DNA of 64,000 nucleotides from Monosiga brevicollis MX1 (lineage: Eukaryota > Opisthokonta > Choanoflagellata > Craspedida > Salpingoecidae). Position 1 is the first letter of the stretch. Each line of letters opens with the position of its first letter. This document shows positions 1-64,000 of the stretch, one piece after another. The notes under the pieces are model-generated. The model had not been told where the DNA came from and did not search any database. It was given only the letters and a program-made list of their open reading frames with translations. The DNA is taken from contig NW_001865073.1 of assembly GCF_000002865.3 (NCBI RefSeq), positions 82,780 through 146,779 of the forward strand, read 5' to 3'. Both the position numbers and the translations under genes were made by a program.

Positions 1-840
1 CGACGCTCCACCTGCCCGCCTTTGGCAGCGACAAAATCCTCCACGTTGCTGCACGGCACCACGCAGTGTGTGCGCATGAGGCGCGAGTGTCCATGACAGA
101 CGCAGCAAGCATGACTTTGAGTGCAGGTGTACAAACCGGCCGTCTTCCTCGTTGAACCAGCCCAAGTTGTCAGCCACTAGATGCAGGGCCTTACACCCGT
201 CACACCGCACAATCACGACGCCTGAATCCGGTGAAAGCGTCAGCGTGGCGTGTCAGCCTGTTCTGGACCGCCACGCCTTCATCCTTCTCCCAGCGGCACC
301 GAAAGCTTGGACGCACCTTTGTGATAGGAGTGCTTGCTAAAAGTTTTTTGCTGCCGATGTTGACACTGATTGCAAGTGAACAGCATGGTGTATGTTGGCT
401 CTACCGTGCCTATATCCCAGGCCAGCGGAGCGCCGAGCGCTGAGTTCTGAAACGTGGTCACCACAACCAGATGCGGCAAAAGGCCACAAGCAAGCCAACA
501 GATAGGCAGGATACCCTTGACAGGAGACCCTTGACATGCCACAGCAAGACTCGCACGACGACGCAGCAGTCCACGCCGCAGACGCACCCAGTGGTTGACC
601 GGTATCCTCATCAAGACCTGTTGTAACATCTGCTGGGTCACCACCTCGCTCTTCGGCCAAACCTCGCACGCCCCAACCTCGCCGCAGCGGCCGCGCACAC
701 AAAGCCAACTCTTGCCGCCGCAAACTAGCTGCCAATCCCACACTACGACGCCATCCCGACCCCGTCGCAACCCCAGAACCCACAGCAGACCCCGACGCCT
801 TGACTGCCGCCGCCGCTGTCGTCGCCACTCGCCGCCACAT
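1..840 (-). CDS. DNLZ: DNL-type zinc-finger protein (Hep1/Zim17/DNLZ), 3' end cut by window edge
   Basis: Mitochondrial Hsp70 escort protein: family members bind matrix Hsp70 and keep it soluble. Four exons are inferred on the minus strand: 840-588, 439-317, 221-137 and 48-1, with GT-AG introns in matching phase. Joined, they read an Arg/Ala-rich N-terminus that looks like a mitochondrial presequence, then MLFTCNQCQH, KTFSKHSYHKG, VVIVRCDGCK, HLVADNLGWF and NVEDFVAAKGGQVERR. The two CxxC pairs and the DNLGWF signature define the zf-DNL domain. The start at 840 is the first ATG of the Arg-rich reading. The C-terminus lies beyond position 1. The gene is divergent from CFAP206. The identification rests on the DNL domain; the presequence is an inference. 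Confidence 0.86.
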
Positions 841-1285
841 GTTGCTGAGCTGCTTTTGAAACGGATCTGCAATGCCTTAAAAGTAAATTACTTTACAATA
901 GCAACGTGTCAGCCAACTGATCCTTTTGACAAACAGACTGAAATACTTTTATGGCTTTGAAGTATAAGAAGTATTTTAAACGATATCCATTACGTACAGA
1001 TGGCCCAAAGAGTTGTGATAAATAAGTAAAATACTAGACTGCAAATCCGGTAAAAGTTGTCGCTGCTCTCTTAGCAACCCTCTCCTCTGTCTGTGTGTGT
1101 GTGTGTGTGTGTTGCGATTTTTTTTTTCATTTTTTTTTAAAAACGGCAGCGCCATCGCAAAAGGGGGGCATCGGTGAAGGCCTTTGACGCACTCGCACCC
1201 GTTGCTGCAACGAGACCAGCGCCTGCGTTTGCACTCTAGGCGTTACTTGGCTTTGAAAGGAAGGTGCAGACGTTGACCATCAACC
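841..1285. promoter_or_regulatory. Divergent intergenic region between DNLZ and CFAP206
   Basis: 445 bp between two divergent start codons, so it probably holds both promoters. It is AT-richer than its surroundings, with a short GT run near 1096-1112 and T runs near 1117-1138. No coding signal or recognisable promoter element was found. Confidence 0.4.
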
Positions 1286-4200
1286 ATGGCGCAGGCTGAG
1301 ATGGTGGTGCGCACCATCCTGCGCAATGTGCTCGACATCTGTGAGGCGAAAAACGTCTCCATCGTGCAGTCGCTGGAACGAAGCACTGCTCAGGCCCTGA
1401 TCGGCAACCTCGTGCGTATTTTTGCCACCCCCACACGTTCATGCCAGCTGGTGACCATTTGCCTGCAACGTTGCGTCTTCTGGCTCAGATCATACATGGC
1501 CTGCCCGTCTTCCTTTAACATCGAATTCTCTCTCTCCCCCTCGCTCTCTCCCTCTCTCTCGTGGCAGATCAAAGCCGTCATTCTCGATCCCAACAGTGGC
1601 TTCAGCCCCGACCAGACGCTCGCGCCCCAGCATATCACCGCTCTCACCGAGGTAAAGTCTCATGCCACACACCTGGCGCGTTTTTTCGTTGCAAAGCACT
1701 CGGCATGCTTGCGTGTCGGGCTCGTAATTTCAAGGCGTTGGGATCACGCTGGACCCAAGCCCCTGTCTTACCTCATGCGTCCCGTGCCCCCTTCCGTAGC
1801 AAGTGGCAGACATGCTGCTCACCAACAACGTGGGTGTGCAAGCTGTTGTCCTTCAAGTCATTTTCGGTGCCAATTTCAAGACCATCGGTAAGTTTGTTTG
1901 GTTTTTTTGCCACTTTTCAAGCTCAAGAGTACCTCAGGCAGGACGCGCAAGGAACGTGTGATGCTTTATAAACTCGATCATTGACCAACGAATTGTAGAG
2001 CAAGTGAGCCGTGCGGTAGCGCAAGAAGCCAACGAATTGGTGGCAGACATTGAGCGCGATGTGCTCAATGCGCGGATCGGCACCCGTGATGACCTGGAAG
2101 CCCTATACCGCAATATTGTCAGCTATGTTCTTCTGCGCTCACAGCTCGGCTCGCCCACTGACCTCACGGTCGTAAAAGAAACAACAGGTGAGTCTTGATA
2201 TCATGCATCGCACCATCCCTCTCGGCACATTTTGCCCCAGCTTGAAACTCACGCGATGCATCTTGGCTAGCGGCGCTTGAATCGGTGTTACCTCCTGAGG
2301 ACCTGGGTACTTTTGTCAAGATGACTCGCACCGATAAAAAGACGCAACTCTTGGACTTGACCATCATCTGCATGGGCATTCGCCTTTTCAGTCGCTACCT
2401 GAACAAGGGCGGCCGTAACATCCCCGATGGTCAGTCGGCCATTTTTTGGTCATGTCTGACAATGGGCCTCTTGGGTTGCGTCGGGTCGACCCATCTAAAC
2501 CCCATCCCGCTATGTGACTTGGTTCCTCCTCACGCCCCTGATTATGCAGTCCCAGCCGAACTGCAGCGACAATTTGGAAAGTTTGCAACCGAGGCGCGTG
2601 CCATCTACCAGCAGTGCGGCAATCTCGCCACCAGAATGGCCGATTACCTGCACAACAAGGTTGGTCTGGATTATCTTTGAACACGCGATCACACCGCTCC
2701 TTCTTTTTCTATGAGGCAACTCACACTGCAACTGCCCCAGGCGGCGGCGGATAACGAGGGCACCGCCGAGAGCGCAAAAATGTACACCATTCTGGCACGC
2801 CAAGTCATGGGCCATCTCGAAGCCTGCTCGGTACGCCAACGCCTACTTGGCCATTTTTAAGGCTCTCCGCCCATGCACCATCATGCACCTAAACGCGTTG
2901 TCTTTGCCACCTCAAAACCCGTAGGGTGTCGTAGCTGAGTCGGCACAGCGAACTGAACGGCTACTGAAAACTTACGAAGAAACCCAGCAACAAGTCAAAA
3001 CGGCCGTGGAAGCGCGCGATGCCGTTCCGACGGATCACATCTTTCCTCTTTTTGCCCGACTCGGTGAAATCTGGCGGCAATTTAGCGAAGAAGCCGAACT
3101 GCTCTCCTCGATCTTGCATGTGCGATCATTTGCCCAGCTTAACCTGTCTGAACCAAAGAGTCTGTTGCATGTTCACAGTGGATTGTTGGCCTGCTTGATT
3201 GAAACAGCTTCTCGAGGATATCCAAAGCTTATGTCAAATTATGGACGAGCTGCCCGCAGCTCTGCAAGAAACCTTTGAAGGTCGGTCTCACGTACGGTCT
3301 CACGTACCCTCGCAAGACCTTGAATTTGTCTGAGTGCCTCATTGGACCGGACGTGGCAATGCGAACTTGACTGTAGACGTACCGTTTGTGCACGAGATTG
3401 ATGCTCGCTTACAGTGGACTTTCAACCGAGCCATCGTTACGGCCTTGAGCCACGCGGGGTTGCCTGCTCCTGATGATATCAAGGCCGCCGCTCCGGAGCG
3501 TCAGCAGGTTCGCTTCCCACGGCACTCGAGCACGATATTTTTCAGTGGGGTGCATGAAAGGCAGCTCACGGTGCCTTGCTTTTTTCTGTGCGCCAATGAA
3601 CAGGAGCATGTGCGTCTATCCGAGCTTCGCCAAGCCAAGGATCATGTTGAGCTGCTGATGGAGTCGTCTACACACGACTTTGATCATCTGCCCTTGCAAT
3701 TGGCTGGCTACTGTCCAGTGACCCTGGTGGAGAAGGGAGCTCTCATTCCCGGACAACGCTATCTTGGTGAGTTGTTCTGCAAACGCCAGTCCAAACTGAT
3801 GCAACTAGACGTTGGCTGACTGCGGTGGACTGGTTGCTTTTTAGGACTCATCCGCCGAGGCAACCTCCTCTATAATTTTGCTTCACGAGAAGCCCTGATT
3901 GCTTTTGTCCGCGACCCTGAAGCGTACGTTACCCCCTGCCAAGTTTGCTGTCTTCACATGCTTGTGTCGACTTTTTTTTTTTTTTTTTCCCCTTTAGTTT
4001 GTCTCGTTTGGTATGCATCAATTTCTAATGCCACGCCGCTCCAGGGTTTTAACTGGAGTCATGAATGCGGCCCGTACCACGCTGGCACTGCTTGAAGTGC
4101 TGCGTCTGCATCATCGCCTTACGAGCATGACCTCAGTCCAGCAAGCCCAAGCTGGGATGCAAGCTTCCCTGGCCGTCAAGAAGGACAGCAGCTGCCAGGT

Positions 4201-4757
4201 GAGCGGCGAGGTCAACAGCGTGTTTTATTAATTTTTTGTTGTTGATCATGATTCTGATTCTGATTCCGCAAACTTTTTCTCTGTCAACACTGCCATTCGC
4301 TGCTGCCGTGCTTCGCGCGACTCGTAGACGGAGCTGCACCCGATTGAGAGTCACATTGACAAGAACTACGAGTGGAATGAATGGGAGCTGCGTCGCAAGG
4401 CGCTGAAACTGGTACATGCTTGCTGCCGGAGGTTATTGACACCATTGATTGTACAAAGGCGGGGGAATACATCTCACTTTTTTCACTCCTCGACTCTTTC
4501 AGGCTGACCTGCGCCGCAAGCAAACCCATTCCACGCAAACCCATCTCTCGCACTTTCGTCGCGAGAACAGCACGCAGGTGTACTTGCCCAAAACAAAGAG
4601 CATTCAAACCCGCAAGGATGGCTACACCAACACGAGCAAGCCAGTGACGTATGTCCGAGGTCTGCGTGGACCGCGGGGACCACGTGCCGAGCCGCCCGAA
4701 GTCGTGGATCTGACCCTACGTGTCGGTGGGTTTGCAATGGAACCCATCAGCAAGTAA
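1286..4757 (+). CDS. CFAP206: CFAP206, axonemal radial-spoke/dynein docking protein
   Basis: FAP206 family proteins sit at the base of radial spoke 2 and dock dynein c in motile cilia. Sixteen exons are inferred: 1286-1411, 1568-1651, 1800-1887, 1999-2187, 2271-2429, 2550-2659, 2741-2830, 2925-3119, 3208-3280, 3377-3507, 3604-3766, 3845-3927, 3998-4010, 4059-4198, 4328-4411 and 4503-4757, giving 660 residues (human protein about 620). Family signatures appear in order: KAVILDPNSGF, LEALYRNIVSYVLLRSQLGS, MGIRLFSRYLNKGG, AVPTDHIFPLFARL, LAGYCPVTL, GNLLYNFASREAL, YEWNEWELRRKALKL and THLSHFRRENSTQVY, ending in the Arg/Gly-rich tail. The ATG at 1286 has a good context (CAACCATGG). The exon of 13 nt and its 48-nt following intron are the least certain edges. 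Confidence 0.93.
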
Positions 4758-5103
4758 TGGCGGCGTAGTACAAGTCTCCAGCTCCCACACTTTTGCTACC
4801 AAGCTTTGCATAGTCATATACGAAAGGCGCGGCGCGCCAGGTTTGCTCCAAGCTTCCCGTTGTCGTTGAGCGTCTGCAGCTGAGGAGAAACCTCGTGCTT
4901 TCGACAACTTGATCTTTGTTTGATTCCTAAGAAACCTACAAATTCAGTCATTGGGTCTTCCATGACTTGCCTTGTGTATCAAGGCGCACGATCTTTTCGC
5001 TTCAATGGGCTTGCAACTCGCACATCCGTCTCGCAGCTCATCTCCTTCCGTCCACATGCCCCACACCCCTCTCACCATCCCTCAAACTGCTTGTAAAAAT
5101 AGA

Positions 5104-5162
<59 letters not shown>

Positions 5163-5225
5163 ACCAAAAAAGCGCGTAACGGTCAATTTTTCGCAAGCAA
5201 AAAGCAGAGACCACAACGCCTTGAG
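4758..5225. other. Intergenic spacer, CFAP206 to UBR7
   Basis: Tandem-gene spacer of about 470 bp holding the 3' flank of CFAP206 and the 5' flank of UBR7. Apart from the AC microsatellite no feature was recognised. Confidence 0.5.
5106..5158. repeat. (AC)n microsatellite
   Basis: Uninterrupted AC dinucleotide run of about 53 bp, roughly 70 bp upstream of the UBR7 start codon. Confidence 0.97.
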
Positions 5226-6974
5226 ATGAGCGAAGCAGAGCCCAAACGAGCGCGAGTCACCGCCAGTGATGACCAGAATCAAGCTGCTGCTGCTGCAGAC
5301 TCGGGCCCAGAGGCTGAAGATAGTATGACTCTGGTTCGTGGCGACGACGTTCCAGTCCAGGCCGCCAACATGCACTCACTGGTCATATTTGTCCGAGCTC
5401 ATGAGCTTTTCCTGTTGGGCAGAGTGAGCTGTGCGAGCAAGAGGCACACGACCGCGCTGTGGAGCGAGCGGTATACGGAAATGCAGACGACGCGGCCTGT
5501 ACTTTTGATCAAGTGAGCACATGGCTCTGCTGTTGCGCTAGGTGTCAAGTGACGCCCTCTCACTTGCGTCCCCCTTGCCGCCTGACGGGATGGTGTAGGC
5601 GAGTGCGCTCCAGAGGCAGCCGCTCCATGCCTGCCTCACGTGTCAACGCCGCAATGGATCACCGGGTGGCTACCTTTGCCTGGCTTGTGCAGAGCACTGC
5701 CATGCTGACCATGAAATTGTTGAGCTGTGGACCAAAAGGTTTGCCACGCACAATGGACATGGCTCTCCCGCTCCCACTGCTGCGTGTATGGCCAGGATCA
5801 ACCCCCGCCGTGGGGATCTGCTTGACCTCGCAGAAACCAGCGCTGCGACTGTGGCAATGATCGATTTTCGAGTGGCTCAAAAGAAGCCCGGCCCTGCACG
5901 CTACGCAAGGTTGGTGTCCTATCAAACAGCTCGGCGACCCAGCCCAGCGTCCCTGATTGGCTGGCTCATGACTGCACGACTTGAACAACCAACGCACAGA
6001 ACAAGCCTCCCACCAACCCCGATAACATCTACAACCACAACCTCCAGGGCCGTTTTTGTGATTGTGACCTGCCCGAGGACAACCATGTGCTGCCAGAGGT
6101 GCGTGCATGCGTCTTGAACGTCAGCATTTGCCATGATAGCTGCGCCTGCCTTCATCAACGACCAAATTGACAGGGCGCCCCGATGGGTCAATGCGTCGTA
6201 TGTGAGGACTGGTTTCACCTGGGGCTGACTCGCCCAATACACGAGCCCTACCCTGAGGAGCCGGAAGATGATGAGGAAGGACACGCCGAGTTGCTGTGCC
6301 GTAGCTGCGCTGAGCGCACATGGCCGATTTTGGGGCCCTATGCTGGCATCCATGCATCAACAGAAGCGAACGCGCAGGGTTGCTCTCACCCACCACTGGC
6401 AGCTGGCTGGGAAATCCCACGGTAGGGGAGGCACCAGGGCCCTATAGAAGCGCTCTTGGTCTCTGGCACCGCTCATGCTCATGGAGTTGCGTATGCGTCA
6501 GGCCTTGCTTTCTCCAGCACCTGCGCGAACGACTCTGCACCTGTCCAAAGCATAGAGCCCAATTGGCCGACGCCAAGCTGCTCTTCCTTTTGGATCCACA
6601 GGACAGCATCGCGGCGTATGAAGCTCGACAACGTCCTGAGCGTGAACAAGCTGACGAACAGGTCGCCCAGGTGTGTTTCGCCCCGGCTTTGGCCAATCGC
6701 TGTTACAACAACGGCCCGAGAGCCTCTCCTCTGGGCATGGCGTGTCCGTGTATTCGCCTGACCTGATGTTTGGCCTGGTCGCCAAACAACGCAATTATAG
6801 GCAGCCATGACCAAAATGCAACAGTTTATGCCCAACCAAAGACTTGTCCTTGCTGAGGGCATCGGTCGACTCCAGCGGGCGATCCAGGATATGGCCCGTC
6901 GCGCTCAGAGTGAAGGTCGCCAAGTCACGGAAGCAGATGTCCAAGAGATCTTTCGGAATTTGGGTCGAACCTGA
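5226..6974 (+). CDS. UBR7: UBR7-like protein: UBR box and PHD finger
   Basis: Human UBR7 is a nuclear PHD-type ubiquitin ligase reported to act on histone H2B. Eight exons are inferred: 5226-5381, 5423-5512, 5599-5738, 5834-5909, 6000-6098, 6174-6421, 6502-6670 and 6801-6974, giving 383 residues (human about 425). The UBR box reads CTFDQ, RQPLHACLTC, GYLCLACAEHCHADHEIVEL and NQRCDCGNDRF. The PHD finger reads RFCDCDLPEDN, MGQCVVCEDWFHL and LLCRSCAER. The conserved C-terminal region reads RERLCTCPKH, then LLFLLDPQDSIAAYE and a helical end TEADVQEIFRNLGRT. All zinc-ligand cysteines and histidines expected for both domains seem present. The second acceptor (5421-5422) and the 6421/6502 junction were chosen by frame. 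Confidence 0.92.
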
Positions 6975-7303
6975 AAGCCAAAACAACCCTCTGCACGATC
7001 AATCTCTGCAAAAATGCGGACGCACCAGCGTGCAGTTTGGCCTCGCGGCCTATTGTTCATAACCAGGCGGTTCATAGTGGGATCTCCTCTCCCCCTTCGA
7101 TGCCAACACTGGGACGGGATTAAATTGAAACATGTCAATTCGCTTCACAACTCAAATGTATGGCTTGATCGATTCGGCTCAGCCGAGAATTTTGCGGGCC
7201 CGGCTCAAAAGTCTATGAAGTTGAACAGCATGAACACATCAACGCCAAGGCCCGCGGCTACCAAAAACACGCACGTGTTGGCCAGCAACGCACCGTGACA
7301 TTT
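6975..7303. other. Convergent intergenic spacer
   Basis: About 330 bp between the 3' ends of UBR7 (+) and the exonuclease gene (-). Nothing was recognised in it; it should hold two 3' UTRs. Confidence 0.45.
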
Positions 7304-8882
7304 CTAGTTGATGCAATCGATCAAAAAAGCCTTCTTGGGGATCCTGGCGTTCACACTCTGGTATCGACACCTGCCAACCCCCGCCCAGCCCCGTGTTTGA
7401 AAAGAATGAGCAAACACCTGCAAAAGCCACATCACCATGGCGTGCGCTCCAACCTACCATCTCCGACCCGAGCCACTCGGAGCAATATGTAAGGTCCATG
7501 AGATGATAACATTCGCGGACCTGAACCTCTTGTTCCAAAAGCAGTTGTCTAGCACAGGCCCATGGCAAAGGTGAGGCCTTCGTTTTTGCTGAGCTTCATG
7601 TGGTCACGTGGTGGCGCACTCAGGCAGCTCAGGCTCTGGTACTGTGAGACAAAAGTCAACGACCGAGGTGGAGAGATTCTCAACTCACGCTTTTTTGCTG
7701 GTCAAAACGTCGGCCGCCACAGCAAAGAGTTCATCAAGCGTGTTAGCACGCTGCACCAAGGCGCTCGCATTGACAGGACCCAGGCCCTATGTACATGCAT
7801 GCCGGGCGCACAAAACGTGAATGCGTATGTGCCTGCGCGCGTGTGAGCGTGGGTCGCGAGAGGTGGGACGACGACAAACCTTGGCCCCAGGAATGTTGTC
7901 AGCACCGTCACCTACAACAGCCCGATACAGGTTGACGTGCCAATGACTAGGAGGCGTGACGGGCTGTAGGTCGGCAGCATGCGCCTTGGCCAGTTGGCTG
8001 ATCAGCGGGCTGTGCAGCTGACAAAAGTCCTGGTCTTTGCTCAAGATGATGGAGGCTACAAGAAAAGAGCACAGACAGATCCAGCAGTGAATCATCGAGC
8101 AGAAAGCGGTGCAAGCATGGACTCTGTGCGCCCCGAGTCTAGCCACCCATTGGCTTACATTGTCCCCTGCGTTGGCGGTCAAGAACAACAGAGGCAATCA
8201 TATCATCCGTTTCCAGTCCGGGCGGCAGCATGACCGAGGGGATCCCGGCCAACAGAAGCAGCGCATGGCACTCGGGGACGGAGAGCGGACCCGATGAAGA
8301 CGGGCTGTGCCGACTGGTGGGCGGTGGAAGACCAAGGCGTCGATTCTGCTTGTAGGCCTTGTATGTCTGATAGCGAGGTCGGGCAACAAAGTTGAAAGGG
8401 GCTTTGATGTGAGTCATCGTGGCTTGGACGGCAATCGTTTGCAGGGGTTCGTCCCATAAACTGTTTGCCCCTTGTGGGGGCAGGGAGGCAAGAAGGCCGC
8501 CGTTGGGCAACTCCGTGCGCTGCGCGGCTGTGGCATGATAGCCAGTATCGACCGAGCCGTCAAAAACACACAGCATCGGGAGGTCCTGGAAGCGTTGCAG
8601 GATTGGTAGCAACATGTTGAAAAAGGCAAAGACCCGCGTCGTATTGGTTCCGTCGGAAGTCAGCAGTTCGACGGGAAAATTTGCCGCCCCTTGCAGCAGC
8701 AGCGCTGTCCCGTCAATCACCACCAGAGGCTGCGTATCAGCCGCGGCCGTGGCAGCAGTCCGTGTCGATGCATATACGTTGGGTGTCCAGCGCGCAGGAC
8801 GCCTCATCCAGCGTCCGGGCAGCTTTGATAGGCGCAGGCCTGCAGTTGGACCCCATCGCATCCGTAGTAGGAGCCCCGCCAT
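7304..8882 (-). CDS. Stand-alone Pol I-type 5'-3' exonuclease (PIN/FEN fold), probably mitochondrial
   Basis: Homologous to the 5' nuclease domain of bacterial DNA polymerase I, which removes RNA primers and flaps; no polymerase domain follows. Five exons are inferred: 8882-8159, 8055-7880, 7786-7689, 7548-7458 and 7417-7304, giving about 400 residues. Motifs in order: VVIDGTALLLQ (first metal-binding Asp), MLCVFDGS, RYQTYKAYKQNR (arch region), GLETDDMIASV (acidic pair), LSKDQDFCQL, AVVGDGADNIPGAK (H3TH entry) and GLGPVNASALVQ (helix-hairpin-helix). The ATG at 8882 starts MAGLLLRMRWGPTAG, an Arg-rich amphipathic stretch like a mitochondrial presequence; an upstream in-frame reading to 9005 exists but looks non-coding. 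The last two exons are supported only by frame and plausible composition. Confidence 0.82.
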
Positions 8883-9089
8883 CTTCAGCGAGTCGTCTTG
8901 ACAGGTGTCATGCAGCGCTGTCGAGCGACCAGAAAAAATGCCAATGGAGGCCAATACTGCCAGCCCATCATCACAACAAAACGCCCCGCCTTGACCAACA
9001 AGCACCCCGCGTCAAACAAGGCTCAATGCCCCACCCCCACCCCTGCCTGCCCTCACAGAGATGGCTTCTCCAACCATGCCCACACCAAC

Positions 9090-9128
<39 letters not shown>

Positions 9129-9943
9129 TGAATTTTGATCAAAAAAAAATTTCAAAAGTTGATCAAAAAAATTAAAATTAAATTTTGATGACTCTCTCAA
9201 ACTCTCGAACACACACTCTCTCAAACTCATTCTCTCTCTCTCTTAAACTCTCTCAACTCAAACACACACACTTTCTTTCTGTCTTTTTCTCTCTTTCTCT
9301 CTCTTCCTCCCATAGATACATCCGAATACAGATGAGTGCCGACACTTGATGCGATACAGATGCACAGAGGAGGCAGCGACGCAGTGAGACAGGGATGCCA
9401 GGGGCTGAGATTGGAGACAGCACTCTGACGCACAGGTCAGGCACGGTGTTGGGCTGCATTGCACGGCAGGGATAAAAGTCCACAGTCAGTCACAAGGACG
9501 CGCCTTTCGTCGTGGGAGGATTTCAAGGTTTATTTTTTTTTTTTTATTTTTTTTTTTTTTTTGTCCTTAAAGCGCAGATGGCGTGGAGAGGGCCGACTTG
9601 TGGTGTGCACTGCCACTCGCGCTGCCATTTCGTGCCTGTAGCATCCGTTGGGCTTGCTTTGCTTGACTTCGAATGTAGTTTGTCCCCTTCTTACTGAGTT
9701 CTTTTGAATTGTGCAGACTCAGCGCGTTTGCCAGATAGATGCCCTGTAAGAGTTGCAGTACTTACATGTTAAAAGACCAATCTGATCCAGTTTTTTTTTT
9801 GAGCAAACTCGTTTGCTCGCCGCGTTGGAAGCGGTCGGGTCCAAGCGTGCGCTCTTGTTGAGATTCATAATTAAATTTTGATTACGTACTGTCCCAACAG
9901 ATTGTGTTTTCATGGCTTAAGCAAACATGAACCAGAGGTGTGA
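8883..9943. other. Intergenic region with low-complexity tracts
   Basis: Lies between the start of the exonuclease gene and the 3' end of the receptor kinase gene, both on the minus strand. It contains a CT run (9091-9124), further CT/CA-rich stretches to about 9310, and T-rich stretches near 9531-9562 and 9788-9800. No gene was recognised on either strand. Confidence 0.5.
9091..9124. repeat. (CT)n microsatellite
   Basis: CT dinucleotide run of about 34 bp, followed by AT-rich and degenerate CT-rich sequence. Confidence 0.93.
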
Positions 9944-12900
9944 CTAGCAATCCGTGGTTGAATGTTGCCGCCGGGCCAAGACCAGCTCGCGCAGCACTTC
10001 TTGCCACGACGGCCGGGCACTCGGAACGCCCTGGGTCCATACATATATCTAGGTGCATTGGTTGACGCGAAAGGCAGAAGTGAGGGGCCCAGCAGTGTTA
10101 AAATCGAGCTTTCTCGCTTCCATCCAAGCAGGCAGAACTAGTCGGCTCACCTTTGCAAGTCGAGGTGGGAATTTCGAGCCAACGGGGGGAACGGCAAGTC
10201 GTCGGCCATCCAAAACGGCCCGAATCACATCTGCCTCGCGCTGAAGGTCGGCATAAGGCGTTTGGCCAAGACTCCACATTTCAAAAAGAACAACGCCATA
10301 TGACCAGGTGTCACTGGCAATACTGAAGCGCTGCTCCTGCAACACCTCAGGAGGCTGCCAACGCGCCGCCGTCTCCAGCAAGCTCTGCTGACGATAGTAG
10401 CCAGCCTCATCCACGCTACTCTCAGTGGCATCGTCCTCTTCAAATGCCTTTAGATCAACAGGCAGAGGGCGTGCCAGGGACGACAGCAACCGTGCATGGC
10501 CAAAATCGGCCAAAACTACCTGCAGTGTACCCATGGCCTCTTTGCGCACCAAAACATTTCGCGCAGCAACATCTCGATGCACCAGTCCGATATGCGCCTA
10601 TGCAGAGATGCGAATACGCGTCCCGTCAAGCACCTTGTCACAGAGAGCTGTGTGCAAGCTTCCAAATCCGTCGCCACCCGCCGCAGGCACGAACCAGGTA
10701 TTGAAGGGCTTCTGCCAGCCCAAAGGCAGCATCAAGAAACTGAGGCACTTGGATCTGCTGTGCTTTTTTGCGCAGCTCCCGCAGCCAATTTAACAATGAT
10801 CCACCTGAGTTTTAAGGGCAATCGGTAAGGACTCTGACTCAGGCCAGCGACGCTTCATTTTCGCGCCCTTGGTCGCTGCGACGGGGAGATTGCACTCACC
10901 AGGCAAATACTCGGTGCAGATGCTAATGTGATGCTTGCTCTGGTCAAGCACGAACCCTTCAAGTCGCACGACACGGGGGTGTCGCGCGGCCAGCAGCATG
11001 GCCACCTATACAGCAGAATTCGTGATGTCAATGATATTTACAATGCCGCAAAAAGGCCGTTTGAGCTCAAAGACAAAGGTTCGTGGTCGGTGCGGCACCT
11101 ACTTCGAGCATGCCCATGGCACAAGCTGCCTTCCCATCCATCTCTTTAATGGCCACAGGTTGAACATGTGGCATCAATCGTCCCAACTTGACAACGGAAA
11201 AAGTGCCCCGGTGCAGGACTGATGACGAGACGACGGCGCCAGCAGCAAGCTGATGCTCGCCGAGACCTTGAACGACGGTGTCGGACAGGGCGTGGGTGGC
11301 CAGCGTGTTCAACATCCTGTTTTGAGAGATTGGCAGATGAGAGGGCAGAGTGAGGACAGCGAGGGGCAAGTTTATATAGCAGAGGGCAGCGTCAGCGCGG
11401 GCGGAGAACAGCCATATTGTAGGGCCAAGAGCAAGTCGGGGCCAGGACGTACTGGTGTTCAAGAGTAGATTCCACATCGTCAGCAAACAACTGTTTGACC
11501 CTGTATGAGATTGTTGAAATTGCCAGTGGCAATCGTGATGAGCATTCTGTTCCTTTGCAGGCTGAAGCAAACTTCGATGGTGACGCCTATGCATGGCGCT
11601 GTTGGCAAGGGGCGAGGGGTTGACAAGTGCACGAACCTTCGTTGCCGACGAGTTCGGTCCCACAGCAAGATGAGAACAACGAGCACCGTGGCCAGGGTGA
11701 CCGTCACAGCAACCACGATGGTCACGAGATGCGAGGAGGAGCCGGATGATGCGGCTGCGGTCGGCGCAACAGTCAAGGCGGGCGCCGTGGACGCTACAGG
11801 TGAGTTGCTGGGAGCCGGGGTGTTCCAGCCCCCCAGGACCTTAACGGTGGCACAGTCGACAGTTTGGACCTCGTCCTCGGCAATATGTGCGACTACGGCG
11901 CCCGCTCCAGCTTGATAGTTGAGGATCATGTCCGTGCGGTTGAGAATCAAGGTCAGGGAGCCCTTATCCTCGGCCCCTGACCATTCGGCCTGGCCATTGG
12001 CGTTGAGGACGGGCGTGTCCATGAAATAGGCAAGGAATGGCATGAGGAGCGGGAGGCCGCATTGGACGGCCAAACTGTAGACGGGTGGGCCAATTTGGGC
12101 ATGACCAAAGTGGTACTGCAACATCATGGGATTGGCACCGCAGTCTGGGAAAAGAAGTTCCTTCGAAGTATTCCACAGCTGGCAACACCGCCACTCATCC
12201 CAACCATCGCCACAATCTTCCACCCCATCACAGTACTGGTAAGGAAAGATGCTGACACCGCTGGGGCATGTCAGGTTGGGGCTAGTGGTCAAGATGCACG
12301 AGCCATCGTTAGCCTCACTGCCCGAGTCAAGGCTTGGTACTGAGGCATTGGAAGCATGTCGGAGCACGGCCTGGCACGTGTCATACACAAAGGAACAGTG
12401 CGAGGGAAGAATGACACCTTCGCAGCTGGAGCTCATGCTCGACACCAAGAGGTCAGCGCGGACGACAGTCAGATTATTGGCAGAAGTATCGAGCAGGAGC
12501 AAATTGTTCTGTGTCGGCAGCATGCGGGCCTGCACCAAGGTCAGTTTGTTGTGGGAGAGGTTGCAGAAGCGTAGACCGAGCAGGCTACGCATGTCCAAGC
12601 GCTCGCTGAGAATCTGGTTGTGGCTGAGGTCCAGGGTTTCCAATTGCTGCAAGAGGGTGGTTTGGGTGTCTGCAAACCCATCAATGAGATGGTGGCGGAT
12701 GACCAAACGTTTGAGGTCGTAGGGTGCGCCTCCCAATGGGGCCGCTTTCAGCTTGTTGGTCTGGCCTGAGCCGCGGCTGCCATCGCACACCAGGCTGGGG
12801 CGGGTCTCGTTATCAAACTCGACGACACAGCCGGCAGCAGCAAAATGAGCGGTCATTTCGCCTTCGTGATCCAGGGTAAAATAGCCGACAGACTTGCAGA

Positions 12901-13174
12901 CATAGGCCGTCCAGTAGTACCGCGCCAGGCAAAATTCAGACGTCACGTCGGTGTAGCAAGTGGCCCCAAAGCCCGCCCACAGTCCTCCGGAGTCAGCCAG
13001 GCGGGTGCAAGTAAAGCATGGTTCATCCACGCCCTCCTGAGACCGCAGCTGACTCAAACGACAACCGACCGCCTGTCCATTCACTCCATCCAAACCAGCC
13101 AGCAACCAACCCCATCCCAGCAACACCACCCCCGCCACAAGTCCCCGGCACCCTGTGCCCCCCCTGCCCGTCAT
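9944..13174 (-). CDS. Receptor tyrosine kinase with LRR and LDL-A ectodomain
   Basis: Type I membrane protein of 855 residues in seven inferred exons: 13174-11637, 11500-11453, 11316-11103, 11005-10900, 10804-10695, 10597-10151 and 10048-9944. Signal peptide (about 1-34), Cys-rich N-terminal region, leucine-rich repeats with LETLDLSHNQ and FCNLSHNKLTLV, an LDL-A module near residues 290-320 (YCDGVEDCGDGWDEWRC), and a transmembrane helix near 480-503 followed by DRTRRQRR. The kinase has VAIKEM (catalytic Lys), VHRDVAARNVLV (tyrosine-kinase catalytic loop), LADFGHAR, an activation-loop YY, ARWQPPEVL, SDTWSYGVVLFEMWSLGQTPY and a terminal PSARPSWQEVL. The glycine loop HRGTFSVVKLG is atypical, but the catalytic residues are present, so activity is likely. 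Choanoflagellates have many such lineage-specific receptors; the ligand is unknown. The last intron acceptor is the weakest splice call. Confidence 0.9.
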
Positions 13175-13211
13175 GTTCTTGGAGAGAGAGCGAAAGAGTG
13201 TGAGAGAGAAA

Positions 13212-13242
<31 letters not shown>

Positions 13243-13285
13243 AAGAGAGAGAGAGAAATGAATTGGTAGAGAGAGAGAGAGAGAA

Positions 13286-13499
<214 letters not shown>

Positions 13500-13681
13500 C
13501 TGCGGACAATTGCACTTTTTTTTTGTGTATCAATTTTTTGCACACACATGCATGAACCAGGCCTCTCGTCATATACGCCTGGGGTAATGAGGCGGGGAGG
13601 GGGAATCTAACAAACACACGTATTTGTAGGAATGTGGGGTCTGAAGTTCAGCTGCTATGACAGAGCCTGGCCGCGGATGCG

Positions 13682-16600
13682 TTAGCGATACATGTAGAGG
13701 ATGGGTTCGGTGCTGAGACATATGCTGGCAAGGCATTTGCGACCCGAGGCCGTGGTGTCGTCCCAAAAGGTGTAGCTCATGGTGGTATCGACAGTCGACC
13801 AAAGAGCCAGGATCGACCCCGACGTTGTGGCAAACTCTTCGGCGATGCCATACTCACCAAAGTGCAAGCTGATCGCCGAGGTGGCGGCCGCCGGGCCCGC
13901 GCGCGGAATGCGTGTTCCGTATCGGACCGTGTGAAAGTCTGACACAGTCGCCGACGCGTCCGTTGTGTATAACCCCATCAGAAAGTTACTAAAGCCTGTC
14001 GAATCCGACTCGCGGCGCGAGTAGACCGTGTACACGTCGGGAACCGTGGCAAACTTGAACAAAGCCTGCCGAAACGCAGTGCCACGAGGAATACTGCCAG
14101 ACATGTCCGACCTCGTTTCCACGGGCTCGGCTGGGAATTGTCCCGACGTAATAGGCTTGAAGGAAGGCGTGACCTTGGTCGCAAAAAGAGTCCTGCCAAT
14201 CGCCAAGAAAGCGCAACGAAACAGCCAAGCAACCCACCGACCAGGGCAATACAAAGTCATTTAACATCGATGTAAATTCACACAAAAGCAGGGATGGAGG
14301 TGAATGCAGTCATATGTGGGCAGGTCAACAAGCACTGCTAATCAATCAGTCGACGCTTTGCAAAGGACGTACCACCCTCCGCCTTCCGTTGTCATGTCGC
14401 AGTAGGCCATCATGCCCACGCCCTGGCGCGAAATCATGTAAATGCCATCGGCGCGTGTGTCTGTCTCCTGTAAAATGTCCAGGCAACTGCCGTACGAGGG
14501 AAAGGTGGGCCATTGGTCGGCCTGCAACACTTTTCGGGCATCGAGGCGCGTGCGATACATCATCCACACGGGCTCATGCTCAAGGCAAATGCCTGCAATG
14601 CATTTGGTCCCAAGGGCAGCATCCGAGTCGGTTGAGATGTAATTGTTGGAGCCGTCTCGGCCCGACCACAGATCGATCCACCGATCCGTTCCCGAGTGCT
14701 CCTCGGAAATGCCGTTGGCGCGGTACAGATGTAAGTGAACCACAGTTTCCAGCTCATTTACAGAGGCCGGGTAGCGTGTGCCCTGACTGAAGCGGTAAAA
14801 GCCATCGTTGTACACGTAGCGATTGAAATCCTCGCCGTAGAGGAAACTGTCAAAGTCGGTCAGGTTTGTTCGTCGATAAACGACAAACGAATCATTGATG
14901 CCGGGGAAGCGGAATAAAATCTACGGGCGAGGTCAGCATTTCCCGTGAGTAATCACCATCTCAAGATGTCAAGGCGCGACCATTTGACTCAAACTCGCAC
15001 TTCATTGTACATGCTAGAATCGGGAATCGAGCCGGCCATGTCTCCATACGGTGAGTTGAGGCTAGACAGGTCATTTGTTCCCGAGGTGAATAAGAAGGAT
15101 GGCGTGACTTTTGTAGCAAACAACGTCCAGCCTCCACCTATGCAGCAGGCATGAGGTCATTGACTGAAACAGGGAGAGTCAGTTTGAATCCAAGGAGGGC
15201 ATGCTCGCAGCTCGCACCTTCCAAGGTCATGTCACAGTAAGCGTTTTGGATGGTCAACCCATTGGGGCTGATCGGATAAATGCCAGATGTGGTCACACGC
15301 TCGGCTAGACGAACGGCGGAACACGAATGCCAGATGTTGTTGACAGGCTCGCCGATGTTGGCGCCAGACTGGTCACGATAGGCAACCAGGATGACGCCGT
15401 CCTTGCGGCACACACCTATCACCGAGCGCGTGCACAGAAGCACCGGAATCAATTCTGTGAATCCTCATGGGGACTGCGGAGAAAATATGTAAGGATCGAT
15501 CATGGGCTGCGCAAGACGAACCAGCAATGCATTTTGTGTTGGCAGCACTGGCTTCATCCACAGACACGGCTCGTGTGCCGGTTCCGGTTGTTACAGCCAT
15601 GTTTACCCAGCGATAATCACCGCTTTCAGCCTCAGCCAAGCCGCCAGCCGCTGCCAGCATGGCACCAGAAGCCGCGACATTGCCCGTGGTTGGCGAGCGG
15701 ACATTCGAGACCACCCGATGCCAGTTGCCGTTGGCTCCACCCGACACGGTGAGGGTAGTGCCGCGAAAGAAGCTGTCGAGATTGCTATCCCGTTGCGTGC
15801 GAGTATAAATGACGTAATCGGGGCTGTCAGCAAATTTGAAAAGAATTTCGAGCACCTGGGCTTGGGCTGGAATATGACCTGCACTGTCATCGTTGATGGC
15901 GGAAGCAAGCTGAAGACCACTCATGAAGCTGCTGAAGGCAGGAAAGGATGGCGTCTTCTTTGTCGCAAACACCGTCCTAGAACATGATGGTGGTCAACGA
16001 AAACGCCTTTGGTGAGCGGCAGGATTGGGAGAAGAAGAAAAAAAAGGGTCAACGAGCACGAACAAATAACGAACCAGCCTCCACCAGCGGTGGTCATGTC
16101 GCAAGATACGGTTCGAATCTGATTTTCAATCTCAATGGCGTAGAGGCCATCTGCGGCGACGGCGGTTGGTGCAAAGTTGGAAATCTGCTGGCAAGAGGAC
16201 CAATGGCGACGCGGCCAGGCAGACTGGACGGCGGCAGCGGGCGCCTCGCGGACCATGTACCATACGGGCTCTGTGAGGTAGCAATAGCCGGCAATGCATT
16301 TGCTGCCCAGTGCTTCGGGGTCATCCGAAAAAAGCCAATCACTCTTGTCATAGGCAGACTTGACGTGCCACAGGTCAAGCCAGAGGTTGGAGCCGTTGTG
16401 CCACTCGGAGATGCCCAAGTAGGTTGAGTAATGCAGGCGTTGCACAAGGGCGGTACCGGTCTCAGGGTAGCGTGTGCCGTTGACAACACGAAAGAAGCCA
16501 CCCGTGTCGCGTGCCTCTGAGCTTTGTTGCGCACCTTGCAGGAGCGTGTCGAGTGCGGGCTGCGCCCCACGGTTATACACGGTGTATGTGTTGGCCAGCT

Positions 16601-17812
16601 GGCTGGACTTGAAGCGAAACAGGACTTGCGTCCAAGGGAGATCACGCGGAATCTCTCCTGCAGCGTCAGCATCAAGGCTGATTTGACGCGCTTGAGCAGC
16701 ACCAAGCGCGTCAAAGTTGCTGGTCACCTTGGTGGCCATCCACTCCCAGCCACCCCCTATGCCAACGGGTACACGGCAGCTTGTGTGAGGCCGACAAGGC
16801 AAGCCAAGCATACCAGGCGGTCCCAAGCTGGCAAGGTACCAAAACAGGCAAAAGCAAAAGGAGAATGCGGGGGAGGAAGCACACCTTCAGTGGTCATGTC
16901 GCAGTAGACTCGTCGGGACACCTCATTGCGGACGACGGTATAGTAGCCGTCGGGGGCGTGGGGAAGAGCATCTTTGATGGCACGGCACGAAGGGTACAGA
17001 CCTTCATCGCTGCTAACAGCAGTCCAAGCCTCACCAACGCAGACGACGACGTGGCCTGTGGCTGCGAGGGCCAGCTGGCCAGCGTTGGCCGCAGTGCACG
17101 CTTCCACCGGGGCATCGAGATAGACGGGATGCCGACTCTGACCGTACTCACTCAGGGCTTGAGTAATCTTTGTCTCGATAGTACTCTCGTTGACGAGCTG
17201 CGCCAACTGATCTTGGATCAAGTCAAACTTGACCTCGAGTTCCGTGGCGGGAGTGTAATTTGCAAGCTGTGAAGCAACGGAGGCTTGGACGATCGGTGCT
17301 GTGCTCGTCCAAAAGTCATCGAGGGCAGCGGAGATGGCATCATCCACGTTGGCAGGAGTGGCATACCCCGCGAGTTGCTCGCTGACCAGAGCCTGGGTGG
17401 CAGTCCAACTGGCGTTCAGGGCCGCCTCAAGGGTAGCATTCAGAAGGGTGGTGGGGGTATACGCGGCCAGCGCGTCGTTGAGGCCATCAACGGTGGCGTA
17501 GGGTGCTAGCGAGGTGTTGATGGCAGCTTGCACCTGGGCCGATGTGAGGGCATCACCAACGTTGGGGGCCGGCTCGTTTTGTAGCGCGCTGATGTTGGCG
17601 ATGGCCTCGGCCAGGGTCTGGTGATCAGTCACGAGAGAGAAGGCGGCTCCATCGTCATCAGTCACATGCACGTCACGCGCGGTCAAAACCAAGCGTCCAT
17701 CTTGTGCGTCGATTGTTGGCACCGCAGAGTCCGAGGCAGTTGTCGGCCATACCAAAATCATCACCAACACACCCAGCAAAAGCCATCTCTGCCCCAATCG
17801 AGTGAGCGCCAT
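13682..17812 (-). CDS. Secreted stalk protein with four fibrinogen-like units
   Basis: Predicted secreted protein of 1,152 residues in seven exons: 17812-16885, 16756-16075, 15976-15522, 15415-15218, 15137-15001, 14920-14373 and 14192-13682. A signal peptide (about 1-27) is followed by an Ala/Thr-rich stalk with spaced units such as LAPYATVDGLNDALAAYTP and LAGYATPANVDDAIS, resembling fibrous trimeric stalks. Then come four related units. Each begins with a Cys, has DGxYxI, then YCDMTTEGGGW as in the N-terminal part of fibrinogen C-terminal domains, then (F)ATKVTPSF, LFRF, YTVY and KCIAG-C-EPVWYMxR. The third unit has KCIAGVCRKDGVILVAYR. Introns fall repeatedly at the same GGGW codon, so the units arose by exon-level duplication. 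No transmembrane helix is seen beyond the signal. Ligand binding or matrix function is a guess. Confidence 0.82.
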
Positions 17813-18438
17813 CTTGAGCTGGCGCGCGGCACGAGACCGCAGTGAGGTGCAACAAAGCAGTCTTTGAGAGATCCGGTCAAAGAGTTGCAGAAATCAAGTC
17901 CCTAGCAAGTGGAACAGCGCAGCAGAGCCCCAGCAAGAGGAGCAGAGCCCCAGCAAGAGGCGCAGAGCCCCAGCAAGAGGAGCAGAGCCCCGGAGAGCTT
18001 CAGCAAGAGGAGCAGCAGAGAGATCATTAAAAAGTGAAGGCGATGAGTGTGTGTGTGTGTGTGTGTGTGAAAAAGATGACAAATCGAAACGCCCACAACA
18101 ACATGCGAAATGCTGACATATTCGTTATCATAGATGCTGACATATTCTGACTTTTTGCTGGTCATGTTGTGTTGTGTTGTGTGTTGGAGTCGTTTCTGTG
18201 TGTGTGTGCGTGTGTGTGTGTACATGTACGTGTGGGCAGTAATAATTTACGGCGTGCTGGCGGCGGCGGCGGGGGAGGAGGAGGCGAGGCGAGGTGGTTG
18301 AGTGGTTGGTAGTTTGAGTCTCAGGTGTGCGCGATTGGAGATTGTGTGTCTTGTCTTGGTGATCTCTTTGGTCGTTGCGATCAAGCTCAACTTTGATGCG
18401 TGAATGTGGGGCACCTAGGGTGTGCTTTGGCCGCGACC
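17813..18438. promoter_or_regulatory. Divergent intergenic region
   Basis: 626 bp between divergent start codons of the fibrinogen-like gene (-) and the DUF1295 gene (+). It contains a 20-bp minisatellite, GT runs near 18046-18070 and 18196-18220, and a GGC-rich stretch near 18255-18295. It probably holds both promoters. Confidence 0.4.
17921..18010. repeat. 20-bp minisatellite, about 4.5 copies
   Basis: Tandem copies of agcagagccccagcaagagg; the fourth copy carries a 10-bp insertion. It lies about 110 bp upstream of the fibrinogen-like gene start. Confidence 0.93.
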
Positions 18439-19767
18439 ATGACGGGGGCCGAGGGCGGGGCGGGCTCGGCACCCGTGTCCAGCTACGCGAGCTCGATGGG
18501 GCGCATTGTCTTGGCATACTTGTCCGCCATTGGTGCGGCGGCGGCTGTGGTGGTTGGAATAAACAACGGGCATCCCGCCAACGACGATGTGTCCGTTTTG
18601 GGGCGCGGTTTGCTGGCCTTTGCCGTCTCGACCTTTGTCATCTTCCTCTGGTCCGTGACCCACGGGAATACGTCCTTTTTTGACGCCTACTGGTCGGTCG
18701 CCCCACCGCTGGTTGCCACCTACTGGGCCATCCAGGGTGCCATTGATGGACGTCAGCCCGATGCCGTCCGTCTCGGTTTGTTCTTTGTGCCCATGATTGT
18801 CTGGGCCATCCGCCTCACCGTCAATTGGGCCTGGGGCTTTCCGGGCCTTCACCATGAGGACTGGCGCTACGTCGACATGAAGCGCCAAATGCAAGGAACC
18901 CTTGAATCTCCCCCCCGCTGGCGGCAGATCTTTTACTGGATTTGCGGTTCCCTGCTTGCCCTTCATACCTTTCCTGCCGTTGAAATTGCCCTGGGCACCA
19001 TCCCAGGTTTGTTCATGTACTTCTCACACGTGGCGAGCCGGGTTGCCGAATCGCTTTGGCCGACACCTTCTTCGCGTGGCTCATGGCACTGGTGCGGGCT
19101 GTTTGCTCTGCCCCGCAGCGTATTTGGCGGTGTATCAAGGCGAAGAAGACTGGACAGCGGCAGACATTACAGGCTCAATTGTCGCTCTTGGTGCCGTTTT
19201 CATCGAGGCTTTGGCAGATCGGCAAATGGCGCAATGGCGTCGTGCCAATCCCAATTCCAAGGTTAGAGGCCCCTCTGAACGTGGCAACTGACCCGATGTT
19301 GCCTCTACGTCACACGCTCCCCTGAACGCCTGGCTCACAAACAATCGACAATCAAAACGGACATAGGACACGTGCAACATTGGGCTATGGCACTACTCTC
19401 GTCACCCCAACTGTACGAGCTGTAACCCCTTGTGCTTTGCTCCTCGCGCTTTCAATTTGTCATTGGCTGTGTGGTTCATCCCGATGGGCTCATGTTTGTT
19501 GCAGACTTTGGCGAGGCCTTGTTTTGGTGGGGTCTGTTCCTCATGGGCATCACGGCCGACGATGCCAGCCGATACTGGTGGACGGCCGCTGGCGCGTTGG
19601 CCATCACATTGATGCTATTCTTTGCATCCATCCCCATGATGGAGCAGCGACAGTTGGCACGCCGGCCCCAGACCTACCGCGCCTACATGCGCGTCACCCC
19701 CTCGCGCCTAGTCCCTTGGTTCCCACGCTCTGCAGAAGAAGCCCGACCCCTCAATGATCGCGAATAA
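18439..19767 (+). CDS. DUF1295 / steroid 5-alpha-reductase-like membrane protein
   Basis: Multi-pass membrane protein of 339 residues in four exons: 18439-19006, 19119-19261, 19367-19412 and 19505-19767. Several hydrophobic segments are seen (for example ILAYLSAIGAAAAVVVGI, LLAFAVSTFVIFLWSV and LALTFF-like stretches). The family signature GLWHYSRHPNYFGE spans the 46-nt third exon and is completed across the junction, which supports the splice model; it is followed by ALFWWGLFLMG. The N-terminal half has the usual RLTVNWAWGF and ADRQMAQWR motifs. DUF1295 proteins are related to steroid reductases and isoprenylcysteine methyltransferases and are thought to use NADPH; the substrate here cannot be told. 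The ATG at 18439 was chosen over an upstream in-frame GTG. Confidence 0.86.
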
Positions 19768-19896
19768 CCCAGAACGATGAGTAGACAAGACCAAATGGTC
19801 AACCCCAACCATGTCCCTGCCAAATTGACCTCGGTGCCTAGCGCGCCTCCCTCAACAAGCCCCTTCTCACACATCAGTCCAATATTGGCCCAATAG

Positions 19897-19960
<64 letters not shown>

Positions 19961-20272
19961 TGCTTGTAACTCCTTTTGTGACTTTTGTGGTGTGTGTGAC
20001 TACATGTACTTCTCTGTGTGTGACTTCTTGTGTGTGTGTGTGTGTGCTTTACACTCGCTCTCTCTCTCTCTGTCTCTCACTCTCGCTCTCTCGCTCTCTC
20101 TCACCATCGCCACGGCACAGAAAAAAAAAAAAAAACAGGAGGGAAAAAGGAGATCAGTGAGCTCAGATCAGTCAAGAGTGTGTCGTCGAAGAGAGGGTGG
20201 TGTTTGAGATCAGCCAGCTGCTGGATTGCTGGGCAAAGCATGGTTGAATTCGGTGCGGCGTGAACGGCGGTC
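19768..20272. other. Intergenic spacer with GT and CT microsatellites
   Basis: About 500 bp between two plus-strand genes. It has a long GT run, GT/CT-rich sequence to about 20105 and an A run near 20120-20135. No gene was recognised. Confidence 0.5.
19898..19954. repeat. (GT)n microsatellite
   Basis: About 57 bp of uninterrupted GT. Confidence 0.96.
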
Positions 20273-21360
20273 ATGAACACGACAGATTTCGACGAGCTGC
20301 GCTCGTTTGCCATGGAGGCTTATCGGCTGAGCCCCTATCTCGCGTACCGTCCAATCTTGTTGCCGGGCGGAGAGTTGGACCGGGCGGTTGATGCATTTAT
20401 CGAGCAAGAGGCCGACGAATTTTGCTGGTCGCCCTGCCAAACGCCCGACTTTCTGGCCCAGCTTGTCCGGGCTGGCTTCTTGAGCATCACTACCCCACTC
20501 GCGCCGCGCCCCTCAGAGAAGCACCTGCTGCTCCCAAAGCTTCACTTTGAGCGGTGCGTCATCGAGCCCGTCCAGGCGGTCAAGATCTCTCGATCCCATC
20601 GCAAGCAGGCCAAGCACTACCGATTTACCGTCAATCGCAGCTTTGACGAGGTGGCTGAAGCTTGCGTCCGCCAGCACGGCTACAACTGGCTCGGCTACGT
20701 GCGTTCCACCCTAGCAGAGCTGCACGCGCAACCCCGACGGGGCGTGTCTTGCATTAGCATTGAGATCTGGAATCAGGATGATCAACTTGTGGCCGGCGAG
20801 CTGGGTACCATTGTGGGTGCCATGTACACCAGGTGAGTTGTCGTGCAATGCGCGTCGCGTCTTTTCAGTATTGCAATGTCCGGCCATCCTCAACTCTTTG
20901 CCCCTCCGCTCTGGTGCTATTGGTTGTCAGTATGACAGGCTTTTCAGAAGAGTCGGGCGCCGGCAGCGTGCAGCTGGTGGCCCTTGGTGCCTACCTCTAT
21001 CTGCAGGGCTTCCGCGTTTGGGATCTTGGTGTGTTTCATGCCTCTCGTGGCCTGTCAACCTCGAGCTCAGCTCTGTCATGTTTTGCTTCTCTTTGCTCAT
21101 TTGGTTTTTGTGGCATAGGCATGGGCATGCCTTATAAAATGCAGTTTGGTGCTCGTGAGCTGCCACGGGCCGAGTTTGTACAGCTGGTTCGCCGGTGGCG
21201 TGATCAGCCCGTGGATTTTGACCAGCGGTGTGATCGCAATGCCCGTGAGCTCGTGGATGAGATGCGTGCGCGGCTTGTTGAAGCAGCGCAGTCGGCGCCC
21301 AAGGCAGCCGAGGCTCATGCCGACGCCCAAGCACCCCCGCCTACCATGGCCTCTTCATAA
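20273..21360 (+). CDS. Leucyl/phenylalanyl-tRNA-protein transferase homologue (Aat family)
   Basis: Bacterial Aat moves Leu or Phe from tRNA to proteins with N-terminal Lys/Arg, making N-degrons for ClpS/ClpAP. Three exons are inferred, 20273-20832, 20931-21028 and 21119-21360, giving 299 residues. Family features in order: FCWSPCQTPDFLAQLVRAGF, KLHFERCVIEP, VKISRSHRKQAKHYRFTVN, SFDEVAEACVRQHGYNWLGY, ISIEIWNQDDQLVAGELGTIVG, the catalytic-core region SMTGFSEESGAGSVQLVALG, then GMPYKMQFGARELPRAEFVQLVR in place of bacterial HxxSLGAREIPRxxFL. Introns show it is a true nuclear gene. The usual bacterial metal/catalytic residues are only partly matched, so the substrate may differ. No clear targeting peptide is seen. 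An old transfer from bacteria or organelle is likely. Confidence 0.85.
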
Positions 21361-21860
21361 TGTACCTAGACCAACACCTTTCTTTTTGTTATTGCTTTGT
21401 GGTTTTGCAGTTTTTCCTATCACATCTGGATGAGATGGCATCAATTCACACAAGCAGAGGCGCTGAAGATCCCCCAATGCCGTCGCCAAGCGGGCTCACC
21501 AGCCCGAAAGTAGCGGGCGCACCGGCCTGAAAGAGACGGGCTATCTGGATGAACAGGCCTTCTGAAGCATGGCGCATGGGAGCACATGCCCCATTTTTGA
21601 TGCAAAGAGAGCAACAGAAGCAAAGGAGAAACACACGCAATGCGCACAGTCCACGTGCTACAAATTCCTTGTTCGGCACCTGACCCTTTACAACCGGGCG
21701 CAGCCCAGTCACTATATGGCCAGCAAAGCAATCCAAGTAGAAAGAGAAAATCAAAAACACTCAAAATCTCTTGTCGACATGTCCAGCGCCTTCTCCACGA
21801 GGAGTGAGGCGCGATGAGGGAAAAAAAAAAAAAAGAACGGTGGCTGTTGGAGCCAACCAA
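21361..21860. other. Convergent intergenic spacer
   Basis: 500 bp between converging 3' ends of the transferase (+) and the C9orf85-like gene (-). An A run lies at about 21820-21834. Nothing else was recognised. Confidence 0.45.
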
Positions 21861-23145
21861 TCAAGGCTGTTCGTCTTCATCCACTGTGGACCAGTCTTCA
21901 TCTTCGTCGTCGTCCCCGGCCTGGGCTTTACCAGCAGCCTTGGAGTGAGGCTGTGGACCATCGACATCCGTGTCTGTATCTGACGCTGCTGCTGCTCGCT
22001 GGCCCGGGCGTTGCTTCTTACGAAACACCTTGTTCCCTTGCCGTGCTGTCGCTCCTGCTTTGGGGATTGTAGTAGAGGTCACCGCAAGGCCTCCCTCTGA
22101 TGATTCGACACCAAACTCCGAATCGACTTCGCCCTCCTCGTCATCCTCGTTATCCACGTCGCTATCCACTTCAGCCAGGTCACCAAAGCCATCATCGCGA
22201 GACTCGGCTGAGGTCATCCGGGCAGAAAGGATGCAACAATACAAAGAAGAAGGTCAATGTGAATTTGCAGGAGAGCAGTAGGCAAGATGAGACCATGGCA
22301 AGGACCTCGTTAAAGAGGGGTTGGGGTTGGTGGTTGGGGGTTGAACGTACTGGCATCTTCGTCATCATCCGAGTTTTCGTCCTCGTCCTCTCCGTCCCCG
22401 CGACGAGCCTTGCGTTCTTTTTCAATGGCACGTAGTGCACGGCCTGTTGGGTGAAACAAAGAACCGCCAGGCAGGGCAGCAGGTGCAGCATCAGATTGGC
22501 AGGCACGCTAGGGCTAGGCCTAGGGCGACACGCGCATCACACGCATAACACGCATCACACCCATCACGTACGTCGGTCACGCTCTCGCATGTTCTGGGAA
22601 TAATGTCTTCGGCTTCCTTGTTGCACTTGGCACAAACGTTGTTGGCTTCGGCACACTCCTTGCACACAATGTGGTACGCCATGGTGACACGCTTCTGCTG
22701 GCAACGCACGCTGTGACCCGGCCCACCAAGACGATGGTGAGGCTCGGACAATACGACTGGAGCGCACAAGGTCTTCCTCGACAAGGCTGGAAGCATGGAT
22801 ACGACGTGGCAATTCATGACTGCGAGGGAGCGACAGGAAGCAAAACACACCAGCTGCCGGGCTTTGTGCGGGGCTTGTATTTGTCAAACTTCTTGCGCCA
22901 GTCCAGAATTTCAGCACAACGCGGGCACACGTTGGTGCTGTTTTGCTGGCGGATGGACTTCATCTGCTTGGACTCGCCATACTTGCTGCGGGTCGGGTTG
23001 GGTATGCAGGGCACGGTGAGCTTTGCAAACCAGCCAGGCGTACGAATCCATGTGCATGGACGAGCGCGTCTCACTTGGCTTTATACACCACGGTGTTTTG
23101 ATGTTTCTGCCCGCGCTTGGCGGTGTTACCGCGACGGCCGCCCAT
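21861..23145 (-). CDS. C9orf85-like (DUF2039) zinc-binding protein
   Basis: Homologue of the small conserved human C9orf85, whose function is unknown. Five exons are inferred: 23145-23075, 22985-22851, 22710-22568, 22443-22351 and 22207-21861, giving 262 residues. The start MGGRRGNTAKRGQKHQNTV matches the family N-terminus (GQKHQNT). Next come VCPRCAEILDWRKKFDKYKP, KPGSCVRCQQKRV, AYHIVCKECAEANNVCAKCN: four CxxC pairs likely to bind zinc. The C-terminal half is longer than usual and strongly acidic (SDVDNEDDEEGEVDSEFG and DDDEDEDWSTVDEDEQ). The third donor was set at GTAC|GTGATG because it is the choice that joins the zinc region in frame to the basic/acidic exon. Confidence 0.86.
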
Positions 23146-23322
23146 GACGCTGACGCAGGTCACACACAAACTAAGCTCCAGCATCAAGTCAAAGTGAGAA
23201 CCAGCACACTCCAACAGGGAAATAAAGGCTCATGCTGGCATCCCACAGCCCCGTTGAAGACTGTCATCACCAGCGCATCACCCCCTCACAGGCCACATGC
23301 AGATGCACACCCGCCCGGCTGC

Positions 23323-23325
<3 letters not shown>

Positions 23326-23366
<41 letters not shown>
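23326..23366. repeat. (CA)n microsatellite
   Basis: About 41 bp of uninterrupted CA, followed closely by a CT run. Confidence 0.95.
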
Positions 23367-23369
<3 letters not shown>

Positions 23370-23631
23370 CTCGTTCATTTCTCTCTCTCTCTCTCTCTCT
23401 CTCGTTTGACGGCGCAGCGCGCACGCGGTCTTGCGCATTTGACTTTGTTTGTCTTACGTTTCGGTTCTCTCTCTCTCTCTGCAATGAAAATTGCTGAAGA
23501 AGAAAAAAGACTGAGAGAGGGGGTGTGAGAGAGAGGGTGTGTGTGTCTGTCGCAGTGTGTGGTGAGAGAAAGAGAGAGCGCAGTTTGAGAAAGAGAAAGA
23601 GAAATGACAAGCACAACTACCACATGTAACG

Positions 23632-23684
<53 letters not shown>

Positions 23685-23713
23685 TATGAATTGGTTTGAG
23701 AAGAGAGAAGTAA

Positions 23714-23742
23714 AGAGCAAAGACACAAAGGAAAAGCACAAC

Positions 23743-23744
<2 letters not shown>
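23714..23744. repeat. Dispersed repeat copy 2, GA-microsatellite associated
   Basis: Matches 13286-13316 at 30 of 31 positions, again next to GA runs and with atgaattggt on its 5' side (near 23686). Partial related pieces occur near 23599-23622 and 23779-23789. Confidence 0.75.

Positions 23745-23779
<35 letters not shown>
23745..23779. repeat. (GA)n microsatellite
   Basis: About 35 bp of GA directly 3' of dispersed repeat copy 2. Confidence 0.93.
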
Positions 23780-23782
<3 letters not shown>

Positions 23783-23921
23783 ATTGGTTTGGTCGGTTTG
23801 AGAAAGAGAGTTCAAAACAACTGTATAATAAACTATACACCTCGGATGTCAAGCGTCTTTGTTTGTGTTTTATTTTCTTTTTTTTTCCCAGACGCACACG
23901 AACTGACCGATCACGATCAGT

Positions 23922-25629
23922 ATGGGAGGTGACTGCAGGGCGCTGCTGGGCGTGGTGGTGGGCCTGGTGCTGTTGTCAAACGTAGATCCTGTTCAAGGTC
24001 GACTCTGCCCAGCTCACTTGGGTGATTGCAGCAGCGGCGGGCGGCGTGGTGGGGCTCAATCTGTGCCGTTTGCGCATCATTTTTCCCCAGAGCGACAACA
24101 CCACTTGCACCGTGCGCTGGGGGACGAGTATCATCAGGCAGCGCTCGAGCAGCGCCTCAGCGACCTGGGACTGGACACTGACGGCAACAGCAGCAGCCAC
24201 ATGGTCAACCCAATGAGCTTTGGTGCCGATCCCACGGGTGTGCACGACAGCACGCAAGCCTTGCAGGCGGCCATTGCTCGTCTGCTCGCCTTTGGCAATG
24301 CCTCGCAACAGACCCACCTGGGACTGGCGGGCGGTCAGCCCATGATCGATTTGGGTGGTGCCACCCTTGACCTGCACGGCGGCCTTTATCGTGTGAGTGC
24401 CCCGCTGGTCATTCCTCGCGGCTACGCCAACCTCAACATCCAACAAGGTACCCTGCGGGCCAGCCCAGAGTTTCCCTTGAACGCCACCCTCCTGGCCGTC
24501 GGTGGTGGCACCATCAAGGGGGCCGGCGTGCTCAACCTGAACATTATGCGTGTGACGCTTGATGGCGCGCAACGCGTGGGGGCCGCCCTCGATGTACGCA
24601 ACGGCCAGTACGTGAACCTGGGTCCTGCCCTCATGATCTATGGGTTCAATGCCTTTGGCATTCGCATGAATGGTACGGGAGGTGGCTACATCCACAACAG
24701 CTGGCTCGGCGAGATGCCTCCCAGCACTTTTACGGGGCTGACCACGGCGACCTCAGCTACGGTGCGCGAGCTGCACAACCTGACAGCCACAGCCGTTTCC
24801 CTCGAGGGCAGCGAGCACGATTGCTACATGACGGACGTCATCATCTGGTCCGCCCTTATCGGTGTGGCTTCGGTCAACGGTGCCAACACTTTGACCCACG
24901 TCCACACTTGGAACCTGGCCACCGTGGACGGCGGCATCGGCATGTTCATTGAACATGGCTCTGGCAAGGTTGGTACACATGGGCACATGTTGTCGTAATG
25001 GGTACATGTTGTCGTGTGCCTGGTGCTTGGTGTTGCGCGCAGACGTACTCATGCCCCACGTTTGGCGTTGTGGGACCCCGTCTTAGATTGTCAATTCATA
25101 CATGGATTTTGCAGCCATGGTGGTGCAGGACCCCAAGAGCATGATCATATCTGAAAACCTGTTTCTAGGTCGTGGTAATCTCATTCTCGAGGCGGTCACA
25201 ACAAACACGATGCAAGACCTTGTCATCACGAACAATCGCTGGTGGTCTGAGGGCCATTATGGAGGCAATGACACAATCATCGTGCGCGGGAACATCGACA
25301 GTGTGGTGGACGTTGTCATTGAAAACAACGTGGCCGACGAGCTTTGGGTGCAGCGTAGCACTCGAGCCACCCTTTCGGGGCCCGTGCCATTTGGGCGGGG
25401 CTCGGCGCAGCTCGACTTTTCTGGAGCCCTGCTGTTCACCCAGCCGATTCAAACAGCCTCGTGTGAGGTGACAACGGATGGTCCCGTGGTGGCCCACGTG
25501 GTGCGGCCCATCGACGCGAAATGGCCGCGTCGGCTTGAAGTCGGTCTGGCAACCAATGTCACGGGCAACACGCACACCAACATTAGCTGCACTGTGGATC
25601 AGAGCCATCGCCTCCAAGTGGCTCATTGA
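23922..25629 (+). CDS. Secreted pectate-lyase-fold (right-handed beta-helix) protein
   Basis: Predicted secreted protein of 529 residues in two exons, 23922-24968 and 25087-25629. The signal peptide is about residues 1-26 (LLGVVVGLVLLSNVDPVQG). The mature protein has the Pectate_lyase_3 entry motif MSFGADPTGVHDSTQALQAAI, then GGATLDLHGGLYRVSAPLVI and long Asn/Gly/Val-rich beta-helix coils (for example MQDLVITNNRWWSEGHYGGN and VVDVVIENNVADELWV). Family members include polysaccharide lyases, hydrolases and phage tailspikes, so the enzyme class cannot be set from the sequence. Several N-glycosylation sequons are present. A role in digesting or binding bacterial or algal polysaccharide is an inference from the lifestyle of the likely host. 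Confidence 0.85.
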
Positions 25630-25950
25630 CGGGGGGCTTGAAAGGCGCCACGCCCGGCCTAACACCGACGTCGTTTGTAATTTAGTCATTCAATTTGCAA
25701 ACAGCACCATTCATATATGAGCCGTAATTTGGACACAAAAGGCATCAAAACTCGTTCGGCAATAAGCCCGATTGATGACAGGAAAAAGCAAACAAGGATA
25801 CGGGGAGGAATCAGGAAGAAGCCACGCCCGAGTATGAGAAGTAGAGTACAAGAAAGATGGGCTAGATACAAAGGAAGAAGAGACATGAGGTGGAACAACG
25901 CCTCGGCTCAAGTTTAACGCCCCAGCCCATGGTCAAGGGTGCCACCACAT
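25630..25950. other. Convergent intergenic spacer
   Basis: About 320 bp between two converging 3' ends. Nothing was recognised. Confidence 0.45.
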
Positions 25951-27690
25951 TCAAAACAGCATCGAGGTTTCGCGATCCTTGGGCCGCAGCTCGGCGGCAA
26001 AATGCGCCATTTTATCCGCTTGGGTGGTATCCAAGGTCAAACCGCGCGGGCGGAACTCGGGCTCGGTCGGCGGGGATTCGGGTCGCCCCGGCCGCATGGC
26101 GTTGCGAATACTGCGACCAGCTCGACGGCCCAGTGAGCGTAGCAGGCCGTTTTGGTCTGATTTGTGGGAGCGGAGCGAGGACGATGAGCTGTTGTTTGGC
26201 GGTGTTTCCTCGCGCTGGCTGCCGGCGGAACGCTCCGAAGCCTGGCGCTCGCGCCACCGGTTGTTGGTTTTGACAAGCCCACGCATGTCTTCGTCGATCC
26301 ACAAGCTTGGGCGTGAAAGGAGGGCGGCGGCGGCGGCTGCTTCCTGGTCCTGCGATGGTGCATCAGGCATGCCATCCTCATCGTCACCGGGAGACGACGT
26401 CGCTGAGAGGCTGCTGGTGTTGCCTTGGGCTTGGTCTTCACCTTGAGTGGCAGTTGGGAGACTGTACATGCTGCGAACCATGGCGGCATCCCGACGAGTG
26501 ACACCCTGGCCAAGATGGGGTGCTGATTTCGGGGCAATGATGGCGGCATCAGATGGCGGATTGGGAGAACGAGGAGACGAGGGTTTGGACGATGACGGCC
26601 CGGCGGGGAGCACGCCCGTGTGGTTAAGGCTATTGAAAGAATTGGAGCGGGAGTTGACGACTGAACCAGTGTCCCGAACATCAAAGCCGGTCATGCCAGG
26701 CAACGCCAGTGTGTTGCCCGAACTGCTTCGCGCAGCCGCGGTCATGGGCGCGGCGGGTGAGCCAAGGGGCGACCTTTGAGGGCTTTCCACTCGTTCCGTG
26801 TCGAGGCTGAGAGAGGCGGGGCGGCCGGGCAAGCTGCCAGTGCGACGGCGGGCTTCCGGGGCTTCGTTCACCGGGCCAGCGCCATTGACGGAAATGCTGT
26901 GGCTGCGGCGGTGTGAAGAAAAGTCAAAGCTGCTGACACGACGCAGGCTCGGGGCGGCCGGATCGAGGGCTTGAATCACGGGATGGTCAGCAAATGAGGC
27001 GTTGTCCGACTTCTCCGTCAGCTGTCGGCGTAGGTGGTCCAGGGTCTCGTCCATGTGGCGTTCGTGCTGCATGAGTTCCTCATTGTTGTGATGGTGCGCG
27101 ACCACCGAGCCTTCCGGCGGCGGGGCCGCTTTGGTCGCCGTCACGGCAGGTGCCGACTTGCGGTTGTTTTTGGGGGAGGGCGCTGGAGAGCCGGCGGGCT
27201 GGATATTGGCCTCGCTGTGGCGTACCGCCCCAAAAGCATGAATGACGTCAAAGGACAGGCGGGTGGAGTTTCGTAGGCGGCGCTTGAGGCGCCCGCGGAT
27301 GACCACGGCTTCTTCCTCGGGCACGCCCCGGGCCATGAGGTCATCCGCGGTAAAGGAGGCCAAGTCCTCGCCGACTAGAGCGTTATTGCGACACCAGAGC
27401 AGGGTGACGGGGCACTCCTGCGCACGAACCCATTGCAAGCACTGCTCGTTGTCCCAGGTCAATGGGTCATTGGGCAACTCTGGGGTCCCGGCAGCACTTG
27501 GGGGCGCGTTGGCGTGGCTCGTGCTCGGAGCGGAGGGTGTCGCGGGTTCGGCGGCAAAAGGGACGTAGACAAAGGACGTGCGCACCACTTTGCGGCTGGA
27601 GCTGGGGCGAGGGAGGTCTGCATCCCCCTGAGCGCGAGGACGATCACCCGCCGGCTCACCCTTGCGAGGCTTGCCCCAACACTTGAACAT
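25951..27690 (-). CDS. SAM-domain protein with long disordered Ser/Pro-rich region
   Basis: Single-exon gene for 579 residues starting MFKCWGKPRKG. Residues about 78-140 form a sterile alpha motif: LTWDNEQCLQWVRAQECPVT, LVGEDLASFTADDLMARGV and EEAVVIRGRLKRRL. The rest is low-complexity and charged, with repeated RxxS-type phosphorylation-like stretches (RRVSSFDFSSHRRSHSIS, RRRTGSLPGRPASLSLD) and a basic patch near the C-terminus (SLGRRAGRSIRNAMRPGR). No catalytic domain, signal peptide or membrane segment is seen. It is probably a cytoplasmic scaffold. The lack of introns is unusual beside its intron-rich neighbours. Confidence 0.83.
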   Translation of the reverse strand: MFKCWGKPRKGEPAGDRPRAQGDADLPRPSSSRKVVRTSFVYVPFAAEPATPSAPSTSHANAPPSAAGTPELPNDPLTWDNEQCLQWVRAQECPVTLLWCRNNALVGEDLASFTADDLMARGVPEEEAVVIRGRLKRRLRNSTRLSFDVIHAFGAVRHSEANIQPAGSPAPSPKNNRKSAPAVTATKAAPPPEGSVVAHHHNNEELMQHERHMDETLDHLRRQLTEKSDNASFADHPVIQALDPAAPSLRRVSSFDFSSHRRSHSISVNGAGPVNEAPEARRRTGSLPGRPASLSLDTERVESPQRSPLGSPAAPMTAAARSSSGNTLALPGMTGFDVRDTGSVVNSRSNSFNSLNHTGVLPAGPSSSKPSSPRSPNPPSDAAIIAPKSAPHLGQGVTRRDAAMVRSMYSLPTATQGEDQAQGNTSSLSATSSPGDDEDGMPDAPSQDQEAAAAAALLSRPSLWIDEDMRGLVKTNNRWRERQASERSAGSQREETPPNNSSSSSLRSHKSDQNGLLRSLGRRAGRSIRNAMRPGRPESPPTEPEFRPRGLTLDTTQADKMAHFAAELRPKDRETSMLF

Positions 27691-27918
27691 GGCGCTTCGC
27701 GGGCGTCAAGGACAACCAAAGGGGCGGACTCTGCAGCACAAACTGCCTGCTCCAAGCCGAGCCACGAGTCTCAACACACACGATGCACAAGCACGGGTCC
27801 GCGCGTCCACGCAAGCACAGGTCCGTCACAGTACACACCGTTCAACAAATGCACTGCCCCACGCCCTCGACGCGCTTCAGGGGACCGCGCTGCCCTTTTA
27901 CCTGATTTTTTTTTTTTC

Positions 27919-27961
<43 letters not shown>

Positions 27962-28486
27962 AATGGAGAAGACTGGCTGTGTACCTTTTTGTTGTGGCTT
28001 GAGTCCCACACCCATGTACCTTGTTAACGTTGTTAACCCATAAGAGATCCGTACGCTCTTGTTGTGGGCACGTAAGGTCCCCAAGCCAAAGGCGAATGTC
28101 AGATAAAACGTCGATACAGCTTGCGTGCATCTCCAATGTGTAACAAACATCACACAACACATATCTCAAAGTGTGATAAAGCATAACACATCATAGTGTA
28201 GCCAACAATGTGTAAAGCTGGAACAATGCGCCGGACAGGTCAAAAGTACCTGTGGTAGCGAGACCCCAAGGGTTCGTCTGATACAACAGTAGTTGTGGCG
28301 GAGACGTTTGACCAGAGTGGGACACACAGCGTGACAACCTGCCCCCGGGGTCGCGCTGCCGCCGCCGCCGCCGCCAGCTATAGCCTCGTCGGTACCTGGC
28401 GCCTTAACCCCTTTTCGCAGCCCACGCGCGAGGGCAGGCGCATGAACTTGAACAAGCAGGTTGTTTAAATTGGCTCAACAGGCGCC
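27691..28486. promoter_or_regulatory. Divergent intergenic region
   Basis: About 800 bp between the SAM-domain (-) and SPF45-like (+) start codons. It has a T run at 27907-27919, a GA run, and a CCG repeat near 28361-28375. No gene or tRNA-like structure was recognised. Confidence 0.4.
27926..27958. repeat. (GA)n microsatellite
   Basis: GA dinucleotide run of about 33 bp. Confidence 0.93.
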
Positions 28487-30637
28487 ATGTCTCTGTATGA
28501 TGGGCTGGATGTCGAGCAAGAGGTGAAGAAGGACCTGTACGCTGCCTCCACCTCTGGCACCGGGACCTCGGCTACAAATCAGACGGCCCCCGATCTCGCC
28601 ACCACTGCCTCTCAGGGCACTGGATCCAATGCCGAGGATGGTGTGTATTCTGTCCCTCTTGCTCCCTGCCCTGCCTCCTACGGTCCCTCCTTTTCTTTTC
28701 TTTTTTCTGCGTTGCGCTGTCGAGCGTGTGCCACGATTAGCACGCGGCCCTCTCACACACTTCCCTCTGGCTCGATCCGTTGACCTTGATGTTAGATGCT
28801 GACAAGCGCAAAGCCGGTTGGGGCGTGGTGGGCAGTCACATGTTTGCCGCCGAGATTCAGCGCAAGCGACTTGCGGCCAAGGCTGCCGCCAAGGCGGCTG
28901 AAATGGTACGGGCCTGCGCCTTGTTCCCCCCACGCCAATTCGTTTGCCATGGCCCTGATTCTGCTTGTGCCGCCATGGTTAATGGTTGCAGCAGAAACAA
29001 AGCGAATCCACGAACAGTGGCACGCCATCCTTTGTCCCTGCAGCCCTTCGCAATCGGTCCACAGCCGCGATAGCATCGCCTGCGCTGTCCAGCAGCAGTG
29101 CCATGATGCAGCGCGCCGCTCTCATTGCCGAAGCACAGCAGCAGCAACAGCATCTGGAACAGCAACAGCAGAGCAAACACGACCAGCAGTCCCAAGGGGA
29201 CGGTGCTCATCCCGGACCCGAAGCCACGCCGCCCAGTGAGCCCTTTATAGACACTGATGCTTCACGGCGCGAGATTCAGTTTCCCTATGACCCCAGCAGG
29301 TACCCGAGTCTTGGTCTCCGCTTGCTTTTTTTTTTTTTTTTTTTTTCTTTCCCACTTTGGAATGTCAAAATCATTAAATTTTGGTTCACTGATCTCATGT
29401 CCGGCAACACAAACTGTGTTTGCTTTCTGCTTTGGTGCACGTTGAACGGCAGACCCAATGAATTTGAAGAGGTGAAGGCGTTTATGGAGCGTCAACGCAC
29501 CGAGTTTCTCTCTGGCGCCGGCCTCGAGGCGGAGGCCCCATCCACCCGTGGTTCGTGCTCCTCCGTGCTCTTTCATGCTCTTCCATGCTCCTCGCTGCCC
29601 CTCCGTGGTACCGTGCTTCTCTTGATCCTTGTGCCACGCCTTGTCAACTCATGTGGGGCCTGCACGATGTTTTAGGGCCTCGCGCAGCCATTGCACCACC
29701 GCCCAGTCTGGGTGGAACAACCGCTCCAGCTCAAACCAACACCAATGCCAACGCTGGCGTGGCCATTGCTCCGCCTTCCAGCCTCCAAAACACCACCTCA
29801 ACGCGGCCCAAGGCTGCCATCGCACCCCCCGCAAACCTACAAGCGCCACAATTTGTGCCAGCCGCTCAACCAGGAGCTGCTGCCACCCCGTCCGGCGCCC
29901 CCGCAGCAAGCAAGCCCGCATTGGATATATCAGGAGAGGAGGCCTTTGCTAAGCGACAGGCTCTCTCGATGTCTGGGGAAGAAGCCTTTGCCAAACGCCA
30001 AGCGTTGTCCATGTCGGGTGAGGAAGCGTTTGCCAAGCGCCAGGCTCTGTCCATGTCCGGGTCCCAAGCTTTTGCACACCGACAAACCTTGGGTGCAGCC
30101 CCCTCGGGAGGAACGGGCCCCACTCGCGTCGTTTTGCTTCAGGTGCGAACGAGCCCGCCGCGCAGGATAAATGCTTGTTTTGGCGTGGCACACCCACTTG
30201 GCCGTGCCGCACCCGTGTTGAGAAACGTTGATGTGCTGCCGTCTGCCTGCCGCGTTTTTCAGAACATGGTCGGTCCAGGAGAGGTGGACGGTGACTTGCA
30301 GCCAGAGACGGCCAACGAGTGTTCGCGGTTTGGGCAAGTGACCAAGTGCACTGTCTTTGAGTGTCCACGTGGTTCTGTCCGTGACGACCAAGCTGTTCGC
30401 ATTTTCGTCGAGTTTGCTGACCTACCGGCTGCAGCCCGGGGTACGTCGTGCGCGTGCTGGGGGCTCTTGGGCTGAGAATGGCTGTCGACTGACCGGCTTT
30501 TGTCCTTTGTTGCTGGATATATAGCTCGCCAAGAAATGCACGGTCGCTTCTTCGGAGGTCGGCAAGTCCGTGCAAGCTTCTTCGATGCGGATCGCTTCGC
30601 CCGCCAAGACCTAGCCCCCCGCGCCGGCGAACCCTAG
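28487..30637 (+). CDS. RBM17: SPF45/RBM17 splicing factor homologue lacking a G-patch
   Basis: SPF45 acts in 3' splice-site choice; its UHM domain binds ULMs of SF3B1 and U2AF. Seven exons are inferred: 28487-28640, 28796-28905, 28992-29299, 29453-29550, 29676-30142, 30263-30440 and 30525-30637, giving 475 residues. Family marks: N-terminal MSLYDGLDVE, a Trp-containing segment KAGWGVVGSHMF, PYDPSRPNEFEEVKAFMERQ (cf. YDPMFPNDYE), AAIAPPPSL repeated three times, and the C-terminal UHM from TRVVLLQNMVGPGEVDGDL to MHGRFFGGRQVRASFFD. The expected G-patch between these is absent. Instead there are four copies of a 15-residue unit, three of them SGEEAFAKRQALSM and one SGSQAFAHRQTLG. The acceptor at 28991 has a NAGNAG alternative. 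Confidence 0.9.
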
Positions 30638-30762
30638 TGCCCTTACTCCAGATTGCTAATCGATTTTTTTGTCTGACAATGGAAAGAAAGAAAGAGAGAG
30701 AGAGAGAGACAGAGAGAAAGGGAGTGAGCTTATTGGAATGAGTAACAACAGCAACAGCGTGA

Positions 30763-30794
30763 TACGACGTTACGACGTTACGACGTTACGACGT
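30763..30794. repeat. 8-bp tandem repeat, four copies
   Basis: Four perfect copies of tacgacgt. Confidence 0.93.
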
Positions 30795-31759
30795 TGTGCA
30801 GAAAAAGGATGACATCGACATGATGATGCATGAAAGCGAGAGAGAGAGAGCTGTCAAAGAGCAAGAGTTGGAGAGATGGGGACAAGGCGTCAATAAGACC
30901 AAGAGGTTGGCAAAACTTGAAAGTCGATCAAGTTGAAAAATCAACCAGAAATCAGAGAAACAGAGATGAGAACCATCAGCTTTAGAGAAGCCACGAGATA
31001 ACCAGAAAGTTTCAGAGACAGGGGCGTGTGAACAGCAAAAAGCGTGTGATGCGGGCGGCAGTTATTACGACGACATCAGAGAGAGAGAGGTGTCGGCGTG
31101 TGTGTGTGAGTGACGCGCAACTGGCGAATGGCAGTGGCCTCGTGGTCCTTGATGGTCGTTTTGAGAGCGGCAGTGATGATGGATGGCGGTACAGAGCTGG
31201 AGGTGGGGGAGGGGGGAGAGAAGGCACATCAGACAGGGTTTTAAAATGTGTGTTTTGTGGGGAGGGAGGGGATGGGCGAGCTTCCAATCCACACCCCACC
31301 GTGCGCACCGTCACGGGCGGTCTTTCAGGAAAGGGGTTGGAAGATCTTCATGCGGCCGCTTTGCAAACGCTGTTGTGTGGGCGCGCGCACACATACCCTA
31401 TAGCCCTTGCTGTTCTTGCCCTTGAACACATTCATAATGTCTCTGCGCCTATACCCTGACTCACGCCGTTGCCCTTTTCTCCGGTCGCTCGCCTTGTGCT
31501 TAGGCGCCCCACCTCCGCCTGTCGTTCGTGTGATCAATTTTCAACAAGGCCCCCCACCGAGAATCACACACCCCACAGGGTTTTGTGGATAAACCTCACT
31601 TCTTGCTTCCCTCCATCAACCTTCATACGTCTTCAACCTCCGCGCGATCGTTTTTCCCACCTGACGCAGGCGCCAACTTCAAACAACCCAAGCCATCCAA
31701 TTGTCATCTCTCGGGCTCGCGCCGCGTCTGCGGTGGTCGCTGGTGACGGCGCTCACGAA

Positions 31760-31785
31760 CAAGCGCGCGCGCGTGCGCGCGCTTG
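31760..31785. repeat. GC-rich near-perfect palindrome before the cadherin start codon
   Basis: A 26-bp block starting caagcgcgcgcgcg and ending cgcgcgcttg is its own reverse complement except at the centre. It ends 9 nt before the ATG at 31795, so it probably lies in the 5' UTR. Confidence 0.85.
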
Positions 31786-31794
31786 CTCATCGCC

Positions 31795-34700
31795 ATGTCA
31801 CCACTGTTGACCCGCTGGCTTGTGCTAGCCGCACTGGCCTTGGTTGCCAGCGCTCAATATCCCCCCATCTTTGGCCAGACGTACTACGTTTTCTCCACCG
31901 TTGAAGACCAGACCGGAAATATCGGCACGGTTGTGGCAACCGACCGCGACGGTGATGCCATCCAATACAGTTTTTCCGGCTCCAGCGTTCAAAGCACCAC
32001 CTCCACTCTGGCAGGGCAACTGGTCATCGACACTAGCACGGGCACCATCAGCACGCCGACTGGCCTCTCCGAGAGCGGTCTCACGACCGTCTATGCCCTC
32101 TCAGGCTCCCCCCGCTCCTCGGCTCAGTGTAGCGTCGTTCTTCAGGTGGCGGACATTAACAACAACCCTCCCACCTTTGACAAGAGCCAGTACAATGTTT
32201 CCATTCCCGAGAATACGGCCTCCAGTAATTTGGTCCAGGTCATTGTCACCGACGCTGATACAACCTATGCGAATCAAGACTACACCCTGTTCTTCATTGA
32301 AGGCAACCAGGGGGGTGAATTTCTCGTCAGCACGTCCGGCATTGTCTCTCTCAACTACACCCTCGACTATGAAAGACAGACAGCCTACCGCCTGCTGCTG
32401 GTGGCCGAGAACGTGGCTGCGCCCCCCCTCAACGACACGGCCTGGATCAACGTGCTGGTGACGGATCTTAACGATAACGCCCCGATTCTGAATCCAACCT
32501 TGTACAATGTCAGGTCAGTCCTTGGCGTTCATTCGACTCTCAATCCCGACCCCAACTGGGTATCCGCTTTTCTCATGCCTCGTTTGTACGCGATTTGACC
32601 CTCCACAGCGTTAGTGAAGCCACCCCTGCCAATTCGATCGTGGCCACGGTGGTGGCAACAGACGCTGATCGACACGACACCGTGAGCTACAGCATCGTTG
32701 ACACAAATATTCCTTTTAGTATTGGCAGTAGCTCGGGCCAGCTGAGACTGGCCACGGCGCTTGACTATGAGACTCTGCAAATGTACAACTTTTCAGTTCG
32801 TGTGACAGACTCAGGTACCCCCAGTCGCACCGCCACGGGCACTGTTTTAATCCACGTTCAGGATGTCAATGACAACGCCCCGCGCTTTGGCCAGCCCGCC
32901 GGCTACGCCATTTCTGTCCCGGAGAGCTTCAACGTGCAGCAACAACTCTTGCTCGTTTCTGCCACTGATGCTGACCTACCCTCAACGCTCAACGGTCAAG
33001 TTCGGTATGCCATCAACGAAACCTCAGACTTTATCATTGATGCCCTTTCCGGCGCCATCCATGCCGCCGCAGCCTTTGACTACGAAGCGCAGCAGTCGTA
33101 CACCTTTGGCGTGTATGCGCATGACCTTGGTTCGCCCCAACGCACGACCCGGGTCTCAGTGGCCATTACCGTGACCGACGTGAACGATAACACCCCTCAA
33201 TTTCAGGCCCCAAACTATGCAGTCAGTGTCTCAGAGTGGACAGCGAGCGGTGCCGCCATTGTCAATCTGTCCGCAACAGACGCAGACCTGCATGACACGG
33301 TACTCTTTTCACTTCGCACCACCTCCGTGCCCTTTGGTGTTGACCAAAACACGGGCCAGCTTTCCGTCGCCGGCACCCTCGACTATGAGACAAGGCAATC
33401 CTACAACCTCACCGTGCGCGTCTCCGATACGGGCTCGCCTTCTCGTCACGCTGATACCTGGGTCCTGGTGACCATCCTCGATGAGAATGACCATGCCCCT
33501 ATTTTCGGCGCCCTAAATGGCTACACCGTTGCCGTTGCGGAAGATGTGAACGTTGCCAACCCCTTGCTAACGCTCTCCGCCACGGATGGCGACCTCCCTA
33601 CCACTGCCAACGGCCAAATTCGCTACAGTCTGAACGGCACGGCGTCCTTTGCCATCAACGCCACCACCGGGGTGATCCACGCGCTCGCTCCCCTCGACTA
33701 CGAGCAAACGCAAAAGTATGTCTTCACTGCCACAGCTGCTGATCTGGGCACTCCACCGCGCTTTGCCACCACCACCGTCACGATCAATGTGCAAAATGTC
33801 AATGACAACGTTCCCGTCTTTGGAGCTGCCTCGTATGCCGTCAACGTCTCCGAGTCCACTCTTAAGAACACGGTCATCCTTCTCGTCTCGGCCACTGATG
33901 CTGACATTCTGGACTCTGTCCGCTTCAGCATTCAGACCGCATCAGTACCCTTTGCTGTTGGTCAAACATCCGGAGAGCTTTCCCTGGCTGGCACCTTGGA
34001 CTACGAGCTGCGCACAAGCTACAACATCACACTCCGCGTTACCGACACAGGGTCGCCCCCGCTGTACTCTGAGGTGCAGGTGCTGATTTCCGTTTTGGAT
34101 GAGAATGACAACGCGCCGCGGTTTGGGGCAGAATCTTATCAAACATCCGTGCTCGAGTCGGTCAATGTGACGCAGCCGCTCTTGCGCGTCTCGGCCACCG
34201 ACGGTGACTTGCCCGCCACCGCCAATGGCCAAGTTCGCTACGAGCTCTACAACGCTCTTTTCTCTGATACAAACTTCACCGTGGATGCCATCACGGGCCA
34301 GATCTATGCAACACGTGCCCTCGACTATGAGACAGTGCAGCGCTATTTCTTTACTGTACAAGCTCATGATTTGGGTTCGCCCAGGCGCAGCTCCCCGGTG
34401 ATTAATGTGACGATCCTCGTCATCAACGTTAACGACAATGCTCCTCTGTTCGTCGATGCGCCCTATAGCGCCAACATCTCCGAGGCCACCAGCATTGGGA
34501 CGGCTGTCCTTGCCGTGGCGGCAACTGACGCCGATCTCGAGCAAACCCTGTCGTTCTCCATCGTGGATGCGGCCGTTCCTTTTGCCATCGGGTCCCAATC
34601 AGGAGTTATCACGCTTGCCAACGCGGTTGATCATGAAACCGTGCTGTTCTACCGTTTTAACGTGCGCGTTCAAGACAGTGCTAGCAGTCCCCTCAGCGCC

Positions 34701-37700
34701 TTGGCCACAGTGACCGTATACATCACCAATGTCAACGACAATGCTCCAGAGTTTAGGGCCGATACCTACAGCTGCACGATTGCAGAGAATTCAGTGGCAG
34801 GTACATTTTGTCAAACAGTTCAGGCCGATGACGCCGATCGCGTGAATAACGACGTAACGTACACCCTCAGCAACACGCAAGGCCGCTTTCGGATCAATCA
34901 TCTGACAGGTCGTATCGAGACCACTGCGCCACTTGATCGTGAAGCGCAGGCGAGCTACTCGCTGGTTGCTACAGCTGTTGATTCCGGCATCCCGCCTCGC
35001 TTTACCGATGTGCCGGTGATTGTGACTGTTTCGGACGTTAACGATAATCCTCCGCAGTTTGTCACAAAGAGCTTCACCCGCTCTGTGCCTGAAAATGCGG
35101 CTGGGGGTACCGTTCTGGTTACGCTTGAAGTGACCGATGCCGATGTTGGCGACGCCTCGGCCGTTGCCTTTAGTATCAACGGTGGGGAAGACCAATTCGA
35201 GGTCATCACAACGACGACCACCCCGGGCAATGCCGGAACGGCGCGACTTCGCATCAAGAACACAGCCACCCTTGACTATGAGGCGGTCCGCAACTATACC
35301 GTCCGTGTTACTGGTAAGCAGACGAATTCGACTCTGGTGTACCAATGTGTTTGAGGCAAGGTGCTGAAGCGGTTTTTTTTTTTTCACATGACACCCATTT
35401 TGATCGTGTTTGATCTCTTATTATCTCACCCCCATTTCTCTGCCATCTGCCGTGACAGCGCTCAATCCGGGAACGAGCATGTCCGACGTCTGTACGATTG
35501 ACATTCTGATTACAGATATCAATGACAACGCCCCTGTTTTTGGTCGCACCAGCTATAGTACACGTATCGCATCCTCGACTCTCTCGGTCTGTATGCATCT
35601 TTGGCTATTCGTGCTTCAGAGGGTCCCTTGCGCCCGGTCGTGTCGTGTGATAAAATGGAATGGAAGATAAGTTGAGTTCTTGTGTCGCCTCATTTTTTTT
35701 CTTTTCTTTTTTCTGTATTATCATTGCCTCGCATTCACCAGGGCACCACAATCTTGGCGCCACGCGCCACGGATGTCGACACGGGTGCTGGAGGTGTCAT
35801 CACATACAGTCTATCACAGTCGGATGCCGCCTCGTTTACTGTCGACGCCACCACTGGTGCCATCAGCACGGCGCGTGTACTCACAGCATCTGATCGCAGT
35901 TTCTCGTTTGCCATCATTGCACGAGACGGCGGTGGCCTTTCCACTCAAGCGACAATCTCGGTGACAGTGGCCACAACGTCCAACGATCTGAACCCTCAGT
36001 TTGCTCAAGTCTCCCAAATCACCTCCGTTCTGGAGAACTCGCCTGCAATGACACGCGTCGCTCAGTTTGTAGCAGCCGAGGCCGACCAGGGTCTCAATAG
36101 CCGCCTCAACTATACCTTGGTGGATGACCGCAATGCTAGCTTTATTGTCAAGACCGAGCTCAATACCAATAACCTGCGTGTTGCCAATGTTTACACCACC
36201 CGACCTTTTGATTACGAATCTGGTGTTGTGTCTTACATTCTCACGGTCGTCGCTACCGACTCAATTAACACGGATCGCCGAGGCCAGGCTACCTTGATCC
36301 TCTCTGTGGAGAACGTCAACGATATGGCCCCCACTTTTGCCCGCCAGACCTTTTATTTCAACTTTAGCGAAAACGCCATTGTCGGCGCCGTTGTTGGCCA
36401 ACTTGACGTCACAGATGGGGATCCTTTGGACGGTGGTGGCCGATTCTACGTTCTTTCCGACGACGTGCCTCCCCAGCTCACCGTCACGTCTGATGGTGTT
36501 ATCAAGGTGCAACAAACCGTCAAGTATGAAGTCTACTCCTCCTTCACCTTCACCGTCCGAGCAGTTGACTTTGGTGCAAACCAGCTGTCTTCCAATCTGT
36601 CGACTGTGATTGTCTCTGTTTTGGACGAGAACACCTACGCCCCGGAAATTTTGGAGCCCTCGGGTGAGGGATATGTGTGCTTAGTTGAGGAGGGCCGACC
36701 TGCGGGCACACGCTGTTCCACTCTTACAGCCATAGACTATGTAAGCACCTTCTTTGTCCTTTCATTCGAGTGTTGTAATGTTGTGTTGGGTTTTACTTTT
36801 TTCTTCTTTTTTTTTTTTTTTTTGTTTTCCTTTTGTTTTTGACCTCATCTCGTGTGTGCGTCAATAGGATGCTCCGGGCACGCCTTTTTCCGAGCTCGTG
36901 TGGTCCTTAACGGGCTCGCCCGAATTTGCCATCAATAGCTCTACTGGCGTGATCTACACCACATCTGTGATTGACAGCTCGGTTCAAACCAATTTCGCGC
37001 TCGTGGCCACCGTGCGCAACCCTGTGGGCAACGTTGGCAGTGATAGCACCAACGTCATTGTTCGAGTCGTAGAGCAAAACCTTTACGGGCCCCAATTTGA
37101 CTCTGCTGTGCGCCTCGTTGAGCTGGCCGAAACCGACTCAGCCCGGGTCATCGTAGACTTGAACGCTAGCGATCCGGACCACAGCAGCGTAGCTGACGTT
37201 GGCATCACATACACTCTCAAAGAGGCGGTGCCAGGCTTTTCAGTTGTCGCCTCAACGGGCGCGCTCCGCGCCGATGCGGGCGTCCTGGATTACGAGACCT
37301 TTTCTCGCAAAACCCTGACCGTGGTCGCCACGGATGATGGTGGAATCCCACGCTCTGCCGAGATTCTCGTCGTTTTGACCCTCACCGATGTCAACGACAA
37401 CTTTCCCACTTTTACTACTGATAATCTAGTCGTCGAGGTTGCCGCTGACGCAGCTATTGGCTCGATTCTTTCACGCGTGACCGCTCGCGATGCAGACTCT
37501 GGCTTTAGCGGCAGCGTCCTTTATTCTGTCACTGGTGGTCCCGTGCCGTTCGCCGTCGACCGCTCTGGCTACCTAACGACCACGGCAGCACTCGATGCAC
37601 TGCCTTACTCGTTTGCTGTGACAGCAACGGATGAGGGTGATCGGGATGGCTTTAGTGCACTTCAATCACTGACCCCTATTTCAATCACCGTGCGCCTACC

Positions 37701-40700
37701 TGACCCCGGGTCAGACTTGGTCCCTGCTTTTGATGTTGCCTTTGCACAAGCCAACGTCTCTGAAGACGCCTCGATTGGCCTTGGTATCCTTGATATCCCC
37801 ATTGCTAACATGTCGCTTGTGGCCTTTTTTGAGCTTCGCTCTGCCGATGGCACCAATGCTTCTGATTTTGCCATTGATCGCAATGGACAATTGGTCGTGG
37901 CCAACTTTCTCGACTATGAAACCAAGACGTTTTACAACCTCACCATCATTGGTACGTCATTTTGGCTTGACAATGGCGTCACGGGTTGTTTTTTTATATG
38001 GTGCTTGCCCCCCTCCCCCTCCATCATGGTTGTTTGGTGTTTGAGATCTCGGGTCCGTCTCAATTTCATTTCTCCTTCGTTTTTCTCTTGCCTGCACATA
38101 GCACATGGCTATGGGCCGAGCACTGCCACGTCTTCAATGTGGGTGGCCATCAACATTCAAGATATCAACGACCACGCTCCAGTATTTGATGCGGTGCAGG
38201 TTCGCATCTACGTCTCTGAGTTGAAGGAGGCCGGCTCGATTATTGGCCGCGTGCGGGCCACCGACAAAGACGATGCCGCCCTTTATGGAGCGGTGACCTA
38301 CCAGCTGATCGAAACATTCCCGGCATTGACTGGCTCCGCCCGCTTTTTGCTGGGCGTGGATGACAGCGACAACGCAGCCACCATTCAGCTCTCAGACCCA
38401 AGCCCGCTTGACTACGAACAAGTTCAGCTCTACACTCTGACGATCCGTGCCATAGACGCCGGTTTCCGCTTTGCAGATGCCACTGTCTACGTCGAGGTGC
38501 TCGATGCTCCAGATGGGCCTGCGCTGCAATTTGTTGACCCCGTTGCCTCAATCAAGCTGCCCACAGGCTTCTCTGGTGAGGTGGCGACTTTACGCGCTGC
38601 CTTTGCCTCGCCGGCGCCGCAACAAACCATTACCTACACGCTAACCCGAATGACAGACTTTGCCATTGGATCTGTTGCCAACTCAGCGGGCCTTATTTCG
38701 GCCCCATCCCCTTTGAGCGATGGGTTCTACTCTCTGCTCGTTCAGGCGTTGAGTAGTGCGGGCCAGTCTGTTTCCACCACGCTGAACGTCACGGTCGCGC
38801 CCGTGACGCCCACCGACGTGCAATTCTCTGCTAGCAATTACAAGGCAACCCTTGCAGAGTCGGCACCTTTGAGTACCAACGTCGTCACTGTCTCTGCCAC
38901 CGTGAACGTGCGTAAAACCTTTGTTGCTTTATTCTCTCGCTCGCTCTTCTCGTGCTCGCTCTTGCTTGCCTCCCCCCCCCCTTTTTTTTGAACCAAACAG
39001 GCCATGATTCGCTCATGTTGTCAACGATCGCTTCACGTCATTAGGGTGCCTCATCGGCGAGCATGCGATATGCTATCGTCGGTGGTGGCGATCGTTTCTC
39101 AATTGGCGCGAGCTCGGGCGTAATCAGCCTGGCAGCTGCGCTCAACTACGAAGACGCCAGTTTCCATGCATTGACTGTGCGTGCGACGGAGACTGCGTCG
39201 GGTCAGCAAGCTTTGGCCACTGTGCGTGTAACCGTGGTCAACATCGTTGAGAGCATTCGCTTTGAGGCGAATGTTTATGCTGTTTCTGTGAGCGAGTGCA
39301 ATCACGGGGACTTGCCAGCCTGCAACTGGACTGCCCCGGTTCTGCGAGCCTTTGATGAAGGCAATAATCTTGTCGCCGCCACTTTCAATGTGATCGGTGA
39401 CACACGCTTTGTCATTGGGCAGGACGCTACGCTTGCATATCAGGTCGAATTGGCTCCGGGTGCCATCTTTGATTACGAGGCCACTTCGGTCGTCACTACG
39501 ACTTTGCAGGCAACAAGCAACACCCTGACCACCTCCGCCACGCTCCAGATACACGTGCTGAATGTGGATGATCTGGCCCCAGTCTTTGTTAACAACGCTA
39601 GCCTTCTCGAGCCCATTGTTTCCGAGGGCCTGCCCGTCGGGAGCGTCGTGACCTCGATTGCCGCCTACGACCCAGATGTTACCACAGACGTGGCTCCGAG
39701 CCTCACTTTTGCCCTTGCGGAACCGTTCGAACCCTTTGAGATGGATGGGACCTCAGGCACCCTGCTGCTTCGCTCACCCCTGGATCGCGAAACTCAAGAT
39801 CGATATGCGCTCAACGTTACGGCCACGGATCTTGTGGGGCGCACCAGCGCCGTTCTTGTCAACGTCACGGTAACTGATCTCAACGACAACGCCCCTGTCT
39901 TCAATGAATCCGTTGCGTGGGTGGAATTCACCTCTCCAATTTTGGATGGAAGCTACGTGACCACTCTCAATGCGTCTGATGCGGACATTGGGGTCAATCG
40001 CCAACTGCGATTTGCCATCAGTCGGCTTCATGATGCCGGTGACTTTGTCGTCAACGCCGAGTCGGGCGTTGTGGAGCTCTCGCGAGCTCTTGACGTCGGA
40101 ACTTACTCCGTCATCGTTACGGCCACAGATCAGGGGCAGCCTCAGCTCAGCAGTGATCCTGATGCCAACGTGACCGTGGCTGTACTTCCTCCACCCACAC
40201 GTCCCAGCTGGGTGGTTCCAGCACTCTTGGTGCGCACGCTGAATGAGGAAGCTCCTGCCAGTACCATTTACACACTGACGCCGCTTATCGATGACCGAAC
40301 AGTTACGACAGAAGTAGTGCTCCTCACTGACACCACCGACTTCGAGGTGGTGGAGAGCAATGGCAATGTGCAACTTCGCAGCACTGTCCCCCTTGATCGA
40401 GAGACCCAGGCCACGCATACCCTACTTCTAGGCGTCCGCGACCCCGCTGTGAGCCCTCTGATGGAAAATTTGACGGTGTCAGTGGAACTTCAAGACGTCA
40501 ATGATCACGACCCCGTGTTTGTGCACCCGTACATTCAGGTCAATCTCTCAGAGGCCGTGCCCATCAACACCACCGTTGCGAGCGTGTTGGCGACCGACCT
40601 GGATGATGGTGCCAACGGTCATGTCCGATTCTCCGTCGATGCAGGTTCGGAATCCCCCTTCTTTTTTGTGGGGCCAGCAGGCCTCATTGTGACCCGAGCG

Positions 40701-43700
40701 AGCCTCAACTACGAGTCACTCTCCAACGCCACCATCGTGCTGATTGTGCATGCCACGGATGGTGGAGGGCGTCAGGCTCTGCCACCTGCCACAATTGTTA
40801 TCGACATTCTCAACGAGAACGACAATCATCCAGTGTTAAATCAGAGTGACTACTTTGTCGATCAAATGGAGGGCGAGACGAATTCGGCCCTGGTTCAAGT
40901 CGGCGCTACAGATGCGGACGGGCCATTATACCCGCTGACATTTAGTTTGGCGGCGTCAGACATTGCCCAGGGGTTTGCAATTGATGCAGCCACTGGCGTT
41001 GTATCTGTGACCGCGCCCTTGGACCGTGAGACGACTGATGCGTACACGCTTTTAGTGACCGTCTCCGACGGCGTCATTGCCTATGATGTCGTTGCCAGTG
41101 TACATATCACCGTGTTAGATGCCAATGACAACACGCCTGTGTTGGATTCAAGCGTGGACACGCTCGTCTTGGATGAGAACACGGAGCAAGTAGTGCTGCC
41201 TTTTGGCGTTTATGCTTCGGATGCTGATATTGGAATGAATGCCGAGATTTCGTTTGCCTTGACATCCGACCCAGCCTGGTTTACCATTGATGAGGCAACC
41301 GGTGTGGTTTCGCGCTCGGGCGCGGTCGACTTTGAGCTGCTTCGTGCCTCCACTGCCGCATGCCCAACCAGCAATGTGAATGGCTCGCTGATCCCCATCA
41401 CTTTGTCCGTGACGGCCACGGACGGCGGCACGATTGCCCGGTCCACTGACATCCAACTTGTCGTTCTAGTGCGTGATTTGAATGACAACCCCCCAACTTT
41501 GGTCGATGCACCCGCCACCTACGAGCACAACGAGAGCGTGGCCACGTTTCCGGTTGTGGTTGGTACCTTTGTCGCTGCCGACGAAGACTGCACCTCAGCC
41601 ACTTTGAATTTTTCCCTTGTCAATGCCTCTGATGCATCCTATTTTGCTGTGGTGCCCGTTGCGCCCCAAACCGCTGAGTTGCGGCTCATCAAAGCTGTTG
41701 ATCGTGAAGTCACACAGACCCTATCGGCAACCTTAGCGGTCTTTGATGGCGCCACGGCCATTGCCTCAACGCTTGTTGTGACCGTCCTGGACGCGAACGA
41801 TAATGCCCCAGCCTTTGCGCAACGCCGCTTCGAAACAGACCTGAGCGAGGCTGCTCCTGGAACAAACGTGCTGTCCCTAGTCGCCACCGACGCCGATGCT
41901 GGACAGAATGCAGAAATAGTTTACTCCATCAGCAGCGGTGACCCCAACAATGACTTTGCACTGGACAACGAAACTGGCTTGCTCACCACTGCACGTCTCA
42001 TTTGCTTGTCAGACGCGATCGAGGCTTATAATTTGGTGGTGGCCGCGGCAGACCGTGGTATCCCGTCCCAGCGCACTGAGGTGGCTGTCTTCATCCGCAT
42101 CGTTCGTGCCGCAGACGCTACCATCCTGTATGCTGCGAAGGACATGAACGTCACGATTATGGAGCACGTTGCCATCGGTACGACCGTGGCCAATCTCGAG
42201 ATTGACAGCGGCAACTGCACTTCTTCAGTTGATTATAGCCTGAGCGTGCTGCCCGCTTCCGGTACTCCTTTTGTTATCGACCCCTCCTCGGGCTTGGTGA
42301 CTGTCAATGCGGATCTCGACCGTGAGACGATCAAGGAATATGATTTGATTGTCACGGCATCAACATCGACCGGTGTTGAGGATACCAAAAGCGTGACTGT
42401 GCACCTTGCAGACCGCAATGACTTTCCACCCGTCTTTGCGGTCAACCTTACTCGCGCTTCGATCGTCGAAAACGTGGCCACGGCCGAGACTGTGGCCACC
42501 GTGGTGGCCACAGATGCTGATGATTGTTCTTCGTGCATGCTGAGCTACAGCATCACCGCTGGAAACGCCGGGGGCACGTTCGCCATCGATGAACAGGGCC
42601 GCATCACGCGCGTTCAGGCCCTATGCGCTGCCGATCGTCCCACTTTCACCCTTCAGATAACGGCAAGTGATGGGGGTAGCCCGGCCCTCACAGCCACGAC
42701 TATCGTCATCGTGGCTGTCACCGCCGCTCCGCCTAATACCAACACCGCACCTGTTTTTATCATTGCTGACCAAGCACTTGAAATTCCTGAGAGCCGAGCA
42801 CCAGGTGTGCTGCTGAATGCCGCTGCCGTGGATCCCGACTGTGGCGATGAATTGGTGTACGATATTGTGGAAGGCGATCTTTACTCCGACTTCCTCTGGC
42901 TCACGCAAGCTGGCAACCTTCTGCTGGTTCGAGGCCCTGATGTCAGTCTGCTGGCTGAGGCGCGCGTTACCCTGCGTGTCACAGACCTGGACGGCGCCTC
43001 CGCGCTGCTTCGCGTCAACATCACTTTCCTGGATGCAGCCGGCTTCCCGCGCTCCAATGAAGGCTTTCCGAGCTTTGACCTGGATCAGTACAACTTTACC
43101 GTGGTAGAGGCTGCGGCCGGGCTCGTCGTGGGGACTCTCTCGGCCACCGATGATCGCGCGGTGGTGTTTTCGCTGGTGGGCACGGACGCCCAAGTCTTTG
43201 ACATCGATGCTGGCACCGGCTTGTTGACCACCATCAGAGACCTTTGTGCCGCTACACAAAACGCATATCATTTTACTGCTCGTGCCCACGATGAAGGTGG
43301 CCTGGTAGCCTCGGTGCCCATTACAGTCAGTGTCACTGGTGCTCCAAACGCGGCACCGACTTTCACCGCCGATACCTTGTCTTTGCTCACCGTGCCCGAA
43401 GATGAAGCTGTGGGCAGCTTAGTGGGCTCGCTTTACGCCACCGATTCCAACTGCGGGGACATGCTCATTTTTAGCATCGTGTCGCAGACCCCCTCCGGTT
43501 ATTTTCTCGTGGCGGCTGACTCAGGGGCTATTACTCTGAGCCAGACACTCGATGCCGAGACGACGAGCACGCACACACTTCAGGTGGCAGTCAGCGATGG
43601 GACGGTCCAAGCCCTCCAGGCCATCACCATCACCGTCACAAATGTGGACGATGAGGCACCCGTGTTCGCCACTGCCAGTGCTTCCGTGAGCATTCCTGAA

Positions 43701-46700
43701 AACCAGGTTGCTGGAGAGACCATCTACCTGGCGCAGGCCACAGATGCCGATTCGGTGACGCTTCGGTACACTCTGACCAACAGCTCGCGCTCGCCCTTTG
43801 CCATCGATGCCGTCACCGGTCAGGTGGCTGTGCGCGGCACGCTGTGCGCTGCCACAACCCCTTTGCACTTGGTCGAAATCGTGGCGTCCGACGGTGTCAA
43901 TGCAGGCTACATGCAGCTTGCTGTGACGGTGACCTCCGTCAACGCCTACCCGCCCAGCTTTGAGTCCTCTGTGTATCACTTCCAGGCGTATGAGGTGCAA
44001 GCCTCGGGTTCATTTGTTGGCCGGGTGGCCGCGCAAGATCGGGACTGCGGTGATACTTCCTTCGTCTATAGCATTATTGGGGGCCAAACCAGCCCCGCCA
44101 CTTTCAGCATCAACGCTGACACCGGCGCCATCGCCATTCTGCGCCCCGTCGATTACACCAAGCAAACCCAGCACACGCTGACGGTCATGGCCAGTGATGG
44201 CCGATCCGTGCCTCGCACCGGCACTGCGCAGGTCATCGTCTCCGTAAAGCCCAACTCGGGTGACTTGCCCGTGTTCACCGAGCCGACATACTTTTACGTG
44301 GTTCCAGAGGATGCCCTGCCAGGCCACGTGCTGGGCATGCTGGCCTATCGCAGCCCTAACAATGTGCAAGTTGCATTTAGTATCGTTGATGGCAACGAGG
44401 ATGCTTTCATGGCCCTCAACGCCAGCACTGGTGCCCTGACGATCGCAAGCGAGCTTTGCTATCGGCGCGCCGCTCAAGTACAGCTCACAGCACGCATCGT
44501 GAATACAAACGATACCTCTCTCTACACCGACACGGTGGTCCGCATTGACGTGCTTCAAGCCAATGCTCACGCCCCTCTCTTTGCCAACTCATCGGCCGAC
44601 TCAGCCTCAATCAGTGAGACGACATCAGTTGGCACGGTGGTGCTCACAGCGACGGCCACTGACGCCGACTGTGATGATGTGGTGACATATGCCCTCCTCT
44701 CCGGTGGCGACTACTTTAGCATCCAAGCCACCACGGGCCAAATCCGCATTGAACAGGCGCTCGCCTATCATCTCCACTCTTCACACGTGGTTCAAGTCCA
44801 GGCCACCGACCTCCTTGGGCGCGCCACGTCCAAGGTATTCACCGTCAACGTCATCAACGTCAATACGCTGCCCCCTCGGTTTTCTCAGGGCATATACGAA
44901 ATGAGCATTTTGGAGAGTCGTCCAGTGGGCAGTTTGGTGGGCACGCTGGCCGCCGAGGATGCCGATTCTACAAGCCTAACGTACACCATTCTCTCAGGCA
45001 ACAGCGGCTTGACTTTTGCATTGAGTGCGACGTCGGGCAACCTGACACTGCGGAATACGGTGTGCGCCCGCGATCCGGGCTCATTCGTACTCGTGGTTCA
45101 GGTCACCGATGGCCAGTTTACACATAGCACGGTTGTGCGGGTCACGGTTTTGCGCGATGTCCAGGCCCCCCCGACCGTTGCTCTCACCGCGCCAGTTACA
45201 CTCTACTCGGATGCCGCTGCCGGCACTGCTGTTGCTGTTGCGCGCGCCACCGTCGTGGAATGCTATGGCAACGTGACCTTTGCCGTGGCAGCCTCAAACG
45301 CCGCCCCCATCACAATTGACTCGACCACGGGCCTGGTGCGCACGAACGGACCCCTTGTGGAATCAGCTTATTTGGCGGCCATCACGGCCGCCAACAACGC
45401 TGGAACTACCGCCTTCAACTTCCTCCTTCAGGTTACGACGCGCCCAGCCACCACGCCCAGCTTCTCCCAGACACACTATGAAGTCAACGTCCTCGAGACG
45501 ACCGACGTTGGCGATGTCGTTTTTCTTCCAAGTGTTGAGGCAAATGGAGCAACAGTGACCTTCTCGCAGGACGGATCTGCTTCCAGTCTGGCCGTCGATA
45601 CCCAAACCGGGGATGTCCGGCTTCTTCGAAGCCTCTGCGCGGCCTTGCAGCCCCAACTCAGCCTGGTGCTGCTTGCCACCACTGCCACTGGAGCCACGGC
45701 GCGCGCCTCCATCACCTTTACTGTGGTCGCCATCAACGCCCACAAACCCACTTTCAGTCGTTCTCTGGTAACGGTCAGTGTGGCCGAAAACACTCCACCC
45801 CTGACACCCATCTTGGCCCTGTCAGCTTCGGACGCCGACTGCACGCCCGCCCCGCTGGCTTTCTCAATCGTCGGCGGCGGCACGGCTGCAACCCAGTCGT
45901 TTGCGCTGGCTCCAGGTACCAACGTTCTTCGCACGCTGGCCACCCTGGATTATGAGGCTCAGTCGTCTTTCACAATCTTTGTGCGCGTTTCCGACGGCAC
46001 TCTCAGCTCCGTAGCTGAGGTTCGTATCACCGTCACGGATGTGGCCGACCAGGCTCCCGTGTGGGCGGCCTCCGCATATGCCGCTTCGGTCCTGGAAAAT
46101 GCTCCTCTGGGTACTACAGTGACCACTGTCGGTGCAGCCACCCCCGATCGACAGGCGCTGTACTATTCACTTGCCGCTGGCAACGAGGCATATGGCTTTC
46201 AGGTGGGCACCACAAGCGGCGTTGTATCACTGCAGCGCACTCTGTGCGCCCGCAATCAGGACTCTTACAACCTCACGGCCCGTGCAACTGTGCTGGCCAA
46301 CACGGCCATGTTTGCGGACGTGGCCGTGACCGTGGCTGTGGTGGATGCCAATGAGTATGCTCCGGTGGTCCGCGTACCGGCGGCCATGCAAGAGCTGACA
46401 GAAGCCACTCCCGTGGGCTCGACACTGCTCACGCTGACGGCCACTGACGCTGATTGCAACGATCAAGTCCGTTTCCGGATCGTCGGCGGTCAAGCCAACC
46501 CCGCACACTTTGCCATCGACGCGCTGTCGGGAGCCATTACGCTGATTCGCGCGGTAGAATCAGCAGTCACCACCACACACGCGATTCGCATTGAGGCGTA
46601 TGACAACCACCCTTACAACCCCCGTTCCACTCTTGTCACTGTCGGATTCCTGGTCCTCGAGGCCGGCGCCCTGGATCCTACCTTCACGGCCCCCTTGGTG

Positions 46701-49700
46701 AGCGTGACCGTGGATGAAACCATCCCAATTGGAACAGTGGTGGCCCAGCTCACGGCACGGGACGAGGACGAACCAGGAACCATTGTTCCTGAAGAATTTC
46801 GCCTTGTCGGGGGCAATGCGCCTGGTCTGTTTGCTGTAGACCTCTATAGTGGCAACGTGACATCGACCAGCGCCCTGTGCGCCGCCGAGTTGCCCGTGAT
46901 CACGCTCCAAGTGACCGTGGGTGAGGAGGGCCAGCCCTACGACGTAGCTACCGTCAATATCTCAGTCCGCAATGTCAACAATCATGCGCCCGAGATTACT
47001 GCAAGCTCGCTCAATGTGTCGGTGTCCGAGGACGCGAACATCGGCACGTTGGTCTTTAGCGGCATTGCCACCGACGCCGATTGCCGCGACGTGCTGACAA
47101 CAACTCTGGTCGGCGGTGATTCGGTACCACCTACTTTCTACGTGTCGGGTGTCGACTCGAATGGCGCCTTTTCGGTTGGACTGCTGCGCCGCGTGGACCG
47201 TGAGGACGTTCCATTGTGGTCGTTGACTGTGCGTGTCAGTGACGATGCGGGACGTAGCTCCACCGTGACAGTGCACTTGTCCGTGACGGACATCAATGAC
47301 AACAGCCCCCTGTTTGGCCAGAATGTCTACACCGCGGCCAACCTGCCCGAGCGGACAGCAGTGGGTACTCGTGTGGCCACGGTACAGGCCTCCGACCGCG
47401 ACACGGGCCTCAACGCTGCCCTGCATTATTTCTTTCTCACCCCGACCTCAGTGTTCACACTCAACGAGACCACCGGTGTGGTGAGCTTGGCGCAGACCGT
47501 GTGCGCCGACATCCGCTCGATCTACGAGCTGCAGGTCGTTGCTCAAGATCAGGGTGTGCCGGCTCGCAACGATACAGCCAACCTGATCATCAGCATCGCC
47601 CCGGTGAACGACTTTCAGCCACGCATAGCCGGCTCAGGGACGCTTGCAGCCATGGTCAGTGAAGCTGCGCCTGTGAACGCCTCAGTCTTTTCAATTGTCG
47701 CAACGGATGGCGACTGCGAAGAGACGTTGACCTACACCATTGCTGCCGGAGACTATGAGCCGCCCTACTTTGCCATTGACAACGTGACAGGCAGCATCAT
47801 CGTGGCCCGCACACTTGACTATGAGTTGGTCACCCGCTATGTTTTGCAGGTCCACGTGTCCGACGGCGAGTACACAGACTCAAGCTCACTGGTCATCACT
47901 GTTGAGGATGTGAATGACAATGCACCCGTCTTCTCACGCACCACCTATACAGCAACCTTTGCTGAGACCCAAAGTGTGGGTACAACATTGCTCACGCTCG
48001 CTGCTTCGGACCGCGACTCGGGCATTCGTGGCATGTTTGATTTCGCTTTGATCAGCGGCAACGGCGATGGCCGATTCGACCTCAATGCTACCACAGGCGA
48101 GCTCAGCTTGCTCTTACCTTTGGATAGAGAAAATGCATCCTCGTATACTCTCGGTGTTGCGGTCACCGACCGGGGCACACCGGCTCTCAACTCGACTGCC
48201 CGCGTCATCATCACCGTGACGGACGTGAACGACAACGCGCCGCAGTTTACGGCAGAGACGTTTAGTGTGTATTTGGCTGAAAATGCGCAGGCTGGCGACC
48301 CAGTATTCACCGTGACCGCCACGGATGCTGACGTTGGTGTCAACGCGGCACTGAGTTTTACGCTCCTCGCCTCAGGTGATGCTGCGCGCTTCAACATGAG
48401 CGCAGATGGCAGCATCACCGTGGCCGCCGGCGCCTCGTTTGATCGGGAGACACAAGAGTCCATCGTCCTTACCGTCCGTGTTCGCGATGCAGGTGTGCCT
48501 AGTCTGCAGAGCGAGACCACACTGACCGTGCACCTCACAGACGTCAATGACAATCCGCCCGTTTTTGCAGTTGCCACACAAAACGTCAGTCTGAGCGAAA
48601 ATGCCCCTGGCACGCTCCTGCTGACCGCAACCGCGACGGACGCAGATGTGGGTGCCAACGCTGGCATTGTTTACAGCTTGGAAAATACCTTCTCGGGACG
48701 GTTTACCATCAACGCGTCCAGCGGGGCTTTGTCCACGACAGGACCACTCGATCGCGAGGCTCAAGCTGCATATCGCCTCGTCGTGGTGGCGTCTTCTATC
48801 ATGCCGCCGCTGCAAGAAGCTACTCTTGATGTTTATGTCACCGTGCTGGACAAAAACGATAATCACCCAGTCCTTCAGTCCACCGAATACTCGATTGTCT
48901 TACCCGAAAATGCGGCCGTCGGCACCCTAATCCTACAACTCAATGCTACAGATGCGGACGAGCCGGGTCAACCAAACTCGCAGATAGCCTACGCACTCAT
49001 TGACGGCAACACTGAAAACCTCTTTGCGCTAGATACGACCACAGGCGCACTCACCGTGGCTATTTCCCCCAACGCTGAGGTGCACAGTGATGCAAGCCTC
49101 CTTATTCAAGTGCGAGACATGGGGCCTGGTACTTTTGTGCTCAATATCACGATTGAGATCTTGCTGCAGGACCTGAATGACAACCCGCCCGAGTTTGACA
49201 GCGCCAGCTACACGGGCAGCGTAGCAGAGGATGCCGCGATCAATACCACCGTGACCCAGGTCTCCGCCACCAATCCAGATGTCTCGGCTGACCCCATCAA
49301 ATACTCGATTCGTGCTGGCAACGCAGCCGGACGCTTTGCCATTGATGCAACCACGGGCGAGATCCGGGTGGCACAAGTCCTTGATCGTGAAACGACACCT
49401 GGATATGTTCTCACGGTTCGCGCCGATGATAGCGTTCAATTGGCTCAGACGTCGGTGACCATTACAGTCACAGACGTCAACGACAACAGTCCTGTGTTTG
49501 TTCGGCCAACGTACTCCACTGCCATTGCCGAGTCTGCTCCTGAGAACTCCCCTGTTCTACAGGTGTCGGCAACGGATGCCGATGTTGGCCTCAATGCACG
49601 TCTGAGCTACGAGCTTGCAGGCTCGACCATGCTGCTGACTGCAACGAATGCCGTGGTGCCCTTTGACAATGCCAGCACGTTGCCCTTTGCTATCAACGCC

Positions 49701-52700
49701 AGTACGGGCCAGATCACCGTCACCGCCGCTCTTGATCGCGAGACTGTCTCGCGCTATGACCTTGTTGCGTTAGCTCGGGACGCTGGCACGCCACAACGCA
49801 ACGCAACAGCCCTCGTCACGGTCAACGTGCGTGATGTCAATGACCGTGCCCCTGTTTTTGCGCAAGCCATGTATACTCTGTCGCTGCCTCGTGAGACCCT
49901 GGCCCCGACAGCGCTCGTCAACGTGAGTGCGAGTGATGCCGATCTCAATTCTGTTCTCACCTACCGTGCCCAGTACACTGAGCCTGCTGGTGTTTTGGCC
50001 GTCAACACTGCGGGTACCGTGCGCCTTGCGAACAGTCTTTGTGCGCTTTCAGCCATCTCCTTGGTCCTTGTCGTGGAGGCGTCAGATGGTACCAACGTAG
50101 GCTCGGCCATCGTTCAGGTCAACGTAACGGACAGCAACTCTCATGCCCCCGAATTTAGCATGCCCTCCACGACCTTTGCCCTGCCCCTGGGCACACCGGC
50201 GGGCAGCGATGTCACAAATATCATTGCAACGGATGCCGACGTGGCCTGCGGTGGGGGTCAGCTTACGTACGCCATCCGAAGCGGCAACGTTGATAATGTC
50301 TTTGCGCTTGATACCTTCTCCGGGGCGCTTTCGGTGGCGCGAACGCTGACCAGCGACATGCCGGGCCAGTTCACCCTCGTGGTTGCGGCATCCGATGGCT
50401 CACTGTCAACGACGTTGCAGCTTGACCTCTTCCTTGTGTCGCAAGTGGTCCCCAGCTTTGCAGTCGCTGGCACGGGCTTTCGAGCTCCGGGTGTAAGCTC
50501 GGGTGAGGATCGCACGGCCTCGACCAGCGTCGGCTTCTTGGTGGACTCAAATGTCAATGGTCAAGGCACCTTGACCGCCAAGTTTGGGGCGTTAACGGCC
50601 AGCGCCCGTTATCGCGACGCCTTTAAACCCGCCGCTTCAATTCGGGCTATTCTTCTTACGGATGAAGTGTGGTTTGATGATGCCCAGGTCCGCGTCGCCC
50701 TCCAAGTGCGTGACGAGGACCATAGCGTCAAGGTCGCATCGACCACTGTCGTTGTACAGCTCGTGCCGGAGCAAGCTCTTTTGGACATTGCCACCACCAG
50801 CATTTCGGCCCAATGCACCGTAGGGAGCTCGGGTGCTTGTACCGTTGAGACGGCCAGCCTTCCTGATGCTTATTTTGTGCCCGGACAATCCTACCAGGTG
50901 AGCGTGCAATACGGCATCAGGGATGGTCCGATGTCCGAGTTGGGTACTGTGCGCCTGCGCTCGCAAACGAGTGCTCTGACCGACGACAGTTATGTCGATG
51001 ATGTGGTCCAGGAATTGCCTGGCCGACCGCTGTATCGAGGCCAGCGCTTCACGGTTCCGGTCTTATCAGACCCCTCGTATGACGTGCGGTCCTTCACTTT
51101 CTCTATTGTCACGGATTCCAATGTGTATCTGGAAAGCGTGAGCTTTGACAGTTCTCGGTGGACGCTGGTGCGTACAACTTCAGGCCGCACCAACGGCATC
51201 GTTGCAAACCTGAAAGATGCCAGTCTGGCGCGCCCAGGGGTGATCGGGCGCCAACAGCTTCTTTTGATCACCTATCGCGTTGAGGCGACCGCTGTTGAGG
51301 ACGCTGCCTCCTCTCTCAGCTTTACCGTCGAAAACTTGGTTACCACCGAGGGCAGTGTGCGCGTGCGTGGCCTTGTTGGCTCACAACCTGGCACCTACGC
51401 TGATCGTATCGGTGTAAGCCAGGCTGGGTCTGTTTTCATTGCTTCAAACGCCGTCAAAGGCATCCTGCCCTACGTCGATCAAAGTCAGTTGGTCAACACT
51501 GCCGTCCTCACAGGCTCCGTCGTAACTGCAAACATCAATGTGCTGGCGTGCTATGTCTGCTCTCGCTCCAGTGCGGTTGACTTTTGCGATGCCCAGTGCA
51601 GCACTGTCAGTCGCAGCCTGGCATCTTGCAGCTCAGCTGATACTAATGTGGCCGCCGTATCGGGCTGTCAGGTCCGCTTGGCTGGCACCGAGACCACAGG
51701 CGCGGCCTCGCTCTTGATGACCGTGACGTACAACGGGCGCAGCAACTCCGTCCCGCTGCAAGTTTGGCATCCTAGCAACACGGTGCTGTCCGTGAGCGAC
51801 TCCACTCTCAATGCATTTGCGCGCTGGATGACGCCGGCACCAAGTTGCAGTCTTCGCTACCAGAGTGCTGATGTCACCGTCACCAGTACTTTTGCAGCCG
51901 GTGGCTCGCGGGTCTTCACCGTGGACGTTACGGAAGTTGCGCGTGCACAGCTCGTGGCCGGAAGCGCTGCGGTAGCCGTGTCCACTGCTTCGCCACCCAC
52001 GGTCACGGGCATGGCCCCTGGCAGCAGCTCCGTGCGTCTCATGGCCGGAGGTCGCTTGGTGGCCGCAGTCCCCGTCGAGGTAGCAAGTGATCCCGTCGAC
52101 ATTATTGGCTTGGATGTCGTCCTGGCCACGGCCATTTTCGTACTTGAGCCCAATGACAATGTGCGCTTTGAGCGCCTGTCCATGGTTCCGGCCGAGTGTC
52201 AGCTAGAGACGGCCCTTGATGTTGAGGGCAAGTCGGCGACCGTTGTGGCCTCGGCAGTAGCATCAGACGGCACGCGCATAGCCGTTACCGCTGCAGACGG
52301 CCTGGTGCTTGCCTCATCCAATCCCACGGTCCTGGTTCCTGGAGTGGACGAAGTCTTGGCGGGGTCGGAAACGGATGCTGCCATCCTCTCAGCAACGTGG
52401 GCCGCCTGTGGCGAGACCTTGGCGACCAGCGAGCAAGAAGTGTCGGTAGAATTGGGCGATCCGATTGGTGTCGTCTTTACCCAGGTAGCCAGCTCCGTCG
52501 TGCACTCGAGTGACCCACTGGCGCAGCATGGCAGTGTAGCTGTCAAGTCCAGCATCCGCGTGTTTTTGCAGTTTGATGGCAGCGCTGACAAGGACGTTAC
52601 CGATGATGCGCGCACCGTCTTCAATTTCCCTGCTGAGCTCGTGGATGTGAGCGTTCCTGCAGGCTCGACCACAGGCGAAATTGTGGCCCGAGAAGCTGGT

Positions 52701-55700
52701 GTGACGGGAACCGCCACCATTACCGTTTCGTTCACCCATCTCAACGAAACTCTCATCGCCAGTCTTCCAGGCAACAGCGTCAGCCTGGACGTGGTGCGCC
52801 TAACTTCAGTCGAGGTCGCCTCTGCGCCATTCCCCGTCTACTCAGGCTCAAGCTCATTTTCGGAGACAACCTTGAGCCAAATTGGGCCAACTGGCATTTA
52901 TCAGCAAGCAGAGCTCTCCATGACGCTCGTGGTCAGCGATGGGCGGACCTTTTCCGTCGACACACACGCAAACGCAGACTACGGCGTGTACAGCCCAGGC
53001 ACCACCTCGAGCGCTACGGGAGTCATCAGCATTGCACGCAGCGGCAGTGATCGGGTCGTGACGGCCCTGGCTGCCGGAACAGTCGATGTAGTTGGCTCTT
53101 TTGCTGGCATGCCCGTGTCGTCAGCGCTTGTGCTGACGGTCAGCGACACCCCCGTCACCGTCACCGCCCTGCAGAGCATGACCTTCCCTAGCACAGTTGC
53201 TGGCTTTGCCTCGACGGCAACAGGCCAAGCTCGAATGCACGCGCTTTTCAGCGACGGCACTCGCTACACAAACCTGTTTGCCTCCAACGGCAATCCAGCC
53301 CTGCCAGGCTTGGTATCCTTCAGTCTGAGCACCACTGTGCCGGCCAGCGTGGACCAAAACCGTGGCACGGTCACGCTTCTTGGCAACTACCATGATTATG
53401 TGACCCTCACCGCCACTGCCGTCGGAACTTCTGTGACGGCCTCGGCTGACTTTGCTTGCAACCTTTACCCTGACACCAACGACGCGGACCTCGGGAACCT
53501 TAACGGCATTCCCTTGCCTCCCACCGCTGTTGGCGCGCAGCTCAATGTGCGCGTCGCGCTCAACACGGGAAGTGTGGCCTTTGGCGCTTTTACAGTTAAC
53601 GTGTACTACGATGAGACGAAGCTTCAGGCCATCGATGATGGCTTTATCCTTGGCAATGACTGGGAGGATGGCCCTTTTTCAGCGCGTACGAATAATCCCC
53701 CGGGCGAGTATCAAGTGACGGGTGTAGCTGGCGGCTCCAGCGACCGCGGAACCAACTACCACCTGGTGACGCTGCCCTTCACGGTCATTGGATCTGGACT
53801 AACTCAGCTGACGGGCGTTATTGAGACCCTCAACCGCGCGGACTCGGCAACAGCCGTCCCTATTGGCACTCCCAATCGCCAAATGGTGGCCGGCGTGGTA
53901 AATGTGCAGCTGACGGGTGCAGACCGTCGCCGGAGCATTCAAGTGTCCTCGAATAATGTGACATTCGGCGTTGACTATGAACACGCTTCTTCACGTTTGA
54001 ACGAGGACTCGCCTCAACGCGACGTTGCAGTGCCACCCCCCATGTTTACTCGGGTGCAACCAAGACTTGAAGCCGCCCGCGCTCGGTACGCGCAGGACTT
54101 GGCGCTTCATGGCACACCGGCCAATGTGACCCGCCAGCGCCGAGCCGCCTGCACGGGCAAGGCTGAGTATGGCGATGCGGACGGCAACTGCGTCTTTGAC
54201 ATTGCAGATGTGGCATATACTCTGCAGTACATTGTCGAGGCTTTGGTCGACTTTACCGGCAGCTTTGGCGCCGCTTTTGACGATATCACCGAGCGCCAGA
54301 TCAAGGACATGGATGCGGATCGCAATGGTGTTGTGGACGGCACCGATGCCTTTTACATGGTCAAGGCCCTCGTGCTGCTCTCCCGCTTCGTCGATAACCT
54401 GGTGGCCTCTCCCATCAATGACACAGACGGCTCGGGTTGCACATTGCGGCTGGCCGTTGACGTTTTCGAAGCGGGCGACGAGATCGATACGTCCCCCGCC
54501 ACGGCACCTACTACCGAGGTTTACTTTCTCCTCATGTCAACGCGCAGTACCATGAAGCAAGAATTGCAAGATTCGTCGGACAACTGTGTCGCCTGCGAAG
54601 GCGAGGTACTGCCTCTTGTCCTGCAAAGCACTCGGAATAGAGCATATGGTGGCGTGGTCAAGGCTGTACGCGAGGGTGAGACGGCGACTTGGCGCATGGC
54701 CATTCAAACGGACATGACGTACGAGACGGTGGGCAGCATCGGCGTGTCGGTGCTCGTAGTAACCTTTTCCCCTACCAGCGAGACCAACGACAACCGCCTC
54801 GATACCATTGTTGGCCCGCCGGAGCGTGTGCAGAGCTTTACGTACAATGATCGACTCGAGTTTGACCTCCCGGTCTTCAACGGCCAGTCGGTGGGCTTTG
54901 TCTCCACCGGCTTCAGCCCTCATGTGAGCTTTATCAACGACCTGGCTTCATCGGCCTGTACCAACGATCATGCGCCCGTCTTTGAAAACGCTACCTACGA
55001 AGTCGCGGTATACGAGAACCTGACCGTGGGCAGCATTGTACTGCGCGTGGCCGCCACAGATCAGGACGTGGGCCGCAGTGCGCAGCTCACTTACTCGATC
55101 GTAGCCCGGAACGACGACCCTGTCAACTTTGTTATTGATAGCTCGACCGGCGATATTCGCACCACCTTGCCCCTCGACCGCGAGACCGTGGCGCAGTTCC
55201 AACTGGTCATTCAGGCCCGTGATGGCACCTTCCCTTATCGAACTAACACAACCACTGTGACGGTAACGGTAGCAGACCTCAACGATAACCACCCTGTCTT
55301 TGTGGCATCCCCCACGCCAGGAGCTCGTTTCACGCCCGCTGGGGGTTTGCTGGCCGAGTACGAGGTGGACGTGCGCGTAGGCTCAGCAGAAAATACGGTT
55401 ATACTGCAGCTCAACGCCACTGATGCCGATTCGGCCCCGTTTGCCACCATCAGCTATGAACTGCGAGGCTCTTCCGCCTCCAATGGCGAGTATGTTTTGA
55501 ATGCAGCCACGGGTGAACTTACCGTGGCGGCGCTCATTCTGCGTGAGAGCGGAAGCACGGTCGTCTTCCAGGTCAGCGCGGTCGATTCAATGGGCCTCGC
55601 AACCGATGCCAACGTCATTCTGAACTTGATCTATGAAGTGGACCTGCTGTACTACACGAATGAATACGAAGGCCGTGAGGGCAGCGTCACGGCGCACCTG

Positions 55701-58700
55701 GGCCCCGCGGCCATCACGCAGTCTTATTCCACCGTTGCGTCTGCCAACTCGCGCTTAAGTGCCCGCCTGATTACTACAGACGTTTACCCAGACGCTACAG
55801 CACTCAAGGTGCTCTTGCACGTTCAAAATGATGTCTTTGGTGCCCCTGCGTCTTCCGTGTCGGTGCGCGTGCAGGTGACGCCTGGACCAGATTTACTCTT
55901 TGACCTGGGCGGTGCCTCGCCCACCGACTTTCTCCGAGAGGGTACATGCCTGGCCGGCGTGGCTACCAACCGGTTCTCGCGCTACGGTGTTTGTGTGGCC
56001 ACTGTCTCCGTTCCAACGGCGTGGTTCGCGCAAGCAAGCGCCATCCGTCATTTGCGCGTGAGCTACAACTTTGTTGACGAGCGTCTCACGCCCGCAACTC
56101 TGGGTAACGTGCAGCTTCACCCCGAGGTCACCTGGAGTCTCTCAGACAACGTGCTCGTGGTTATGCCCCTGCACCCTGTTTTCATTGGGGAAGAGGCGAC
56201 GGCCACGGTGTATGCCAAGTCGAATTTTCCCATTACCAACTACGAATTGCGTTTTGAATCATCCGCTTATCTGCCCATCGTGGGCATCGATTTTCCCTCG
56301 GATGCTTGGTCGGGACCCGTCTCGGCTTCATCTGATTACCGGTATACGGTCAATGCCATCCGCGAGCTAGATGATGTGGCCGATGCCGAGACGACCGAGC
56401 CGGAGGTCATTGCCTACGTGCGGATGCGCGTCGCAGACGCCGCTTTAGCCAACTCATCCCTAACATTGGCCTGTGTCATCTCGGCACTGGGTTCCAGCAA
56501 AGAGTCCTCCATCCGTCCGGGCGGCCAAGCGACCCCCGTCGAGGCCACCTTTGTGGACATGGCCACCATCAGCGGCGTGGATCGCACCACCACAGGCCTT
56601 GTACGCCCAGCCGCGCTTCAGGTACAGGCATTTGTTGCCCAAGCTGCTGCGACTGAACTCGTAAACACGGCTATTTTAAGCGGCCGCCCAGTCACGTCCG
56701 GCGTGACCCTGGTTAGCGCGCTGGCCAACGGTACACTAGTCTTGCAAGACCCTACAGCCGCTGCTGTGTCTTGCGTAGCCGGCAACACGACTGTGCTCAA
56801 CGTGCGCGAGGACTGCAGCGAGCTGCTCCTCTCGGGTGCTGAGTCGCATGGCCAAGCGGAGGCTTCGGTTATCTTTGCCCTTGCGCGCAATGATTCCGCC
56901 GTGCTTCTTGCGGAGGCTCATGCCCGAGTGTGGGCGCCGACCCTTCCTGTTGAGCTTGAAGTTGACGACACCACGCTACGACGTGTGGCAAACTGGTCTT
57001 GGTTTGACACCGATGCCAGCATCTGCCGACCAAAGTATCAAAACACACGCCTGCGGGCTTTTGCCACGTTTTCGTACGGCGCTCAGGCCTACCGGGCACG
57101 CGTGTCGTCCCTTGTGGTGCTCGGCGCATCCTCAAGCAACACGAGTGTGGCGCGCGTCGAGAGCGACGGGCAGGTGAGCGCTTGGAGACCTGGCAACATC
57201 ACAATTGCCATCGACCACGCGCAGCGTCAAGGTCGAGACCTGGGCTCGGTGACACTGACTGTGCTGGAAGAAGATGCCAGCAGTGCACTCGGCTTGCTAG
57301 TTTCCCGTCTGGAGCTGCACGCGTTCACCAATCTGACCGCTGCCCCCTTGGCCAGCCCGCTCGTAGACCTGGATTCGAGCTCGGTCGTCTTTGTTCATCA
57401 AGTTTTTGACGTCGAGGACCGCGTTGGGGCCGTAGCTGCCTATGCCGTCTTTGAAGATGGCGCGCGCATGGAACTCAGTCCCGAGCAGGGTCTGCGCCTG
57501 AATTCGCTGGATCCCGCCGTTTTAGCCGTGTCCGCCACGGGTGTCTCATCCTACGACCACGCCCATGTGGTCGCCAAGGGTGCTGGGTCAGGCCCGCTGC
57601 TCCAGGGCACGTGGCTGGCTGAATGTGCGAATGACAGCATGGCCGAGCTTGCCACGGGCCAAGCGCAAGTGCTCGTGACCATTCCCAAGCCCTACGCGGT
57701 CGAAGTTACTGTGACTGCTCATGAGTTGACTCGACTCACGGACCCAGCGGCCTTGGCGGGCGTACCAACCGAGACTGCCGTGCGCGTGGTGCTGCTGTCT
57801 CTTGCTGCGGATGGAACAACCGTGCGTCGGGACATGACGACTGACGACCGCACCATCTTCAACTCAACCCTGGCCAATGGCCTGTTTTCAGCTTGTGCTG
57901 ACAACGACGTTGTGTGCGGTGCATCAAGCACAGCCCTGGGCTCCTCTGGCCCCGTTGTTCGTTCTGTCAGCGACGCAACAGGCAATGGTGCAGCGTGGCT
58001 GCAGGTGCACTTTACGCATGTGGACGTGGTTGGCAATGTGTCGTTGACCCTGGTTACTGCCAGGGAAACGCGTGTGGAGGCTCACCCATACCCTGCGTAC
58101 ACCGGCAGCAGTGCGTACGACGTGTCTGTCCTGCGACGTTATGCCAATCCTAACACCGCAGCTACAGCCGTGCGTCAACGGGCCGTTTTATCCGTCGTGG
58201 TGGAGCTATCAACAGGCGAGGAGTTGGACGTCACCTCGTTGCCCTCAACCACACTCCGCTTGACAACCATTGAGAATGAGACGGTGCCATCAACGCTGGT
58301 GATCCTGGACCTGAATTTGCGCGTAGTATCCGTTGCTGCTGCTGCAGAGACAGTGCTGCTAACCTCGGACATTTACGTGGTAGCTCGCGCGACCTTGGGC
58401 AACTTTACCGCCCTCCCCGTGGCTCTGCGAGCCACAGACGAACCCGATGAGCGGGCCGCCGTGGTAGGCTTTGAAAACATTCGGGTAGCCAACGCCCCTG
58501 TCGTGAACGGTGCGTTCGTTTTGCAGGTCGTGTCTGGTTCTTACGGCCAGGTGGCCTGCGGTGCGCACTTTAGCGACGGCACACAGCATCCAAATCTGGT
58601 GGCGGCAGACGGAACCTTTCTCCTGCCGGGTGCGCTCAGCTTTGGCAGCTCTCAAAGCAGCGTGATCACGACAACCAGCACGGGTCGCCTCATTCTCTCG

Positions 58701-61700
58701 GAGAACTATGAGCTCCCCATCACCATCACCTTGGGCTTGCGCAACGCCATCGTGTTTGCGAGTGTTTCTGTCATTGCCAACCCTCTGCCCGCGGTAGGAG
58801 ACGTTGATCTGGGCCGCCAAGGTAACTTTCCTTTAGCCGATGTCCTGGTAGGCGAGAGCTTTGACGTCCCGGTTTACATCAACACGGGCACCTTGCCCTT
58901 GGGCGCCATTGATCTGCAGATTGTGTACAGCAGTGCTCACCTGGAGATTCCTACCACCTCGGCCGGTGTGGCTGTGCGTCGTGGTCGTGACTGGCCTGGT
59001 GGCAGCGTGTACGCGGTGGTCGATCCTCCCGGAACGCTGAGCTTTGGCGGTGTCACGGCCGTTGATTCAACGGCCAAGGGTGAACTGCTTGAGATTGCCG
59101 TCGTCACCTTCCGAGCCCTGACTGCGACCGCAGGCTCAATCCCCATCCAGGGGCACGTCGTGACCATGGCCTCCAATGACTTGCAAGGCACTTTTATCGG
59201 CTCGGCGGAAGAGCGAGACTTTGTTGCTGGATGGAACGTGTTTGTTCGCGTCGCGGCAACAGGCAACAGCCGACGTCGCCGTGCCGAAAATACAGTCGCT
59301 CGCTCCAGCCCAACTGAAGCGGCTTTAAGCATGGATCTGCCCTTGCCATCGGCTTTGACGCCCCGTGCACGCCGCAGCGCGAATTCTTGTACCACTGCAC
59401 CTTGTGCTGCCTGCCCGCTGACGCGCGAGAACGGGGACACAAACGGAGATTGCGTCTTTGATATTCGTGATGTTGGCTATCTGCAAACCTACTTGGCCGA
59501 GCGTCAACTGGACTTTGCTCGCGCCCAAGGCCAAATTCTCAACGCAAGCTTGATCCCTGTCCAGCTGTCCAACATGGATGCCAACTTGGACTCGGTCATC
59601 ACGGTGGCAGATGCTGAGTTCTTGGCGCGCGTCAACTTTGGCATGCTGCGCTTCCCGGCCGAGCTGACGATCGTCCCAGTGCAAGACAAGACCTCGGGCG
59701 GCTACATCAATGTCAACGTCACAGTGCGGGGCAAGGGTGACACGCAGACTCGCAGCGACAAGACCATGATTTTTGTTGACTTCGCCTACGATAACCCCAG
59801 CGTGCAGCCGCTTTTTGAGAGCACCCAGCTGTACAAAGGAACGCGTCGCACCGAGGGTGACAAGCCCGTCAGCATGGCGGGCTTTGTCGTACAGGCCGAA
59901 CGCGAGGGGCCTTTGTACAACAACTTTGAAGACACGACGCCTCCCAACCGATGCTATCAGCAGGCAGCCAGTGGCAACACATGCTCAAGCGGCGTGCGCG
60001 GCCCCCGGTTCTACTTCAATTCGGGCACCGAGACCTGCGAATCGTTTGAGTACTTTGGTTGCGGTGGCAACACCAACAACTTTGCCACTCTGCAGGCCTG
60101 TGTGGACATGTGTGTGCCCTCGTTCAGGCATTCGGTCATGCTCAACACTTCGCTCAAGCTTGACAATATCGGTGTTTCATTGGTGATGGTGACCTTCAGC
60201 TCGGAGGGTCAGGTCAACGTCGGCCGAGACGTCTTTTTGACCGGCGTGGTCAGTGGTGACGTTCCTTACGCGACATTAATCGACTACCAACTCAGCCTGC
60301 AGGCCTTTGCGGGCGCCCCGCTGCAGACAGTCCAGGTGCTTGCTTCATCCGGTTATGCGCCCCTGTTGACCTTTAATAACACGATGACCACGGCCGAGGC
60401 AGTCAACGATCACGCGCCAGTATTCAGTGGGACGTTACAAACGCGAATTCGCGAGGATCATGACAATAGCACCGTATTGTACCAGCTCAACGCCACGGAT
60501 AATGATGAAGGCCAAACTGGCCTGATTACCTACAGGCTGGAGAGCAGCTCCGTGATAGTGGAGGGAGAAGATTTTGTGGTGCCCCCCTTCCGTCTGAATG
60601 GCCGCACGGGTGCGGTCACCCTCATGCAGGCCATTGATTACGAGGTCAGCAAGCAGCACAATGTGACGGTGGCCGCCACGGATAATTCACCACCGCGGCC
60701 CCGTACCACGCTGGCCACACTGGCAGTCGCCGTGACAGATGTCAACGACAATGCACCCATTTTTGCACAATCATACGCCGACATCCGCATTTCGGTCGAT
60801 ACACCGGTCAACACGGCTCTGACGCGTCTGTCAGCCACAGATGCAGACTCCAACACAGTAGAGGGCGGCCCAAATGCGCGCATCACCTACCACATTGTCG
60901 GTGATGACGCCTTTGCGATCAGTGATACCGGGCTGATCACAACCGCTTCCGAACAAAGCCGTGCTCTGCGCTCCACTGTTCGGTTCATTGTCAACGCGAC
61001 GGACGGAGGAACACCCACGCTCTGGAGCACGGCTGAGGTTGTCGTGGCCGTCATCAACGACGACTACCTGGTTACCCTCACCACAGCCCCTGACTATGAC
61101 ACCTTCAACAGCCTCTACGATAACGCCACCGGCATTCACCCTTGCCTGGAAGTGCTCGCCCAGACCCTCAACGGCGAGCTTCGTGACATTGAGGTGTCAC
61201 GAAACCCCAGCTCGCCCACAGAGTTGACGGATATTACATTTTACGTGCTCACGTCGGGTGGCGAGGTGCGCAGCGCCAGCGAGGTGGAAGATGACCTCCG
61301 CAGCATCACCGACTTTCAGCAGTGCACGCTGCGTGCGCTGGGCGGCGATACCGACAATGCATTCCAGGTATCGCTGGTTCACTTTGACGACAGCGGCTGC
61401 CGTGATCCGTTGACCGACTTGAGCAATTTGACTAGAGTGTTCCATGGCGAGTGCCTCAATGACGAGGCTGCTGGTCGCTCGTCCCGCGTGACGGTTCTCT
61501 CGAATGGCCTTATGGATGTAGACATTTACGAAACCCCCAACTGCAATGGCGTAGCCCAGCAGTTTTTCAGTATCACGAACAATACGTGCGTGACTGTCCC
61601 CTCCTTGGACCCGGATCGTTCTGCCCCTTACTCGTTCACGGCCACCTATGAGCTCTTTGAGGATTCGGAGGAGACGGCCAGTACGAGCAGGGCGGCCATC

Positions 61701-62936
61701 CCCGCAGGCTTTATTGCAGCCGTAGCTTCGGCTTCGTTGGTCGCCTTGATCATCTTACTCGTGTTGTTGATCCGCTTCCAGCGTCAGCGACGTCAGATCA
61801 TTAACGCGCGCAAGATGGTTCTGGCTCATCACGGTGACGTGACGTTTGGCACGCCCGAACCTATGCGCAAAGAGCACGACCAGCAGACTGTGTTTGCGGG
61901 TGGCGAGGTTGACCCGTTGACGGGTGAGGTGGTACAATACAAAGAAACGACCAATGTCGTGGACGAGGATCGAACGGGTGGCCCCATGCCGTCCATGTTT
62001 GGTGGTCTGCGCTCCAACCCGCTGTTTGGCAACCGAACCGCCTTTTCGGGCTTGGGTATGGAAGGTGAAGAGGAGGTGGTTGCTTCCGACTCGGACGAGT
62101 CGGACGATTTATCTGACCTGTCCGCCGGGGCCATGGACGAGATTATGGACGATCTGAGTGATTTTGAGATGTTTGAACAGGATTATCTTGAGGCCACCGC
62201 TGCTACCGAAGGTGCCCCTGCGCACGCTGGTGGACAATTCAAGAACCCGCCCTTCCTTAGTGGTGGTGGTGGTGGTGCGTTTGACTTGGATGATCTTTCG
62301 GACTTTGAGGACGTGACTGAGGATGGACCAGCAGAGCCTTACCTGCGTGTGGAGGCTTCAGACGACTCTGACTTTTCAACCGATGATGAGGAGGGCGGTG
62401 CCTTTGGGGCCATGGACGATCTCCTCAACATGGCACCACTCCGCAGTATTCTCAAGTCTCCTGGTGCTGATAGCACCAATTCTGGCCCGCGCAAGGTATC
62501 GTTCGGCGAAGATGACAGTGATGCCGACGATGACGATGATGAGCGTCATGATGAAATGGGCCAAGCTACGCTTTATCGTCAACGCCCGGGGCGCAATCAG
62601 CGTCGCCAAATCGACAGCGTAGATATTGAAGCAGAGCTGGTCATCCCACAAGTGCAATACGAGGACGTCGTCGCCAATCTGCAACCCATGTCCCAAGGTC
62701 AGGGGGGCGGACCTGCAAGTACCCACGGTGGTGCGGATCCGCAGGATAGTGACTCGGACTTTAGCACTGGCCCAGCCATTGCGGACCGTGACAGTGTTAG
62801 CGAATCAGACTCGGACGATTCCGACTCGGACTCGATGGACTATGGCTCGGGTTTTGAGGATGAGGACGATGATGTGGGCACTTCTCAATTTGCCGCAGTC
62901 CGCGGCATGTGGAACTCTTCCCATCTTCGCAATTAG
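31795..62936 (+). CDS. Giant coherin-type cadherin with two TMEM132-like cassettes, cohesins and dockerins
   Basis: Type I membrane protein of about 10,110 residues in seven exons: 31795-32513, 32609-35313, 35459-35586, 35742-36740, 36868-37951, 38102-38907 and 39045-62936; all phases agree. Signal peptide MSPLLTRWLVLAALALVASA. Residues about 21-5,950 are more than fifty cadherin repeats with PEN, DAD, LDRE/LDYE and DVNDNAPxF motifs. Cassette A spans about 5,950-7,680 and cassette B about 7,680-9,490. A membrane-proximal domain, a transmembrane helix (about 9,697-9,725) and a 385-residue acidic tail follow. Cadherins with cohesin domains, known as coherins, have been described in choanoflagellates and sponges; the match here is by domain content. 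The likely role is calcium-dependent adhesion at the cell surface. It has no catenin-binding tail that I can recognise. The ATG at 31795 gives the signal peptide directly. Confidence 0.93.
32609..34760 (+). repeat. Two-cadherin superrepeat, about 620-bp period
   Basis: Two repeat types alternate: one with DTVxFSIxxxxVPFxxG and LDYE, the other with TDGDLPxTANGQVRY. Equivalent points fall near 32676, 33295, 33912 and 34543, a period of about 617-630 bp (two cadherin repeats). The high similarity implies recent expansion in two-repeat units. Confidence 0.85.
41341..50260 (+). other. Cadherin tract with alternating cysteine-marked repeats
   Basis: In about twelve neighbouring repeat pairs, the first repeat has a Cys (usually LCA or VCA) where its relatives have LDRE/LDYE, and the next repeat has a Cys just after its DxD motif (DADC, DRDC, DPDC). 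Cys codon pairs lie near 41361/41590, 42004/42216, 42625/42840, 43246/43451, 43846/44045, 44457/44670, 45063/45262, 45637/45840, 46247/46456, 46876/47081, 47501/47715 and 50036/50246. The linker inside each pair is worn down (for example SVNAYPP, AINAHKP) compared with DVNDNAP elsewhere. Ordinary repeats lie between about 47.9 and 49.9 kb. Confidence 0.88.
50460..55640 (+). other. Cassette A: TMEM132-like ectodomain, cohesin, dockerin, two cadherin repeats
   Basis: Order: N-terminal beta domain with Cys pair and LPDAYF (50,460-51,000); cohesin-like domain from LYRGQRFTVPV (51,019-51,470); TMEM132-type Ig-like domains from LVNTAVLTG through SLRYQSADVTVTSTF (51,490-52,480); further Ig-like/BIG domains to 53,460; second cohesin from DADLGNLNGIPLPP (53,480-53,920); linker with DRRRS and TRQRRA; dockerin-like EF-hand pair GDADGNCVFDIADVAY and MDADRNGVVDGTDAFY (54,166-54,400); an unnamed beta domain (54,400-54,950); two cadherin repeats (54,960-55,640). 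Confidence 0.83.
55641..61060 (+). other. Cassette B: second TMEM132-like ectodomain, cohesin, dockerin, Kunitz, two cadherin repeats
   Basis: Same order as cassette A. N-terminal beta domain with GVCVATVSVPTAWF; cohesin-like PLHPVFIGEEATATVY (from 56,167); Ig-like part with LVNTAILSG, CSELLLSGAESHGQ, RVWAPTLPVELEVDD and ECAN...ATGQAQVLV (56,658-57,700), which is closer to TMEM132 than cassette A is; further Ig-like domains to 58,790; second cohesin from GDVDLGRQGNFPL (58,800-59,260); SRRRRAEN and PRARRSAN; dockerin-like NGDTNGDCVFDIRDVGY and MDANLDSVITVADAEF (59,436-59,660); unnamed domain split by a Kunitz module; two cadherin repeats (60,410-61,060). Confidence 0.83.
59945..60120 (+). other. 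Kunitz/BPTI-type domain inside cassette B
   Basis: Six cysteines in Kunitz order, from CYQQAASGNTC through PRFYFNSGTETCESFEYFGC to GGNTNNFATLQACVDMC. The FxYxGCGGNxNNFxT core is diagnostic. The P1-like residue after the second Cys is Ser, so a trypsin-inhibiting role is unlikely. Confidence 0.92.
61061..61690 (+). other. Membrane-proximal extracellular domain of the giant cadherin
   Basis: About 210 residues with scattered Cys between the last cadherin repeat and the membrane, starting DYLVTLTTAPDYDTFNSLYD and including ELTDITFYVLTSGGEV. The alternation resembles the alpha/beta membrane-adjacent domains of long cadherins such as CDH23, but this is a shape-level guess. Confidence 0.5.
61691..61780 (+). 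other. Transmembrane helix of the giant cadherin
   Basis: AAIPAGFIAAVASASLVALI followed by ILLVLLIRF and the basic stop-transfer QRQRRQ. It is the only strong hydrophobic helix besides the signal peptide. Confidence 0.93.
61781..62936 (+). other. Acidic cytoplasmic tail with a PP1-docking-like motif
   Basis: About 385 residues rich in Asp, Glu and Ser. DDLSDLSA, DDLSDFEMF and DDLSDFEDV form a thrice-used LSD motif. SILKSPG then RKVSFGED (codons near 62,440-62,510) fits the RVxF consensus of protein phosphatase 1 partners. The end contains many SD/DS acidic casein-kinase-2-like sites. No catenin-binding region was recognised. Confidence 0.7.
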
Positions 62937-64000
62937 GCTTCTGTGGTTTCAACGTAACAGTCCGATGCTGCTTGTATAAACGGCAAGGTACCTACTTGGT
63001 CCATGCCTTCGACTCAATCCACCTGAGCTGTGAACATATCCGGCTCATCGATTTGCTTGTTATTTGTTGTCGTGACATGTGTGTGTCTTTGTGTCTATGT
63101 GTGTGTCTGTATGTGTCTGTGTGTCTTATCGTTTTTTTTTTTGCTTTTATTGGTTGTCTAGTGCGGCCAGCCGCATTGCCTTGTGGTCCTGGGGCTGTGC
63201 TGCCTGATGCCGTGACTTGGCCGATCTCCGAGCATCGGCCAGCTCGATTTGTTGCCAATTTGTGTGTTTGTATGAACCGCATCGACCGTTAAAATACTTT
63301 GTTCTTTCTTCTTGAAAGAATGTTAAAGAAACGTAATACATTGTACTTTCGCCTTGATTCGTTGAGGCCCCTTTTTTTTCACGTGAGAATCATTTCCATG
63401 CCAAGGGTGCTATTCCCTTGCAGTTTGAATCATGGATGTATTGAATATGGCGCACATGCCTCAAGAGTGCTTGCTGCCTGCTTGACATCCCGTCTTCTGA
63501 CCATGCTTCTTTGACTTTGTGTGGCCTCATCAACTTGAGTGCGATTCAATATGAATTGACATCTTAATCTCAATCTCACATGTCCAACACAAAAAATCTA
63601 ATAATTGTTCGTTCGATTCGTTTTTGAGACCAGTCTCAAACAAGGGAAAAAAAGAAATGAAGAAAACAGGAGACGGAAGAAGTTGTGCGGGCTCAGTTGT
63701 GCTGATGGTATTGGAGCCCTGTTATTGTCTTGATTCGGCGTGCATAAGACAAGACATCCAACGAGCAAGAGGCAGGCCGCCGGAGAGAAAAATAAAAAAA
63801 AAATAAAAATAAAAAATTCATTTCCACAAAGCAAATCATGTCAATTTACGGGTAAATGCCCAGAAATTCTCAGAAAAAGCGGCGATTTACAGTTTGGTCG
63901 AGTAGTCAACTGGCACGTGAAACCACACATCTCCATTTTCTGATCTCTGCCTTGCCTTTGCTCTACTAAGAAGGCATCAACACCACACAATGGCTCGAGG
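62937..64000. other. 3' flank of the giant cadherin gene
   Basis: About 1.06 kb with no gene recognised. It has GT-rich sequence near 63078-63125, T runs near 63131 and 63372, and A/T-rich sequence near 63790-63822. The base composition is more AT-rich than the coding region. Confidence 0.5.

Follow-up and report, generated by a model that had tools for sequence, protein, structure and literature searches.

What is the domain series of TMEM132, an animal family of nerve-cell proteins associated with both hearing loss and anxiety traits, doing twice over in a giant choanoflagellate cadherin? The question is raised by a 64,000-nucleotide stretch of Monosiga brevicollis DNA (the window), whose main stop-free frame of 7,957 aa contains two related cassettes of about 1,500-1,600 residues each (A, ~50526-54962; B, ~55632-60416; residue n of the frame begins at 39063+3(n-1)).

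Two cassettes in one giant membrane protein

The region is best explained as coding for a giant cadherin-type membrane protein in which a reusable extracellular cassette occurs in two copies that have diverged. Three upstream frames with further cadherin repeats probably represent earlier exons of the same gene. The layout is as follows:

32595..38988 (+): three upstream frames, cadherin repeats (9, 3 and 6 Pfam stretches)
39063..62936 (+): main open frame; the cadherin array is followed by cassette A, further cadherin, cassette B, cadherin again, a TM-like segment and an acidic tail
54969..55631 (+): inter-cassette cadherin sequence (Pfam cadherin stretch ~54996-55271, remainder by reading the sequence)
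61698..61772 (+): TM-like segment, about residues 7546-7570, read from the sequence

The initial annotation had described the cassettes as tandem; both copies lie in one frame, but cadherin sequence (about 54969-55631) separates them.

The TMEM132 core

The first five domains of each cassette can be equated with TMEM132 domains 2-6 in the same order. By profile comparison we regard this assignment as confirmed, with domains 2, 3 and 6 being weak in the window itself and resting on paralogues and alignment. Central to it is PF16070 (Ig_TMEM132_4th), which matches cassette B with 1.7e-21 (80.9 bits) and cassette A with 8.1e-12 (49.9 bits), both above the curated cut-off. This profile matches at 14 places in the whole genome and in none of 14 control genomes, which rules out chance motif similarity. 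Ig_TMEM132_5th (likewise 0/14 controls) finds cassette B above the cut-off (2.1e-16) and cassette A below the cut-off of 28 bits (1.1e-3, 23.9 bits). For cassette B, the scores of domains 2, 3 and 6 (0.14, 0.014 and 0.037) stay under their cut-offs; of the TMEM132 profiles, the only ones to exceed their cut-offs inside the window are that of domain 4 in both cassettes and that of domain 5 in B. Genome-wide, domains 2 and 3 never attain their cut-offs, and domain 6 exceeds its own at two of four places, neither in the window, with one of the 14 controls matching below cut-off. The individual domains were assigned as follows:

50526..50981 (+): cassette A domain 2 (Ig_TMEM132_2nd-type beta domain); alignment, family support via paralogues
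50994..51416 (+): cassette A cohesin 1 (TMEM132_3rd-type); alignment, family support via paralogues
51429..51773 (+): cassette A BIG1 (Ig_TMEM132_4th); PF16070 8.1e-12
51777..52091 (+): cassette A BIG2 (Ig_TMEM132_5th-type); 1.1e-3, below cut-off, and alignment
52092..52463 (+): cassette A BIG3 (Ig_TMEM132_6th-type); alignment
52464..53474 (+): cassette A, 337 aa resembling further BIG domains, their number tentative; alignment, Ig_TMEM132_6th 0.11 only
55632..56141 (+): cassette B domain 2; PF23481 0.14
56142..56576 (+): cassette B cohesin 1; PF23039 0.014
56598..56939 (+): cassette B BIG1; PF16070 1.7e-21 in the genome search, 2.2e-22 in a separate scan
56943..57275 (+): cassette B BIG2; PF23486 2.1e-16
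57291..57692 (+): cassette B BIG3; PF23487 0.037
57693..58793 (+): cassette B, 367 aa resembling further BIG domains, their number tentative; alignment, no Pfam match at E<=1

The two copies share a series of motifs, namely LVNTAVLTG (A) or LVNTAILSG (B), a Cys followed by AGTETTG or SGAESHG, VWHP or VWAP, a Cys preceding YQ, and AAC or AEC at the close. When 10 distinct complete cassettes of this genome were scanned singly with the TMEM132 domain profiles, domain 4 was found in all 10, domain 2 in five (best 8.6e-5), domain 3 in four (best 2.1e-5) and domain 6 in four (best 1.2e-7). The profile searches have returned all five domains in order, and not a cohesin or Ig domain alone, albeit with domains 2, 3 and 6 weak and reached via paralogues; the initial annotation's reading of two cassettes with the ordered features of the TMEM132 ectodomain is upheld by the listed motifs and by the PF16070 matches in both copies. 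PDB searches gave weak matches: the cohesin 1 profile ranked scaffoldin cohesins (0.62-0.83) behind a lectin (0.045), BIG1 matched BIG domains at 0.11-0.45, and BIG3 a LigA-type domain at 0.014, beside unrelated chains from 0.039.

According to Sanchez-Pulido & Ponting 2017 (PMC6030884), the TMEM132 ectodomain consists of a conserved region (domain 2), a cohesin-like domain and three BIG domains, and cadherins of choanoflagellates and sponges show the same succession, the carriers being named lefftyrins, coherins and hedglings. Like these, the window protein joins cadherin arrays to the five TMEM132 domains. The homology and domain order proposed in the initial annotation were thus right, but have been in print since 2017. 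The same paper proposes disulphides for cysteines of BIG1, BIG2 and BIG3 that, read by eye, are conserved among the complete cassettes: the BIG1 pair in 9/10 cassettes (C11a is devoid of both), the BIG2 Cys before YQ in 10/10 and the BIG3 Cys in 10/10. The cassettes share with animal TMEM132A-E the order of domains 2-6, these Cys positions and the placement in a membrane protein; a possible PP1-docking motif in the window tail may be a further likeness. They differ from animal TMEM132 in being repeated within giant proteins and, in the window copies, in being followed by a second cohesin, a multibasic linker and a dockerin; in vertebrates a dockerin is not detectable, according to PMC6030884. 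TMEM132_N (PF15705), the N-terminal domain of the animal family, gave no match at E<=1 when searched genome-wide.

The acidic tail

62445..62504 (+): SILK and RKVSF, possibly a PP1-docking site in two parts

Animal TMEM132 proteins are characterised by PP1-docking (RVxF) and WIRS motifs on the cytoplasmic side. A SILK...RKVSF pair like that of the window arises in shuffles at a rate of 0.0002 (0.11 for RVxF alone). A WIRS motif is absent from the window tail, and PF15706 (the TMEM132 C-terminal family) is not among its Pfam matches at E<=1. The pair is likewise absent from the tails or tail stretches of six other carriers (C31, C11, C54a, C40, C10 and C34, with an uncertain tail in C34 and, for C40, the next stretch of open frame serving as tail). 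As it is confined to the window among seven carriers, PP1 docking was dropped as a shared tail feature and is kept as a lead only.

A second cohesin and a dockerin

The initial annotation had captured the five TMEM132 domains and had overlooked that both window cassettes continue beyond them, first with another cohesin of canonical type, then with a linker bearing furin-type sites and a dockerin:

53475..53924 (+): cassette A cohesin 2; PF00963 28.0 bits, above cut-off
54162..54416 (+): cassette A dockerin, two strict Ca loops; PF00404 18.1 bits, below cut-off
54417..54962 (+): cassette A conserved C-terminal segment; alignment, no Pfam match
58794..59267 (+): cassette B cohesin 2; PF00963 27.8 bits, above cut-off
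59424..59681 (+): cassette B dockerin, two strict Ca loops; PF00404 18.9 bits, below cut-off
59703..60416 (+): cassette B C-terminal segment with inserted Kunitz domain (59949-60113, 4e-15)

The cut-off of PF00963 (cohesin), 24.1 bits, is exceeded at six of the seven places found genome-wide, and four of nine members scanned match this family (best 6.3e-18). PF00404 (dockerin type I, cut-off 22.9 bits) matches seven of nine members (best 1.7e-6). Genome-wide it surpasses the cut-off at 6 of 13 places, five of these six in cassette carriers; it also matches 4/14 control genomes, in two of them above the cut-off. Since the window copies fall below this threshold while paralogues on C38, C10, C27 and C31 pass it, we term the former dockerin-like and consider them dockerins via kinship. 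In line with this, the top PDB matches of the dockerin profile are dockerins (4dh2, 6.5e-8, in two stretches; 4fl4, 7.9e-6, positions 2-74), although some non-dockerin EF-hand proteins match with one loop only (2jnx, 1.7e-4; 1jfj, 6.4e-4). Altogether 16 distinct cohesin-linker-dockerin modules were gathered, all of them paralogues of one genome and hence not independent trials. Both strict Ca loops (F-hand) are present in 10 of them, including window A and B; C34a, C34c, C54b and C37 have one, C11 and C54a none. Prokaryote genomes, scanned twice, yielded no relative at E<=1e-3, a result of little weight given that the method detects close relatives only.

The likeness to cellulosome pairs lies in the Pfam families matched by cohesin 2 and dockerin and in the solved dockerins found by the profile. 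In contrast to cellulosomes, a single eukaryotic polypeptide contains both partners here, and they flank a candidate protease site. Whereas the TMEM132 core in premetazoan cadherins is known, no report of the downstream half, a cohesin-RX[RK]R-dockerin module, was found in one open-access library (excluding Nichols 2012, Peer 2009 and the supplement of PMC6030884), and the consulted passages of PMC6030884 do not mention such a unit.

Core, second half and cadherins are separable

Other carriers in the genome combine these parts differently. C40c is a bare five-domain core that passes directly into cadherin sequence, with second cohesin and dockerin both absent, in a protein that also harbors two full cassettes; the TMEM132-like core can thus occur without the second half. 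In the complete C11 carrier frame (5,127 aa), a TM-like segment and TNFR-like repeats were found (TNFR_c6 28.5 bits, just below cut-off) and no cadherin by Pfam at E<=0.01. The scanned part of the C27 frame contains EGF repeats and no cadherin. The C10 carrier, in turn, combines cadherins with a tyrosine phosphatase domain and would fit a lefftyrin, just as its cadherins and cohesins presumably make the window protein a coherin. Taken together, C40c without the second cohesin and dockerin and C11 without cadherin indicate that core, second half and cadherins are separable. Unlike in the premetazoan cadherins, the cassette here also occurs where cadherin was not found (C11, and C27 as far as scanned). 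Because the C11 carrier has no detectable cadherin, an origin of TMEM132 by loss of cadherin repeats, as suggested in the initial annotation, is not required. In the trees, only the grouping of C40a with C40b is supported; the forks relevant to the direction of evolution and to the relation between A and B are without support.

Furin-type sites and a possible clasp

The linkers between cohesin 2 and dockerin are R-rich and have no conserved sequence besides their basic motifs, which in the window are:

53925..53933 (+): cassette A RRR directly after cohesin 2, not a full RX[RK]R
54132..54143 (+): cassette A RQRR, furin-type consensus, residues 5024-5027
59271..59282 (+): cassette B RRRR, residues 6737-6740
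59364..59375 (+): cassette B RARR, residues 6768-6771

RX[RK]R lies between cohesin and dockerin in 16/16 modules, including 7/7 of those outside profile building; the profile used to list the modules (A10) includes linker columns, and cohesin-only and dockerin-only profiles recovered each module too. Random windows of equal length from the same frames contain the motif in 2.8% on average. In shuffled linkers it is expected in 2.4 of 16, which rules out R-rich composition as the sole cause. Twelve frames (37,064 aa) that cover 14 of the 16 modules contain 28 such motifs altogether; 20 are located inside linkers totalling 619 aa, and four of the eight outside directly follow a TM-like stretch. 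In the window frame, three of the four motifs belong to the linkers of A and B, and the remaining one closely follows the TM-like segment. Also present in the genome is a frame in which the end of a Peptidase_S8 domain is combined with P_proprotein, as in furin-type convertases.

At the sequence level, the basis for a mechanism thus consists of the domain identities, their order and a furin-type site in 16/16 linkers. On these grounds we give about an even chance to the proposal that the linker is cut by a convertase and the resulting chains are held by a calcium-dependent cohesin-dockerin clasp. A proprotein convertase would cleave the presumably exposed linker in the secretory pathway, and the cohesin of the upstream chain would bind the dockerin of the downstream chain, with calcium helping. 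The surface receptor would then consist of joined chains, three in the window protein from its two cassettes. Such clasps may be strong yet reversible and sensitive to calcium and possibly force, and their opening could shed the outer adhesive array. Counting against the clasp are the window dockerins scoring below cut-off, the PF00404 matches in control genomes, the EF-hand proteins among the PDB matches, the modules with one strict Ca loop or none, the C4 dockerin with no cohesin found beside it and the bare core of C40c. Notch and adhesion GPCRs are receptors that undergo cleavage in the secretory pathway and whose pieces stay together non-covalently; the likeness concerns the proposed logic only, and the holder here would be the cohesin-dockerin pair.

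Alternatively, the pair might bind while the linker stays uncut, its basic stretches serving for binding of sulphated sugars or on-demand cutting by outside proteases. That cleavage is deduced from sequence, and that only the basic motifs of the R-rich linkers are conserved, would suit this idea, but the motif order is kept beyond what composition yields, and a convertase-like frame exists in the genome; we therefore deem an uncut linker rather unlikely. It is also conceivable that nothing beyond the published presence of TMEM132 domains in cadherins matters and that the dockerin-like and basic segments are spacers without joint function. The window dockerins below cut-off, the bare core of C40c and an architecture already described in PMC6030884 agree with this, yet the conservation of Ca loops and the ubiquity of the linker sites make it very improbable.

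The cohesin 2-dockerin pair could also bind in trans or to other proteins. In bacteria, cohesins and dockerins usually reside on different proteins, and the genome contains several carriers with diverged pairs. After linker cleavage, the outer part might accordingly be released or exchanged and the cohesin bind the dockerin of another molecule or cell, turning the pair into an adhesive between cells instead of a clasp within one protein. This reading draws on the same sequence evidence as the clasp, but cohesin adjoins dockerin in 16/16 modules, which favours pairing in cis, and only one dockerin above the Pfam cut-off occurs outside the modules (C4, preceded by basic sites and without adjoining cohesin in the frame read). 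Trans adhesion is thus an improbable alternative.

Implications for TMEM132

Should the clasped-receptor reading prove true, it would constitute a receptor design without a description found so far. In its broadest form, which we advance tentatively and with somewhat less than an even chance, there would be in this organism a class of surface receptors (cadherin-, EGF- and TNFR-like types) made of convertase-cut, calcium-clasped chains within one protein, and animal TMEM132 would have descended, without cut and clasp, from the N-terminal part of the cassette, which already stands alone here in C40c. In this genome, the cassette that shares its core with TMEM132 has a second cohesin beside a dockerin, and a candidate cut site lies between the two. 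If this pair binds, the module gains a concrete, testable job as a cleavable, calcium-dependent clasp, and the question for TMEM132 becomes what the present partner of its cohesin-like domain may be, now that the dockerin is gone.

Layout of the window frame

The window belongs to contig C22 of the genome that was searched (39.5 Mb, 57 contigs). Giant cadherins and TMEM132 domains in it, together with a cadherin elsewhere in the genome that bears a tyrosine phosphatase domain, are in keeping with a choanoflagellate, probably Monosiga brevicollis. Its main frame encodes, in this order, a long cadherin array, a first TMEM132-type copy (cassette A), cadherin sequence, a second copy (cassette B), cadherin repeats and, after a transmembrane-like segment, an acidic tail. 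Further upstream frames (32595-38988), also made of cadherin repeats, are probably part of the same gene.

Features of the window
39063-62936, + strand: main frame, 7,957 residues
59949-60113: Kunitz/BPTI domain (E=4e-15), inserted in the C-terminal segment of cassette B
62445-62504: SILK, then RKVSF, in the cytoplasmic tail of the window protein

The C-terminal segment of cassette A lacks the Kunitz/BPTI insert. In the tail, SILK and RKVSF together resemble a two-part PP1-docking motif, with a shuffle rate of 0.0002 (20,000 shuffled tails); none of six other carriers showed this pair in the tails or tail stretches inspected. A PP1 motif is said to occur in animal TMEM132 proteins, too (PMC6030884). 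By eye, a GGE(I/V)DPxTG motif is common to the window tail and a tail encoded on contig C40 (locus L035), and these two proteins may hence be close paralogues.

The five-domain TMEM132 core

The motifs and domain order of the animal TMEM132 ectodomain, which the initial annotation had described for both cassettes, are real. PF16070 (domain 4, BIG1) matches cassette B at 1.7e-21 and cassette A at 8.1e-12 and finds 14 places across the genome, with 0 matches in 14 control genomes. Ig_TMEM132_5th matches cassette B (2.1e-16) and stays under the cut-off in A. For domains 2, 3 and 6 the window cassettes match weakly, and the assignment draws its support from paralogues. Among ten distinct complete cassettes scanned singly, domain 4 matches all ten, domain 2 five (best 8.6e-5), domain 3 four (best 2.1e-5) and domain 6 four (best 1.2e-7); in genome-wide profile searches, no place reaches the cut-off for domains 2 and 3. 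TMEM132_N has no match anywhere in the genome. As the core domains are matched and TMEM132_N is not found, the window cassettes contain the core of the TMEM132 ectodomain, five domains in all (domain 2, cohesin 1, BIG1, BIG2 and BIG3), and not a full TMEM132 protein.

In choanoflagellates and sponges, lefftyrins, coherins and hedglings have been described with all five domains in identical order (Sanchez-Pulido and Ponting 2017, PMC6030884). TMEM132-type ectodomains in a cadherin of this kind were thus already known. The homology and domain order are upheld; the interpretation in the initial annotation holds in part and is largely published.

Carriers of the cassette

Features outside the window
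L012 (contig C40), residues ~1236-1860, minus frame: C40c, third C40 cassette, a bare five-domain core
L036 (C10:61000-67600), residues 1934-2156, minus frame: tyrosine phosphatase domain at the C-terminal end of the C10 carrier

C40c, one of the 14 PF16070 places, has no second half: BIG3 is followed by cadherin repeats and a transmembrane-like segment. Its core runs as far as the Cys and V.V segment of BIG3, and cadherin sequence follows directly. The same protein also carries two full cassettes. C54 is spread over separate frames.

The C10 carrier combines cadherins with a Y_phosphatase domain (8.3e-36), which may be inactive; VHDDVGAGLSG stands where the HCX5R loop is expected. On C11, a frame of 5,127 aa closed at both ends carries two cassettes, TNFR-like repeats and a transmembrane-like segment, and no cadherin (Pfam, E<=0.01). 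EGF repeats and no cadherin were found in the scanned stretch of C27 (3,332 aa; the whole frame measures 5,471 aa or more). For C31, C34, C38 and C54a, cadherin was judged by the motif D.ND..P in the frames read; it occurs once in that of C31 and is absent from those of C34, C38 and C54a, where, as in C31, introns could hide more. From these frames, the cassette appears not to be tied to cadherins. Its presence in carriers without detected cadherin argues against a need to invoke loss of cadherin repeats to explain TMEM132, whichever direction the change took. The cytoplasmic tail of a 2,188-aa C54 frame (L021) appears, by eye, to contain a PDZ-like stretch.

Several cassettes are closely similar. 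Those repeated within one frame share 96% protein identity on C38 (L009, L010) and 98% on C11 (L016, L017), which suggests recent internal duplication. The two full cassettes of the C40 protein (L012, L013) are 53% identical across the compared stretch, and their cohesin 2-linker-dockerin DNA is identical over 942 bases, an identity that extends 299 bases upstream and 14 downstream; this points either to a recent gene conversion or duplication or to an effect of the assembly.

A second cohesin and a dockerin

Paralogue alignment reveals that the unit common to complete cassettes is far longer than five domains (~1,480 residues in A, ~1,600 in B). The stretch following BIG3 (337 residues in A, 367 in B) resembles further BIG domains, on which Pfam is near-silent; it looks like additional BIG domains of inferred number. 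Then come a second cohesin, a variable linker, a dockerin and the C-terminal segment. Cohesin 2 begins near GDxDLG and exceeds the Pfam cut-off in A and B alike. It is related to the TMEM132-type cohesin 1 by profile comparison (hhalign probability 95.9% and 94.3% in opposite directions).

Against solved structures, the dockerin profile retrieves dockerins at the top (4dh2, 6.5e-8; 4fl4, 7.9e-6, spanning both loops); some other EF-hand proteins follow from 1.7e-4, on one loop. Both window dockerins have two complete calcium loops and Pfam scores under the cut-off; those of C11 and C54a have no strict calcium loops. A C4 dockerin (L023, C4:37500-47499, minus frame, near residue 1997) exceeds the Pfam cut-off and is immediately preceded by RRRR, with no cohesin found alongside in the frame read.

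Furin-type sites and a predicted clasp

Own-genome searches, together with scans of the frames by profiles built from nine modules, yielded at least 16 distinct cohesin-linker-dockerin modules; where copies on C38, C40 and C11 are near-identical, one was counted. The furin-type site RX[RK]R occurs in 16/16 linkers, compared with 2.4 expected to keep it upon shuffling every linker, the modules being paralogues of one genome and hence not independent trials. It is found in all seven modules left out of profile building, and in 2.8% on average of random equal-length windows of the same frames. Two separated sites, one past the cohesin and the other closer to the dockerin, are present in 7/16 linkers; three more, those of window A, C11 and C31b, have RRR past the cohesin plus one full site. 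In 12 frames (14 modules; 37,064 residues), 20 of the 28 sites lie within linkers, which make up 619 residues, and four of the remaining eight directly follow a transmembrane-like stretch. One genome frame has subtilase and P-domain matches, a combination as in convertases.

Cohesins and dockerins are known partners in cellulosomes. A convertase-type cut in the linker between cohesin 2 and dockerin, which we predict with some confidence, would release the outer part of the protein unless the chains were held together. They could stay joined through a calcium-dependent contact of cohesin 2 with the dockerin. Such an intramolecular clasp, to which we give even chances, would be the simplest reading of a candidate cut site flanked by cohesin and dockerin. 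With the five-domain core already published, it is this cohesin-cut site-dockerin unit, with its predicted cut, that is worth follow-up.
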